A stretch of 64,000 nt of DNA from Actinomycetospora cinnamomea (GTDB lineage: Bacteria > Actinomycetota > Actinomycetes > Mycobacteriales > Pseudonocardiaceae), in assembly GCF_003096675.1 (NCBI RefSeq), contig NZ_QEKW01000004.1, forward strand, positions 62,001 through 126,000. The letters run 5' to 3'. Positions 1 through 64,000 of the stretch are shown in pieces. The first letter of the stretch is position 1; each line of letters starts with the position of its first letter. Under the pieces are notes generated by a model. The model was given only the letters and a program-made list of their open reading frames with translations. It made no database searches and was not told the origin of the DNA. The position numbers were made by a program, and so were the translations under genes.

Positions 1-671
1 GCAGGCACGGGCTGCCGGACCCGAGCCGGTGTGCTCTTCCGCAGCGACACGCTCCAGGCCCTCACCGAGGCCGACGTCGCCCTGCTCGTCGAGCGCATCG
101 GCCTCGAGGCCGTCATCGACCTAAGTGTCGGGCCCGAAGCCGTCGAGCAGGGTCGCGGACCGCTGGTGACCCGCGACGTCACCTACCTCAACGCCCCACT
201 GCGCAAGGCCGAGCCGAACGACGAGCCGCCCGCACGACAGGCGCTGTGGTTCTCCCTCCAGCACCTCGGAGCGCCGACCTCGGTCCTGGGGGGTGTCCGG
301 GCGGCGGCCGCGTTCGCCGGCCTGCCGACGGTGGTGCACTGCGCCGCCGGCAAGGACCGCACCGGCCTCGTCGTCGCGCTGCTGCTCGCCCTCGCCGGGG
401 TCGAGCGCGACGCCATCGGCGCGGACTACCTCCCCAGCGGACCCCACATGGAGGCGGTCATGATGCGGTTCGCGACCTGGCCGCGCTACCGCGCGCACAT
501 GGCGACCGTGGCGCCCCAAGATGTCCATGGCCCACGAGTCGACGGTGCATGGCGGGCACGACGTGCTCGACGAACGGTTCGGCGGTGCGCCGGGTCTGGG
601 CGATGACCCGCGGGATCGACGCCGCCCTGTTGGCACGCTTTCCGGAGCTCCTCACCGAGCCCACCGACTGA
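1..671 (+). pseudogene. Tyrosine/dual-specificity phosphatase, frameshifted and cut by window edge
   Basis: The reading frame is open from base 1, so the 5' end lies outside the window. The P-loop HCAAGKDRTG (about 334-363) is the CX5R signature of bacterial tyrosine phosphatases, with Cys as nucleophile and Arg binding phosphate. After 'RAHMATVAP' (about 515) the family-like sequence continues in the next frame (MSMAHESTVHG), then switches again near 583 to the third frame, where it ends 'AMTRGIDAALLARFPELL' and stops at 669-671. Two single-base shifts therefore break the C-terminal part, though the catalytic domain is intact. Real decay or sequencing error cannot be told apart here. It converges on the dikinase-like gene with a 12-bp gap. 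Confidence 0.75.
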
Positions 672-683
672 CCAGGACCGATC

Positions 684-3176
684 TCACCCGGCGAGCGCCG
701 CCCGCCCCAGTCCCAACAGCAGCGGGCGGACCTCGGGGAGGTCGACCGCGAAGCGGCGGAAGCCGAGGCCGTACAGCGTCGCCGCGACCTGGTCGGCGAC
801 CGTTCCGCTCAGTCGCACGCCCGTATCCGCGGGCACGTCACGCAGCAGGTGGACCACCACGGGATCGAGCTCGTGGCGCGGGTCGACGGCGAGCAACCCG
901 CGAGCGAGGTAGGAGTCCAGGGGCTCAGCGGTGAGGAACTGCCGGGCCGGGATGCCGAACATCGCCGCCTGGAGCGCGCGGACCTCCAACCAGACCACGC
1001 CACTGTGGGCCGCGAGCTCGGCCGCTCCCAGGACCGCACGAGGGCTCGTCAGGTAGGTGCCGACGGCCGGGGCGTCGGCGCCCTCGTCGAGGGCGGCGAG
1101 GGCCTGCGCCTCGGCCGGATCGGAGACATGGCGTACGGCGAGACGCAGACGGCCGCCGTACCCGGCGTCGCCGGCGGCGCGGACGAGCCCTTCGCGCTGC
1201 GCGCGGATCAGATCGGGAACCCCGAGGGGCAGCGCGAGCTCGGGGTGCCTGGTCGTGACCGCCGTCTGCTGGAGCAGTTCGCGGGACTCGTCGGCGAGCA
1301 GGTCGATCGCCCGGACGTCGACGTCCCGCACCTCGGCTGCCCGCGCCGCCACGAGCAGGGGCGCGAAGTGCTCGGCCACCGCGTCGCGCATCTCGGACAG
1401 CGCGCCGACGCCGTTGAGACTCTTCTCCAGGAGCGTCTCGACGAGGCGGTTGAGGTCACCTGATGCGGCGAGAACGTCGTCGATCGCGGTCACCAGGCCG
1501 GTCGCTCCGGCAGCACACGCGGCTTCGACGTCGGCTGGCAACGTCACCCGGGCCAGGACCTCGCTGCCGGCGGCGTCGGCGGCCGCGGCCAGCAGGGTGT
1601 CCATCGCCTCGTTCGCGGCGGCCGGCGTGGTCGTCGGCAAGGCTCCCGCGAAGAGCTCCCCCGACCCGCCGTCGAGCGACACCGGGTCGCCCTCGGACAG
1701 GACCCGGTTCCCGATCCGGACCGTGCGCGCCGCTTCGTCGATCTCGAGGTCGGCCGCACCGACCACGCAGGCGGTGCCGAGCGCACGAGCGACCACCGCG
1801 GCGTGGCTCGTCGAGCCGCCGGTGGCGGTGACGATGCCGGCAGCCGCGATCATCCCGTGGAGGTCCGCAGGACTGGTCACCGAACGCCCGAGGACGACCG
1901 ATGCGCCGGCGTCGGCCCGCTTGCGGGCGCGGTCCGGGTCCAGCACGAGCTCACCGGAGACCTGCCCGGGGCAGGCGCCGATGCCGGTGAGCAGCACCTG
2001 CGCTTCATCGCGGGCCGTGGCGAGGGCGTCCGGGTCGAACCCCGGGCGCTGCGCCTGCCGCAGCTGATCCGCAGTCACGAGGGTGAGCGCTCGCGCGGCG
2101 CTCGCGGTGCCGTCCGCGAGGAGGTCGGCGGCGATCCGCACGGCCGCCTCGGGCGTGCGCTTGGCGCTGCGGACCTGCAGGAAGTACAGGACGCCGTGTT
2201 CCACGGTGAACTCGATGTCGAGCACATCTCCGTGCCGCGCCTCGAGCTCCGCGCCCGTGCGCTCGAGCTCGGCCAAGAGGTCCGCGGGCAGGGCCTCCTG
2301 CACACGGTCGGGGGTGCGGACGCCGGCGACGACGTCCTCGCCCTGGCTGTGGGCGAGGTACTCGCCGTAGAGGCCGGGTTCCCCGGTGACGGGGTCACGG
2401 GTGAAGGCGACACCGGAGCCGGAGTCGTCGTCGAGGTTCCCGAACACCATGGATTGGACGACGACGGCGGTGCCCATGTCGTGCGGGATGCCGTGGTGCT
2501 CGCGGTAGGTCCAGGCCCGACGGGTGTTCCAGGAGCGGAAGACTGCCTCGACCGCGTGGACGAGCTGTTCCCACGGGGTCGCGGGCACGCTCGCGGAGAG
2601 CTCCTCGTCCAGGGCAGCCTCGGCCGCCGCCCAGACGCGGTCGTACACGGCGCCGGGGTCGTCCCCAAGGTCGGTCTCGGTCACGAGTGCGTCCACCGCC
2701 GGACGGTCGTCGAGGGCGCCGAGGACGATCTCCGAGTACATCGTGTGGAAGCGCGCGACGAGGTCGGCCATGAAGCGCGCGTCGCCCGAGCGCTGAGCGA
2801 GTGCGACCGCGGCCTCGCGGGACAGCCCGAGGTTCAAGACCGTGTCCATCATTCCGGGCATCGACACGGGCGCACCCGAGCGCACCGAGAGCAACAGCGG
2901 CTCCGGACCCGCGCCGAAGGTCTTCCCGGTCGTCGTCTCTAGTGACGAGAGCTGGCGGCGGACCTCGTCCTCCAGTCCGTCGGGAAGGGTATGACGGTCG
3001 AGGTAGACATGGCACGCGCCGGTGGTGATGACGTAGCCGGGCGGCACCCGCAGCCCGTCCCGGGTCATGCGGACCAGGCCCGACCCTTTGCCGCCGAGCT
3101 CGTCGACGTCGGCGGGGCCGTCGTCGGTGAACGCCCGCGTCCAGGTGCGCCCCGTGCCTGCCGGAGGTGCGCTCAC
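684..3176 (-). CDS. Pyruvate-phosphate-dikinase-like phosphotransferase with altered C-terminal domain
   Basis: 830 residues from a GTG that overlaps the stop of the upstream gene (GTGA), so the two are probably translationally coupled. The N-terminal ATP-grasp part has GGKGSGLVRM, VRSGAPVSMPGMMDT and FTRDPVTGEPG, typical of PPDK. The swivel domain keeps the phosphorylated His in GGSTSHAAVVARALG. The C-terminal barrel is poorly conserved: where PPDK has CGEHGG with the catalytic Cys, this protein has RLSGTVADQVAATLYG, and the FG-SRDD region reads MFGIPARQFL. The protein can probably make phospho-His from ATP, but use of pyruvate is doubtful. It is the last gene of a leftward operon with a separate swivel-domain gene, which suggests transfer to an unknown substrate. 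PPDK is the nearest family name. Confidence 0.8.
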   Translation of the reverse strand: MSAPPAGTGRTWTRAFTDDGPADVDELGGKGSGLVRMTRDGLRVPPGYVITTGACHVYLDRHTLPDGLEDEVRRQLSSLETTTGKTFGAGPEPLLLSVRSGAPVSMPGMMDTVLNLGLSREAAVALAQRSGDARFMADLVARFHTMYSEIVLGALDDRPAVDALVTETDLGDDPGAVYDRVWAAAEAALDEELSASVPATPWEQLVHAVEAVFRSWNTRRAWTYREHHGIPHDMGTAVVVQSMVFGNLDDDSGSGVAFTRDPVTGEPGLYGEYLAHSQGEDVVAGVRTPDRVQEALPADLLAELERTGAELEARHGDVLDIEFTVEHGVLYFLQVRSAKRTPEAAVRIAADLLADGTASAARALTLVTADQLRQAQRPGFDPDALATARDEAQVLLTGIGACPGQVSGELVLDPDRARKRADAGASVVLGRSVTSPADLHGMIAAAGIVTATGGSTSHAAVVARALGTACVVGAADLEIDEAARTVRIGNRVLSEGDPVSLDGGSGELFAGALPTTTPAAANEAMDTLLAAAADAAGSEVLARVTLPADVEAACAAGATGLVTAIDDVLAASGDLNRLVETLLEKSLNGVGALSEMRDAVAEHFAPLLVAARAAEVRDVDVRAIDLLADESRELLQQTAVTTRHPELALPLGVPDLIRAQREGLVRAAGDAGYGGRLRLAVRHVSDPAEAQALAALDEGADAPAVGTYLTSPRAVLGAAELAAHSGVVWLEVRALQAAMFGIPARQFLTAEPLDSYLARGLLAVDPRHELDPVVVHLLRDVPADTGVRLSGTVADQVAATLYGLGFRRFAVDLPEVRPLLLGLGRAALAG

Positions 3177-3793
3177 TCGGCCCGCTCCCGACCGAGGGTG
3201 CGCAGGAGGTCCTCGTGGAACTCGAACCAGATGTTGTGGACCGAGTCGCGCGTCGGCGAGGAGACGAGGTCGTGGTCGCCGGCGTCGACGGCCTCGAGGG
3301 CTGTGGCCAACCGGGTGGAGTACGTGGCGAAGCGGGCGTCGTGACCCGCCAGCGCGTCGATCAGCGCCTCGAGGCGGCCGACCAGGCGCTCGATCTTCGT
3401 GATCACCTTCTCGTCGTAGGCGGCGTCCGAGTGATCGTTGGTGACCTTGCGGCCACCGACCTCCACCTGCTGCCACGACGACATCGCCGCGAGGAACTGG
3501 GAGTTGGTGGTCTCGAACTTCTCGACGAGGGCCAGGACGTCGTCGTCGGCCCGGACGGGGGCATAGACCGCGGCCGCCGTGGCCGCGAGAGCAGGCTCGG
3601 CCTCGTCCGTGGGCAGAGCGGACCCTCCGGCGACGACGGCGAGGCCCTGTCCCGCCAGCCCCTCCAGACGTCCCTCGACGTCACTGGCGGGCATCGAGGT
3701 GACTGCCGCGATCGCCGTCGCGTCCGCCATCTTCTTGAGGGCCAGGACGTTGAGCACGTCGTAGTCGGGCTTGGCCAGGGTCGTGACGGTCAT
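3173..3793 (-). CDS. Unknown 206-residue operon protein, possible winged-helix N-terminus
   Basis: Start ATG at 3793 (MTVTTLAKPDYDVL), 81 bp after the stop of the interrupted 477-residue gene; the stop overlaps the GTG of the dikinase-like gene. Residues 10-55 look like a small winged-helix fold (LKKMADATAIAAVTSMPASDV, then a short hairpin with repeated Gly/Val). The rest is helical and acidic and ends VHNIWFEFHEDLLRTLGRERAE. There is no signal peptide or membrane segment. I do not recognise the family. Its position between the dikinase-like enzyme and the 477-residue protein suggests an accessory or regulatory subunit of the same phosphotransfer system; that is inference from context only. 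Confidence 0.7.
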   Translation of the reverse strand: MTVTTLAKPDYDVLNVLALKKMADATAIAAVTSMPASDVEGRLEGLAGQGLAVVAGGSALPTDEAEPALAATAAAVYAPVRADDDVLALVEKFETTNSQFLAAMSSWQQVEVGGRKVTNDHSDAAYDEKVITKIERLVGRLEALIDALAGHDARFATYSTRLATALEAVDAGDHDLVSSPTRDSVHNIWFEFHEDLLRTLGRERAE

Positions 3794-4741
3794 CGGCGTC
3801 CTCTCTCGGTCGGCCCGACCGGTGCGGCACCCCTCCGAGGGCACCGCACCGGTCAGCGGACGTGGTGCGCGGGCCTACAGCCAGCGGTACTTCGACCGGG
3901 TCGGGCTGACGCCGTCCGGGAAGGGCAGGTAACCGGCGCCCGAGAAGATCTTGCTGGGCACGGTCTCCTGCGCGAAGCCCCTCTTCGTGATGTCGTAGTA
4001 GTAGTTGGCGACGCGCTGGTCGATCTCCCACAGGTCGTAGTCGCGGCAGGCCTTCTCGTACGTCCCGGCCTTCCGCATGTGCGGGAGGATCATGTCGATG
4101 TAGTAGACGTACTGGCCGTTCCAGATCAGGTCGCGGCGGCACATCTTCGACGTCTTCGTGTAGAGCTTCAGCGTCGCGGTCTGGACACGCCCCAGGTGGT
4201 CGCCGAGGTCCTCGATCGGGATGTTGTAGACCTCGCCCATCGGCGTGTCCCACTTCTCCCGGGCGAAGACCGCCCCGCCCACCACGGCCTGCAGGTAGTT
4301 CTTCGGTCGCGTGAAGGTGGTGGAGATGTCGTTGACCCGAATCTCCTCCAGGCTCATGATCTCCGGATCGATGACCAGTGCCAGCGTGTAGACGTGCGGC
4401 AGGCCGGCGTCCTCGCACACGTCACTCCAGTGGAACACCTCCTCGTTGACGAAGAGGTCGCGCAGGATCAGCAGCTTGCCGTCGGGCAGCTCGTAGGGCC
4501 CGGTGTCGCCGAGCCCGAGTCGGCAGTCGTAGTGGTCGAGGAACGCGAGCAGCTCGGCGGCCGCGTTGTACTGGTTGAACGCTCCGTGCTCCGGTCCGTC
4601 CGGGTCGAGCTCCTCGACCTGGTTGACGATCGAGTCGAGGAAGTCCTGGTCGTGGATGCGGCAGCGATAGCGGTCCTGCGAGTTGAGGATGTAGCCGTCC
4701 TGCCGCTTGCCCCACAGGACGCGCTGCATGAACTTGAGGAT

Positions 4742-4767
4742 TGAGGTTGGCCCCTGGCACCGGACAC
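4742..4767 (+). repeat. IS3 element left terminal inverted repeat (orfB side)
   Basis: 26 bp starting TGAGGTTGGCCCCTGG and ending CCGGACAC; the exact reverse complement is at 6001-6026. Preceded by the GAT target duplication at 4739-4741. Confidence 0.95.
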
Positions 4768-4780
4768 CGACGGTGTGGGG

Positions 4781-5617
4781 TCAGTGATCTTGACTGGGCC
4801 TGGTGTGGCGGGCTTCGTAGTCCAGCGGGCTGAGCATCTCGATGCTGGAATGGCGCCGTTTGGGGTTGTACCAGCACTCTATCCATTCGAATATCGCGTT
4901 GGCAAGTTCTGCGCGGGTCTTCCAGGTCCGTGCATCGAGTAGCTCGAGTTGCATGGTACCCCAGAAGGACTCCATCATCGAGTTGTCGTAGCAGTCACCG
5001 ATCGAGCCCATCGACCCGAGCAGCCCGGCGGCTTGCAGGCGTTGCCCGAACGCCCATGAGGTGAATTGCGAGCCGTGGTCGGAATGCATGATCGTGGAGT
5101 TGGCTGGAGTCGGGCGCCGGCGGGTGATGGCCATGCCGAGGGCGTCGGTGACCAGCGCGGTGCGCATGTTGTCATCGATGGACCACCCGATGATTCTTCG
5201 CGAGTAGGCGTCGAGGACCGCCGCGCAGTACAGCTTGCCCTCGTCGGTGCCGTGTTCGGTGATGTCGGTGAGCCACAGCTGATCCGGTGCCTCAACGTTG
5301 AAGCGGCGCTCGACCAGGTCGGGGTAGGGGTCGGCAACGGGGTCGCGGACGGTGCAGCCGCGGTGTCGGCGCCGGTAGAGGCCTTGGATGCCGGCCTCGC
5401 GCATCAGGCGGGCGACCCGTTTGTGGTTGACCGCCAGGCCCAGGCCGAGGGTCAGCTCGGCGTGCACGCGCGGCCAGCCGTAGGTGTCGCGGGACTCCTC
5501 GTGGATCTTTTCGATGTGCTTGAGCAGCAACTCGTTCTCCTGCGCGCGGGCAGACTTCGCTCCCGCGAGCCATTCGTAGTAGCCCTGACGCCGAACATTG
5601 AGCACCCGACAGGTCAC
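4781..5617 (-). CDS. IS3-family transposase OrfB, DDE integrase core
   Basis: 278 residues from the GTG at 5617. The frame is open up to the orfA overlap at about 5673 and reads VVFPLVRELADDGFDVAV before this point, so the natural product is probably OrfAB made by -1 frameshifting. The core has an HTH_21-like segment (DTYGWPRVHAEL), then the retroviral integrase fold with Asp in LWLTDITEH, Asp in HSDHGSQFTS and Glu in SMMESFWGTMQ, followed by the typical YNPKRRHSSI end. The DDE triad is complete. The stop lies just inside the left repeat. Confidence 0.95.
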   Translation of the reverse strand: MTCRVLNVRRQGYYEWLAGAKSARAQENELLLKHIEKIHEESRDTYGWPRVHAELTLGLGLAVNHKRVARLMREAGIQGLYRRRHRGCTVRDPVADPYPDLVERRFNVEAPDQLWLTDITEHGTDEGKLYCAAVLDAYSRRIIGWSIDDNMRTALVTDALGMAITRRRPTPANSTIMHSDHGSQFTSWAFGQRLQAAGLLGSMGSIGDCYDNSMMESFWGTMQLELLDARTWKTRAELANAIFEWIECWYNPKRRHSSIEMLSPLDYEARHTRPSQDH

Positions 5618-5664
5618 CGCGACGTCGAAACCGTCGTCGGCGAGTTCACGGACCAGCGGGAAGA

Positions 5665-5967
5665 CTACTTTGGGAGGACGTTCTCCCGCGCGAAGTAGGC
5701 CGCTGCGCGCTTGAGTATCTCCTTTTCGACCTCGAGGCGACGCTTGTCTTTGCGCAGCTCGGCGAGCTCGGCGCGCTCTTTGCTGGTCAACCGATCGGTG
5801 TTGGTGCCGTCATCGGCGTCGGCCTGGGCCATCCAGTTCCGCAGACACGACTCAGAGATTCCGAGGTCCTTGGCGATCGCGGCGACCGGCTGCTCGCCAC
5901 CCTTGCGAGCCAGCTCGACGGCACGACGCCGGAACTCCGGTGGGTGAGGTGCGGGCACGAACGACAT
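5665..5967 (-). CDS. IS3-family transposase OrfA, helix-turn-helix
   Basis: 100 residues. The N-terminal HTH_Tnp_1-type domain reads PPEFRRRAVELARKGGEQPV, then AIAKDLGISESCLRNWM. A Lys/Glu-rich helix with heptads (SKERAELAELRKDKRRLEVE) follows, the leucine-zipper-like multimerisation region seen in IS3 OrfA proteins. The last codons before the TAG (5665-5667) contain CCCAAAG on the minus strand (5668-5674), a plausible slippery heptamer. Slipping back one base continues directly into orfB, as in the programmed -1 frameshift known for this family. Confidence 0.93.
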   Translation of the reverse strand: MSFVPAPHPPEFRRRAVELARKGGEQPVAAIAKDLGISESCLRNWMAQADADDGTNTDRLTSKERAELAELRKDKRRLEVEKEILKRAAAYFARENVLPK

Positions 5968-6000
5968 CCTCCCTGGTGGACCGGGTCCACCTCAGCTGAC

Positions 6001-6026
6001 GTGTCCGGTGCCAGGGGCCAACCTCA
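6001..6026 (-). repeat. IS3 element right terminal inverted repeat (orfA side)
   Basis: 26-bp perfect reverse complement of 4742-4767. Followed by GAT at 6027-6029, the second copy of the target duplication. On the minus strand its first three bases (TGA) form the premature stop of the interrupted gene. Confidence 0.95.
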
Positions 6027-6679
6027 GATCTCGTTGGACTCCTCGACGTACTCGTCGGGCTTGATCGCCTCGAGGGCGAGCAGGCCACAGCGGCCCATGC
6101 CGAAACCGACCGCGCCGATGCACCAGTCGTGCACCGCGTTGACCTTGGTGCCGATCTCGCGGCGCGCCGACGCCCCGATGTCCATGATCCCCTGGGCGCC
6201 GCCGACGGCCTCGGTGGTCATCGCCATGAGCTCCGGCCACCGGTAGAACTCGTGCATGAAGGCCAGGATTTCGTACTCCTGGCGGGGGATCATGCCGGAG
6301 ACGCCCTCGGTGGCCCGCATGACGAGGACGTCCCAGATGTTCCAGGCGAGGTAGTTGTTCAGATCGTTGAGCTCGTCGATCGTGAAGCGGTCGCGGAGGA
6401 CGTCCTCCTTCGAGACCCTCTCCAGCACGCCGGACTTGGCGCGCGACCGCATCATCTTGTCGCCCTTGATCCCGTCGGTGACGGGCTCCATGCCGACGAA
6501 GTTGCCGGTGTAGGTGAGGTCCTGGAAGCGGAGGCCGTCGTCGCCCTCCTCGTAGCGCTGGCGGAAGGTCGCGCGCTTGCCCTCGGTCGTGGTCACTGTG
6601 CTGTCAGCTCCTGGCGTGATCGATGGTCGGCTGGGCGTCGGCTGGCGCCGGCTGGTCGCGGTGCTCCTCGGCCGGCCGC

Positions 6680-7097
6680 TTACACCGCCACCACCCGCCC
6701 GGTCACGTGATCCGTGCAGTCGAGCCGGACCTGCTTGCCGTCGAGCTCGCGGGCGATCTCCTCAAAGTGAGCCTCGTCGGTGGAGCCGACGACGTAGCGC
6801 GAGTCGCTGCTCGTCAGGTGGGCCGTCATGACGCAGGGGGTCTGGAACTCGCGCGAGAGGATGCCGAGGGTGCGACTCGGGCGCACCGGACATCGTGATC
6901 ACGCCGATGGCGCCCATGCTCAGCGCCGGTGCGAGGAACGTCGTCGTCCCGCCCCGCACCAGGAGGATGTGTTCCTTGAGCTTCCCGGACTGGATCAGCT
7001 GGATCACGTCGGACGGCGACGACAGGTACTTGACCGTCCCCGACGGGGACTTGGACGTGTCGAAGACGTTGTAGCCCTCGGCGAGGACGTCGGCCAT
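6680..7097 (-). pseudogene. Stand-alone PEP-utilizing swivel (phosphohistidine) domain protein, frameshifted
   Basis: Starts at ATG 7097 after GAGGAGGAA and reads MADVLAEGYNVFDTSK, then ILLVRGGTTTFLAPALS and GVITMSGAPESH. At about 6870 the family sequence moves to another frame (LGILSREFQTPCVMTAH, ending DHVTGRVVAV, stop 6680-6682). One extra C after the His codon (CAC C CTC) explains this. Corrected length is about 138 residues. The ESHLGILSREF stretch matches the TSHAAIVAREL motif of PPDK and PEP-synthase mobile domains, so the His would carry the phosphoryl group. A free mobile domain is unusual; it is the first gene of the operon. The frameshift falls in a short C run, so a sequencing error remains possible. 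Confidence 0.75.
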
Positions 7098-7429
7098 GGA
7101 GTTCCTCCTCGAACCCGTGAGGTGTGCGGGCGGGGCTCAGCTCGATCGACTGTTCCTCCGCGCGTTGCCCAGGTCACAGTGCCCTGGATCACTTCACGGG
7201 CCGAGGGAGGGCGCGGACAAAAGACGTTCCTGAGGTTGTCTGGGTCGGATAGGAGCGCCGTCCGCCGCCCGTCCGCCGCCCGCAGGTCGAGCTCGTGCCC
7301 AGTCCTCAGGGCCCGCAGACCGGCTCGAGGCCGGAGCTGAACTGCCTCGCTCCCCTGGGACTTCTCCTCCGGACCTGATGGCCGGCGGCCTCGAGCCGGC
7401 TGAGCAGTGCACGGCGAGGTCCGCTGCCG
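7098..7429. other. Non-coding stretch upstream of the phosphotransferase operon
   Basis: No convincing coding frame. The part just upstream of 7097 should hold the operon promoter, but I see no clear -35/-10 pair. 7240-7430 is GC-rich and degenerate and may be remains of neighbouring genes. Confidence 0.4.
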
Positions 7430-7709
7430 TCAGCTGGGGGCGCGGGAGCGGGCGATGACGACGACGGGCTTCTCGAGCAGGAGGAGGAGGTGTCCGCAGT
7501 TCTCCAGCACCTCGAGGGTGTAGCCCCGATGGAACTGCGGCAGAGCCGCGGCGCTGAGCGGGCACTGCGGGGTCGTGGGAGGCCCAGAGCACGCTGGTGG
7601 GGATGATGCTGCGGTCGTGGCCGGCTGTGGTCCAGAATTGCGCGCGCCAGGTTGGCGCGGTCGTCGTGGAAGCCGCTGTCAATGTGGTCGTGGTGCCGAT
7701 GCGCGCCAC
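7430..7709 (-). pseudogene. Alpha/beta-hydrolase C-terminal remnant
   Basis: Minus-strand translation gives IIPTSVLWASHDPAVP, matching the acidic-residue strand of alpha/beta hydrolases (…LWGxxDxxxP). After a one-base shift near 7545 it continues LSAAALPQFHRGYTLEVLEN, then CGHLLLLLEKPVVVI, with the catalytic-His motif GH followed by a pocket helix, and stops at 7430-7432. The upstream two thirds of the gene, including the nucleophile elbow, is missing. This is a decayed fragment with no expected product. Confidence 0.6.
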
Positions 7710-7847
7710 ATCACTCGGGTGTGCCTGCGTCAGGGCTCTGGCCAGAGCGGCGGTTCTCGTCGGAGCAACCGGGCACCGCTCCTTCTCGTGTCACACCACC
7801 GCCGAGATGAGCTCGCACGCGTCGGAGCGTTTGCGCAGGTCACAGTA

Positions 7848-7892
7848 GGTGGAGACGAAGGGAATCGAACCCTCAACCCCCGCCTTGCAAAG
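7848..7892 (-). repeat. attL-like copy of the tRNA-Ala 3' end
   Basis: 45 bp identical to 24186-24230, which cover the last 43 nt of tRNA-Ala(TGC) (anticodon loop through discriminator) plus 2 flanking nt. The 5' half of the tRNA is absent here. Weaker similarity continues leftward to about 7790 (compare 24128-24185, including AGCGTTTGCGCAGGTCAC). A tRNA 3'-end duplication in direct orientation is the hallmark of site-specific integration. Confidence 0.85.
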
Positions 7893-7905
7893 ATGGGCGA
7901 TCACG

Positions 7906-8010
7906 TTGACCAGGGCCTCTACCATCGACAACAGTCTCTGCGAGACGCTCACCAACCTCGTCGTGCACTCCGTTGCACCCCATCTCGTGTCACGCGACGT
8001 GTCATGACCC
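7906..8010. repeat. Dispersed island repeat, copy 1
   Basis: Starts GTTGACCAGGGCCTC and ends TCTCGTGTCACGCGACGTGTCA. Related in order and spacing to 10999-11109 (GTTGACCAAGGCCTC ... TTTCGTGTCACGCGGCGTGTCA), with divergence in between. Shorter pieces of the terminal motif occur at about 7786 and 24116. Function unknown. Confidence 0.5.
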
Positions 8011-8315
8011 CGAGGCAGGAACACGTCCTCGCACCCGGGATCGAGGCAGTCAGGACGGAGTGCTCGAGCGCCAGCTCGACGGTTCGGTCGTGGCCGAAGA
8101 ACACCGTGGCCAGGACGCGGGCGGACACCCCGTCACGGTCTTCGAGGAGCACCTGCTCGGGCCGGACCACCACCAGGGCTGGACCGGTGACGCCGTCGGG
8201 GGTGCCAGCGAGAGCCGGCCCAGCGCGCACTCGCCGTGTCGCCGTCGAGTGTTCCGTCGAGCACGACCGCATCGCCGACGAACGTTGGCGACCCGACCGT
8301 CGCGCATCACCGCGA
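7980..8315 (-). pseudogene. ABC-transporter ATPase C-terminal (TOBE) remnant
   Basis: In one minus-strand frame about 8285-8225 reads TFVGDAVVLDGTLDGDTASA, like the start of the C-terminal regulatory region of spermidine/iron-type importer ATPases. After a frame change, about 8190-8040 reads VVRPEQVLLEDRDGVSARV, then VFFGHDRTVELALE, which matches the VRPE...ARV...GHD pattern of TOBE_2 domains. Walker motifs are absent and the frame is broken, so this is a fragment. It lies just inside the left edge of the island. Confidence 0.55.
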
Positions 8316-8405
8316 CGTCACCGGCGAGCGACGCTGGCGAGACGCCCCACGCCTCGCCTCGGGGCCCTGGCAGGGGGCTGGGACGTTTCCGGGCATCCTC
8401 GCCGC

Positions 8406-9470
8406 ATGTCCGGGTCCGAGGAGATCACGCGCCGGCGTCGCAAGCGGCTCGCGGACGAGTGTGCCGAGGCGCGGGTCTACCGCGATCTGGCCGCGCGGCG
8501 GTCCTCGGCGGACGAGCGCGAGATACTGCTCGGCCTCGCTGAGGCCGAGGAGCGGCATGCCGCGCACTGGCAAGCGCTGCTGGGCGACGAGGCGGGTCCG
8601 GCACCGCGTGGTGACGTGCGGCTGCGGCTCCTCGCGCTGCTCGCCCGGAACTTCGGCTCGGTCTTCGTGCTCGCTCTCGCGCAGCGCGCGGAGCGTCGTG
8701 CCTCTCGGGATGCGGCCGACGACGTCGACACCACCCCAGCCATGGTCGCCGACGAGCGCGTGCACGAGGAAGTGGTGCGCGGGCTGGCCGCCCGCGGCAG
8801 GGAACAGACATCGGGCACCTTTCGCGCTGCGGTCTTCGGCGCCAACGACGGACTGGTCAGCAACCTCGCCCTGGTGATCGGGGTCAGTGGCGGTGGCGTG
8901 GCTGCAAGCACGGTGCTCCTGACCGGCCTCGCCGGCCTCCTCGCCGGCGCGCTGTCGATGGGCGCCGGGGAGTACATCTCCGTTCGTTCTCAACGGGAGC
9001 TGCTCGAGGCATCGGCACCGGACCCGGCCTCGCGACGAATCGTCCCCGACCTCGACATCGAGGCCAACGAGCTCGCCCTCGTCTATCGCGCACGCGGGAT
9101 GAGCACCGAGGACGCGCAGAGGCAGGCCGAGGCCGTGCTCCGGGGCGCGGAAGCCCGGCCCGACCCCACCCCCGACCCGCGCCACGAGGTCGTCGGCACC
9201 GGGGTCGGCGCGGCGCTGTCGAGCTTCGCCTTCTTCGCCTCCGGCGCGGCGGTCCCCGTCCTGCCGTTCCTCGTCGGCCTCGAGGGACTTCCCGCTCTGG
9301 TCACGGCCATGGTGCTCGTGGGCCTCGGGCTCCTGCTGACCGGCGCGACCGTCGGGATCCTGTCAGGAGGACCACCGCTGCGGCGGGGACTGCGCCAACT
9401 CGGCATCGGCGCCGGCGCGGCCGCGCTCACGTACCTCCTCGGCCTGCTCGTGGGCGGGACCATCGGCTGA
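8406..9470 (+). CDS. Ferritin-like/VIT1 fusion, membrane-bound iron or manganese transporter (MbfA type)
   Basis: 354 residues from ATG 8406. Residues 1-60 form a ferritin-like helical pair with metal-ligand-type Glu/His (ECAEARVYRDLA; LAEAEERHAAHW). Residues about 135-354 are a CCC1/VIT1 domain: TFRAAVFGANDGLVSNLALV, GALSMGAGEYISVRSQRELL, then a cytoplasmic segment and three hydrophobic stretches ending AALTYLLGLLVGGTIG. In MbfA-type proteins the ferritin-like part senses or binds Fe/Mn and the membrane part exports it, protecting from metal and peroxide stress. The gene is complete and monocistronic within the island, unlike the broken genes to its left. Metal specificity cannot be read from sequence. 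Confidence 0.9.
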   Translation: MSGSEEITRRRRKRLADECAEARVYRDLAARRSSADEREILLGLAEAEERHAAHWQALLGDEAGPAPRGDVRLRLLALLARNFGSVFVLALAQRAERRASRDAADDVDTTPAMVADERVHEEVVRGLAARGREQTSGTFRAAVFGANDGLVSNLALVIGVSGGGVAASTVLLTGLAGLLAGALSMGAGEYISVRSQRELLEASAPDPASRRIVPDLDIEANELALVYRARGMSTEDAQRQAEAVLRGAEARPDPTPDPRHEVVGTGVGAALSSFAFFASGAAVPVLPFLVGLEGLPALVTAMVLVGLGLLLTGATVGILSGGPPLRRGLRQLGIGAGAAALTYLLGLLVGGTIG

Positions 9471-9538
9471 GACTCCGTCCAGCGCAGGGCCGCGGAAGCA
9501 CGTGGCGAAGGTGAGCTCCACGTCGCCGAGCTGTCGTG

Positions 9539-10465
9539 TCACCCGGGAGCCGAGGGGACGTGCCCGGCAGGAGTGGTCGGCGCCCGGAGCACGACGTCGT
9601 CGTAGCGGGCGCCGACGGCGGCCGCGGGGTCGAGCAGATCCCACGTCTGCATCCAGGCATGCGACCGCTCGAACATGTCGCGGGTGTAGGGCTGGGGCAC
9701 GACGCGCTCGCCCGGGCCGAAGCGCCGGACGTCCACGAGGTCGAGGAGGTCAACGGGCATCTCCCGCGCCCAGTAGTGCGTGTAGCGCTGCGGCTCGAGG
9801 TCGATCTCCTGCTGGGCGCGCAGGAGGGCACGGAAGTAGCGCCCGATGTCCTGGGTGTCCGCGTCCGGGGAGAGAAAGAATCCCATCACGAACGTCGTGT
9901 CAACGATCTTCGGGCACCCGCGCTGCTCGAGGACGTAGGCGCCGGCACCCCACGCGTTCACCGCGGTCAACCTGCCGTCGAGCAGCAGGCGGACCCGGTC
10001 GAAGGGCCGCCCGACGAACGCCAGCGCGATCTCGCTGCGCGGGAGGAACGGCTCGAGGCCCTGCAGAGCCGAGTAGTGGCTGCCCGAGTGATAGCCCACG
10101 CCCACCTCGACCCCGGCCAGGTCGCGGGGCTCCCGGACGCCCGCGCCGGGGGCGACGTAGATGCCGGCGGGACACACCGAGTAGGCGTCGCCGTACATCC
10201 GGCCGTGGTGCTCGGTGGCGGCCGCGTTGACCGCCCAGTGGCAGGCGCTCGAGACCTCGGCGGAGCGTCCCGCGGCCATGTCCTCCAGGGCGCCGCTGCG
10301 CACTTCGGAGGGCGCCTCGTCCTCCCTCGCCACGCTGCTGCTCCCGCCCGCGAAGCCGGCCGGCTCGAAGACGTACTCCAACCCCTCCGCGGCGAAGAAG
10401 CCGTGCTCCTCGGCGACCCACTCATGCAGCCGGACGTGCGGCTGGATACGGAATACCACCCTCAT
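9539..10465 (-). CDS. Orphan NMT1/THI5-type substrate-binding domain protein, no signal peptide
   Basis: 308 residues from ATG 10465 (MRVVFRIQPHVRLHEWVAEE); upstream in-frame codons look non-coding. The start resembles periplasmic-binding-protein-like II domains (HEWVAEEHGFFAAEGLEYVF), followed by GALEDMAAGRSAEVSSACHW, then YVAPGAGVREPRDLAG and GYHSGSHYSALQGL. There is no lipobox or hydrophobic leader and no permease or ATPase gene next to it, so it is likely cytoplasmic. It could be a ligand sensor, a decarboxylase-like enzyme of this fold, or a stranded transporter subunit. It converges on the VIT1 gene. Ligand unknown. Confidence 0.7.
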   Translation of the reverse strand: MRVVFRIQPHVRLHEWVAEEHGFFAAEGLEYVFEPAGFAGGSSSVAREDEAPSEVRSGALEDMAAGRSAEVSSACHWAVNAAATEHHGRMYGDAYSVCPAGIYVAPGAGVREPRDLAGVEVGVGYHSGSHYSALQGLEPFLPRSEIALAFVGRPFDRVRLLLDGRLTAVNAWGAGAYVLEQRGCPKIVDTTFVMGFFLSPDADTQDIGRYFRALLRAQQEIDLEPQRYTHYWAREMPVDLLDLVDVRRFGPGERVVPQPYTRDMFERSHAWMQTWDLLDPAAAVGARYDDVVLRAPTTPAGHVPSAPG

Positions 10466-11167
10466 CGCCCCTCTCACGGCTCGGTGACGTGCCCGCTCAG
10501 CGTGCGGCCGCGACGCGTGCCTCCGCCAGGGGTGCCGTCGGGTCGCCATGGCGTGCGCGCTCGACGGGCGCGCGACCGGACCAGGTCGCCGATCGGGCCG
10601 TTACGTCCGACACGTGGACGTTCATCCCCGCACGAACTCGCCCGTCGGCGAGTGGTCCACCTCCCGGGCTGGCGGCTCTGCCCCTGACCGGCGGAAGGAC
10701 CCCCAACGCCGCGTGCAGGACCCGAGGAGGACGACCTGGTCCGCGACACGGACCGCGATGTCGTCGCCGAGTGGGGACGACCGCCGTCGATGACCGGAGC
10801 GCCGCCGCGAGGTGGCGATCTGCCCCCGAGATCGCGACAAATCCGGTGCCTCGGTCAACACCGTCAAGACCGATCAGCGTGCGATGCACAGAAGCGCGGT
10901 CCGCTGACCGGCGAGGCGCCCTCACCCACGCCCAACGCCTCGGCCTGCCTGAGGTCGCTCTGCAGGCTCCGGCGTGCCGACTGCCGTCGACGTCGACCGC
11001 GTTGACCAAGGCCTCAACCGGCGACAACGTTCCTGCACGGCGCCTTGCGGTGCTCCTGGGGCAACATCGTTGACCCTCGTTTCGTGTCACGCGGCGTGTC
11101 ACGTGATCGAGGAGTCGACGAGCTCGAGACTCCGCCAACGTCAGATCCGCCTCGGCTCGCGTCTCGC
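10466..11167. other. 702-bp gap with repeat copy 2 and no clear gene
   Basis: No frame shows a recognisable family. Minus-strand pieces such as LADGRVRAGMNVHVSDV (about 10600-10650) look like old coding sequence but change frame. The right part (10999-11109) holds the second copy of the dispersed island repeat. Confidence 0.45.
10999..11109. repeat. Dispersed island repeat, copy 2
   Basis: Begins GTTGACCAAGGCCTCAACC and ends TTTCGTGTCACGCGGCGTGTCA; related to 7906-8010 at both ends. It lies immediately downstream of the TetR gene. Confidence 0.5.
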
Positions 11168-11800
11168 TCACTGCGCCGCGGCGGCGACGAGCTTCATGAG
11201 TGTGTCGGCGAGTTCGTCGAGAGCACGCTCCCGTGCCTCGCTCTCCAGCCCGCCGCACCACAGCGGTGCCTGGGCCATCGCGGCGTGCATGCACTGCAGC
11301 GTCGTGTCCACCCCGGTGACCGCGAAATCGCCGGAGGCCAGGCCCTCCTCGAGAACGCCGCGGAACACCTGGTCGTGGCGCCGGCGCAATTCCTTGATGC
11401 GCTCGCGCGGGTCGGCGGGCCAGGTGCTCGGCACGAGGAAGAGCCGTAGCGCGGCCGGGTACTCGCCGACCGCGATGGCGACGTGCTCACGGAGGAGGGC
11501 ACGCAGCCGCTCGTGGGGCGAGCCCTCGACCGTCGCGGCCAGCCGCTCCAGGCGGCCCGTCCAATCGGCGCCGAGCGTCTCGATCGCCGCCACGGCCAGC
11601 TCGTCCTTGCCGGGGAAGTAGTAGTAGAGCGACCCCTTGGTGACGTCGAGCCGTTCGGCGACGTCGTCGAGGCTCACCGCGTCGTACCCGCGCTCGCCGA
11701 ACAGCTCGGCGGCCGTGGCGAGGATCTCCTGGACCCGGCGTCCCCGCTTGCGCTGCACACGGCTGACCGGCGCAGCGACCTCCACCGGCTGACTGCTCAT
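11168..11800 (-). CDS. TetR-family repressor of the island CoA-degradation operon
   Basis: 210 residues. The N-terminal HTH has RVQEILATAAELFGERGYDA, then VSLDDVAERLDVTKGSLYYYF and PGKDELAVAAIE, typical of TetR regulators of fatty-acid or aromatic-CoA catabolism (FadR/KstR2/PaaR-like). The C-terminal helical ligand domain (about 65-205) contains APLWCGGLESEARERALDEL. It is divergent from the 11927 operon across a 126-bp gap containing two inverted repeats, the usual arrangement for a local repressor released by an acyl-CoA ligand. Ligand identity is inferred from the operon only. Confidence 0.88.
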   Translation of the reverse strand: MSSQPVEVAAPVSRVQRKRGRRVQEILATAAELFGERGYDAVSLDDVAERLDVTKGSLYYYFPGKDELAVAAIETLGADWTGRLERLAATVEGSPHERLRALLREHVAIAVGEYPAALRLFLVPSTWPADPRERIKELRRRHDQVFRGVLEEGLASGDFAVTGVDTTLQCMHAAMAQAPLWCGGLESEARERALDELADTLMKLVAAAAQ

Positions 11801-11847
11801 CGGTCCTCCTCGTCCATGCCCACAGTGTCTCGATCACTGATCTATGA

Positions 11848-11883
11848 GTCAAATCCTGACCAGTCTATTGACTACTGGGTCAA
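11848..11883. promoter_or_regulatory. Candidate TetR operators in the divergent promoter
   Basis: Two inverted repeats lie between the TetR gene and the first operon gene: GTCAAATCCTGAC (11848-11860, half-sites GTCA/TGAC) and TTGACTACTGGGTCAA (11868-11883, half-sites TTGAC/GTCAA). They sit in an AT-richer stretch that should carry both promoters. Binding is inferred. Confidence 0.5.
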
Positions 11884-11926
11884 AGTTTGTCACGGTCTTC
11901 AACCAGACACACTGAAGGGGCACCAC

Positions 11927-13087
11927 ATGGACTTCGAGCTCACCGAGACGCAGCGCGAATACCGCGACCGTGCTCGCGGCATCGCCGAGAAGGAGCTGCT
12001 GCCCGGCTACCAGGCAAGGGAGCGCAACGGGCGCATCGACCCCGAGCTCCGCCGTGAGATCGGCCGGCTCGGCCTCATCGCTCCGGAGCTGCCGACGGAG
12101 CTCGGCGGCCGAGGTCTGGACCGACTCACCGCCGGCGTGGTCACCGAGGAGATCGGCCGGGGCGACATCAACGTCGCCTACCTGCAGGTCGTGGGTTCGC
12201 TGGTCGGCCAGATCCTCGCCGGCAACGCGACGCCGGAGATCGCGCAGGCGTGGGTACCGCGGATCTGCGCCGGAGAGGAGATCGTCGGGATCGGGCTGAC
12301 CGAGCCCCAGGCGGGGTCGGACGCGGGCATGCCGGCGCTCACGGCCCGCCGCGACGGCTCCGGGGACGAGGCCGACTGGGTGCTCGACGGCGTGAAGTCC
12401 CTGTCGTTCGCCGGGGACGCGGCGGCGGTCGTCGTGTTCGCCCGGACCGGACCATCACAGTCCCGGGGCAAGGACATCAGCGCCTTCCTGGTACCGCTCG
12501 ATGCGCCCGGTGTCTCCCGTGAGCCGTACTCCGACATGGGCACGACGGCGGTCGGCCGGGGAGCGGCCCACCTCGACGCGGTGCGCATCCCCGCCGACCA
12601 CCTCCTGGGCGCGGAGGGCCGGGGCTTCACCCAGGTGATGCAGGGGTTCGACTTCAGCCGCGCCCTCATCGGACTGCAGTGCCTCGGGTGCGCGCAGCAG
12701 ACCGTCGACGAGACGTGGCGCTACGTGGGCGAGCGCACCGCCTTCGACCGGCCGCTGAGCAAGAACCAGGGCGTGGCGTTCCCGCTGGCCGAGGCCGAGA
12801 CGCTGCTGTCGGCGGCGCGGTTGCTGTGCCTGCGGACGCTCTGGCTCAAGGACGTCGGTCGACCCCACACCGCGGACGCCGCGATGAGCAAGTGGTGGGC
12901 CCCGAAGATCGCCTACGACGTCATCAACCAGTGCCTGTTGCTGCACGGCCAGTACGGCTACCGCACCGAGCTCCCCATCGAGCAGCGCCTGCGCGACGTG
13001 CTCGGGCTGCAGATCGGCGACGGCACCGCCCAGATCATGAAGCTCATCATCGCCCGGCAGTACCTGGGCCGCGAGCTCGCACCGTAA
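11927..13087 (+). CDS. Acyl-CoA dehydrogenase, first gene of operon, with Asp at the usual catalytic Glu position
   Basis: 386 residues from ATG 11927 (MDFELTETQREYRDRARGIA), preceded by GAAGGGG. Family features: GLTEPQAGSDAGMPALTA (FAD/substrate loop), AFDRPLSKNQGVAFPLAE, and LHGQYGYRTELPIEQRLRDV. The C-terminal motif that reads YEGT in MCAD-type enzymes is IGDGTAQIMK, putting Asp where the catalytic Glu usually lies. Acyl-CoA dehydrogenases acting on cyclohexane and cyclohexene carboxyl-CoA are known to depart from the usual base, so an alicyclic substrate is possible but unproven. It would oxidise an acyl-CoA to the 2-enoyl-CoA with FAD and pass electrons to ETF, which is not encoded here. 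Confidence 0.9.
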   Translation: MDFELTETQREYRDRARGIAEKELLPGYQARERNGRIDPELRREIGRLGLIAPELPTELGGRGLDRLTAGVVTEEIGRGDINVAYLQVVGSLVGQILAGNATPEIAQAWVPRICAGEEIVGIGLTEPQAGSDAGMPALTARRDGSGDEADWVLDGVKSLSFAGDAAAVVVFARTGPSQSRGKDISAFLVPLDAPGVSREPYSDMGTTAVGRGAAHLDAVRIPADHLLGAEGRGFTQVMQGFDFSRALIGLQCLGCAQQTVDETWRYVGERTAFDRPLSKNQGVAFPLAEAETLLSAARLLCLRTLWLKDVGRPHTADAAMSKWWAPKIAYDVINQCLLLHGQYGYRTELPIEQRLRDVLGLQIGDGTAQIMKLIIARQYLGRELAP

Positions 13088-13125
13088 AGACACCCCGATA
13101 TCTCGAGGAAGGACCAGGAAGAGCC

Positions 13126-13872
13126 ATGGGCAAGCTGCAGGACAAGATCGCGATCGTCACCGGTGCGGGACAGGGCATCGGCCGAGGCATCGCCGAGAAG
13201 CTCGCCGCCGAAGGCGCCACGGTCGTCGTGACCGACATCAACGAAGCGACGGCGAAGGAAACGGCCGACGCTCTGGGCGGAGGCGCGATCGGGCTGCACA
13301 CCGACGTCACCTCCCGCGAGTCGGTGGACGCGATGGTCGCCCAGGCCCACCAGCAGTTCGGGCGGATCGACGTCCTGGTCAACAACGCGGGCTGGGACAA
13401 GGTGGGGCCGTTCGTCGACTCCGACCCCGCCGACTGGGACCGGGCCATCCAGATCAACCTCTACGGCGTCCTGAACACCTCCAAGGCCGTACTCCCGATC
13501 ATGGCGGAGCAGGGCTCAGGTTCGGTCGTCAACCTCGCCTCCGACGCGGGCCGGGTCGGGTCCTCGGGTGAGGCGGTGTACTCCGCGGCCAAGGGCGGGG
13601 TCATCTCGTTCACCAAGACCACCGCGCGGGAGATGGCCCGCCACCAGATCAACGCCAACTGCGTGTGCCCCGGCCCGACCGACACGGCCCTGTTCGCCTC
13701 GGTCACCCAGGACAACCCCAAGCTGCGCGACGCCCTGATCAAGGCGATCCCGCTGCGCCGGCTAGCGCAGCCGGCGGACCTCGCCAACGCCGTCGCGTTC
13801 CTCGCCTCCGACGAGGCCGCCTACATCACGGGCCAGACGCTGTCGGTCAGCGGCGGCCTGTCCATGAGCTGA
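13126..13872 (+). CDS. SDR dehydrogenase, BadH-like 2-hydroxycyclohexanecarboxyl-CoA dehydrogenase
   Basis: 248 residues from ATG 13126, preceded by AGGAAGAG. Classical SDR layout: TGAGQGIGRGIA (NAD-binding Gly motif), Asp after beta-2 (VVTDINEA; predicts NAD), NNAG at about 84, catalytic Ser in VNLASDAGRVGSSGEAV and YSAAK for Tyr/Lys. NNAGWD, SDAGRVGSSGEAVY, GPTDTAL and the ending GQTLSVSGGLSM closely match what I recall of Rhodopseudomonas BadH, which oxidises 2-hydroxycyclohexane-1-carboxyl-CoA to the 2-keto form. This is the strongest clue to the operon's substrate. FabG-type reductase is a less likely alternative. Confidence 0.85.
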   Translation: MGKLQDKIAIVTGAGQGIGRGIAEKLAAEGATVVVTDINEATAKETADALGGGAIGLHTDVTSRESVDAMVAQAHQQFGRIDVLVNNAGWDKVGPFVDSDPADWDRAIQINLYGVLNTSKAVLPIMAEQGSGSVVNLASDAGRVGSSGEAVYSAAKGGVISFTKTTAREMARHQINANCVCPGPTDTALFASVTQDNPKLRDALIKAIPLRRLAQPADLANAVAFLASDEAAYITGQTLSVSGGLSMS

Positions 13873-13901
13873 CCGTGCCGGAGCGAGGAGGAGAACCGAC
13901 C

Positions 13902-15095
13902 ATGACGGATCTGGCCCACGACTACCTCGACCTCGACGGCCTGTTCACGACCGAAGAGCTCGAGCTCCGCGACCGCGTGCGCGCGTTCGTGCAGGAGCGC
14001 ATCAGGCCCCACATCGCCGAGTGGTACGAGAACGCCCAGTTCTCCCGCGAGATCGCCCGGGAGATGGGCAAGGCCGGCCTGCTCGGCATGCACCTGAGCG
14101 GGTACGGCTGCGCCGGCCGCAGCGCCGTCGAGTACGGCCTCGCGGCCATGGAGCTCGAGGCCGGCGACTCCGGCCTGCGCACCTTCGTCAGCGTGCAGGG
14201 ATCGCTGGCCATGAGCGCGATCCACAAGTTCGGCTCCGAGGACCACAAGCAGCGCTGGCTGCCCGGCATGGCCGCCGGGGAACTCATCGGGTGCTTCGGG
14301 CTCACCGAGCCGGGCGCGGGCAGCGACCCGAGCAGCATGACCACGCACGCCGAACGCGTCGACGACGGGTGGGTGCTCCGCGGAGCCAAGCGCTGGATCG
14401 GCCTCGCCACGATCGCGGACGTGGCCGTCATCTGGGCGAAGACGGACGAGGGCGAGGGGGCAGCATCGATTAGGGGGTTCCTGGTCCCCGCCGACACCCC
14501 CGGGTTCTCCGCCACCGCGATCGAGCCCAAACTCGGGATGCGCGCCTCGATCCAGGCCGAGATCACGCTGACCGACGTCCGGCTCCCCGCCGACGCCGTG
14601 CTCCCCGACGCCCGGGGATTGCGCGGGCCCTTCTCCTGCCTCAACGAGGCGCGCTACGGGATCATGTGGGGCGCCATGGGCGCGGCGCGCGACGCCTACG
14701 AGGACGCGCTGGCCTACGCCCTCGAGCGTCGCCAGTTCGGCGTCCCGATCGCCGCGTTCCAGCTGACCCAGCAGAAGCTCGTCGACATGGTGCTGGAGAT
14801 CCAGAAGGGCATCCTGGTCGCGCTGCAGACCGGACGGCTCAAGGACGCGGGGACGCTGCGTCCCCAGCAGATCTCGCTGGGCAAGCTGAACAACGTGCGC
14901 GAGGCGATCGCCATCTGCCGGGAGGCGCGCACGGTGCTCGGCGGCAACGGCATCACCCTCGACCACTCCCCGCTACGCCACGCCAACAACCTGGAGAGCG
15001 TGCGGACCTACGAGGGCACCGACGAGGTCCACACCCTGATCATGGGCGCTGCCATCACCGGCATCCCCGCCTTCAGTGCGGGACCCCCATCATGA
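13902..15095 (+). CDS. Glutaryl-CoA-dehydrogenase-type acyl-CoA dehydrogenase with substrate Arg conserved
   Basis: 397 residues from ATG 13902, preceded by GAGGAGGAGAA. GCDH-like motifs: GYGCAGRSAVEYGLAAMELE, then SGLRTFVSVQGSLAM, where the Arg aligns with the one that binds the distal carboxylate in glutaryl-CoA dehydrogenase; GCFGLTEPGAGSDPSSM; and VRTYEGTDEVHTLIMG with the catalytic Glu. It therefore probably acts on a dicarboxylic acyl-CoA such as glutaryl-CoA or pimeloyl-CoA; decarboxylation cannot be proved from motifs. The TGA overlaps the ATG of the next crotonase gene (ATGA). Confidence 0.88.
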   Translation: MTDLAHDYLDLDGLFTTEELELRDRVRAFVQERIRPHIAEWYENAQFSREIAREMGKAGLLGMHLSGYGCAGRSAVEYGLAAMELEAGDSGLRTFVSVQGSLAMSAIHKFGSEDHKQRWLPGMAAGELIGCFGLTEPGAGSDPSSMTTHAERVDDGWVLRGAKRWIGLATIADVAVIWAKTDEGEGAASIRGFLVPADTPGFSATAIEPKLGMRASIQAEITLTDVRLPADAVLPDARGLRGPFSCLNEARYGIMWGAMGAARDAYEDALAYALERRQFGVPIAAFQLTQQKLVDMVLEIQKGILVALQTGRLKDAGTLRPQQISLGKLNNVREAIAICREARTVLGGNGITLDHSPLRHANNLESVRTYEGTDEVHTLIMGAAITGIPAFSAGPPS

Positions 15096-15868
15096 GCTAC
15101 GAGACGATCACCGTCGAGGTGGCCGACCGGCTCGCCGTGATCACCGTCGACCGACCCGAGGCGCGCAACGCGCTCAACCGCCAGGTCCTCGCCGACCTGC
15201 GGGCAGCGTTTACCGCACTCGCCGACGACGACCGGGTGGGCGTCGTCGCCGTCACGGGCGCCGGCGAGCGAGCGTTCGTGGCCGGCGCCGACATCACCCA
15301 GCTGCAGCACTACACGGCGCAGACCGGACTCGACGCCGAGATGCAGCGGCTCTTCGACGACGTCGAGGCGTTCGAGAAGCCGACCATCGCCGCGGTCAAC
15401 GGCTTCGCCCTCGGCGGCGGCTGCGAGCTCGCGATGGCCTGCGACATCCGGGTCGCGGCGGACACCGCTCGTTTCGGCCTGCCCGAGACCAACCTCTCGG
15501 TGCTGCCCGGAGCGGGCGGCACGCAGCGGCTGGCCCGGCTCATCGGCACCGGGCGGGCGATCGAGCTGATCCTCACGGGCCGGTTCCTGGAGGCCGACGA
15601 GGCCCGGCAGGCCGGGCTGGTCACCTCCGTGGTCGCACCGGGGGACCTGCTCGTCGAGACCCGCACCGTCGCCGACCGCATCCTCGCCAAGGGCCCGCTG
15701 GCGGTCCGACTGGCCAAGCTCGTCGTCCGGACCGGCATGGACGCCGACCAGCGCACGGGGCAGGTCGTGGAACGCCTCGCCCAGTCGCTGCTCTACACCA
15801 CCGACGACAAGCGCGAGGGCGCCGCGGCGTTCCTCGAGAAGCGCACACCCGACTTCCGGGGGAGGTGA
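15092..15868 (+). CDS. Enoyl-CoA hydratase (crotonase family)
   Basis: 258 residues; ATG overlaps the previous stop. Oxyanion-hole motifs FVAGADITQLQ (about 68-78) and GFALGGGCELAMACDIRVA (about 103-121) are intact. The two hydratase glutamates are present in positions like GGGCELA and GLPETNLSVLPGAGGTQRL, so water addition to a 2-enoyl-CoA is expected. The C-terminal helices end EGAAAFLEKRTPDFRGR. It would hydrate the enoyl-CoA made by one of the dehydrogenases, a BadK-like role if the pathway is alicyclic. Confidence 0.92.
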   Translation: MSYETITVEVADRLAVITVDRPEARNALNRQVLADLRAAFTALADDDRVGVVAVTGAGERAFVAGADITQLQHYTAQTGLDAEMQRLFDDVEAFEKPTIAAVNGFALGGGCELAMACDIRVAADTARFGLPETNLSVLPGAGGTQRLARLIGTGRAIELILTGRFLEADEARQAGLVTSVVAPGDLLVETRTVADRILAKGPLAVRLAKLVVRTGMDADQRTGQVVERLAQSLLYTTDDKREGAAAFLEKRTPDFRGR

Positions 15869-15873
15869 CGACG

Positions 15874-16794
15874 ATGACCAGCCAGGACACGCCCAGGGTG
15901 CACGAGGTCCTCGTCGTGGGCTGCGGGGCGATGGGCTCGCAGATCGCCATGGCCTGCGCCCTCGCGGGCTACCGGGCGACCGCCTTCGACCTCGACACCG
16001 GGGCGATCGACCGCGCCGCGGTCGAGCTGCGCCGCCGGCTCGACCGCGACGTCGCCAAGGGCCGGCGCGACGAGGACGCCGTGACCGCGGCGTTCGAGCG
16101 CCTGAGCTTCACCACCGACCTCGACGCGGCGGCGCGGCGCGGCGACTTCGTCATTGAGGCCGCCGCGGAGGACCTCGAGGTCAAGCGCGACGTGTTCGCC
16201 CGGCTCGACGCCCTCGCGCCGGCGCACACGATCCTGACCACCAACTCCTCGGCGATCGCCTCCTCGCGGATCGCCGACGCCACCTCCCGGCCCGACCGCG
16301 TCGCCAACATGCACTTCTTCAACCCGGCGCTGGTGATGCGCTGCGTCGAGGTCGTCGGCGGGCCCGAGACGTCCGCCGCGACCGTGGAGACGACCGCCGC
16401 GCTCGCCCGCCGGCTCGGCAAGGACCCGGTGGTGCTGCGCAAGGAGGTCCCCGGGTTCGTGGCGAACCGCATCCTCGGTGCGGCCCGCGACGAGGCGGTC
16501 TCCCTGCTCGAGCAGGGCGTCGCGTCGGTCCAGGACATCGACACGGCCTGCCGCACCGCGCTGGGCTACCCGATGGGCCCGTTCGAGCTCATGGACCTCA
16601 CCGGGATCGACATCGGGTACCGGGCCAAGCTCGCCCGTTACGCCGAGACCGAGGACCCGGGCGACCGGCCCAGCCGCACGGTCACCGAGCTCGTCGAGCG
16701 CGGCGAGCTGGGCCGCAAGACCGGGCTGGGCTTCTACGGCTACGCCGACGACGGCACCCAGTACCCCCGCGAGGACGACGGGATCCCACGATGA
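15874..16794 (+). CDS. 3-Hydroxyacyl-CoA dehydrogenase
   Basis: 306 residues from ATG 15874, spaced 7 bp from GGAGGT; a GTG at 15865 is an alternative. Rossmann motif VVGCGAMGSQIAMACALAGY with Asp in FDLDTG for NAD; TTNSSAIASSRIADAT, then MHFFNPALVMRCVEVV with the catalytic His; GKDPVVLRKEVPGFVANRIL; and C-terminal LGYPMGPFELMDLTGIDI and GRKTGLGFYGY. This is the monofunctional FadB2/PaaH-type enzyme that oxidises (S)-3-hydroxyacyl-CoA to 3-oxoacyl-CoA. It overlaps the next gene by ATGA. Confidence 0.93.
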   Translation: MTSQDTPRVHEVLVVGCGAMGSQIAMACALAGYRATAFDLDTGAIDRAAVELRRRLDRDVAKGRRDEDAVTAAFERLSFTTDLDAAARRGDFVIEAAAEDLEVKRDVFARLDALAPAHTILTTNSSAIASSRIADATSRPDRVANMHFFNPALVMRCVEVVGGPETSAATVETTAALARRLGKDPVVLRKEVPGFVANRILGAARDEAVSLLEQGVASVQDIDTACRTALGYPMGPFELMDLTGIDIGYRAKLARYAETEDPGDRPSRTVTELVERGELGRKTGLGFYGYADDGTQYPREDDGIPR

Positions 16795-17999
16795 CGACCA
16801 TCACCTCCGGCCTGCCGGAGACCTCCTCCAGCGACTACTACCTGCTCGACGAGCTGCTCACCGACGAGGCGCGCGACGTCCGCGACCGCGTTCGGGGGTT
16901 CGTCGACCGCGACCTGCTGCCGATCATCAACGACTACTGGGACCGGGCCGAGTTTCCGTTCGAGTTGGTGCCGAAGATCGCGCAGCTCGGGCTCGTCGGG
17001 TCGACGATCTCCGGCTACGGCTGCCCGGGGCTCAGCCGCCTCGCGGCCGGTGTCCTGACCCGCGAGTTGGCACGCGGCGACGGGAGTGTCAACACCTTCT
17101 TCGGTGTGCAGACCGGGCTCGCGATGGGCTCGATCGCCCTGTTGGGCAGCGAGGAGCAGAAGCAGCGATGGCTGCCCGGCATGGCCGCCCTGGACACGAT
17201 CGGGGCGTTCGCCCTGACCGAGCCCGGGCACGGCTCGGACGCCGTCCGTCTCGAGACCACCGCCCGCCGCGACGGTGACCACTGGGTGCTCGACGGCGCC
17301 AAGCGGTGGATCGGCAACGCCAGCTTCGCCGACGTGGTCGTCGTGTGGGCCCGGGACGTCGAGGACGGCCGGGTCAAGGCGATCGTGGTGGAGAAGGACG
17401 CCGACGGCCGCTACCCCGACGGGTACTCCGCCGACCTCATCACCGGCAAGATCGGCAAGCGCGCCGTGTGGCAGCCCGACATCACGTTGCGCGGCGTGCG
17501 GGTGCCGGTGGAGAACAAGCTCGACGAGGCCCAGTCCTTCCGCGACGCCACCCGGGTCCTGACCTCCACCCGCGGCGGAGCCGCTTGGGAATCGCTGGGC
17601 CACGCGATCGCGGCGTACGAGATCGCGCTGGCGTACGCGGCGGACCGCCACCAGTTCGGCAAGCCGATCGCGAGCTTCCAGCTCGTCCAGCACAAGCTCG
17701 CCGAAATGCTCGCCGAGATCACCGCGATGCAGCTCTACTGCTTCCGCATGGCCGACCTGCAGGAACAGGGCCGCCTCACCGGCCCGATGGCCTCGCTGGC
17801 CAAGATGCACCACGCGCGCAAGGCCCGCCAGGTCTGCCTCGACGCCCGCGACATCCTCGGCGGCAACGGGCTGCTGATCGAGCACCACGTCGCCCGGCAC
17901 CTCACCGACATGGAAGTCGTGCACACCTACGAGGGCACCGACTCGATCCAGTCCCTGATCGTCGGCCGCGACCTCACCGGCATCTCCGCCTTCACCTGA
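16791..17999 (+). CDS. Glutaryl-CoA-dehydrogenase-family enzyme lacking the carboxylate-binding Arg
   Basis: 402 residues, ATG overlapping the previous stop. Motifs of the GCDH subfamily: VGSTISGYGCPGLSRLAAGV, AFALTEPGHGSDAVRLETTA, GAKRWIGNASFADVVVVWA and VVHTYEGTDSIQSLIVGRDL (catalytic Glu kept). In the block that reads SGLRTFVSVQ in the 13902 product, this one reads GSVNTFFGVQ, so the Arg that pairs with a distal carboxylate is Asn. It is therefore likely to act on a monocarboxylic acyl-CoA, for example a cyclic or short-chain one. Confidence 0.88.
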   Translation: MTTITSGLPETSSSDYYLLDELLTDEARDVRDRVRGFVDRDLLPIINDYWDRAEFPFELVPKIAQLGLVGSTISGYGCPGLSRLAAGVLTRELARGDGSVNTFFGVQTGLAMGSIALLGSEEQKQRWLPGMAALDTIGAFALTEPGHGSDAVRLETTARRDGDHWVLDGAKRWIGNASFADVVVVWARDVEDGRVKAIVVEKDADGRYPDGYSADLITGKIGKRAVWQPDITLRGVRVPVENKLDEAQSFRDATRVLTSTRGGAAWESLGHAIAAYEIALAYAADRHQFGKPIASFQLVQHKLAEMLAEITAMQLYCFRMADLQEQGRLTGPMASLAKMHHARKARQVCLDARDILGGNGLLIEHHVARHLTDMEVVHTYEGTDSIQSLIVGRDLTGISAFT

Positions 18000-18044
18000 T
18001 CCTGCCCGCTCGACCCGGACCACCCTCGACGAAGAGACGCTGCC

Positions 18045-19679
<1,635 letters not shown>

Positions 19680-19709
19680 CCGACCTCACGACCCCAGAGG
19701 AGCACTGCC

Positions 19710-20531
19710 ATGAACTTCTCCGACTACCAGCAGCTCGACTTCGAGCGCCAGGACAACGGCGTCCTGCTCATCACCATCAACCGCCCCGACAAGTACAACG
19801 CCACCGACGAGCAGCTCCACGGCGAGCTCGCCCGGGTCTGGAACGACGTCGCCACCGACCCCGAGACGCGCGTCGCGGTCATCACCGGCGCGGGCAAGGC
19901 GTTCTCCGCCGGCGGGGACCTGGCCATGGTCGAGCGCCTGGCCGGCGACCACGAGCGGGTCTCCCACATGCTCACCGAGATGAGCGACCTCGTCTACAAC
20001 ATCATCAACTGCGAGAAGCCGATCGTGTCGGCGATCAACGGGGTCGCCGTCGGCGCCGGCGTCGTGATCGCGCTGCTCGCGGACATCGCCATCTGCGCCG
20101 AGGACGCCAAGCTCGGCGACGGTCACGTCAAGCTGGGCGTCTCCGCCGGCGACCACGCCGCGATCATCTGGCCGCTGCTCGCGGGGATGGCCAAGGCCCG
20201 CTACTACCTGCTCACCGGCGAGATGCTCACCGGGGCCGAGGCCGAGCGGATCGGCATGGTCGCCAAGGCGCTGCCCCGCGACCAGGTGCTCGACGAGTCG
20301 CTGCGGGTCGCGCAGACCCTGGCCACCGGCGCCCAGCAGGCCATCCGGCTGACCAAGCGTTCGCTCAACAGCTGGCTGCGCACCGCCGGGCCGACCTTCG
20401 ACGCGTCCGCGGCCTACGAGATGCTCTGCTTCATGGGCCCCGACGTCGTCGAGGGCGCCGCCGCACTGCGCGAGAAGCGCGAACCCCGCTTCCCGTCCGC
20501 TGCGGCGCAGTCCTCAGGGGTGTCCTCATGA
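19710..20531 (+). CDS. Second crotonase-family protein, enoyl-CoA hydratase/isomerase or ring hydrolase
   Basis: 273 residues from ATG 19710. Oxyanion motifs FSAGGDLAMVERL and GVAVGAGVVIALLADIAICA are present. Compared with the 15092 protein it lacks GGGCE and GAGGTQ; the second catalytic segment is KLGVSAGDHAAIIWPLLAGM, so the hydratase glutamates are not obvious. It may isomerise, hydrolyse or cleave a ring CoA ester, and is the only candidate for a BadI-type ring-opening step, though it does not look like BadI in detail. The stop overlaps the thiolase ATG. Confidence 0.85.
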   Translation: MNFSDYQQLDFERQDNGVLLITINRPDKYNATDEQLHGELARVWNDVATDPETRVAVITGAGKAFSAGGDLAMVERLAGDHERVSHMLTEMSDLVYNIINCEKPIVSAINGVAVGAGVVIALLADIAICAEDAKLGDGHVKLGVSAGDHAAIIWPLLAGMAKARYYLLTGEMLTGAEAERIGMVAKALPRDQVLDESLRVAQTLATGAQQAIRLTKRSLNSWLRTAGPTFDASAAYEMLCFMGPDVVEGAAALREKREPRFPSAAAQSSGVSS

Positions 20532-21739
20532 CCGACGCGGTGATCTGCGAACCCGTCCGCACCCCGGTCGGCGCCTTCGCCGGCGGCCTGCGCGACGTCC
20601 CGGTGCAGGACCTGGCCTCGACGGTCGTGCGCGAGCTCGTCGCACGCACCGGGATCACGTCGGCGGACGTCGACGACGTCGTCTTCGGCCACTGCTACCC
20701 CACCATGGACGCCCCGGCGATCGGCCGCGTGGCGGCGCTGGACGCGGGACTCGACGTCGACGTCCCCGGTATCCAGGTCGACCGGCGCTGCGGATCCGGC
20801 CTGCAGGCCGTGCTCTACGCGGCGATGGCGGTCCAGACCGGCGGCGCGTCCCTGGTGCTCGCCGGCGGCGCCGAGAGCATGTCTGGTGCCGCGCACTACT
20901 CCCACCAGCCACGATGGGGTGTCAAGACAGGCACCATCGAGCTCAAGGACGCACTGTCGGTGGGGCGAGTGACCGCGGGCGGGCGCCACCACGAGGTACC
21001 GGGCGGCATGCTCGAGACCGCCGAGAACGTCCGTCGCGAGTTCGCCATCTCGCGGGAGGACCAGGACCGGCTCGCCGTGCGCTCGCACGAGAAGGCGGCG
21101 GCCGCCCAGAAGGACGGGCGCTTCGCCGACGAGCTGGTGCCGGTCACGGTGCGGGGGCGTAAGTCGGACACCGTGGTCGACGCCGACGAGCACATCCGGC
21201 CCGACACCTCGCTGGACAAGCTGGCCGCGCTGCGCCCGATCCTCGGGCGGAGCGACGAGGGGGCCACCGTCACCGCCGGCAACGCCAGCGGCCAGAACGA
21301 CGGCGCCGCCGCCTGCCTGGTGACCACCCCCGAGCGCGCCGAACAGCTGGGGCTGCGCCCCCTCGTGCGCCTGGTCTCGTGGGGCCTGGCCGGCGTCCGG
21401 CCCCAGACCATGGGTATCGGGCCGGTACCCGCCACCGCGGCCGCCCTCGACCGCGCCGGGCTCGCGCTCGACGACCTCGACGTCGTCGAGCTCAACGAGG
21501 CCTTCGCCTCCCAGGTGCTGGCCGTGGCCCAGCAGTGGGGCATCGACCCAGTCACCGACGAGCGGGTCAACCCCAACGGCTCGGGCATCTCGCTGGGTCA
21601 CCCGGTCGGGGCCACCGGCGTGCGCATCCTCGCCACCCTGGCCCGGGAGATGGACCGTCGCGGCGCCCGCTACGGCCTGGAGACGATGTGCATCGGCGGT
21701 GGGCAGGGCCTCGCGGCCGTCTTCGAGCGGGTCACCTGA
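20528..21739 (+). CDS. Thiolase (acetyl-CoA acyltransferase)
   Basis: 403 residues; ATG overlaps the previous stop (ATGA). Nucleophilic Cys in VDRRCGSGLQAVLYA (about 91), NEAFASQVLAVAQQ, GSGISLGHPVGATGVRI with the active His, and the second Cys in METMCIGGGQG-type LETMCIGGGQGLA. All three catalytic residues are present. It would cleave the 3-oxoacyl-CoA produced by the 15874 enzyme to acetyl-CoA and a shorter acyl-CoA. The FadA/PcaF-like subclass cannot be narrowed. Confidence 0.94.
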   Translation: MTDAVICEPVRTPVGAFAGGLRDVPVQDLASTVVRELVARTGITSADVDDVVFGHCYPTMDAPAIGRVAALDAGLDVDVPGIQVDRRCGSGLQAVLYAAMAVQTGGASLVLAGGAESMSGAAHYSHQPRWGVKTGTIELKDALSVGRVTAGGRHHEVPGGMLETAENVRREFAISREDQDRLAVRSHEKAAAAQKDGRFADELVPVTVRGRKSDTVVDADEHIRPDTSLDKLAALRPILGRSDEGATVTAGNASGQNDGAAACLVTTPERAEQLGLRPLVRLVSWGLAGVRPQTMGIGPVPATAAALDRAGLALDDLDVVELNEAFASQVLAVAQQWGIDPVTDERVNPNGSGISLGHPVGATGVRILATLAREMDRRGARYGLETMCIGGGQGLAAVFERVT

Positions 21740-21756
21740 GGAGGCAGGAGAACATC

Positions 21757-23166
21757 GTGTCCCAGCCGCCCTCCGGAGACCGACACCGGGTGGTCATCGT
21801 CGGTGGTGGGTTCGGGGGCGTGCGCGCCGCGCACGCCCTCAGCCACCTCCCGGTCGACATCACCCTCATCGACCGCACCAACCACCACCTCTTCCAACCG
21901 CTGCTCTACCAGGTCGGGACCGGTGTCCTCTCCCCCGGTCAGATCGCCCCGGCCCTGCGCAGCATCTTCCGGAAGAAGCCCAACGTGCGCGTCCAGCTGG
22001 CGCAGGTCGATGGCTTCGACCTCGACCGGCGGGTCGTGCACGGTGTCGCGGACCACGGCGTCGAGGTGCCCTACGACACCCTGATCGTCGCGGCGGGAGC
22101 GACCCACTCCTACTTCGGTCGCGACGAGTGGGAAGCACACACGCTCGCCATGAAGAGCCTCGACGACGCGAACCGCCTGCGCAGCCGGGTGCTGGGTGCC
22201 TTCGAGATGGCCGAGCAGGCCGACACACCCGCCGAGCGGGAGGCGTGGCTCACCTTCGCCATCGTCGGCGCCGGCCCCACCGGGGTGGAGCTCGCCGGGC
22301 AGGTCGGAATCCTCGCCCACCGGCTCCTGCCGGCCGAGTTCCGCAGCATCGACACCACCAGCGCGAGGGTCCTGCTGCTCGACGCGGCGCCCACGGTCCT
22401 CGGTCCGTTCGCCCGGCCGCTGCAACAGCGTGCCCGGGACGACCTGCACGAGCTCGGCGTCGAGGTGCAGACGTCCGCTCCGGTCACGACCATCGATGCC
22501 GAGGGCATCGAGATCGCCGACGACACCGGGAGCCACCGGCGGATCACCGCGAAGACAGTCATCTGGGCGGCGGGCGTGAAGGCCTCGCCCCTGGCCGAAC
22601 GACTCGCCGAGGCCGCGGGAGCCGAGACCGACCGAGCCGGACGCCTGATCGTCTCGCCGGACTGCACCGTCCCCGGCCACCCCGAGATCTTCGCCATCGG
22701 CGACATGGTCTCCCTCCCCGGGGTACCCGGCGTGGCGCAACCCGCGATCCAGGAGGGCCGCTACGTCGCCGAGGTCATCGGCGCCCGCTTGGCCGGCGTC
22801 CCCGCCCCGGGGCCGTTCCGGTACCGGGACAAGGGCGCGATGGCGATCATCGGCCGGACCCACGCCGTCGCCCAGGTCGGCAAGCTCCGGCTCACGGGCT
22901 TCCCGGCCTTCGTCGTGTGGGGCGTCGTGCACCTGGCCTACCTGGTGGGCTGGGGCAACCGCTTCGAAGCGGTCGCCCGCTGGTTGTGGACGATGATCGC
23001 CCGCAACCGCCGAGAACGACTGATCAGCGTCGTGAGCCTGGTTCCCGAGGAGACCGCCCGCGACCAGTTGGCCCGGACCGGGATCCGGCGCCGTCGCGAG
23101 CGCGCCGGGGTCGGTCCCGGGGTCGGTCCAGAGCGCCGGGGGAGCGAGGGCACGATCGAACCATGA
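21757..23166 (+). CDS. ndh: Type II NADH dehydrogenase (NDH-2)
   Basis: 469 residues from GTG 21757 preceded by GAGGCAGGAG. Two dinucleotide motifs: VVIVGGGFGGVRAAHALS (FAD) and FAIVGAGPTGVELAGQVG (NADH). Other signatures are NHHLFQPLLYQVGTG, VIWAAGVKASPLA and IFAIGDMVSLPGVPGVAQPA, plus AMAIIGRTHAVAQ and a C-terminal hydrophobic membrane-anchoring stretch (FVVWGVVHLAYLVGWGNR). It passes electrons from NADH to menaquinone without proton pumping. Its place within a beta-oxidation operon, 17 bp after the thiolase, suggests reoxidation of the NADH made by the two dehydrogenases. A GP-rich tail of about 20 residues is poorly conserved. Confidence 0.92.
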   Translation: MSQPPSGDRHRVVIVGGGFGGVRAAHALSHLPVDITLIDRTNHHLFQPLLYQVGTGVLSPGQIAPALRSIFRKKPNVRVQLAQVDGFDLDRRVVHGVADHGVEVPYDTLIVAAGATHSYFGRDEWEAHTLAMKSLDDANRLRSRVLGAFEMAEQADTPAEREAWLTFAIVGAGPTGVELAGQVGILAHRLLPAEFRSIDTTSARVLLLDAAPTVLGPFARPLQQRARDDLHELGVEVQTSAPVTTIDAEGIEIADDTGSHRRITAKTVIWAAGVKASPLAERLAEAAGAETDRAGRLIVSPDCTVPGHPEIFAIGDMVSLPGVPGVAQPAIQEGRYVAEVIGARLAGVPAPGPFRYRDKGAMAIIGRTHAVAQVGKLRLTGFPAFVVWGVVHLAYLVGWGNRFEAVARWLWTMIARNRRERLISVVSLVPEETARDQLARTGIRRRRERAGVGPGVGPERRGSEGTIEP

Positions 23167-23579
23167 TCGAACCTCTGCCCTCGGGCCCGATCGTCGAGCA
23201 GATCCGCTCGTCGATGGGTTACCGACTCCACGAACGCTCCGGCTCGCGCGTCCGGGCGACGCTCACCCTCGGCGAGGCGCACCACCAACCGTTCGGGCAC
23301 GTCCACGGGGGCATCTACGCGATCGCCGTGGAGGGGGTCGCCAGCGAGGGTGCGTGTGCCGCGGTGGCCGATCGCGGCATGTACGCGGTCGGGACCAGCA
23401 ACACCACCGATTTCCTCCGCCCCGTCGCCGCGGACGACGTGGAGGTGCTCGCCGAGCCCCTCTTCCAGGGCCGGACCCAACAGCTGTGGCAGGTCTCCAT
23501 CACCCGCCTCAGGGACGGCAAGCTCGTGGCCCGCGGACAGCTGCGGCTGCAGAACCTGCCCCTGCCCGGGGACGCGTAG
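23163..23579 (+). CDS. Hotdog-fold acyl-CoA thioesterase (PaaI type)
   Basis: 138 residues; ATG overlaps the ndh stop. The hotdog signature HHQPFGHVHGGIYAIAVEGV has the HGG turn and a nearby Glu in the positions used by PaaI/YbgC-like thioesterases, followed by NTTDFLRPVAADDVEVLAEP. It probably hydrolyses dead-end or excess acyl-CoA to recover free CoA during catabolism. It is the last gene of the operon; the sequence after it is degenerate. Confidence 0.85.
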   Translation: MIEPLPSGPIVEQIRSSMGYRLHERSGSRVRATLTLGEAHHQPFGHVHGGIYAIAVEGVASEGACAAVADRGMYAVGTSNTTDFLRPVAADDVEVLAEPLFQGRTQQLWQVSITRLRDGKLVARGQLRLQNLPLPGDA

Positions 23580-23699
23580 CAACCCTGCGCCATCCACCTG
23601 TTGGCGCCCGCACCTCAGCTCCCTCCGACACGAGCTCTTGTTGAGGACCGTGGTGAACGACATCACGGCAAGCCTCCACCGACGCGACGGCGAGATATC

Positions 23700-23920
23700 C
23701 GCATGGTGGCGGAGCGTTGCGCGCAGCGTTACCAGGTGCTGCGCTGGTCGGGCGGCAACGTGGGCGGGCAGAGCGAGTGGCTGCCCGCCGCCGCCCGGCT
23801 CTATATCTCGCCACGGACGGTCCAGACCCACATCACCCACATCCTGCGCAAGCTCGGACTCCGCTCCCGCGCGGAGGTCTCCGCCAACCTTTCGCGTCGG
23901 CAGACCCGACAGCAGCTGCG
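23700..23920 (+). pseudogene. LuxR-type HTH C-terminal remnant
   Basis: About 23795-23905 encodes ARLYISPRTVQTHITHILRK, then LGLRSRAEVSAN, the C-terminal half of a LuxR/NarL HTH (usual pattern ...LxxSxxTVxxHxxxIxxKLGxxSRxEL). The preceding region (VAERCAQRYQVLRWSGG) no longer matches the ER-E-VL first helix, and no upstream domain is present. The fragment is open but has no credible full-length gene. It lies next to the right end of the island. Confidence 0.6.
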
Positions 23921-24185
23921 CGGGACGGCCACGGCCGCCCGACCTTGTGTCCGCGCTCCATCCACCTATCCCGGCGCCCGGCACCGTTTCGATTTCGCGT
24001 CACGGGCGCGTCTCGGGCAGCGCACCCTCAACAGCGGTCGCGCATCAAGAAGGTGCTGGTCGGGCGACCAGAACTCGCTCGCACGGGCTGGCCGTGCCAC
24101 CGAGTAGCGCTCCGTTTCGCGTCACGCCACAGCCGAAATGACCTCACGCGACGTCGCCGTCAGAGCGTTTGCGCAGGTCACGGTG

Positions 24186-24230
24186 GGTGGAGACGAAGGG
24201 AATCGAACCCTCAACCCCCGCCTTGCAAAG
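24186..24230 (-). repeat. attR-like repeat inside tRNA-Ala
   Basis: 45 bp identical to 7848-7892: 43 nt are the 3' part of the tRNA gene and 2 nt lie beyond its end. Mismatches begin at 24185 on one side and 24231 on the other. Confidence 0.85.
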
Positions 24231-24260
24231 GCGGTGCTCTGCCAATTGAGCTACGTCCCC
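24188..24260 (-). tRNA. alaT: tRNA-Ala (anticodon TGC)
   Basis: Read on the minus strand from GGGGACGTAGCTC to CGTCTCC-A. The anticodon arm CCGCC-TTTGCAA-GGCGG gives TGC, and the T arm contains GGTTCGATTCC. The acceptor has the G3:U70 wobble pair that identifies tRNA-Ala. CCA is not encoded. The 3' part serves as the island attachment site. Confidence 0.96.
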
Positions 24261-24269
24261 GTGTCGGGG

Positions 24270-24392
24270 TCAGGACGCGTCGGCGGACCTCGTCGCGTCG
24301 CGCCAGACCTCCTTGGCCGGGCTCTGGTCCCGGTGCCGTCGCACGAGCAGGGCGGCCCCGGCGGCCAGGGCGAGCGCCACGAACGTCTTCAC
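24270..24392 (-). CDS. DLW-39-family small membrane protein
   Basis: 40 residues from GTG 24392: VKTFVALALAAGAALLVRRH, then RDQSPAKEVWRDATRSADAS. One N-terminal hydrophobic helix is followed by a charged tail containing a variant (EVWRDAT) of the DLW motif of this actinobacterial family, which is found near tRNA-Ala and gyrA. The position 10 bp upstream of tRNA-Ala on the same strand supports the call. Function unknown; probably a membrane micropeptide. Confidence 0.75.
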   Translation of the reverse strand: MKTFVALALAAGAALLVRRHRDQSPAKEVWRDATRSADAS

Positions 24393-24508
24393 CGCACCCC
24401 TCTCGACTCCGGTGCCGCCCACGGTACCGCGCGCCCGCGTGCTCGCGCCGGACGCCGCCCGCGGGGTAGGAACCCCTGCGGACGAGGACGTCGAGGACGG
24501 GAGCGCGG

Positions 24509-25702
24509 ATGGGCGCGACGGGACGGGCCTATGTGGTGGGCACGTTCGACACCAAGGGCGAGGAGCTGCGCTACGTCGCCGAGCTCCTGCGGGACGCGGG
24601 CCACGCGGTGACCACGGTCGACGTGGGGACCAGCGATCCGGAGGCGACGGGCGCCGACGTCGGTCCCCGCCAGGTCGCCGGTGACGAGGCGTTCACCGGC
24701 GACCGGGGCAGCTCGGTGTCGGCGATGAGCGCCGCGCTCGAGCGCTGGCTCCCGGCCCGCGACGACGTCGCCGGCGTCCTCGCGCTCGGTGGTTCGGGCG
24801 GGACGGCACTGGTGACGCCCGCGCTGCAGAGCCTGCCGGTGGGCGTGCCGAAGCTCGTGGTCTCGACCGTGGCCTCGGGCAACGTCGCGCCGTACGTCGG
24901 CGCGGTCGACATGACGCTCATGTACTCGGTCACCGACGTCGCCGGCCTCAACCGCATCAGCCGCCGGGTGCTGGCCAACGCGGCGCACGCGCTCGGCGGG
25001 ATGATCGGCGCGGAGACGCCGCCGGCCCAGGACAAGCCGGCGCTCGGCCTGACGATGTTCGGCGTGACCACGCCGTGCGTCACCGCGGTGACCGAGACGG
25101 TGAGCGAGCACTGGGACTGCCTGGTCTTCCACGCCACCGGCACCGGCGGTCGCGCGATGGAGAAGCTCGTCGACGACCGGCTGATCGAGGCCGTCGTCGA
25201 CGTCAGCACCACCGAGATCGCCGACTTGGTGGTCGGCGGGGTCATGGCCGCCACCGAGGACCGGTTGGGAGCGATCGCCCGCACGGGGGTGCCGTGGGTC
25301 GGGTCGGTCGGCGCGCTGGACATGGTCAACTTCGGCGCGCCCGACACCGTGCCCGAGCGCTTCCGCCACCGCACCCTCTACGAGCACAACGCCCAGGTGA
25401 CGCTGATGCGCACCACGCCCGACGAGAACCGGACGGCCGCGGCCTTCCTGGCGGACGGCCTCAACGCCTGCCCCGGTCCCGTGCGCCTCGTCCTGCCCAC
25501 CGGCGGGGTCTCGGCCCTCGACGCGCCCGGCATGCCGTTCGCGGACCCCGAGGCGGACGAGGCCCTGTTCACGACCCTGCGCGAGCGGTTCCGCGCCACC
25601 GACGACCACCGCCTCGTCGAGAGCCCGCACCACGTCAACGACCCCGAGTTCGCGGCGGCGCTCGTCGCGGCGCTCGAGGAGATCACCGGAGGACGCCCGT
25701 GA
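24509..25702 (+). CDS. Tm-1-like ATP-binding protein (UPF0261)
   Basis: 397 residues from ATG 24509. Starts [20 protein letters not shown], characteristic of UPF0261/Tm-1 N-terminal domains; [20 protein letters not shown] (nucleotide-binding Gly loop); [54 protein letters not shown]. Plant Tm-1 uses a related domain to inhibit tobamovirus replication; bacterial roles are not established. It is coupled to the PEP-hydrolase-family gene by a GTGA overlap, and the two domains are found fused in other organisms, so they probably form one enzyme. Confidence 0.88.
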
Positions 25703-26550
25703 CCCCGACCCGCACCGAGATCCTCGAACGCCTCCACGCGAAGGTCGATCGGGGCGAACCGATCGTCGGCGGCGGTGCCGGCACCGGCCTCTCGGCACGC
25801 TGCGAGGAAGAGGGCGGTATCGACCTCATCGTCATCTACAATTCCGGCCGCTACCGCATGGCCGGGCGGGGTTCACTGGCCGGATTGCTCGCCTACGGCA
25901 ACGCCAACGACATCGTGGTCGAGATGGCGCGCGAGGTCATCCCGGTGGTGCGCCACACGCCGGTGCTCGCCGGCGTCAACGGCACCGACCCGTTCCTCAT
26001 CCGCCCGCGGTTCCTGCGCGAGCTCCGTGAGCTCGGGTTCGCCGGGGTGCAGAACTTCCCGACGGTCGGGCTCATCGACGGCACCTTCCGGGTGAATCTC
26101 GAGGAGACCGGGATGGGATTCGACCGCGAGGTCGAGCTCGTCGCCGCCGCGCACGACGCGGATCTGCTCACGACGCCGTACGTGTTCTCCCCCGACGACG
26201 CCCGCGCGATGACCGAGGCCGGCGCGGACGTCGTCGTGTGCCACATGGGACTGACCACCGGCGGGTCGATCGGTGCGCAGACGGCCAAGTCGCTGGACGA
26301 CTGCGTGGCCCTCGTCGACGAGTGGGCCGCGGCCGCGCGCGAGGTGCGCGACGACGTCCTCGTGCTCGTGCACGGCGGGCCCGTGTCGTCACCCGACGAC
26401 GCCGCGTACGTCCTGTCCCGCACCCGTACCTGCCACGGCTTCTACGGCGCCAGCAGCATGGAGCGTCTGCCGACCGAGCAGGCGCTGACCGCCACCACCC
26501 GGGCCTTCGTCGACCTGCGACCCAACCGCGACCCCGAGGAGCACCGCTGA
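25699..26550 (+). CDS. PEP-hydrolase-family TIM-barrel protein, partner of the Tm-1-like gene
   Basis: 283 residues from GTG 25699, overlapping the upstream stop. Family features: [90 protein letters not shown] and [18 protein letters not shown]. It belongs to the PEP-mutase/isocitrate-lyase-like barrel group annotated as phosphoenolpyruvate hydrolase; real substrates are mostly unknown. It forms a tight trio with the genes on both sides. TGA overlaps the next ATG by one base. Confidence 0.87.
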
Positions 26551-26993
26551 TGCCCGACGTCACCAGCAGCACCGTCGTGCCCGCCGACGCCGAAACGGCC
26601 TGGCGGGTCGTGCGCGACTTCGACGGCCTCCCGGCCTGGCACCCCGGGATCAGCGCCAGCGAGCTCGAGGGCGACGCGCGTGCCGACCAGGTCGGCGCCG
26701 TCCGCCGGCTGACACTCGGCGACGGCGGCGTGGTGCGCGAGAGCCTCGTCGCACTCGACGACCGCGAGCGGCGACTGACCTACGCGATCCTCGATTCGCC
26801 GTTCCCGGTGCGCGACTACCGCTCGACGATCCGGGTCCTGCCGGTGACCTCGAGCGGGGAATGCGTCGTGACCTGGTCCGTGCTGTTCGACTGCGACCTC
26901 GACGAGGCCGAGCGCCTGAGTACGCTGTTCGGCCGCGATGTCTTCGGCACCGGGCTCAGCGGGCTGGTCACGTATTTGTCGCCCGCGCCGTGA
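26550..26993 (+). CDS. SRPBCC-family (polyketide cyclase-like) protein
   Basis: 147 residues from ATG 26550 (TGATG overlap). START/Bet v1-like pattern: SSTVVPADAETAWRVVRDFD, GLPAWHPGISASELEG, RRLTLGDGGVVRESLVALDD, RRLTYAILDSPFPVRDYRST and VVTWSVLFDCDLDEAERL. The fold makes a hydrophobic pocket for a small ligand. Coupling to the Tm-1-like and PEP-hydrolase genes suggests one pathway, but the reaction is unknown. Confidence 0.85.
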   Translation: MPDVTSSTVVPADAETAWRVVRDFDGLPAWHPGISASELEGDARADQVGAVRRLTLGDGGVVRESLVALDDRERRLTYAILDSPFPVRDYRSTIRVLPVTSSGECVVTWSVLFDCDLDEAERLSTLFGRDVFGTGLSGLVTYLSPAP

Positions 26994-27113
26994 CGTCGGG
27001 CGGCACGAATCGAGTGGGGTGCGATCACCGCGCCATTCCTTTGCTAATGTCGCGAGCGACGCGAGGAAATCGCCACCTCGTCGGCGTGGAGAAGTGAAGG
27101 AGTCAGTCCCCCC

Positions 27114-27524
27114 ATGGCCCAGAAGACCATCGTCACCCTGGTCGACGACCTGACCGGCGAAGAGGCCGAAGACATCACCACCGTCGAGTTCGCGCTCGAC
27201 GGCGTCACCTACGAGATCGACCTCGACGAGAAGAACAGCGAGAAGCTGCGCGACGCGCTCGCCGAGTACGTCGCGGCCGCGCGCCGCACCGGGGGCCGCC
27301 GCGCGAGCGGTGGCCGTCGTCGGGCCGGCGGTGGCGCCGGCACCGGCACGCCGCGCGCGACGTCGCCCGGCGGGTACGACCGCGAGACGTCCAAGCAGAT
27401 CCGCGAGTGGGCCAAGGCCCAGGGCTTCGAGGTCTCCGACCGCGGCCGCGTGCCCAACAACGTCGTCGAGGCGTGGGAGGCCCAGCGCAAGGGCTCCGAC
27501 AAGGCGGCCACCTTCTCCGGGTGA
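27114..27524 (+). CDS. lsr2: Lsr2 nucleoid-associated protein
   Basis: 136 residues: MAQKTIVTLVDDLTGEEAED, then VEFALDGVTYEIDL, the N-terminal oligomerisation domain; a basic Gly/Ala linker (about 60-90, GGRRASGGRRRAGGG); and the C-terminal DNA-binding domain IREWAKAQGFEVSDRGRVPN with the AT-hook-like RGR. This is the actinobacterial H-NS analogue that coats AT-rich and acquired DNA. It has its own 5' region (27000-27113) and a strong terminator. Standard length. Confidence 0.97.
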   Translation: MAQKTIVTLVDDLTGEEAEDITTVEFALDGVTYEIDLDEKNSEKLRDALAEYVAAARRTGGRRASGGRRRAGGGAGTGTPRATSPGGYDRETSKQIREWAKAQGFEVSDRGRVPNNVVEAWEAQRKGSDKAATFSG

Positions 27525-27540
27525 CGCCACGACCCGCAGC

Positions 27541-27583
27541 ACGACGACGGCCCCGGAGCGTGGTGCTCCGGGGCCGTCGTCGT
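27541..27583. terminator. lsr2 terminator hairpin
   Basis: 19-bp perfect stem, ACGACGACGGCCCCGGAGC paired with its complement, loop GTGGT. No long T-tract, as is common in high-GC actinobacteria. It could stop transcription from lsr2. Confidence 0.85.
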
Positions 27584-27590
27584 ATCGGGG

Positions 27591-27664
27591 TGGGCCCAGC
27601 TGGATTTGAACCAGCGACCTCGTCGTTATCAGCGACGCGCTCTAACCAACTGAGCTATGGGCCC
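27591..27664 (-). tRNA. ileT: tRNA-Ile (anticodon GAT)
   Basis: 74 nt on the minus strand, acceptor GGGCCCA paired with TGGGCCC and discriminator A. D-arm AGCTCAGTTGGTTAGAGC, anticodon arm CGTCG-CTGATAA-CGACG (GAT), T arm GCTGG-TTCAAAT-CCAGC. Together with tRNA-Ala and the DUF3566 gene it follows gyrA as in mycobacteria, but lsr2 and the Tm-1 trio now separate the two tRNAs. Confidence 0.97.
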
Positions 27665-27725
27665 CCGCGAGGTGCGGCCACCAGGTTACCGGAGGCGCAC
27701 CGGCGGCCGTGCACGGGGATCCGCG

Positions 27726-28844
27726 CTACTCCCGCTCGGACAGCGTCACCTCGATGCCGCCCGCGACGTCGGCCGAGATGTTGTAGATGAACGCCGAGAC
27801 GCTCGCCAGCGCGGTGAACAGGATGATGTTCACGACGCCGATGATCGCCGCGATACCGAACACCCCGCCCGCGGTGATGAGATCACCGCCACCGCCACCG
27901 GTGTCGGAGGTCAGGTCCTGATAGGTGCCGTTGAGCTGGGCCCACACGCCCATGCCGTCGAGCACCGCGTAGAGCACGCCGACCGCGAACATCCACACGA
28001 AGAACAGCGCGACGCCGAGCACGAGCGCGAGCTTGAGCACCGACCACGGGTCGAACCGGCGCACCTGCAGGCTCGCGCGCCGCGGCACCTTGCCGCGAGG
28101 GCGCGCCGTCGCCAGGTCGGCGACGTCGTCGGGCTCGCGCCGCCCGTCGTCGGGGTCCTCGCGCGGGCGCATGCCGAGCTGCTCGGGCGAGAGCTGGTTG
28201 GTCGGCGCGTCGATGCCCGACGAGCTCGACGTGCCCGACGCGCTCGAGGCGCCCGGCTCGGCCGTGCCGCCCGGCGCGGCCGCCCCCGTGACGGGCGCGG
28301 TGCGCGACGCGAGGGGAACGCCCCCCGAGGACGGCGCGGCGCCCTCCGACGGCGGCCGACCCGGCACCCCCAGGGGCCCCACGGGGCGGGGGAACGGTCC
28401 CGACGGCGGGTGCGCCCCGGGACCGCCGGGGCCCCGCTGGCCACCGGTCGGGTTCGGCGGCGCCGTGGGACGCGGGCTCGGACGCCCGGCCGCGGGTATC
28501 GGACCGGAGGGCGGGCCCGTGGCCGCGCCGCCGCGCTGCCACGGCGGAGGGGGGCCGGCCGATCCGCCGCCGGAGGTCGAGTCGGAGGCCGCGACCGCGT
28601 CGGGCTCGGCGTCGTCGGCCCCCTCGTCCCGCGACGAGCCCGCCGGGCCACCGTCCTCGACGGCCTGCACCCGCGTCGTGGACTCCACGTCGCGAGCCCC
28701 GTTGCGCTGCGTCTCCCCGTCCCCGTCTCCGGGGCCGCGCTGCGCCTCGGGAGCCGGCTCCTCCGTACTCGTCCGCGCGCCGCCCGACCCCGGTGTGTCC
28801 GACGACGCGGTCGGCTCGTCCGGATTGCTCGGTGTGCTCACCAC
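27726..28844 (-). CDS. DUF3566 membrane protein downstream of gyrA
   Basis: 372 residues from GTG 28844. The first about 250 are low-complexity, rich in Pro/Gly/Ser with acidic patches. Residues about 265-372 are the DUF3566 domain: VRRFDPWSVLKLALVLGVAL starts a transmembrane helix, a loop with DGMGVWAQLNGTYQDL follows, then a second helix pair around FGIAAIIGVVNIILFTALAS and the end SADVAGGIEVTLSERE. Mycobacterial Rv0007 is the equivalent. Role unknown, probably envelope-related. It is 57 bp downstream of gyrA and likely co-transcribed. Confidence 0.85.
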   Translation of the reverse strand: MVSTPSNPDEPTASSDTPGSGGARTSTEEPAPEAQRGPGDGDGETQRNGARDVESTTRVQAVEDGGPAGSSRDEGADDAEPDAVAASDSTSGGGSAGPPPPWQRGGAATGPPSGPIPAAGRPSPRPTAPPNPTGGQRGPGGPGAHPPSGPFPRPVGPLGVPGRPPSEGAAPSSGGVPLASRTAPVTGAAAPGGTAEPGASSASGTSSSSGIDAPTNQLSPEQLGMRPREDPDDGRREPDDVADLATARPRGKVPRRASLQVRRFDPWSVLKLALVLGVALFFVWMFAVGVLYAVLDGMGVWAQLNGTYQDLTSDTGGGGGDLITAGGVFGIAAIIGVVNIILFTALASVSAFIYNISADVAGGIEVTLSERE

Positions 28845-28901
28845 AGGCTCGTCTCGTCGTCGGTGACGGGGGCGGGGCCCGTCAGTGCTGGTCGGTTCGC
28901 G

Positions 28902-31409
<2,508 letters not shown>

Positions 31410-31578
31410 GCGGTCGGTCTCCCCTTCTGCACCCCGGGGCCGCGGCGGACACCGCATCGTCTCGACGGGGGCGTGGTCGTGCTGCCGGACCCGGCCCTGG
31501 TCAGCCAGGGGCCCGACCCCTCGATTCTACCGACGGCCGCCGTCGGCCCCCGCGTCCCCCGACGGCGCGTCGAGCGCG

Positions 31579-31592
31579 GTTCCACGGGAAAC
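31579..31592. promoter_or_regulatory. Degenerate parS-like site between gyrB and gyrA
   Basis: GTTCCACGGGAAAC differs from the parS at 45639-45652 (GTTCCACGTGAAAC) by one central base, which breaks the CACGTG core. Possibly a weak or decayed ParB site; could be chance. Confidence 0.3.
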
Positions 31593-31622
31593 GTCCCCGG
31601 GGAACCGAACCCTCGACCTGCA

Positions 31623-33764
<2,142 letters not shown>

Positions 33765-33863
33765 TCACAGGGCGCCGGAATCGGGCCCGGGAGGGGTCGA
33801 CCGCCCGAGACGCCCTCTCGACGGCTCTCGGCGGGCGGTGGCGGCGTACCGACCGGTCACCGC

Positions 33864-34586
33864 TCAGCCGTAGGTGTCGCGCGGGCCGCGACCCGACACG
33901 TGACGGGGGCCGCGACGCCAGCTCGGGGCCGTCGGGCCGTGGATGCGCATGCGGGTCACGACGCCGTCGCCGAGGCCGGCCGCGATGCGGGCGACGAGCT
34001 GGCGCTGGAGAAGGCGCAGCTGCGTGGCCCAGGCCGTCGAGTCGGCCTGCACGGTCAGCTCGCCCTCGCGCAGCGACACCGGGCGGGCGTGCTCGGCGAC
34101 CTCCGCGCCCACGAGCTCGGCCCACCGTCCGAAGACCGCGCCGTCCGACAGGCGCGGGGCCCAGCCGCGCTCGCCCGAGAGCCGGGAGGCGAGGCGACCC
34201 AGCGGCTGCGGGTCGCGGTCGTCCGCGCCGGCGCCGGACCACCCGCGTCGCCGGGTCCGCCCCAGCCCGTTCGCACCGCGCCGTACCGGGCGCCGCACCC
34301 CGCCGGCGCCGCCGCCCGCCGCGGCCCGTTTCGCCGCGCTCGCCTCGCGGGCGGCGGCGAGCGCGTCGCGAGCGAGGTCCGCGCCCCGGCGGGGCAAGGG
34401 ATCCGCAGGAGAATCGCCCGATCCGGGGGTGTGGACAGCGTCCTCGGAGCGACTGCCCTGCTCGCGCCCCGGATCCGGGTCCGGACGATCGCGTCCGCCG
34501 GATCTCCCGGACGAGTTGTCCACAGCATCCACAGGTCTGTCCCCAGCACCCGTGCCACGATCACGCTTCCGGACCACCAGTGACAC
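33864..34586 (-). CDS. dciA: DciA (DUF721) replicative-helicase-loading protein
   Basis: About 240 residues if it starts at GTG 34586; GTG 34577 is equally possible, and either overlaps the end of recF by 17-26 bp. The N-terminal half is basic, Pro/Gly-rich and disordered. The conserved domain (about 140-225) has [40 protein letters not shown], then [19 protein letters not shown], typical of DUF721. DciA interacts with DnaB helicase in bacteria lacking DnaC. The recF-dciA-gyrB order is normal for actinobacteria. Confidence 0.85.
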
Positions 34587-35739
34587 CCCCCGTCGTCCGA
34601 CCTGCGCCCAGAATCTCACTCACCGTGCCCGAATCGACCACGTAGCGTGCCCCCTGCAGTTCGCCGGGCACATCGTCGTCCACCGCGGCGGTGACGAGGA
34701 CCTGCTCCGCGCGTCCGGCGGTGCGCGCGAGCGCCCGGCGCCGCCGGACGTCCAGTTCCGCGAAGACGTCGTCGAGCACCAGCACCGGCTCCGAGCCCTC
34801 CCCGCGCAGCAGCTCGAACCCGCCGAGGCGCAGCGCGAGCGCCATCGACCACGACTCCCCGTGGCTGGCGTACCCCTTGGCCGGGCCCTCGCCCAGCACG
34901 AGCTCGAGGTCGTCGCGGTGCGGGCCGACCAGGCACACCCCGCGCTCGATCTCCTGCCTGCGCCGGCGCCGCATCTCCTCGAGCAGCACCACCTCCAGGT
35001 CCTCGACCGGCGGCACGTCCGCGCCCGCGACCCCGATCTCGTCGACGGTCGCGACCTTGGAGCGGTAGCGCGCGTCCACCGCCACCGACTCGGGCGCGAC
35101 CTCGGCGTAGGCGTCCCGGACGTGCGGGGCCAGGGCGGCGGCGAGCTCGAGGCGGCCGGCGACGAGGACGGCACCGGCCCGCGCGAGGTGGGCATCCCAG
35201 ACGTCGAGGGTGCTCGTGTCCCCACGGGCGTGGCGGGCGGTCTTGAGCAGCGCCGAGCGCTGGCGCAGCACCTTGTCGTAGTCCGCGCGCGCCCCCGCCC
35301 ACCGCGGCGCCCGGGCCACGAGGAGGTCGTCGAGGAAGCGGCGGCGCTCGCCCGGATCGCCCCGGACCAGCGCGAGGTCCTCGGGGGCGAACACCACCGT
35401 GCGCACGATGCCCAGCACCTCGCGGGGGCTGCGCACCGGCGCGCGGTTGACGCGCGCCCGGTTGGCCCGTCCGGCGGCGATCTCGACCTGGACGGTGAGC
35501 TCGCGGCCCTCGTTGACCACGACCGCCCGCACCGTGGCCGCCGCGGCACCGCGGCGGATCAGCGGGGCGTCACCGGCCACGCGGTGCGACGACAACGTGG
35601 CCAGGTAGCCCACGGCCTCGACGAGGTTGGTCTTGCCCTGGCCGTTGGCCCCCACCAGCACCGAAACCCCGGGCGCGAAGGTCAGGTCGGCGTGGGACCA
35701 GGAGCGGAAGTCGGTGACCGACAGCGCCCGCACGTACAT
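34561..35739 (-). CDS. recF: Recombination mediator RecF
   Basis: 392 residues from ATG 35739 ([19 protein letters not shown]), preceded by GGAGGGCGG. Walker [37 protein letters not shown]-type signature [19 protein letters not shown], and Walker [17 protein letters not shown]. This SMC-like ATPase binds gapped DNA and, with RecOR, loads RecA. A tandem repeat with AAGGATG motifs lies directly upstream and could offer false starts; family length supports 35739. Confidence 0.96.
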
Positions 35740-35743
35740 CCGC

Positions 35744-35853
35744 CCTCCCGTCGCTGCGCTCGCCCGGCATCCTTCCCGTCGCTGCGCTCGCCCCGGCATC
35801 CTTCCCGTCGCTGCGCTCGCCCGGGTCCTTCCCGTCGCTGCGCTCGCCCGGGG
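35744..35853. repeat. Four-copy 27-29 bp tandem repeat upstream of recF
   Basis: Four copies (35744, 35771, 35800, 35827) of a unit that on the plus strand reads CCTTCCCGTCGCTGCGCTCG followed by CCCGG and a variable end. On the minus strand each unit carries GACGGGAAGG or GGGAGGG, and two copies read GGAAGGATGCC, a Shine-Dalgarno-like stretch plus ATG. It fills the gap between gnd and recF. Function unknown. Confidence 0.9.
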
Positions 35854-35865
35854 GGAGGCGGGCGA

Positions 35866-36777
<912 letters not shown>

Positions 36778-36843
36778 GTCGGAGTTCCTCTCGTCGGCCG
36801 GCGCGGGATGCACCTGCGCTCGGGTCGGATGGCGGCCCGGGCG

Positions 36844-38079
36844 TCAGCCCGGCAGCCGCACCGGCATCAGGAGGTAGAGGTACCCGGGCCGGGGCTCGGG
36901 AAGATCTTCGGCCGCGTCACCCGGTCCGGGCTCGGGCGTCGTCGCCCCGCCACCGGTGGGCTCCGCGTCGTCGGTCCCCTCCGACCCGGACTCGCCGGGA
37001 GGCGTCGCCGGGCGCAGCAGCGCGGGGCGGCTCGGCGTGGTGAACGACATGTGGGCGTGCTCGGCGCCGAGCGCGGAGAGCCCGTCGAGGAGGTAACCCG
37101 GGTTGAACGCGATGGTGAGCGGCTCGCCGACGAATCGGCACGCCAGCTCCTCCTCGGCGCTGCCCTCGTCGTCGCCGCCGGCGGTGAGGCGCAGGACGTC
37201 GTCGGCGAACTCGAGACGGACCTGCGTCCCGCGCTCGGCCACGAGGGAGACGCGCTTGATGGCCTCCACCAGCGGCGCGATCTCGAGCACGGCGGCCGAG
37301 GTGTGCTCCTTGGGCAGCAGCTGGCGGTAGCGCGGGAACTCCGCGTCGAGCAGGCGCGTGGTGGAGCGGCGCCCGCCGCCGGCCAGGCCGAGCAGCCCGT
37401 CGCCGCGCGCCAGCGCCATCTCGATGCGCGAGCCCGACGACGTCAGCGTCTTGGCCGCCTCGGCCAGCGTCTTGGCGGGGGCGAGCAGCGCGACCTCGCC
37501 CGACTCGCCGGCGCCCGCACTCTCGCCGGGCTCCCAGCTGAACTCGCGGACGGCGAGGCGGAACCGGTCGGTGGCCGCGAGTGTCAGCGTCGAGCCGTCG
37601 ATCTCGATGCGGATGCCGGTGAGCATCGGCAGCGTGTCGTCCCGGCCGGCGGCCACCGCCACCTGCGAGACGGCCTGGGCGAAGACCTCGGGCGCGAGCG
37701 CGCCGGCGACCGGCGGCATCTCGGGCAGCTGCGGGTAGTCCTCGGCCGACATCGTCGGGAGGCTGAACCGCGCGTTGCCGCACGCGATGGCCGCGCGGGG
37801 CCCGTCGACGGTGACGTCCACGGGGTGCGGCGGCAGGGCCCGTGTGATGTCGGCGAGCAGCCGCCCCGAGACCAGCGCACGGCCCGCGTCCCCGATCATC
37901 GCCGGGACCTCGACGCGGGCGGACACCTCGTAGTCGAACCCCGAGACCGTCAACGTGCCGTCGCCCTCGGTGTCGAGCAGGACGCCGCCGAGCACCGGGA
38001 CGGGCGCGCGGCTCGGGAGGCTGCGGGCGACGAAGGCCACGGCGTCGGCGAGGGCGTCGCGTTCGACGCGGAACTTCAT
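36844..38079 (-). CDS. dnaN: DNA polymerase III beta sliding clamp
   Basis: 411 residues from ATG 38079 ([20 protein letters not shown]). Three clamp domains are visible: [40 protein letters not shown], then [13 protein letters not shown]; and [20 protein letters not shown]. It ends [12 protein letters not shown], the peptide-binding-pocket strand. Between the last two elements is an acidic Pro/Gly-rich insertion of about 40 residues (about 360-400), a lineage-specific loop. It tethers Pol III and other partners to DNA. It is the first gene after oriC on this side. Confidence 0.97.
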
Positions 38080-38815
38080 CGCGGGTCCTCCCCCTTGCTG
38101 GGCCGTTTCGAGGGCATCTCGTCGTCGGGCGGGGACGCCCCCCCGGCGGGTGCATCACGGTAGAGCCTGCACCAGGGGTCCGACACTCCGGGCCCGGTCG
38201 CCATCCGAGCCGATCAGGTGGTCCGGCGGCGTGTCTCGGCGAGGTCACGACGACCGTCCACACCACCTCTTCTCTGGAAGTTCTCTAGAGAGAGAAAGAC
38301 AGTAGGACCAGTAGGTCCTGTGCGTGGTGTGGACGGCGGGCGTCGTCGCAGGTCGGGCGGCCGGATCCGGTGTGGACACCCCGGCGGCGGAGATGCCCGG
38401 ATCCGGGGACGGATCGGCGCGTCCGGTGGACGGATCGTCCCGGCGTCTGCTCGTCCCGGCGCCTTCCACCGCACCGCTGGGGATGTCCACAGACTTGTCC
38501 CCAGCTGTGGGTCGATCGGGAATCGACCGATCGCGGTGTGCTACCGGGGTGGGTGCTCGGCGCCGGGGCCCGACGACTCACCGCCGGCCCCTGCTTCCTG
38601 TGGTCACGCTCCGTCCCTCGAGGGGCGGGATCCGTTGGACGCAGCGTGACGAAATCCGCATCGATCGAGCCGCGTGTCGTTGTCGGCGCGCGGAACCGGA
38701 GTGCCCGACGCGGGTCGTCGGGACACGACTCGGGCTCCGTCGGGAGCCCGGCTACCGAGGAGCGAGGGCGTCCCTGGGTGCGTGCGAGGCAGCGAGGGCG
38801 CCCCTCGCTGCGCAC
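38080..38815. other. oriC: oriC, chromosomal replication origin between dnaN and dnaA
   Basis: 736 bp without a gene, in the classic actinobacterial oriC location. DnaA-box-like sites related to TTGTCCACA: CCGTCCACA (38254), TGTGGACGG (38338, reverse), TGTGGACAC (38371, reverse), ATGTCCACA (38483) and TTGTCCCCA (38495). An AT-richer stretch (38270-38310, TCTAGAGAGAGAAAGAC) may be the unwinding element. Frames crossing it show no protein family. Confidence 0.85.
38254..38346. repeat. 13-bp perfect inverted repeat in oriC framing the AT-richer core
   Basis: CCGTCCACACCAC at 38254-38266 and its reverse complement at 38334-38346, 67 bp apart. Each arm contains a DnaA-box-like CGTCCACAC. The enclosed segment holds the most AT-rich run in the origin. 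Confidence 0.85.
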
Positions 38816-40498
38816 TCAGCCGCGGGCGCGCTGCTTGATGCGCGCGGTGAGCTCCTGGACCTGCTCGTAGGTCCGGCGCCGCTCGGCCATCTCCTTGCGG
38901 ATCTTCTTGTCCGCATGCATGACCGTTGTGTGGTCGCGGTTGCCGAACATCTGCCCGATGCGCGGCAGGGACAGGTCGGTGAGCTCGCGACAGAGATACA
39001 TCGCGATCTGGCGGGCCAGGGCGAGCGCCTTGGTCTTGCCGGGACCGCAGAGGTCGTCGATGGACACCGAGTAGAACTCGGCGGTCACCGCCATGATCGT
39101 CGGAGCGGTGATCTCCGACTGGCGGGAGTCGGGGATGAGGTCGCGCAGGACGATCTCGGCGAGCTGCAGGTCGATCGGCTGGCGGTTGAGCGACGCGAAG
39201 GCCGTGACGCGGATGAGCGCGCCCTCGAGCTCGCGGATGTTGCGCTCGATGCGGTCCGCGATGAACTCGAGGACCTCGGGCGGCGCGGCCATCCTCTCGC
39301 CGGCGGCCTTCTTGCGCAGGATGGCGATGCGCGTCTCGAGCTCGGGCGGCTGGATGTCGGTGATCAAGCCCCACTCGAAGCGGGTGCGCAGCCGGTCCTC
39401 CAGCGTCTCGAGCCGCTTCGGCGGGCGATCGGAGGACACGACGATCTGCTTGTTCGCGTTGTGCAGGGTGTTGAAGGTGTGGAAGAACTCCTCCTGGGTG
39501 CCTTCCTTGCCCTCCAGGAACTGGATGTCGTCCACCAGCAGCACGTCGACGTCGCGGTAGCGGCGTTGGAAGGCCACCTTGCGGTCGTCGCGCAGCGAGT
39601 TGATGAAGTCGTTGGTGAACTCCTCGGTCGACACGTAGCGCACGCGCATGCCGGCGAACAGGCGCTGGGCGTAGTGCCCGACGGCGTGCAGCAGGTGCGT
39701 CTTGCCGAGCCCGGAGTCGCCCCAGACGAACAGCGGGTTGTACGCGCGGGCCGGCGCCTCGGACACCGCGACGGCGGCGGCGTGGGCGAAGCGGTTGGAG
39801 GCCCCGATGACGAACGTGTCGAACGTGTACTTCTCGTTGAGCCGCGTCTGGGACCGCGGCGCGCCGCGGGCCGGGTCGGGCCCGGTGTCGCGCAACTCGC
39901 CCGGCGGCTCCCCCGGCGGGCGGGGCGCCCAGATCTCGTGGACCGCGGCGAGCCCGTCCTCGACCTCGTCGACCTCCTCCTCGGGGTGCGACCGGTCGGG
40001 ATTGTGGGTCACCCGCCCGACGCCGGCGGCCGCCGCGATCGCCTCGGCCCGGTGCGACGAGGTCGGCGACGAGGGCGAGGAGGTCGCGGCGAGGTAGCCG
40101 GTGTCCGGTCCGGTGTCGGAGGGGCGGTGCCCGTCGCCCGACGGGTGCCCGCCGTCGGCGGAGGGCACGGTGGCGCGGGGCAGCGGGGACGTGCTCGGCC
40201 CGATCTCGGGCGTGGGGCGGGCGCTGTGGTCGACGCGGACGGCCAGCGAGACCGGGCGGCCGATGTGTCGGGACAGTGCGGCGACGATCGGGTCGCGCAG
40301 CGCGCGCTCGATGGCCTCCTTGGCGAACTCGCTCGGCGCGGCGAGCAGCGCGGTGTCCTCCAGCAGGCCCAGCGGGCGCGTCACGCGGACCCAGGCCCGC
40401 TGCTGCGGGGAGAGTGCGGCGCCGTCCCCCGACCCGGCGGTGAGCTCGGCGACGACACGACCCCACGTCTCGTCGAGGTCGAAGAGCTGGTCCGACAT
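38816..40498 (-). CDS. dnaA: Chromosomal replication initiator DnaA
   Basis: 560 residues from ATG 40498 ([19 protein letters not shown]). Domain I about 1-85; a long acidic, Pro-rich domain II about 90-225; AAA+ domain III with [20 protein letters not shown] (Walker A), [16 protein letters not shown] (Walker B) and the arginine-finger region [10 protein letters not shown]; and domain IV with the DnaA-box-binding signature [15 protein letters not shown]. It opens oriC immediately downstream. DnaA-box-like sites upstream of the gene suggest autoregulation. Confidence 0.98.
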
Positions 40499-40892
40499 CC
40501 GGCACCCCTCTCCGTCCCCTGCCCCGGCACGCGGCGGCCCGTCCGACCGCGGGCGCGCGTGTCCACAGTCCTGTCCACAACTGTGCACGACGGAGCGCGG
40601 ACGGTGACGCGTGGGTCCCGGTGATCCCCCCCGGCGCCCGGGCACGATATCCACCCCGGGGACGCAGTGCGTGGGACTGTCGGCGGGCACGTGTCCTCGG
40701 CGGGAGAAGGACGCTAACAAGGCAGCCGACCGGCCCACAACCTCCCCTCGGAGGGCACTCCGGACCGGGGTGCTCGTCGCGCGGGGTGGACCGGCTACCC
40801 TGGAACGGACCGGAGCCGCCGTCCATCGTGGACGAAGGGCACTGACCGTGGCGTCGCGAGCACGCGACGCGTTGGAGCAGGAGAACGCGAGA
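40499..40892. promoter_or_regulatory. Divergent dnaA/rpmH control region with DnaA-box-like sites
   Basis: 394 bp without a gene. GTGTCCACA (40559-40567) and CTGTCCACA (40571-40579) lie 60-80 bp upstream of dnaA and fit DnaA boxes, consistent with autoregulation. The rpmH promoter should lie at about 40730-40850; I see no sharp -35/-10 pair. Confidence 0.65.
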
Positions 40893-41036
40893 GTGGCCAA
40901 GGGCAAGCGCACGTTCCAGCCGAACAACCGTCGGCGGTCGAAGACCCACGGCTTCCGGCTGCGCATGCGCACGCGTGCGGGTCGCGCCGTGCTCGCCGCG
41001 CGCCGCCGCAAGGGCCGCGAGCAGCTCAGCGCCTGA
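40893..41036 (+). CDS. rpmH: 50S ribosomal protein L34
   Basis: 47 residues from GTG 40893 ([20 protein letters not shown]), preceded by GGAGCAGGAG. It contains the highly conserved [20 protein letters not shown] and ends in basic residues. L34 binds 23S rRNA. It is the first gene of the rpmH-rnpA-yidD-yidC cluster, divergent from dnaA as in most bacteria. Confidence 0.97.
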
Positions 41037-41153
41037 CCGGGTCGCCGGCCGGGCCGGCGCTCGACCACCCGACGGGGCCCCTCCGACGTGGAGGCGGTCC
41101 CGTCGTCGTGTCTCGGGCGCGCCGCGCCCGCCCGTGCCGCGCCCCCACCCACC

Positions 41154-41537
41154 GTGCTGCCCCGCGCCCTCCGGATCACCCGGCCCCAGGACTTCCGCCT
41201 CGTGCTGCGCCGCGGACGGCGCGCCGGGCGGCGGCGACTCGTCGTGCACGCGCTCGCCACGTCGATCCCGCGCCCGGCGCGGGCCGGGCTCGTCGTGGGC
41301 CGCGGGGTGGGGCCGGCCGTCGTGCGGCACCGGGTCAGCCGGCGCCTGCGCCACCTGCTGCGCCCGCGCCTGGAGGCCCTCCCCCCGGGTACCGACCTCG
41401 TCGTGCGCGCCCAGGCCCCGGCGGCGGACGCGACCTCGGTCGAGCTGGGCGAGGACCTCGACGCCGCGCTCGCCCGGCTCGGCCTCGACCACCACGGGTC
41501 GGGCTCCTCCGCGGCGGCCCCCCGGCTCACGGACTGA
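41154..41537 (+). CDS. rnpA: Ribonuclease P protein component
   Basis: 127 residues from GTG 41154 ([20 protein letters not shown]). RnpA core: [40 protein letters not shown], and the RNR-like basic motif [12 protein letters not shown], followed by [11 protein letters not shown]. It assists RNase P RNA in 5' tRNA processing. The last 11 bp overlap the 3' end of the antisense FkbM gene. Confidence 0.92.
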
Positions 41538-42294
41538 ACAGGTAGTTGCGCTCGGTGTCGACGATCCCCGCGACGGGCCGCCAACCCGCCGACCACGTGC
41601 AGGCCCGGTACCCCCGGTCCGTGAGCCGGTCGAACAGCTCCGCCGCGCGCACCCCGTACTTGCGGGTGTGCCGGTCCTCGATCTCGAGCAGCAGGTGCGG
41701 GCGGTGATGCGCGAGGGTCGCGGCCGCACCGTCGAGCAGCGCGCCCTCCGCGCCCTCGACGTCGGCCTTGACGAGGCGCACCCGCGGCAGGCCGAGGTCG
41801 GCGACGATCGCGTCGACGGTCTCGACCGGCACGGCCTCGAGCCGGTGGCGGGAGAACTCGCGGTTGGGCCCGTCGTCCCGTGCCCCCGCGGTGAGGTAGG
41901 CGCGCCCGTGCACGGGCAGCCCGCGCCGGCGCGGGACGGAGAGGTGTGCCGTACCGGGGGCGGCGCCGAGCGCGACGCGGTGCAGTGCCACCCAGGACAG
42001 CCCGGCCGCGCGGACCCCGAGCTGCAGGGCCCGGTGGGCGGCGCGCTGGGGCTCGAAGGCGTGCACGGCGCCGCTCGGGCCGACGAGGTCGGCGAGCACG
42101 TGGGTGTAGAGCCCGAACTCCGCGCCGACGTCGAGGCAGACGTCACCCGGCCCGACGAGCTCGGCCAGGCCGAGGATCTCCTTCTCGACGACGAGGCGCC
42201 GGCGCGCGCCCGCGGCGAGGACGGCGCGCACCGCGCGGGACCGTCGGGTGCCCCCCGTCCGTCCGTCGGCGGCGGCCACTCCGTCGATCGACAC
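41527..42294 (-). CDS. FkbM-family methyltransferase, antisense within the rnpA-yidD cluster
   Basis: 255 residues from GTG 42294 ([15 protein letters not shown]). SAM-binding motif [41 protein letters not shown] (post-I acidic position); [20 protein letters not shown]; and [20 protein letters not shown], the FkbM DxEGAE motif; ends ERNYLFSP. FkbM proteins O-methylate sugars or natural products. The position is unusual, since rnpA and yidD are normally adjacent. The real substrate is unknown. Confidence 0.87.
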
Positions 42295-42453
42295 AGCGTC
42301 GATGATTTCACGACGGCGGGTCCGGCCCCCGTCGACGGTCGCTTCCCGGAGCCGGGAGGGGCACCATGGCAGCGACGAGTGCGACCGGCGTCCGCCGGGC
42401 CGACGGTGCCCCCGGGGCACGCGGCCCGCGGCCCGAGGAGGAGGACGGCATCG

Positions 42454-42816
42454 GTGGAGCACCGAGCCCCGGTGCAGGACACGCCGACCGGTGACCGGTC
42501 GACCCGGCCATCGGTCGCGGTGCGCGCGCTGGTGGCCGTCCTGCGCTTCTACCAGCGCTGGCTCTCGCCGATGCTCCCGCCGTCGTGCCGCTTCCACCCC
42601 ACCTGCAGCGCCTACGCCGTCGAGGCCCTGCGCACGCACGGGGTCGTGATCGGCACGGGCCTGACCCTGGTCAGGGTGGCCAAGTGCGCGCCCTGGCACC
42701 CTGGAGGCCTGGATCCGGTGCCGCCCCGCGGGCCCCGGACGTGGTGCGGGTGGCCCCGCCGCGCCGCCGACCCGGGGGACGACGTCCCCCACACCGAGGA
42801 GCGAGAGTCGTGCTGA
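42454..42816 (+). CDS. yidD: Membrane protein insertion efficiency factor YidD
   Basis: 120 residues from GTG 42454 behind GGAGGAGGA; GTG 42472 is a plausible shorter start. Core: [40 protein letters not shown], and [16 protein letters not shown], the Cys/Pro pattern of YidD. A Pro/Arg-rich tail follows. YidD assists YidC-dependent insertion. The stop overlaps the yidC start by 7 bp. Confidence 0.94.
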
Positions 42817-44066
42817 ACTTCATCTACTACCCCGTGTCGGCCATCATGTGGTTCTGGCACGAGGTGTTCGGCTTCCTCCTCGGGCCCGCGAACGGCTTCG
42901 CGTGGATGCTGTCGGTGATCTTCCTCGTCTTCACGCTCCGCGCGCTGCTGATCAAGCCGTTCATCAGCCAGGTCCGCTCGATGCGGAAGATGCAGGAGTT
43001 CCAGCCGCAGATCAAGAAGCTGCAGGAGAAGTACAAGAACGACCGGCAGAAGCTCGCCGAGGAGATGCAGAAGCTCCAGCGCGAGCACGGGGTGAACCCC
43101 CTCGGGGGCTGTCTGCCGCTGCTGGTGCAGCTGCCGGTGTTCATCGGCCTGTTCCACGTGCTGCGCGGCTTCCAGCCGAACTACCCGTACAACTACGTCT
43201 TCGACCGGGGCGACATCGAGTCGTTCCTGGCCGCCGACCTGTTCGGGGTACGGCTGTCGGAGGCGGTCGCCGGCGGGATGCCCGCCCCGGGGACCCTCTC
43301 GTTCACCTTCGGCGACTTCCAGGCCCACGTGCTCCCGGTGGCCCTGCCCCTGATGATCGCCGCGGCGGTGGCGACGCACTTCACCGCCCGCATCTCGCAG
43401 CAGCACCAGAGCCCGGCGGCCGCCGCGAACCCCCAGGCCGCGATCATGGGCAAGATCACCATGTGGCTGTTCCCGGCCGGTCTGCTCGTGTTCGGCGTGT
43501 TCTTCCCCGTCGCGATCCTCATCTACTTCCTGAGCCAGAACACCTGGACGCTCGGCCAGCAGTTCCTCATCTACCGCAAGATCGCCCGCGAGGAGGAGGA
43601 GAAGCGCGAGCAGGCTCGCGAGCAGCGCGACAACCTCGCCCCGCGTCCGGGCCAGAAGCCCCAGCGCCAGCGCCCGGCCGGTCCCGCCGGCACCGTTCCG
43701 GCGACCACCGGGACCGACGGCGAGGTCGACGGCGAGGTCGACGGCGAGGTCGACGCCGCCCCGGACGCGACGGCCCCCGCCGACGACCGGCCCGCGCCCG
43801 GCGCGGCCCCGAAGCCCGGCGCGAAGCCGTCGGCTCGTCGGTCCCCCGGCAAGGTCGGCCCGGCACGTTCCGGTGGCGCCCGCCAGGGCTCGGGCAACGC
43901 CGCGCCGGGCAAGGTCGCGCGCGCCGGCGGAAACGGGGCCGGCGGCGGCAAGGGCAAGGGCGGAGCCGCGTCGGGCAGCGGCAACGGCAGCGGCGGCTCC
44001 GGCGGCGGCAAGGGCGGACAGCTCGCCTCTTCGGGCCAGGGCAAGAGGCCGAAGAAGAAGAAGTAG
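42810..44066 (+). CDS. yidC: Membrane protein insertase YidC
   Basis: 418 residues from GTG 42810 ([20 protein letters not shown]). Five-helix actinobacterial form: helices at about 1-30, 30-55 ([19 protein letters not shown], with the hydrophilic-groove Arg), 105-125 ([20 protein letters not shown]), about 175-195 and about 220-250. A cytoplasmic coiled region ([20 protein letters not shown]) lies between the first helices. The C-terminal about 150 residues are disordered, with three EVDG repeats and basic KKKK ending, probably contacting ribosomes. Confidence 0.96.
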
Positions 44067-44226
44067 CCCCACGGCGAGGGCGCGACGTCGCCGCCCCCGC
44101 CGTCCGTCCGGTCCCGTGCGCGAACTCCCGCGGCACGGATCGGACCACTCGACCCGCACGCCCGCGCGATGCCGGCGCGATGCGTGCCAGACAGGCCCCG
44201 GCAGGACCGGGCGGAAGGGAGACGGC

Positions 44227-44778
44227 GTGTCGGAGACGGTGGCGTCGCAGGACGAGGACCGGGCGGACGCGGTGGCGCCCGCGGAGGACGCCTCGAGGGC
44301 CGAGCGCAGCTCGGAGGACCAGCTGGTCCGCGAGGGCGACATCGCGGGCGACTACCTCGAGCGTCTGCTCGACATCCTCGACTTCGACGGGGACATCGAC
44401 CTCGACGTCGAGGCGGGGCGGGCGGTCGTCAGCGTGGACGGGGGCAAGGACCTCGAGAAGCTCGTCGGCGCCCGCGGCGACGTCCTCGAGGCGCTCCAGG
44501 AGCTGACGCGTCTGGCGGTCCAGCAGGCGACCGGATCGCGGAACCGGCTCATGCTCGACATCGCGGGCTGGCGCTCCCAGCGGCGCTCCGAGCTCACCGA
44601 TCTCGGGCGCCAGGCGGCCCAGGAGGCCAAGGACACGGGGCACAGCCAGCGGATGCGGTTCATGACCCCGTTCGAGCGCAAGATCGTGCACGACGCCGTC
44701 GCGTCGGTCGGCGGCGTCCGCAGCGAGAGCGAGGGCGAGGAGCCCCGCCGTCGCGTCGTGGTCCACCCGGCGGGCTGA
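44227..44778 (+). CDS. khpB: KhpB/Jag-type RNA-binding protein (KH-R3H)
   Basis: 183 residues from GTG 44227 (VSETVASQDEDRADAVAP), preceded by GGAAGGGAGAC. Acidic N-terminus; KH domain with DYLERLLDILDFDGDIDLDV, then GGKDLEKLVGARGDVLEALQ (GxxG-like loop); R3H domain with RSELTDLGRQAAQEAKDT and MTPFERKIVHDAVASVGG. Equivalent of Rv3920c. It binds RNA and is linked to growth and wall synthesis in Gram-positives. The order yidC-khpB-rsmG is standard. Confidence 0.92.
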   Translation: MSETVASQDEDRADAVAPAEDASRAERSSEDQLVREGDIAGDYLERLLDILDFDGDIDLDVEAGRAVVSVDGGKDLEKLVGARGDVLEALQELTRLAVQQATGSRNRLMLDIAGWRSQRRSELTDLGRQAAQEAKDTGHSQRMRFMTPFERKIVHDAVASVGGVRSESEGEEPRRRVVVHPAG

Positions 44779-44828
44779 GCACCGTGCCCGGGGGTCCAGC
44801 TCGACTCCGCTCCGTGTCCCGGCCGCAC

Positions 44829-44842
44829 GTTCCACGTGGAAC
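44829..44842. promoter_or_regulatory. parS: parS site upstream of rsmG
   Basis: GTTCCACGTGGAAC, a perfect 14-bp palindrome matching the actinobacterial parS consensus GTTTCACGTGRAAC except at one position per arm at most. It lies 7 bp before the rsmG start and would nucleate ParB binding. Confidence 0.88.
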
Positions 44843-44848
44843 ACAGCC

Positions 44849-45592
44849 GTGAGCACCGCCCGCGGCGGGCCGGCCGAGGGTGGTGACGTCACGGACAGGC
44901 CGGCGGTGCCCGAGACACCGCCGGCGGCCGCCGAGGTGTTCGGCGACCAGCTCCCGGTGGCCGAGCGCTACGTCGAGCTCCTCGCCGGGCCCGGCCACGA
45001 CCAGGGCGTGATCGGTCCCCGCGAGCTGCCGCGCCTCTGGGAGCGCCACGTGCTCAACAGCGCGGCGGTCGGCGAGGTGCTGCCGGTGGGTGCCACTGTG
45101 GTCGACATCGGCTCGGGGGCGGGGCTCCCCGGCGTGCCGCTCGCGCTCGCGCGGCCGGACCTCGCCATCACGTTGCTCGAGCCGATGGCGCGGCGCGTCG
45201 CGTGGCTCGAGCGGGTGGTGGACGAGCTGGGCCTCGGGGTCACCGTCGTCCGGGGCCGGGCCGAGGAGCGCGAGACGCGGCGGCGGTGCGGCGAGAGCGA
45301 CGTGGTCACCGCCCGGGCCGTCGCCCCGATGGGGCGGCTCGCGACCTGGTCGCTCCCCCTCGTCCGGCCGGGTGGGACCCTGGCCGCGATGAAGGGCGCG
45401 AGCGCCGCGAGCGAGGTCGAGCGCGACCTCAAGGAGATCCGCGCCGCCGGCGGCGAGGACTGCCGGGTGGTGCGGTGCGGCGTGGGAGACGCGGCCACGA
45501 CGGTCGTGCTGGTAAGCCGGAGCGAGCGGCGTGGGACGTCCCCCGGTTCCGGGCGCCGCGCCCGCGGCAGGAAGGATCGAGCCCGTGACTGA
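44849..45592 (+). CDS. rsmG: 16S rRNA (guanine-N7)-methyltransferase RsmG
   Basis: 247 residues from GTG 44849. RsmG features: PRELPRLWERHVLNSAAVGE, VVDIGSGAGLPGVPLALARP (SAM motif I), LEPMARRVAWLERVVDELGL, DVVTARAVAPMGRLATWSLP and GTLAAMKGASAASEVE. It methylates G527 (E. coli numbering) in the 530 loop; loss gives low-level streptomycin resistance. A basic tail ([14 protein letters not shown]) ends 8 bp inside parA, so the two are coupled. Confidence 0.96.
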   Translation: MSTARGGPAEGGDVTDRPAVPETPPAAAEVFGDQLPVAERYVELLAGPGHDQGVIGPRELPRLWERHVLNSAAVGEVLPVGATVVDIGSGAGLPGVPLALARPDLAITLLEPMARRVAWLERVVDELGLGVTVVRGRAEERETRRRCGESDVVTARAVAPMGRLATWSLPLVRPGGTLAAMKGASAASEVERDLKEIRAAGGEDCRVVRCGVGDAATTVVLVSRSERRGTSPGSGRRARGRKDRARD

Positions 45593-46661
45593 GCGATCGA
45601 CGTCCACCCCGGCGGGTCGAGCCGTCGCCGAGCGCCCGGTTCCACGTGAAACTCCTCGCGGGGACCGCCCGTCCGCGGAGAAGGTGCGCGAGGCGGTGAG
45701 CGACGCGGCCGCCAGTGCCGGCGCCGGGGTGCTCGGCGCCGGGGAGGTGCTGTACCCGGGCGCCGACGAGGGCATGACGCCGATCGCCGAGGAGGCGGCA
45801 CGCGCCGCGCGCGTCCTGCACCCCGAGGACCACCGGCTGCCGCGGCCGACCGAGCGCCGCATCATCACCGTCGCCAACCAGAAGGGCGGCGTCGGCAAGA
45901 CGACGAGCGCGGTCAACCTGGCCGCCGCCCTGTCGCTGCACGGGTCGCGCGTGCTCGTGGTCGACCTCGACCCGCAGGGCAACGCGAGCACCGCGCTCGG
46001 CGTCGACCACCGCAGCGGCACGCCCTCGATCTACGAGGTGCTGCTCGGGGAGATGACGATCGACGAGGCCGCCGCCGTGTGCGAGCGCTCGTCGGACCTG
46101 CTGTGCGTGCCGGCGACGATCGACCTGGCGGGCTCGGAGATCGAGCTCGTCTCGATGCTCAACCGGGAGTCGCGGCTCAAGAACGCGTTGACGACGGAGG
46201 CGCTCGACCGCCTCGACGTCGACTACGTCATCATCGACTGCCCGCCGTCGCTCGGGCTGCTCACGCTGAACGCGATGGTCGCGGCGCCCGAGGTGCTGAT
46301 CCCGATCCAGTGCGAGTACTACGCGCTGGAGGGGCTCTCCCAGCTGCTCAACAACATCGCGTTGGTGCAGTCGCACCTCAACCCGCAGCTGCACGTCTCC
46401 ACGATCCTGCTGACGATGTACGACGGGCGCACGAAGCTCGCCGACCAGGTGACCACCGAGGTGCGCAACCACTTCGGCGAGATCGTGCTGCGCACCGTCA
46501 TCCCGCGCAGCGTCAAGGTCTCCGAGGCACCCGGCTTCGGGCAGACGGTGCTGACCTACGACCCGGGCTCGCGCGGAGCGATGAGCTACCTGGACGCGGC
46601 CCGCGAGGTCGCCGCCCGCACCGTCGTGCGGCGCCAGCCGGAGGGTGAGGGAGCGCGATGA
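45585..46661 (+). CDS. parA: Chromosome partitioning ATPase ParA
   Basis: 358 residues from GTG 45585. The N-terminal about 95 residues are low-complexity. The core starts [20 protein letters not shown] (deviant Walker A with signature Lys), then [40 protein letters not shown] and [20 protein letters not shown]. It forms nucleoid gradients that move ParB-parS complexes. A parS site lies inside its 5' coding region, and the TGA overlaps the parB ATG. Confidence 0.97.
45639..45652. promoter_or_regulatory. parS: parS site inside the parA coding region
   Basis: GTTCCACGTGAAAC, one mismatch from the perfect palindrome GTTTCACGTGAAAC. It encodes VPRET of the ParA N-terminal extension. Together with 44829-44842 it places a centromere-like cluster 6-7 kb from oriC. 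Confidence 0.9.
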
Positions 46662-47758
46662 CGGAGCGGACCGAGCGTCGGGGCGGGCTGGGCCGGGGGC
46701 TCGCGGCCCTGATCCCCACCGGTCCCCCGGAGACCGAGCCCGCGCCGTCGCCGTCAAGCCACGGCCTGGGCGCGCGGGCGGCGGACGTCGTCATCGGCGC
46801 GCGGCGGGGCGAGGACCCCGTGTCGTCCGCGTCGTCCGCGGCGACCGCGGAGGGCGGGGACGAGACGCCGGCGTCGCCCGAGGTGACCGGGAGCGAGGTC
46901 GCCGGCGCGGTCTACCGCGAGGTACGCCTCGACGGCATCCGACCGAACCCGCGGCAGCCGCGGCAGGTGTTCGACGAGGAGGCTCTCGCCGAGCTCGAAC
47001 ACTCGATCCGCGAGTTCGGGCTCCTGCAGCCGATCGTGGTCCGCGAGCTCGGCGAGCCCGAGCCGTCACCGGACGGCGGGCCGTCGCTCACCCACGAGCT
47101 CGTGATGGGCGAGCGTCGCTGGCGGGCCGCCCAGCGGGTGGGGCTCGAACACATCCCGGCGATCGTGCGGCGCACGCCGGACGACACGTTGCTGCGCGAC
47201 GCGCTGCTCGAGAACATCCACCGGGTCCAGCTGAACCCGCTGGAGGAGGCCGCGGCCTACCAGCAACTGCTCACCGAGTTCGACGTGACGCACGAGCAGC
47301 TCGCCGACCGGATCGGCCGCAGCCGGCCCGCGATCACCAACACGATCCGTCTGCTGCGTCTCCCCGTCGCCGTCCAGCGGCGGGTCGCGGCCGGGGTGCT
47401 GTCCGCCGGCCACGCGCGCGCGTTGCTCGGGCTCGACGACCCGGGCGCGCAGGAGGAGCTGGCCGCGCGCATCGTGGCCGAGGGGCTGTCCGTGCGGGCG
47501 GCCGAGGAGGCCGTGACGCTCGCCCGCGGCGGGACCCCCGGCGGGGGCAAGCGGGCGCCCGCGCGGCGGCCGATGCACGCGCCGGGACTCCAGGACCTCG
47601 CGGAACGGCTGTCGGACACGTTCGACACCCGCGTCAAGGTCGAGCTGGGCCAGCGCAAGGGCCGGATCGTCGTCGAGTTCGGCTCGGTGGACGATCTGGA
47701 GCGCATCGCGCGCCTGATGGGCCGGGACCCGTCCTCGGGCCCGTCACCCCAGGAGTGA
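46658..47758 (+). CDS. parB: Chromosome partitioning protein ParB
   Basis: 366 residues, ATG overlapping the parA stop. The N-terminal ParA-interacting patch starts [20 protein letters not shown]. CTPase/ParB domain: [40 protein letters not shown] (GERR motif) and [43 protein letters not shown]. The C-terminal dimerisation domain carries [18 protein letters not shown]. Loads on parS as a sliding clamp and spreads. Confidence 0.97.
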
Positions 47759-47771
47759 TCGCCGGGGCGCC

Positions 47772-47807
47772 CAGCGTCGATCTGGGGGCGCCCTGAGATC
47801 GACGCTG
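47772..47807. terminator. parAB terminator hairpin
   Basis: 12-bp perfect stem CAGCGTCGATCT / AGATCGACGCTG around a GC-rich 12-nt loop, 13 bp after the parB stop. A competing GGGCGCCC hairpin overlaps the left arm. Confidence 0.75.
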
Positions 47808-47947
47808 ACGCGTGGGCGGTGGTAGGGAGCGGGCTCGTCGGTGACGCCGAGCACGCGGTTCGTCCGGCCGGGGGACCCCGTGGCCGGGACGTCGATGAGC
47901 GGGGACCGTATCCTCGCGCCGGAGATTCGTCGGGGAAGGCGGGACGC

Positions 47948-48628
47948 GTGACGCGGAGCTGTGTCGGGGTCACCCTCGACAACATCGAGGAGCTGCCCAA
48001 GCAGTGTCGCCGCTGCGTCTACTGGGAGATCCCGCCGCACCTCGCCGACCAGGCCGAGGAGTTCGGCACCGTCGAGCTGGAGAAGGAGGCGTGGGTCAGC
48101 GGGGTGCTGCTGGAGTGGGGCTCGTGCGGGCGCATCGCCCACGTCGACGGCGTCCCCGCCGGGTTCGCGTTCTACGCGCCGCCGTCCGTGGTGCCGCGGG
48201 CTGCCGCGTTCCCCACCGCCCCGGTCTCCCCCGACGCGGTCCTCCTCTGCGGCCTGCACGTGCTGCCCGACTTCGCGGGCGAGGGCCTCGGGCGACTGCT
48301 GGTCCAGGACGTCGTGCGGGACCTGACCCGGCGCGGGGTGAAGGCCGTCGAGTCGTTCGCCGACGACGGCGAGCGCCCGCGCTTCGAGGGCCACGGCCGC
48401 ACCGAGCTGGGCACGCCGACGTGCGTGCTGCCCGCCGCGTTCCTGCGCGCCGTCGGCTTCAAGACGGTGGCGCCGCACCCGCGCTGGCCGCGGATGCGCT
48501 ACGAGCTGCGCACCGGCTTCAACTGGAAGGAGGACGTCGAGGCGGCCATCGCCCAGCTGCTGGGAACGGTGACCATCTCGACGGCCCCGGCCGCGCCGGC
48601 GCCCGCCCGGGTGACGTCCCGGTCCTGA
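47948..48628 (+). CDS. GNAT-family acetyltransferase, Rv3916c-like
   Basis: 226 residues from GTG 47948 (VTRSCVGVTLDNIEELPKQC). An N-terminal CRRCVYWE cluster is followed by GNAT elements: HVDGVPAGFAFYAPPSVVPR, then LLCGLHVLPDFAGEGLGRLL with the acetyl-CoA pyrophosphate loop (EGLGR), and AVESFADDGERPRFEGHGRT. It occupies the same place between parB and cwlM as Rv3916c in M. tuberculosis, but here is encoded on the parB strand, convergent with cwlM. Acceptor unknown. Confidence 0.8.
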   Translation: MTRSCVGVTLDNIEELPKQCRRCVYWEIPPHLADQAEEFGTVELEKEAWVSGVLLEWGSCGRIAHVDGVPAGFAFYAPPSVVPRAAAFPTAPVSPDAVLLCGLHVLPDFAGEGLGRLLVQDVVRDLTRRGVKAVESFADDGERPRFEGHGRTELGTPTCVLPAAFLRAVGFKTVAPHPRWPRMRYELRTGFNWKEDVEAAIAQLLGTVTISTAPAAPAPARVTSRS

Positions 48629-48629
48629 G

Positions 48630-48658
48630 GGGCGGGTCCCGGGGACGAGGCCCCGCCG
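48630..48658. terminator. Possible bidirectional terminator between convergent genes
   Basis: GGGGCGGG and CCCCGCC arms around an internal GTCCCGGGGAC palindrome in the 32-bp gap between the GNAT gene and cwlM. Compact, imperfect stem. Confidence 0.5.
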
Positions 48659-48660
48659 GG

Positions 48661-49818
48661 CTAGACGCCGGCGGGGCGGTTGTTCTCCCGCTGCAGGACC
48701 TCGGCCCACGTGAAGGTGCCGGTGGGCTTGTCGTCCTGACCGAGCAGGTACAGCCGCTTGACCGCGACGAGGATGCCCTCGGCCACGACGTCGCGGAAGC
48801 CGGGGTCGAGCAGGGCGGCGCGGTCGCGGTCGTTGGTGAGGTAGCCGATCTCGACGCGCACGGCCGGCATCCGGGTCAGCCGCAGCAGCTCCCACGGGCG
48901 CCCGTGGACACCGCAGTCGAGCATGCGGGTGCGGGCCAGCAGCTCGCGGTGGATGAAGCCCGCGAGGGCCTCGCCGACCGTCGAGGTGGCGCCGTTGCCG
49001 GTGCCGAAGTGGAACGCCGCCAGGCCGTTCGCCGCCGGGCTCGAGTTGGCGTCGACGTGCAGCGAGAGCACGACGTCGGCGCCCGCGGAGTTGGCGAAGC
49101 CGGCGCGCTCCGCGTCGGTGGGGCAGTCGTGGGGGCCGTGGGAGAGCAGCGCCTCCATGCCCGCTGCGGCCATCCGCCCCTCGAGGCGCCGGGCCACGTC
49201 GGCGACCAGCCCGGCCTCGGTGACCGCATCGGGCCCGCTGCCGACGAAGACGCCCCGGTCGGCGCCGCCGTGGCCGGGGTCGATGACGATGCGCTTGCCC
49301 GAGAGCCGCGGCCCGGCCCGGTGCAGCCGCTCCTGCTCGCGCAGCAGGCCGGGGCGACCACCGGTGACCTTGCGGCCGAGGTAACCGAGGTGGCGCAGGG
49401 TGCGGGGCCCGCACATGCCGTCGGGGCTCATGCCGTAGTCGCGCTGGAAGCTGCGCAGGGCCTGCTCGGTCTGGCGGCCGAAGACGCCGTCCGCGCGCCC
49501 GGAGTCGTACCCGAGCTCCAGCAGGCGCTCCTGCAGTGAGAACACGTCGTCGCCGGTCAGCGGGGACTGGGTGTTGAGCAGCAGCATCCGGTCGCCGAGG
49601 GACCAGCGCGCGTCACGCAGCGCCCGGTAGGTGGCGGGGCCGACGATGCCGTCGGTGATCAGACCGCGTTGCTGCTGGAAGACCCGGACCGCGTGCTCCA
49701 GCGCATCGTCGAACAGGGCGGGACCGGGACCGGCGGGCTCGAGGATGCCCATCTCCTCGAGGGCTGCGCGGACCTCGGCGACCGGCGGGCCGGCGTCACC
49801 GCGGCTCAGCAGCTGCAT
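48661..49818 (-). CDS. cwlM: CwlM-like N-acetylmuramoyl-L-alanine amidase family protein
   Basis: 385 residues from ATG 49818 (MQLLSRGDAGPPVAEVRAAL), no signal peptide. Two peptidoglycan-binding-type repeats (about 1-70 and 75-145; VFQQQRGLITDGIVGPATYR and GYDSGRADGVFGRQTEQAL), then an Amidase_3 domain: IVIDPGHGGADRGVFVG, TEAGLVADVARRLEG, VLSLHVDANSS and VRVEIGYLTN. The zinc His/Glu positions seem kept. In mycobacteria CwlM is a cytoplasmic, PknB-phosphorylated activator of MurA rather than a wall hydrolase; lack of a leader supports that role. Confidence 0.92.
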   Translation of the reverse strand: MQLLSRGDAGPPVAEVRAALEEMGILEPAGPGPALFDDALEHAVRVFQQQRGLITDGIVGPATYRALRDARWSLGDRMLLLNTQSPLTGDDVFSLQERLLELGYDSGRADGVFGRQTEQALRSFQRDYGMSPDGMCGPRTLRHLGYLGRKVTGGRPGLLREQERLHRAGPRLSGKRIVIDPGHGGADRGVFVGSGPDAVTEAGLVADVARRLEGRMAAAGMEALLSHGPHDCPTDAERAGFANSAGADVVLSLHVDANSSPAANGLAAFHFGTGNGATSTVGEALAGFIHRELLARTRMLDCGVHGRPWELLRLTRMPAVRVEIGYLTNDRDRAALLDPGFRDVVAEGILVAVKRLYLLGQDDKPTGTFTWAEVLQRENNRPAGV

Positions 49819-49968
49819 GCAGTTCGCTCCCGATCGTCCGCGCCCGGGTCCGGTCGCCCGGTGTGGTCGCGCCTCACTGGCACCTCATTGTGCCCTGCCG
49901 GGCACGTCACGCCGTGCAGCGGGGCGCCGCCGCGGGTCACGGTTCGGACGCGTCGACCGGACACGCGA

Positions 49969-50010
49969 CGGCGCCGGGCGGCCACCGTGGAAGGGGGCCA
50001 CCCGGCGCCG
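49969..50010. terminator. trxA terminator hairpin
   Basis: CGGCGCCGGG / CCCGGCGCCG arms plus an extended CGGCC/GGCCA pairing around a short loop, in the gap between trxA and cwlM. It would end the leftward sigM-trxA transcript. Confidence 0.75.
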
Positions 50011-50048
50011 GGGGTCGGGTGCCGGGTCCGCGACGGACCCGGTCGATG

Positions 50049-50375
50049 TCAGTTGATGACGTCCGAGAGGTCGTCCAGCAGGGCCGACTTCGGCCGGGCA
50101 CCGACGATCTGCTTGACCGGCTTGCCGCCCTGGAAGACGAGCAGGGTGGGGATCGACATGACCTGGTAGTCGCGCGCGGTGGCGGGGTTCTGGTCGATGT
50201 CGAGCTTGGCCACCGTCAGCTTGTCGCCGTGCTCGGCGGCGATCTCCTCGAGGACGGGGGCGACCATCTTGCACGGGCCGCACCAGGTCGCCCAGAAGTC
50301 GACGACGACGGGCTTGTCGCTGCCCAGGACCTCGTCGGCGAAGGTGGCATCGGTGACGTTCACGGGCGCGCTCAT
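50049..50375 (-). CDS. trxA: Thioredoxin
   Basis: 108 residues from ATG 50375 (MSAPVNVTDATFADEVLGSD). Active site VVVDFWATWCGPCKMVAPVL with WCGPC, conserved cis-Pro in QVMSIPTLLVFQGGKPVKQI. General disulfide reductase recycled by TrxB, encoded 49 bp upstream. The trxB-trxA-cwlM order equals Rv3913-Rv3915. Confidence 0.97.
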   Translation of the reverse strand: MSAPVNVTDATFADEVLGSDKPVVVDFWATWCGPCKMVAPVLEEIAAEHGDKLTVAKLDIDQNPATARDYQVMSIPTLLVFQGGKPVKQIVGARPKSALLDDLSDVIN

Positions 50376-50424
50376 CGGCGGCTCTCCTCGGTCGGGTTCA
50401 GGGGTCGGCTTCTCGGGCGGGGGT

Positions 50425-51540
50425 TCAGGACGGGGCGGGCACGGCGTCGCCGGCGGGCTCGGGCGATCCCTCGTCCACCGAGCCCCCGGCCGCCCGGCCG
50501 TCGCCGGCGACGGGGCCGCCGGCACGGGCGTGGATGGAGTCGAGCTCGTCCACCTCCGCGCCGTCGACGCCCGGGGTGGGCGGCGGCGCGGTGTCGCGGT
50601 GGGGCGCGGCGGGCTGCTCCGCGAGCCAGCGCTCGGCGTCGATGGACGCCTGGCACCCGCTGCCGGCGGCGGTGACGGCCTGCCGGTAGGTGTGGTCGAC
50701 GAGGTCGCCGCAGGCGAAGACGCCCGGCACGTTGGTGCCGGTGCCGGGCAGGGCGACACGGACGTAGCCCTCGTCGTCCGTGTCGACCACGTCGCGCACC
50801 AGGGCGGAGCGGGGGTCGTGGCCGACGGCGACGAACATGCCGGTCACGGCCAGCGTCTCCTCCTCGCCGGTCACGGTGTTGCGCACGCGGACACCCTCGA
50901 CGGTGGTGTCGCCGAGGACCTCCTCGACCACGGTGTCCGTCCGAATCGTGATCTTGGGATCCTGGCGGGCGCGCTCCAGCATGATCCCGGATGCCCGGAA
51001 CTCGCTGCGCCGGTGCAGGATCGTCACCGACCGGGCGAAACGCGTGAGGAAGGTGGCCTCCTCCATCGCCGAGTCGCCGCCGCCGACCACGACGATGTCG
51101 TGGTCGCGGAAGAAGAAGCCGTCGCAGGTCGCGCAGGCGCTGACGCCGCGGCCGAGCAGCCGCTCCTCGCCGGGCACGCCGAGATACCGTGCCTGGGCGC
51201 CCATCGCGAGGATGATCGCGCGGGCGAAGTGGTCGGTGCCGTTGACGTGCACCGACTTGACGTCACCGCGGAGGTCGACCGACTCGACGTCCTCGGGGCG
51301 CAGCACCGCGCCGAAGCGCTCGGCCTGCCGGCGCATGCGGTCCATGAGCTCGGGGCCCTGGATCTCGTCCGCGAAACCCGGGTAGTTCTCGACGCCCGTG
51401 GTGGTCATCAGGGCGCCGCCGAACTGGCTGCCCTCGAAGACCAGCACGTCGAGCTGGGCCCGCGACGAGTACACCGCCGCGGTGTACCCGGCGGGACCCG
51501 AGCCCACGATGATCACGTCGTGGATGGTCTGGTCGCTCAC
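50425..51540 (-). CDS. trxB: Thioredoxin reductase with an unusual C-terminal extension
   Basis: 371 residues from GTG 51540 ([20 protein letters not shown]). FAD motif [18 protein letters not shown]; redox pair [13 protein letters not shown] (CxxC); NADPH motif [20 protein letters not shown]; and [20 protein letters not shown]. The family normally ends near WLAEQ. Here about 60 further acidic, Pro-rich residues follow and carry no known domain. Reduces thioredoxin with NADPH. Confidence 0.95.
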
Positions 51541-51589
51541 GTCGGCCTCAACGCTCGTCACGCCCCCAGGATTCCCCGCGCGACGCCGC

Positions 51590-52300
51590 TCACCGGCCGA
51601 CGAGCGTGTCGGACAGGGTGAGCGGCACACCCGCTGCGCAGTCCGGTCCCACCGCCAGCAGCCGGAACCGGGCGGCGATGCCCGTGGGCAGCACGAGCAG
51701 CACGCCCGGGCGCCCGTCGACGACCACCTGGCGGGCCCCTACGGGCCGCACCCCGGCGGGGACGCCGTGGGCGGCGAGGCAGCCCGCGAGCCGGTCCGGG
51801 TCGGCGAGCGGCCCGTAGTCGGAGCGTCCGAGGCCGGCGCGCAACGCCGCCGGCCCGTCGCCCCCGGCCAGCACCGGCATGTCCGAGGGTGTCGGTGCGG
51901 TCGGTGCGGTCGGTGCGGCCGACGGCGCCGGCGGGTCCGCGGTGCGCCCGGGGACGACGGCGGCGATCACGGCCGCCACGACCGCGGCCACCGCGGCGGC
52001 GGCGGCCAGCGCGGCGAGGACCCGGCCGCGGCGGCGACGTGGGGGCGGGGGTGTCGGGATCCCGGGGGCGCCCGGCGATGTGGTCCGCGACCGTTCCGCC
52101 GCCAGCGCACGGTCGATGTCGGCGAGGAGGCCAGGGGGCATCGGCGGGGTGCGGGCGGCGTGGGCGGCCAGGTCGGCCTGCGTGCGCGCCAGGGCCGTGG
52201 CCACCTCGGGGTCCTGCGGACCGGGCAGCACGGCGTCGGGACCGTCCGGACGGTCCGGCCGGCCGGGACCCGCCGCGGCGGCGTGCTCGTCGTCGCTCAC
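51590..52300 (-). CDS. Membrane anti-sigma factor of SigM, Rv3912-like
   Basis: 236 residues from GTG 52300, overlapping the sigM stop (GTGA). The N-terminal cytoplasmic part (about 1-95) contains [20 protein letters not shown] and [21 protein letters not shown] single transmembrane helix lies at about 108-130 ([20 protein letters not shown]). The extracytoplasmic part (about 140-236) has [20 protein letters not shown]. Sequence identity to known anti-sigma factors is low, so the call rests on layout and position, which match Rv3912. Confidence 0.78.
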
Positions 52301-52920
52301 GCTCCGCCTCCCCTCCGGTCGGTCGCGTCGGTCGTCTGTTGGACGTCGTCGGGGCCCGCGGCGTTCCGTGCCGGGCGGGGCCCGGGGGGTCGGAGGTGCC
52401 CGAGCAACCCGGCCAGGCGGGTGCGGGCGCGGGCGCAGCGGCTCTTGATCGTGCCCTCGCGCACCCCGAGCACCTCCGCGGTCTCCGTGATCGAGAACCC
52501 GTGCACGTCGACGAGCACCACGGCGAGGCGCTGGCCGTCCGGCAGCGCGGCGAGGGCGTCGGCGACCGCGAGCCGCGTGAGGTGGTCGTCGATGCCGTCG
52601 CGCGGCGTGGGCAGGTCGTGACCCGCCAGCGGCTCGGTGGCCCGGGCGCGGCGCCGGCGGATGCGGTCGAGGCAGGCGTTGACGACGATGCGGTGCAGCC
52701 ACGTCGACACCTCGGACTCCCCGCGGTAGCGGGCGGCGGAGCGCAGCGCGGAGACGAACGTCTCCTGCACCGCGTCGGCGGCGTCCTCGCGGTGGTCGAG
52801 CATGCGGAAGGCCAGCGACCACAGGCGGTCGGCGTAGCGGCGCACCAGCTCATCGAACGCTCCCGGCACCCCGGCCACGTGCGCGGCGAGGAGCTCGCGG
52901 TCGCTGCGCGGGTCGGGCAC
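52297..52920 (-). CDS. sigM: ECF RNA polymerase sigma factor SigM
   Basis: 207 residues from GTG 52920 (VPDPRSDRELLAAHVAGVPG). Sigma region 2: AFDELVRRYADRLWSLAFRM, LDHREDAADAVQETFVSALR; region 4: VADALAALPDGQRLAVVLVD, then ITETAEVLGVREGTIKSRCA (HTH). The first gene of the sigM-anti-sigma-trxB-trxA unit, giving a stress-responsive route to the thioredoxin system. In mycobacteria the equivalent is held by Rv3912. Confidence 0.94.
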   Translation of the reverse strand: MPDPRSDRELLAAHVAGVPGAFDELVRRYADRLWSLAFRMLDHREDAADAVQETFVSALRSAARYRGESEVSTWLHRIVVNACLDRIRRRRARATEPLAGHDLPTPRDGIDDHLTRLAVADALAALPDGQRLAVVLVDVHGFSITETAEVLGVREGTIKSRCARARTRLAGLLGHLRPPGPRPARNAAGPDDVQQTTDATDRRGGGA

Positions 52921-52986
52921 GGCGGGGACGCTAGCCGTCGGCGCGGGCCCGCCGGTGCCGTTCGGGGGAGCTCGTCGCGACCGGCG

Positions 52987-54939
52987 TCAGGGCGCGCGCT
53001 CGACCGTCACCTCGGCGAGCTCGCTGACGTACTGGTCGTCGTCCTCCTGGCCGAGCTCGGTGATCCAGACGAGCAGGTTGCCGGTCGGTGGGGCGGGCTG
53101 CAACGGGATGCGCAGCTCGTCGCCCTCGACGGTGCCGGCGCCGAGCAGCTGGGTCTGGGCCAGCGGCACGTCGGCGGCGGGCGCGGACCGGATCTCGATC
53201 CGCGTCCCGGGGCTCGGCGAGCGCACCGTCACCGCGGCCACGCCCGCCGGCGCGGTGAAGGTCGACATCATCCCGATGCCGGGCTTGAGCGCCGGGAGCT
53301 GCTGGCGGTACTCCGAGGTCGACCACGTCGTCGACGGGTCGTTGTCGGCGGCCCGGTTGATCCGCGTCGGGTTGTCCGGCGTGCCGGCGGGGCTGTAGAC
53401 GGCGACGCTCGAGAGCTGCACCGGGCCCGCGGCCACCGGGGCGGGCGCGGCCGGGGGCGGCGCGGGCGTCCCGGCCGGTGGCGGGGGCGCCGCGGTCTCG
53501 GTCGGGATGACCACGACCGGCGGCCCCGAGGACCCGCCGCCCGCCACCACGGAGACGATCTGGAAGGTCACGAAGCCGAGGATCGCGAGCGTCGCCGCGA
53601 CGAGCACGGTCACGCCGATGCGCAGCTTGCGCCGCTCCGACGGGTCCGGCCCGGGTTCGGGCACGGCGTCGTCGTGCCACACCTCGGCCGGGTCGTCGGC
53701 GTCGATGGTCTGCCCGTCCTCGAGCACCGGCAGCAGCACGCCGTCGTCCTCGAGGCCCTCGCGCATCTGGCTCACGAGGCGGTGCACCGCGGCCGCGGTG
53801 CGGATGCCGCCGTCCTCGTCGAGCGTGCGGTCGACCAGCGCGGCGAGCTCGACCGGCAGGTCGGGCCGCAGCGAGCGCGCGGGGACGGGACCGCCACCCG
53901 GCGCGTGCGGCGCGAGCCGCAGGCCGGCCGGCGCCCGGCTGCCCTCGGGACCCGGCCAGCGCGCGGTCAGCAGCAGGTAGAGCAGGGCGCCGAGGCCGTG
54001 CACGTCGTCGGCGTTCGTGGCGTCGCCGCGGGGCATGGGGAACGCGAGGCGGGTCGTCGCGCGGGCGCTGACCCGGACCCGCTGCGGGTGCTCGAGCCCG
54101 AGCACCAGGCCCGAGCGGTGTGCCGCGGCCACGGCGTCGGCGAGAGGCTCGATGACCCGCAGTGCCGCGCTGGGACGCAACGGGCCGCCGGCCACGAGCT
54201 CGGCGAGGTCGCGCCCGGGCGTCCACTCGGCGACCGCCGCCCCGAGCACCCCGGCGGGCAGCGGGCTGCCCCCGGGCCGGACGACGTCGAGGATGCGGGC
54301 CGCGTGGGGGTGCTCGAAGTGCGCCGAGCGGGTGGCGCGCGACAGCGCCGCGGCGGCCCGCGCGTCGCCCTGCCACGAGCCGACGAGCAGGGTGATGCCG
54401 ACGTCGCGCTCCAGCACCACGTCGCGTGCCTTCCACAGGACCGCCTCCGCGGCGTCGTCCCGACCCACCTGGGCGACGAGGCGGTAGCGCTCCCCCAGCA
54501 GCGTGCCGGGCATGAGCCGCCCCGCGGTGGGCAGCGGACCGGACCCGGGTCCGGTGGCCGGACGCCCCGGGCCGCGGGCGGGGCGGCGCGGAGGCGCCGG
54601 GAAGGGGCCCGACGGCGGCGCCGGCGGACCGCCGGGACCGGGGCCCTGGGACGCCGGACCCCGCGGCCCGCGACCCGCGCCGCCGGCGGTGCCCGGCGGG
54701 ACGGGGGCGGCGGTGCCGGCGGTGGCGCCGTTGGTGGGGCCGTGGGTGGGGCTGGAGCCGTTGACGGGACCGGGCGGGTCGGCGGCACGGGACACGTGCA
54801 CTGTCGGCCCGTCGACGCCGGCACCGGCGGCGCGTGGACCCCGCGCGGGCGACGGCGTGTCGCGCCCGGGCGTGTCGCGCTCGGGTGCCTCGCGGGCGGG
54901 GCCGGCGGACGTGCGCTCCCCGGACTGCTCGCCGGCCAC
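52987..54939 (-). CDS. Membrane pseudokinase, MurJ-associated (like the C-terminal part of Rv3910)
   Basis: 650 residues from GTG 54939. About 1-140 Pro/Gly-rich; 143-400 a protein-kinase-like domain (GTLLGERYRLVAQVGRDDAA, VLWKARDVVLERDVGITLLV) in which the catalytic HRDxxxxN motif is replaced by GLVLGLEHPQRVRVSARA, so it should be inactive. One transmembrane helix at about 450 (VLVAATLAILGFVTFQIVSV); an outer beta-rich domain (VQLSSVAVYSPAGTPDNPTR, WSTSEY) resembling a discoidin/galactose-binding fold. In M. tuberculosis the kinase-like part is fused to MurJ and binds FhaA after phosphorylation; here it is a separate gene 110 bp downstream of murJ. Confidence 0.85.
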   Translation of the reverse strand: MAGEQSGERTSAGPAREAPERDTPGRDTPSPARGPRAAGAGVDGPTVHVSRAADPPGPVNGSSPTHGPTNGATAGTAAPVPPGTAGGAGRGPRGPASQGPGPGGPPAPPSGPFPAPPRRPARGPGRPATGPGSGPLPTAGRLMPGTLLGERYRLVAQVGRDDAAEAVLWKARDVVLERDVGITLLVGSWQGDARAAAALSRATRSAHFEHPHAARILDVVRPGGSPLPAGVLGAAVAEWTPGRDLAELVAGGPLRPSAALRVIEPLADAVAAAHRSGLVLGLEHPQRVRVSARATTRLAFPMPRGDATNADDVHGLGALLYLLLTARWPGPEGSRAPAGLRLAPHAPGGGPVPARSLRPDLPVELAALVDRTLDEDGGIRTAAAVHRLVSQMREGLEDDGVLLPVLEDGQTIDADDPAEVWHDDAVPEPGPDPSERRKLRIGVTVLVAATLAILGFVTFQIVSVVAGGGSSGPPVVVIPTETAAPPPPAGTPAPPPAAPAPVAAGPVQLSSVAVYSPAGTPDNPTRINRAADNDPSTTWSTSEYRQQLPALKPGIGMMSTFTAPAGVAAVTVRSPSPGTRIEIRSAPAADVPLAQTQLLGAGTVEGDELRIPLQPAPPTGNLLVWITELGQEDDDQYVSELAEVTVERAP

Positions 54940-55049
54940 GTCCTCACCTCCCCCTCGGACCCGTCAGAGACTACGGGACACGACCTGCGCTCCGGGGGAC
55001 GCCGGGGCGCGGGTCCGGGTTGCCCGCGCGGCGGCGGGTCACGCGTCGA

Positions 55050-57437
55050 TCAGGTCGTGCGGGCCGGTCCCCGCCCCAGCAGGCGGCGCAGGCGGGAGAC
55101 GACGGGGTCGAGCTCGGGCACGCGCAGCAGCCGCATCGCCACGGCGACCACGGCGAGGAACACCGACGAGCCGACGACGAGCACGAGCCAGGACCGCAGC
55201 ACCAGGGAGGCGCCCCCGTCGAGCAGCCGCTCGAGCAGGGTGACGGCCAGCAAGGCGACGAGGACGGCGACGACCGAGGCGAGGAGCGTGAGCACGAGGG
55301 TGCGCAGCACCCGCTTGGTGTCGAGATGTCCGAGCCGTACTCGCAGCCAGATGTTGCCCACGACGAGGCCGACGACGAACCCGAACGCGTTGACCCCGGC
55401 GAGTCCGAGGACCACCTGCTCGGGCGGCAACAGCACCGGGCACAGGTAGGCCATCGGGACCTTGAGCGCGGTGATCACGACCATGATCAGCGTTGGGGTC
55501 CGGGCGTCGTTCATCGCGTAGAACACGCGCATCTGCAGCATGACGACCGCCATCGGCACCAGCCCGAACGCCGAGGCGGCCATGGCGCCGCCGAGCGAGG
55601 CGGCGCCCTCCGGGCCGGAGCGCCCGATCGAGAACAGCGCGATGCCCAGCTGCGAGCCGAACACCGTCAGCAGGGCGCTCATCGGCAGCAGCGTCACCGT
55701 CGAGAGCCGCGAGCCCAGGGAGAGGTCGGCGACGACCTGGTCGGTGCGCCCGTTGGCGGCGGCGGCGCTCATCCGCGGCATCAGCGCGGTGAGCAGGGAG
55801 ACCCCGAGGACGCCGTAGGGCACCTGGATGAGCAGCCACGCATAGCTGTAGATGGCGGGGCCGCCCTCGTCGGCGCCCGATGCGACGCGCAGGATCGCCG
55901 CGAGCCCGACCTGGCTGATCAGCACGTAGCCCACGACCCACGCCGCGAGGCCGCCGAACGCGGACAGGCGCCGGTCCCACCCGAAGCGCCACTTCCACCG
56001 GAACCCGACGCGGCGCATCGCGGGCAGCATCACGGCGGCCTGCACGACGATGCCGAGCGTGCTGCCGATGCCGAGCACGAGCAGCTGGGCGTCGGAGATG
56101 CCCACCTCGGGCGACGGCAGGAACGCGTAGATCCCGAGCGCGACGAGGGCCACGACGTTGTTGAGCACCGGGGCCCAGGCCGCGGGCCCGAAGTTGGCCC
56201 GCGAGTTGAGGATCGCCCCGAACAGCGCGCCCATCCCGTAGAAGAAGATCTGCGGCAGGAGCAGGTAGGCGAAGTCGGTCGCGAGCTCGAGGTCGGTGCC
56301 GGGGTCGAGGTAGGGCCGGATGAGCAGGGGCGCGGCCAGCACGGCGAGCGCGGTCGCGAGGGCCAGGCCGACGGCGGCGCCGGAGAGCAGCTTCTGGGCG
56401 AAGCCCTCGCCGTCGTCACCGTCCTCCTTGGCCGCCCGGACCAGCACGGGGATGACGACGCTGGTGAGCACCCCGCCGAGCAGGAGCTCGAAGATGATGT
56501 TCGGCAGGGTGTTCGCGACGTTGAACGCGCTGCCGACGAAGTTCAGGCCGACGATCGCGGTCAGCCCGAGCGTGCGCAGGAACCCGGTGAGCCGGCTGAC
56601 GAGGGTGGCCACGGCCATCCCGCCCGACGCGCGGACGAGCGCCCCGTCGTCGCGGCCCTGCTCGTCGGCGGGCGTGCGCGGGGCGGGCACGGCGGGCGCG
56701 TCCTGCTCGAGCGGCGGCCGCGGGAGCAGGACCGTCTCCTCGGACGACCCCGCGTAGTTCCACGACGCGAGCGGGGCCGGGCGCGCCACGCGCACGGTGC
56801 GCTCGGAGCCCGTCGGCAGGACCTCCGTGCGGTGCGGGTCGGCGGGGCCCGTGCCCGAGGGGCTCGACGTGCCGTCGACGGCGTCCACGGCCTCCACCGC
56901 GGCGGTGGGGGCGGTGAGACCCGTGGTGGACGGCTCGGAGGCCGCGGCGCCGGGCGGAGAGCCGGGCGGGCGCGGCGGCGGGGGCCCGGCGCCGCGCGGC
57001 GCCGGGCGGGTCCGGTGGCCGGCGGGCGGGCCGCCGGAGGGGGGTGCTCCCGGTGCTCCCGGTGCCGCGGGTCCCGGGGCGCCCGGGGCGCCCGGAGCCG
57101 ACGGGGAGCGGCCGGAGCCGGGGGGCCGGCTCGCGGGCGGACCCGGAGGGGGTCCGGGAGGTGGGCCGGGATGTCGGCCGGCGGGTGGCCCGGCGGGTCG
57201 GCCCGGCGGGGGTCCGGACGACGGTCCGGCCCCGGGCCCCGGACGGGCCCCGGGGACCGGCGGGGGCCGGGAGCCGGGTGGGGCACCCGGTGGCGGCCCG
57301 GGCGGCGGTGCGCCCTCGTCACGGCGCCGGGCGGGCGGAGGCGGCGGGGGGACGACGTCGGGCGCGTCGGGGCCGCCCTCGCGGCTCTCCTCCGGCGCCT
57401 CCCCGGGCGGTCGCCGGCCGGGCTCGGGCGCGGTCAC
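55050..57437 (-). CDS. murJ: Lipid II flippase MurJ with a long proline-rich N-terminal tail
   Basis: 795 residues from GTG 57437, whose GTGA overlaps the upstream stop; the open frame extends to 57608 but would overlap the upstream gene by 175 bp. About 260 disordered Pro/Gly residues precede the membrane domain, which opens ASGGMAVATLVSRLTGFLRT and VGSAFNVANTLPNIIFELLL. About 14 helices follow, with FFYGMGALFGAILNSRANFG and IQVPYGVLGVSLLTALMPRM typical of MurJ/MviN. It flips lipid-linked peptidoglycan precursors. The tail may be a docking or phosphorylation region. Confidence 0.94.
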   Translation of the reverse strand: MTAPEPGRRPPGEAPEESREGGPDAPDVVPPPPPPARRRDEGAPPPGPPPGAPPGSRPPPVPGARPGPGAGPSSGPPPGRPAGPPAGRHPGPPPGPPPGPPASRPPGSGRSPSAPGAPGAPGPAAPGAPGAPPSGGPPAGHRTRPAPRGAGPPPPRPPGSPPGAAASEPSTTGLTAPTAAVEAVDAVDGTSSPSGTGPADPHRTEVLPTGSERTVRVARPAPLASWNYAGSSEETVLLPRPPLEQDAPAVPAPRTPADEQGRDDGALVRASGGMAVATLVSRLTGFLRTLGLTAIVGLNFVGSAFNVANTLPNIIFELLLGGVLTSVVIPVLVRAAKEDGDDGEGFAQKLLSGAAVGLALATALAVLAAPLLIRPYLDPGTDLELATDFAYLLLPQIFFYGMGALFGAILNSRANFGPAAWAPVLNNVVALVALGIYAFLPSPEVGISDAQLLVLGIGSTLGIVVQAAVMLPAMRRVGFRWKWRFGWDRRLSAFGGLAAWVVGYVLISQVGLAAILRVASGADEGGPAIYSYAWLLIQVPYGVLGVSLLTALMPRMSAAAANGRTDQVVADLSLGSRLSTVTLLPMSALLTVFGSQLGIALFSIGRSGPEGAASLGGAMAASAFGLVPMAVVMLQMRVFYAMNDARTPTLIMVVITALKVPMAYLCPVLLPPEQVVLGLAGVNAFGFVVGLVVGNIWLRVRLGHLDTKRVLRTLVLTLLASVVAVLVALLAVTLLERLLDGGASLVLRSWLVLVVGSSVFLAVVAVAMRLLRVPELDPVVSRLRRLLGRGPARTT

Positions 57438-59755
57438 CGCTTCTGCAGCTCGCGGGTCGACAGGTCGTGCGGGCCCCGCGGCGTGCTCGGGCCCCGACGG
57501 TGGTGACTGCGCCGGGACCGGCGGTCGCGGCGCCCCGCCCGAACCCGGCGAGCGATCCGTACGCTCGCCAGGATCACCAGCACGACGGCTGCGGACGCGG
57601 TCAACCACACCGTGATCGTGCCGTAGGCGGTCGATCGCAGCAGCAGACGAGCCGTGGGCCCGAGAGGTTCACCCCCCGGTGTGCGGGCCTGGGCGTCGAC
57701 GGCGAACTGCCCCGCCCGGGACACCTGGACCTCGACCTGCACCTGCCGGCTACCGAACGCCGGGACGGTGATGACCGGGAGCGGGCCGGTGGTCAACCCG
57801 TTCGTGGGCTCCAGCACGACCTCGACCCGCACGGCCACCGGCAGCCGGTTCTCCACGGTGAGCAGCAACGGGGCGTCGTTGGTGCCCAGCGAGTACGAGC
57901 CCGACGGCTGGACGACGCGCACGAGCGAGCGCAGCGCGTCGATCTGGCGCTCCACCCCGGCCACGGCCGCCTCCTGGGCGGCGGGTTCGTCCCGCCAGGC
58001 CGCGGACAGGGCGCGCAGCACCCCGTCGGTGAGCGGTTCCACGAAGTCCGTCGGCGAGGGGGTGCCGATCCCGTCCCGCTCGGTCGCCGCGAGCAGCTCG
58101 CGTTGGCGTTCCCGGACCTCGGCGGCGCGGGCGACCACCGACTCCTGCAGGCCGTCGACGGCCGGTGGCGGGGTCGCCAGGGCCGCGGCGGGCAGCGCGG
58201 TCGCGGCGCCGACGGGGGCGAGGAGGCTGCCGAGGTCGACGGGACGGGCGAGGCCGAGGCGGGTGAGGTCCTCGACGGCCGTGAGCAGCGCGCCGGCCTC
58301 GCCCGGGCCGGCGGCCCAGTCGGCGGGCGGGGCGAGGACGCTCACGGGCGGGGTCTCGTCGTCCGGGGTGTCCTGCAGGGCCCGCAGGGCCAGCGTCCCG
58401 ATCGCGTCCTGCGCCGCGAGGCCGTCCGGGGTGCCGGCAGGGCTGGTCGAGCGGTCGGCGCGGTCCACCGCGCGCGGGGCGAGGGCCGCGGCCGCGAGCG
58501 GGTCGAGACCGACCGCGACCGGTGCGTCGGCCGGCGGGCCCGGCAGCCGGGCGAGGGCGCCGGCGGGCAGGCCGTCGTCGAGGACGTCGGCGTCGAGGAG
58601 CAGGGCGCGCGTCCCGCCGGCGGTCAGGTCGGCGAGGCTGCGCTCGTCGAGGAGCCCGCCCGGGGGCCACACGGTGTCCGGGACGGGGGTGACCCCGAGG
58701 ATTCCCGCGACGCGGCGGGAGCCGGTGGTCACGGCGGCCGTCGTGAGGTCGGTGAGGTTGCCGCGGGCGGTCGCGACGAGGTCGGTGCGGGCGTAGGGCA
58801 GCGCGGTCACACAGCGACCGCCGGCCTGGGCGCGCAGGGCGTCGAGCCACCGGCTCGCCGCCGCGGACCCGGTGCCGGCGGTGGTCCGGCCGTCCGGGGT
58901 CAGCACCTGGTAGCCGCCGGCCATGGCCCGGGCGGTCTCGAGCAGGTCGGCGTCGACGGCGAGGCAGATCGACCGGGACGCCGCCGACCCCGCCGGCGCG
59001 GCGCGCCCCAGCGCGTCGACGAGGCCCGCGAGCCGCCCGCCCGGGGCGAACGACGCGGCGAGGTCGTCGTCGCGCAGCAGCGTCGGCGCGCCGGGCACGA
59101 CGGGCACGCGTCGGGGCCGGTCGGCGATCGGCCAGAGCACCGACACACCCGCCGCCCGGCCCACCGGCGGGGCGGCGAGCGGCCCCGCCCCGGGCACGCC
59201 GACCACGGGCAGCAGCAGGCGGACCGCGCCGAGACGCTGCGGTCCGGCGGTGCCGAGCGCCCCGTCGATGTCGACGAGCAGCGGGTGCACGCCGGGTGCG
59301 GCGAGGGCCAGCGACCCCGCGCCGGCGCCGGTCAGGGGCACGCGGACCGTGAACGGCGCCTCCTGCCCCGGGTCGAGCAGGGGCGCGATCTCGGCGGTCG
59401 GCGTGCGCACCGCCGACGTCGACCCGCCCGCGGCGAGTGCGCCCCGCGCCTCCCGGGGCCCCGACAGCGGCGTGCCCCGCTCGAGGCGCACCCCGACGTC
59501 ACGCGCCGGCACCGCCGAGCGGTTGGCCACGCGGCCGGTGACGACCAGCTCGCCGGGTCCGTCGGCGGTGACCACCCGCGGGGCCATGGCGTCGAGCACC
59601 ACGGAGACCGGCTCGCCGCCGACGGGAGCGGCGGGGACGGCGTGCGCGGCGGGCGCCGTCGGCAGCCCCAGCAGCAGGGCGACCAGGGTCAGCAGGACTC
59701 CCGCGGCAGCCGGCGAGGACGAACGGGCTCCCCGCGGGCGGCGGGGAGGGCTCAC
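57434..59755 (-). CDS. DUF6049-family exported membrane protein, Rv3909-like
   Basis: 773 residues from GTG 59755, overlapping the NUDIX stop. An N-terminal signal-type helix ([20 protein letters not shown]), a large extracytoplasmic part rich in Ala/Gly with repeated strand-like segments ([40 protein letters not shown]), and a C-terminal transmembrane helix ([20 protein letters not shown]) ending in a basic cytoplasmic tail. The order NUDIX-DUF6049-murJ matches Rv3908-Rv3910. Function unknown; envelope role inferred from coupling to murJ. Confidence 0.85.
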
Positions 59756-60237
59756 GCCGACTCCTCCAGGATCTGCGCCGCACGCCGCACCAGGCGGCGC
59801 TCGTCGGCGTACGCCAGTCGGGTGTCGAGCTCGTCCAGCGGCACCCACGCCACCTCGGTGACCTCGACGTCGGCGTCGGACAGCTCGCCACCGTGCGCGT
59901 CGAGCAGGTAGTGGTGCACGGTCTTGTGGATCCGTCGGTCCTCGGCCACGAACCAGTAGTCGATGCTGCCGAGGAACGCCCGCACGCTCGCGATGATGCC
60001 GGTCTCCTCCTCGACCTCCCGCACGGCGGCCTGCTCGGCGGTCTCGCCCTCCTCGAGGTGGCCCTTGGGCAGCGACCAGAGCAGGCGCCCGCGACGGTCG
60101 AGCCGGCCGATGAGGGCGGCGCTGGCCCCGGCGGCGTCGACGACGAGGCCTCCCGCGGAGGTCTCGTCGACCGTGCGCATCCGCCGCCGGGAGCCCCGTC
60201 GGCGCCGGTCGCCGGACCGGCGGGACGGGGTGGACAC
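59752..60237 (-). CDS. NUDIX hydrolase, MutT4-like
   Basis: 161 residues from GTG 60237 ([20 protein letters not shown]). Nudix box: [22 protein letters not shown] matches GX5EX7REUXEEXGU. Start of the domain is [20 protein letters not shown] with [14 protein letters not shown]. Position divergent from pcnA is the same as Rv3908 (mutT4). It would hydrolyse a nucleoside-diphosphate-linked substrate; identity unknown. First gene of the GTGA-coupled murJ operon. Confidence 0.9.
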
Positions 60238-60360
60238 GTGCGCGATCGTACGGCGCCCGCGCGGTGACGGCGGCGTGTCGACGATCCGACGGCGAGGTGT
60301 CGCCCGGGCCGGATCCCGGTGTCCCGGAGGTCCCGGCCCGTCGCGGTACGCTGTCCTGCC

Positions 60361-61851
60361 GTGCCCGGACCCGCGCAGGCCCCCACCTCCTCCACCGGCG
60401 CCGACCATGCGGCGGTGGTGGAGATGCTGCGCTACGCCCCCGTCGCCGACGAGCTCGCCCAGCGCTTCGCGGACGCGGGGCACCGCCTCTACCTCGTCGG
60501 CGGCAGCGTCCGCGACGCCCTGCTGGGACGTCCGTCGCCCGACCTCGACTTCACCACCGACGCCCGTCCCGAGCAGATTCAACGGCTGGTCTCGGGCTGG
60601 GCCGAGGCCGTGTGGGACACCGGGATCGCGTTCGGCACGGTCGGGGCCGCGCGGCGCGGGCAGACCCTCGAGATCACGACGTTCCGGGCCGACGCCTACG
60701 ACGGCGTGAGCCGCAACCCCGTCGTGGCCTTCGGCGACACCATCGAGGGCGACCTCGTCCGCCGCGACTTCACCGCCAACGCGATGGCGCTCTCGCTGCC
60801 CGACCGCACCTTCGTCGACCCGTACGGGGGGCTCGCGGCCCTGGCCCGCGGCGTGCTCGACACCCCGACCGACCCCGCGACGTCCTTCGGCGACGACCCC
60901 CTGCGCCTGCTGCGCGCGGCGCGGTTCGTCTCCCAGCTCGGGTTCGAGGTCGCACCGCGGGTGCGCGAGGCGATGACCGCGATGGCGCCCCAGCTCGCGC
61001 GGATCACCGCCGAGCGGGTGCAGGCCGAGCTCTCGAAGCTGCTGCTCGGCGCCCACCCGCGGCGCGGGATCGAGCTCATGGTCGACACCGGGCTCGCCGA
61101 CGTCGTGCTGCCCGAGGTGCCCGCGATGCGCCTGGAGATCGACGAGCACGCGCAGCACAAGGACGTCTACGAGCACTCGCTGACGGTCATGGAGCAGGCC
61201 ATCGACCGCGAGAGCTCGGATGACGGGGGTCCGGACCTCGTGCTGCGCCTCGCCGCGCTGCTGCACGACATCGGCAAGCCCGCGACCCGCAAGGTGGAGC
61301 CCGGGCGGCGCGTCAGCTTCCACCACCACGAGGTGGTCGGCGCCAAGATGGCCCGCAAGCGGCTGCGCGAGCTGCGCTACCCGAAGCAGGTCGTCGAGGA
61401 CGTCGCGCAGCTCGTGTTCCTCCACCTGCGCTTCCACGGCTACGGCAAGGGCGAGTGGACCGACTCCGCGGTGCGCCGCTACGTCACCGACGCCGGCCCG
61501 CTGCTCGAGCGTCTGCACAAGCTGGTGCGCTCGGACTCCACGACGCGCAACAAGCGCCGGGCCGCGGCCCTTCAGCGCTCCTACGACGACCTCGAGGAGC
61601 GGATCGCGCGGATCGCGCAGGAGGAGGACCTCGCGCGCGTGCGTCCCGACCTCGACGGCAACGCGATCATGGAGCTGCTCGGCATCCCGCCGGGTCCGCT
61701 GGTCGGGCGGGCGTGGCGCCACCTCAAGGAGGTGCGCCTCGAGCGGGGCCCGCTGGACGACGACGAGGCGCGCGCCGAGCTGCTGCGGTGGGCGGCCGAG
61801 GAGGGGATCGAGTCCGAGGGCACCCGAGGCGGCACGGAACCGCAGGGCTGA
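60361..61851 (+). CDS. pcnA: CCA tRNA nucleotidyltransferase
   Basis: 496 residues from GTG 60361 ([20 protein letters not shown]). Class II NTase head: [20 protein letters not shown] with the catalytic Dx[21 protein letters not shown], then [20 protein letters not shown]. The HD domain has [20 protein letters not shown] and [12 protein letters not shown]. Adds or repairs the 3' CCA; needed because the tRNA genes here do not encode CCA. Equivalent to Rv3907c, divergent from the NUDIX gene. Confidence 0.95.
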
Positions 61852-61870
61852 CGCCCGCGTCGAACCGCGT

Positions 61871-62500
61871 GTGGGCGCCATCAGCTACGTCTTCGGCACC
61901 GGACGCGGTCCGGTGCACCGGCACGTCACCCCGGCCGACGCCGACCTGCCCGGCGGCGCGTCGGCGGCCCCGGACGCCGTCGTGCTCGACTTCGACGGCG
62001 ACGGGCGGGTCGACGACGCGCTCTGGGACAGCGACGGCGACGGGGTCGCCGACCGCTCGGTGCTCGACCTCGACGACGACGGCCGCGGCGACCACGCCTA
62101 CACCGACCCGTCCGGCCGCGGGGTGTGGGACGTCCGCGTGCCGCTCGACTCCGGCCCGGGGGCGACGGCCGGGGTGGCGCTGACCTGGTCCGACGTGCGG
62201 GGCCGGTCGGGCAGCGGGGCGGCCGTGCTCGACACCGACGGCGACGGGGTGGTCGACGGCCTCGCGGTGGACGCCGACCACGTCCCGGGCGAGGAGGTGC
62301 TCTGCGACCTCGACGGCGACGGGCGCGCCGAGCAGATGCTGGTCGACGACGACCGGGACGGGCGCGCCGAGCTGGCCTACCTGTCCGCGGACCCCGGGTC
62401 CCCGTCGGCGCGGTGGGACGTGCTGCTGGTCGACACCGACGCGGACGGCGCGGTGGACACGGCCATCGCCGAGGGCGCCGCCGGCTGGGTGCCGCCCTGA
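61871..62500 (+). CDS. Asp-rich calcium-loop-like repeat protein of unknown function
   Basis: 209 residues from GTG 61871. At least six repeats of DxDGDGxxD type: [70 protein letters not shown] and [12 protein letters not shown]. These resemble calcium-binding loops of EF-hand or thrombospondin-3 type, about 12-15 residues apart. No signal peptide, which is odd for such a repeat protein. The last 124 bp overlap the convergent MFS gene. Confidence 0.7.
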
Positions 62501-63819
62501 GCCTGGGTCCGCAGCGCCCACTCGTGCACCACGAGCCCGAGCAGGTAGAGCCCGGCGGCGAGGACGAGCAGCAGGGGTGAGCGCCCGTCCGGCGGGGCGA
62601 GGAACGCCGCGCCGGCCACCGCGAGCACGTAGGTGACGTTGAAGGTGGTGTCCGACAGCGAGAACACCCGCCCGCGCACCGCGTCGCCGACCTCGCGCTG
62701 CACCGCCGCGTCGGAGCACAGCTTGATCGCCTGGCCCACCAGCCCGAGCACGAACGACCCCGCGAGGATGGTGGGCAGGGTCATCGGCAGGCCGAGCGCG
62801 AGCAGCGCCACCGCCGCGAGCACCAGCATGATCCGCACGGTGCCGGCGCGTCCGACGCGCCCGGTGAGCCACGGCGTGACCACCGCGGCCACGCCCAGGC
62901 CGGCGGCCACCGCGACGACCACCTCGCCCAGCCCGGCGATGCCCGCCTTCAACGGGCCGACGTCGGTCAGGGCGTAGCGCATGAGCAGCAGCACGACCAG
63001 CGTCGTGACGCCGAAGGCCAGGCGGTGGGCGGCGACGGCGCAGAACGCGGCCACCACGCCGGGGGCCTCGCGGGCGGCGCGTGCCCCGTCGACGAGGCCG
63101 GACGCCACGGCGCGCAGGGCCTGTGCGGCCTCACGGCGCTCGTCGGGGCCCAGCGAGCCCCGGGGGATCCTGGCGGCCACGACGACGATCAGCATCGATC
63201 CGACCGCGGCGACCATCGTGGTCCAGGCGGCGTCGGCGTCCATCGGGCCGAAGAGCCCGCGCAGCCCGATCGCGCAGCCGGCCCCGATCGCCGCGGCCAC
63301 GGCCCCGGAGGTCGTGACCAGGGAGTTCGCTCCGACGAGGTGCTCGTCGGCCACGACGTGGGGCAGCGCCGCCGAGAGCCCGGCCTGGATGAAGCGGCTG
63401 ACCCCGATGGTCGCGAGCGCGCCGAGGTAGAGCGGTGGGCCGGTGATGCCGGCGAGCACCACGAGAGCGGTGAGCAGCGTGAGCGTCCCGCGCAGGGCGC
63501 CCGCGACCACCATGACCCGCTTGCGGTCCCAGCGGTCGAGCAGCGCCCCGGCGAACGGCCCGACGATCGAGTACGGCAGCAGCACCGTCGCCAGCCCCAG
63601 CGCGACCATGACCGGATCGGCCTCACGCTCGGGGCTGAACAGCACGAGCCCGCCCAGCGCCGCCTGGAACACGCCGTCGCCCCACTGCGCGGCCAGCCGG
63701 ACGGTCAGCAGCTTGCCGAAGCCGGGGTGCACCAGCAGTTCCCGCAGCCGGGCGACGGGCCGCGGCCCCCGGGACGTCGCGGCCCGCGCGGGGGCGATGG
63801 GTCCGGGCGCGACGGGCAC
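62377..63819 (-). CDS. MFS transporter
   Basis: 480 residues from GTG 63819. About 12 hydrophobic segments, starting HPGFGKLLTVRLAAQWGDGV, with the MFS loop motif FAGALLDRWDRKRVMVVAGA between helices 2 and 3, then VSRFIQAGLSAALPHVVADE. Similar to the MFS_3/enterobactin-exporter-like group; substrate unknown. The C-terminal about 45 residues (after [12 protein letters not shown]) are Ser/Ala-rich and coincide with the overlap with the repeat-protein gene. Confidence 0.87.
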   Translation of the reverse strand: MPVAPGPIAPARAATSRGPRPVARLRELLVHPGFGKLLTVRLAAQWGDGVFQAALGGLVLFSPEREADPVMVALGLATVLLPYSIVGPFAGALLDRWDRKRVMVVAGALRGTLTLLTALVVLAGITGPPLYLGALATIGVSRFIQAGLSAALPHVVADEHLVGANSLVTTSGAVAAAIGAGCAIGLRGLFGPMDADAAWTTMVAAVGSMLIVVVAARIPRGSLGPDERREAAQALRAVASGLVDGARAAREAPGVVAAFCAVAAHRLAFGVTTLVVLLLMRYALTDVGPLKAGIAGLGEVVVAVAAGLGVAAVVTPWLTGRVGRAGTVRIMLVLAAVALLALGLPMTLPTILAGSFVLGLVGQAIKLCSDAAVQREVGDAVRGRVFSLSDTTFNVTYVLAVAGAAFLAPPDGRSPLLLVLAAGLYLLGLVVHEWALRTQAQGGTQPAAPSAMAVSTAPSASVSTSSTSHRADGDPGSADR

Positions 63820-63953
63820 GAGCGCCCACGCTACGCGTCCGCGCGCCGGGGCGGTCCGTGCCGGCAGTCCGATCCGCGACAGCGTCCGGACGGTGCCGGC
63901 GCCACCCCGGTGCGCCTGCCGCGACCCCGTGCCTCGGTGCGACGATGGGGTGC

Positions 63954-64000
63954 GTGGCCAGTGGTGTGGGTGAACATCAGCAGGCCGAGGTCGAGGCGGG
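63954..64000 (+). CDS. Possible start of a further gene, cut by the window edge
   Basis: GTG 63954 (or ATG 63945 in the same frame) opens VASGVGEHQQAEVEAG to the end of the window. It is divergent from the MFS gene. Too short to identify; coding status uncertain. Confidence 0.3.
   Translation, partial: MASGVGEHQQAEVEA

Follow-up and report, generated by a model that had tools for sequence, protein, structure and literature searches.

Phenylphosphate synthase of Thauera splits dikinase functions over subunits and phosphorylates a non-pyruvate acceptor. In Sterolibacterium denitrificans, 25-hydroxysteroid kinase is described as a single enzyme that uses ATP/ADP (PMC7411048, PMC8449060, PMC11061730), and a high transfer potential is given there as measured for a tertiary phosphoester (PMC8449060). 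The MIC1 metabolosome is described as comprising an aldehyde dehydrogenase, lactate/malate-type and zinc-type alcohol dehydrogenases, a hydrolase, a phosphatase and an MreB-like protein (Axen 2014, PMC4207490), and for many microcompartment types no signature enzyme is known (PMC8217296, PMC4207490). Enzymes isomerising 2-methyl-3-buten-2-ol were called uncharacterised in 2016 (PMC4791888). The operon analysed here provides one concrete gene set, in cultured environmental strains, for both the signature-enzyme and the 2-methyl-3-buten-2-ol questions. Its best reading, held with slightly more belief than doubt, is an enzyme for the ATP-dependent phosphorylation of an alcohol, probably a recalcitrant branched one, that would feed degradation in a microcompartment.

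The window, a stretch of 64,000 nucleotides of Actinomycetospora cinnamomea DNA, carries at 684–7097 the four genes that the original prediction had read as one leftward unit, and all four are present on the minus strand. Two are open frames: a PPDK-like dikinase subunit with an ATP-grasp, its own phosphohistidine domain and a degenerate C-terminal barrel (684–3176), and a winged-helix-like subunit of 206 residues (3173–3793; 88% identical to that of L013). The third gene, for a large subunit of about 477 residues, is cut by an insertion sequence, IS3-like as judged by eye (4742–6026, minus strand; transposase-like frames at 5665–5967 and 4781–5617), into an N-terminal part (6027–6596, 95% identical to residues 1–190 of the L010 protein) and a C-terminal part (3875–4741, 96% identical to residues 188–477). 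The element has GAT on both sides, and elsewhere in the genome there are partial copies and a related copy of full length (88%). The fourth gene, for a stand-alone phosphohistidine swivel subunit (6680–7097), is frameshifted at about 6870–6880, and the swivel of the congener L011 matches 7097–6870 (93%) and 6880–6683 (85%) in two frames. A third lesion lies in a convergent tyrosine-phosphatase-like gene on the plus strand (1–671), which enters over the left edge and is damaged near 515–595; it is 79% identical to the L012 protein through residue 203 of the latter and then runs out of frame. Because the four operon proteins are 74–97% identical to those of Actinomycetospora congeners, their frames are not due to chance. 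The large protein is intact in relatives (477 residues, e.g. in L010) and has one match only in its own genome. In the four window genes, a conserved enzyme is present as a damaged copy, probably inactivated and dead in its own strain.

Co-occurrence of the four genes in relatives was the check proposed by the original prediction. All four are found together, in the same order and on the same strand, in 53 of 61 loci, which were gathered by way of the large protein, so that loci with the 206-residue gene alone would escape the count; within this set, the 477- and 206-residue proteins do not occur mostly without the swivel and dikinase genes. Judged from gene order and sequence, the swivel, large, winged-helix and dikinase genes form one conserved operon. 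In four of the eight exceptional loci the contig stops within the large gene or no more than about 45 bases from it, and L066 has neither the swivel nor the beginning of that gene. The other three (L039, L052 and L062) show no dikinase in the stretch examined and a Rieske oxygenase at that place, L052 retaining the 206-residue gene. A profile of the large protein matched two of 399 genomes of one order, including the starting genome, and no description of such an operon was found in titles and abstracts of the open-licence literature searched.

The dikinase matches Pfam PPDK_N and PEP-utilizers, and the alignment of its family profile to PPDK (1kbl) covers the whole length. Residues were counted in 22 aligned sequences, a selection from the window and the dikinase-bearing loci, with positions mapped by reading the alignment. 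Six positions, five ATP-site residues and the catalytic phosphohistidine, are kept in 22/22. In contrast to PPDK, R561, E745, N768, D769 and C831 of the pyruvate site are lost in 22/22, and three further conserved subunits are encoded alongside. At other pyruvate/PEP-site positions, R617 is kept throughout (22/22), D620 in 13 and R748 in 10. The dikinase passes the shorter model NF004531 (500.6 versus 456) and does not reach the cut-off of the NCBIfam equivalog TIGR01828 (550.5 versus 843 bits). On the residue counts, the reading as an ordinary pyruvate dikinase was discarded.

The swivel subunit carries an SGAPESHLGIL-like motif whose histidine is invariant in 21 of 21 aligned relatives. For the large and 206-residue proteins, the earlier statement that they belong to no recognised family holds, with chance hits only in Pfam and NCBIfam. 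The large subunit is a highly conserved protein with no annotated family: its sequence profile gave nothing beyond one chance hit (E 0.91), and a fold search of the PDB with a predicted model of the L010 protein (pLDDT 81, pTM 0.85) returned no hit at E < 1. Below cut-off, the Methylibium relative of the 206-residue protein matches MarR_2, and a fusion protein of Rhodococcus opacus B4 matches TrmB.

Beyond the left edge of the window, at a distance of 2.2 kb, microcompartment shell genes begin, with further genes of the locus between. In the genome of the window, shell domains score over cut-off at C4:51424, 56231 and 59152 (PF00936) and at C4:59520 (PF03319), and at least one shell gene is present in 49 of the 61 loci. 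Genes of the kinds that the published text lists for MIC1 are found here. Genes for a DUF7064 protein and a HAD phosphatase accompany the shell genes and are adjacent in 53/61 loci. When the C-terminal ends of the phosphatases are compared, the extension measures 84–169 residues in 47 of 47 microcompartment loci versus 12–51 residues in seven of eight others; L054 has a long tail too, though its short stretch has no shell gene. Tail tips of the microcompartment loci, to which the shuffle test was applied, exceed 300 of 300 shuffled versions in amphipathicity, and a motif pattern is matched in 34 of the 47 tails; two of these loci, L061 and L063, have tails without a helix-like tip. The HAD tail resembles encapsulation peptides and is a putative shell-targeting element. 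Retention of the ATP and phosphohistidine residues, loss of the pyruvate site and linkage to shell, DUF7064 and HAD genes can be read directly from the compared sequences. The original prediction proved right in its conserved multi-subunit phosphotransfer operon, stand-alone phosphohistidine domain and catabolic setting; it did not include the microcompartment, the two partners (DUF7064 and HAD) or the hints at a tertiary alcohol.

The predicted model of the DUF7064 protein (pLDDT 91.7) has 25-phosphosteroid lyase as all five of its best PDB matches (E 9e-11 to 1.6e-9, TM about 0.64) at 14% identity, and a DUF7064 profile had no match at E 1 among PDB sequences. By these best matches, the protein is predicted to fold like 25-phosphosteroid lyase, which acts on tertiary alcohols in phosphorylated form; AttH and pericyclases share this fold. 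The system would resemble the kinase and lyase of S. denitrificans in phosphorylating a tertiary alcohol and then removing the phosphate, and in the shared lyase fold. It would differ in its split dikinase, small substrate and microcompartment.

Neighbouring genes give hints at the substrate. The MdpJ-like Rieske oxygenases of L039, L052 and L062 are 57–62% identical to the Rieske protein of the Methylibium petroleiphilum PM1 plasmid; among 29 host genomes, some MdpJ relative is matched in 18 and a close one (58–63%) in these three. On the PM1 plasmid, with its tertiary-alcohol (MdpJ) gene region, homologues of DUF7064 and of all four subunits lie within about 25 kb of the Rieske gene, although the parts are split over two clusters and the annotation of the stretches viewed shows no shell gene. 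Genes resembling the 3-methylcrotonyl-CoA pathway lie near three of the 61 loci only, none of them with shell genes: L050 and L069 have such sets beside the operon, and L049 has an HMG-CoA lyase. Because the carboxylases of the two sets match general carboxylase models only, and below cut-off, their naming rests on gene order. An acyl-CoA dehydrogenase is missing next to the L069 set but accompanies a second set in that strain. The neighbours in these six relatives suggest a C5 alcohol of the tertiary type. The hydratase matches of L035 and L032 (31–35%) were read as ordinary crotonases, and acetone, glycol and phenol were set aside on the neighbours seen alone, none of which points to them.

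The four proteins would act as one enzyme that carries phosphate from ATP via phosphohistidine onto an alcohol. The dikinase would charge its own histidine from ATP, and the phosphate would then pass to the histidine of the free swivel and on to a substrate held by the large subunit, in a relay order that we infer. The DUF7064 protein may break the tertiary C–O–P bond to give either prenol directly or prenyl phosphate, the HAD phosphatase with its shell-targeting-like tail would remove the phosphate inside the microcompartment, and a zinc alcohol dehydrogenase and a CoA-acylating-type aldehyde dehydrogenase would convert prenol to 3-methylcrotonyl-CoA. It is likely that the acceptor is an alcohol, and a tertiary one is reasonably probable; for 2-methyl-3-buten-2-ol itself, the best guess, which the system perhaps converts to prenol, doubt slightly outweighs belief. 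More tentative is the complete scheme, in which the dikinase, with four subunits and two histidines, converts 2-methyl-3-buten-2-ol into an energy-rich tertiary phosphoester, the lyase-fold enzyme turns this into prenyl phosphate, and this ester crosses the shell and is dephosphorylated inside. Phosphorylation of an alcohol is a step without a known enzyme in such organelles, and the operon probably supplies it. If the scheme is true, a phosphoenolpyruvate-type dikinase acts on tertiary alcohols, in keeping with the high transfer potential measured for a tertiary phosphoester (PMC8449060). The system would then also provide the missing enzyme of the step from 2-methyl-3-buten-2-ol to prenol and, for one type of metabolosome, the signature enzyme that is still missing, and would constitute organelle-coupled alcohol activation of a new kind.

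The same enzyme could instead act on a tertiary diol, for example 2-methylpropane-1,2-diol, where phosphorylation and phosphate loss would give an enol and then isobutyraldehyde, so that the system would be a B12-free diol dehydratase for a microcompartment. An aldehyde-forming signature enzyme starts many metabolosomes (PMC8217296), the MdpJ-like neighbours of three loci and the 2-hydroxyisobutyryl-CoA-mutase-like genes of L028 also fit C4 tertiary alcohols or diols, and the examined stretches of the 49 shell-bearing loci contain no 3-methylcrotonyl-CoA-carboxylase-like genes. However, isobutyraldehyde would not require carboxylase sets like those next to the operon in L050 and L069, and the alcohol dehydrogenase of the shell-less clusters, whose closest named solved structure is benzyl alcohol dehydrogenase, fits an allylic or benzylic primary alcohol. 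A diol substrate is considered unlikely.

It is improbable that the operon works like phenylphosphate synthase and phosphorylates a phenol, another aromatic compound or an enol for carboxylation. The two share the split dikinase with a separate phosphohistidine domain, and on a plasmid of R. pyridinivorans a distant set of paralogues leads into a gene for biotin carboxylase. However, the present system has four subunits and two phosphohistidine domains, such a role is at odds with its lyase-fold partner, phosphatase and shell genes, and the single intact neighbourhood with an annotation shows no gene for phenylphosphate carboxylase.

A regulatory phosphorelay that controls the microcompartment genes and metabolises no substrate, as the winged-helix-like subunit and a GAF/PucR-type regulator gene matched near 10 of 61 loci might suggest, is very improbable: the operon is also found in shell-less catabolic clusters with dehydrogenases and a CoA ligase, the large subunit has many invariant residues, and one R. 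opacus B4 protein joins the swivel and the large domain to a winged helix that is matched weakly. A tyrosine-phosphatase-like gene similar to that at 1–671 is found in 15 of the 61 loci.

The operon's four genes, encoding the free swivel, the large protein of about 477 residues, the 206-residue winged-helix-like protein and the PPDK-like dikinase, were compared among 61 loci (60 from named genomes and one from a Rhodococcus plasmid), every one found via the large protein. Their order and strand are unchanged in 53 of these loci, bearing out the original prediction that the large protein belongs with the swivel and the dikinase: among loci found in this way it does not mostly occur without them. 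The best relatives that carry a name are from Actinomycetospora, and among the other hosts are Pseudonocardia, Amycolatopsis, Gordonia, Bradyrhizobium, Methylocella, Xanthobacter and Acidimicrobiia. The sequence stops inside the large gene or about 45 bases or less past its end in L027, L032, L056 and L064, and L066 is without the swivel and the beginning of the large gene. In L039, L052 and L062 a Rieske oxygenase gene lies nearby and the stretch examined has no dikinase; the 206-residue gene is kept in L052. The L039 contig has a full-length dikinase relative (47% to that of Methylibium petroleiphilum PM1) some 10 kb ahead of the large gene, and dikinase matches elsewhere in the L052 and L062 genomes are all shorter. 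The L056 large gene is 67% identical, and its metagenome record is titled Klebsiella pneumoniae, which may be a binning error.

The phospho-histidine motif of the free swivel is conserved in 21 of 21 aligned sequences, and an intact swivel is matched only weakly, by PEP-synthase-type models. For the large protein, Pfam, NCBIfam and PDB sequences gave no match, and its fairly confident structural model (pLDDT 81) matched no solved fold at E < 1. Rhodococcus opacus B4 encodes a single 793-residue protein in which the swivel, the large domain and a weakly matched TrmB-type winged helix follow one another, and this fusion argues that the three would act as one enzyme. The dikinase can be aligned with PPDK over its whole length. 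Its residue positions were mapped onto PPDK by reading the alignment. The catalytic histidine and five ATP-site residues are invariant in 22 of 22 sequences. The barrel positions R617, D620 and R748 are kept in 22, 13 and 10 of the 22, respectively, while R561, E745, N768, D769 and C831 are missing in all of them. The dikinase should therefore be able to charge its histidine from ATP and unable to make PEP.

The fused gene lies on the R. opacus B4 plasmid (L072, 1960-16428) in a cluster with a 570-residue dikinase too short for the barrel, a P450, dehydrogenases and two small-molecule kinase-like genes. An R. pyridinivorans plasmid (L073, 7236-20762) carries three distant large-protein paralogues with swivels, one operon running on into biotin/lipoyl and biotin carboxylase genes, which suggests that split dikinases form a wider family whose substrates differ.

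Genes for a DUF7064 protein and a HAD phosphatase adjoin in 53 of the 61 loci. The five best PDB matches of the DUF7064 model (pLDDT 91.7) are all 25-phosphosteroid lyase (E 9e-11 to 1.6e-9, TM about 0.64, 14% identity); AttH and pericyclases, which share this general fold, rank below them. Passages in three papers describe how a tertiary alcohol is phosphorylated in S. denitrificans and the phosphate then eliminated, and place the transfer potential of the tertiary phosphoester in the range of ATP (PMC7411048, PMC8449060, PMC11061730). A dikinase converting ATP to AMP would be suited to such an energy-rich product. The L049 DUF7064 partner (7209-8207) shows weak similarity, below cut-off, to the NCBIfam Rv3169 family.

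One or more shell genes occur in 49 of the 61 loci, and 5 of the 12 shell-less loci are stretches shorter than 14 kb. In the own genome, where the window spans 62001-126000 of contig C4, the shell genes lie a short way left of it (51424-59762 of that contig), among relatives of a GAF/PucR regulator, zinc alcohol dehydrogenase, lactate/malate-type dehydrogenase, EutJ, aldehyde dehydrogenase, a DUF7064/7065 protein and HAD phosphatase. The closest models of the aldehyde dehydrogenase are CoA-acylating, with scores below their cut-offs. By its 2014 text description, this gene content resembles the MIC1 microcompartment type, which is said there to have no signature enzyme (PMC4207490). A second, separate shell-gene set (two PF00936 matches and one PF03319 match) lies at 363291-364129 of contig C3.

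The HAD phosphatase has a C-terminal extension of 84-169 residues in 47 of 47 microcompartment loci, including the own genome, whereas it is 12-51 residues in seven of eight other loci; the eighth, L054 (138 residues), is a stretch without shell genes. The tail tips are mostly amphipathic (mean moment 0.659 versus 0.376 in shuffles, reached by 0 of 300), those of L061 and L063 being judged by eye to have no such tip. No comparable difference between microcompartment and other loci was found at the C-terminal ends of the swivel, large and DUF7064 proteins. The HAD tails thus indicate that the phosphatase is probably inside the shell and that the compound entering as its substrate is probably a phosphate ester.

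The Rieske oxygenases of L039, L052 and L062 are 57-62% identical to the plasmid-encoded Rieske protein of PM1, which we take to be the tertiary-alcohol oxygenase MdpJ (its record says Rieske protein only). Within about 25 kb of that PM1 gene lie homologues of DUF7064 (up to 73%), the winged-helix protein (up to 61%), the dikinase (up to 46%), the swivel (up to 43%) and the large protein (33%). According to a title cited in PMC4791888, MdpJ makes 2-methyl-3-buten-2-ol from tert-amyl alcohol, and a passage there states that PM1 and Aquincola may isomerise this product to prenol by enzymes uncharacterised by 2016.

The L069 dikinase gene is followed by a pair of carboxylase genes, by a hydratase that passes the cut-off of the model for gamma-carboxygeranoyl-CoA hydratase, and by an HMG-CoA lyase likewise above cut-off. 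Because NCBIfam matches the carboxylases only to general carboxylase models, below cut-off, they are named as a putative 3-methylcrotonyl-CoA carboxylase from gene order. An acyl-CoA dehydrogenase-like gene adjoins the strain's other gene set of this kind, and none lies beside the operon-linked set. L050, in its longer stretch L096, carries on one strand genes for alcohol dehydrogenase, CoA ligase, aldehyde dehydrogenase, two L069-like carboxylases, CitE-like protein and CoA-transferase, followed by DUF7064, HAD, swivel, large, winged-helix and dikinase genes. Between the two carboxylase subunits lies a biotin-synthase-like gene (6047-7156 of L096, by eye), which would suit a biotin-dependent carboxylase. 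L049 has an HMG-CoA lyase upstream on the opposite strand. L096 and the shell-less L043, L049 and L069 share a benzyl-alcohol-dehydrogenase-like enzyme (match checked for L049), an aldehyde dehydrogenase and a CoA ligase.

Genes resembling the 3-methylcrotonyl-CoA pathway are thus present in 3 of 61 loci (L049, L050 and L069), all without shell genes. No carboxylase genes were found in the shell-bearing loci within the stretches examined, and this, together with the 2-hydroxyisobutyryl-CoA-mutase-like genes of L028, makes a C4 tertiary diol a fair rival substrate. The candidate 2-methyl-3-buten-2-ol is proposed from six gene neighbourhoods and PM1. With it as substrate, the dikinase would probably be charged by ATP in the cytosol and pass the phosphate via the swivel to the tertiary alcohol held on the large subunit. 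DUF7064 would then break the C-O-P bond with allylic transposition, and the HAD phosphatase would act within the shell on the incoming phosphate ester. The prenol formed would be oxidised to prenal and 3-methylcrotonyl-CoA.

The window copy of the operon, all leftward, is probably inactivated because of lesions in its genes. Comparison with congener proteins places a frame change at about 6870-6880 in the swivel gene (7097-6680). The large gene is split after its first 190 codons (6596-6027) from its remainder (4741-3875) by a leftward IS3-like element (6026-4742) with GAT at each end; elsewhere the own genome has one related copy of full length (88%) and several that are partial. By the same comparison, the 206-residue gene (3793-3173) and the 830-residue PPDK-like gene (3176-684) are open, and a convergent phosphatase-like gene is damaged near 515-595. 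The large protein has one match in the own genome and is present in 4 of 17 other genomes of the genus at 94-97%. Two tRNA-Ala(TGC) genes are predicted on the same strand, at 7848-7920, just upstream of the operon, and at 24186-24260.
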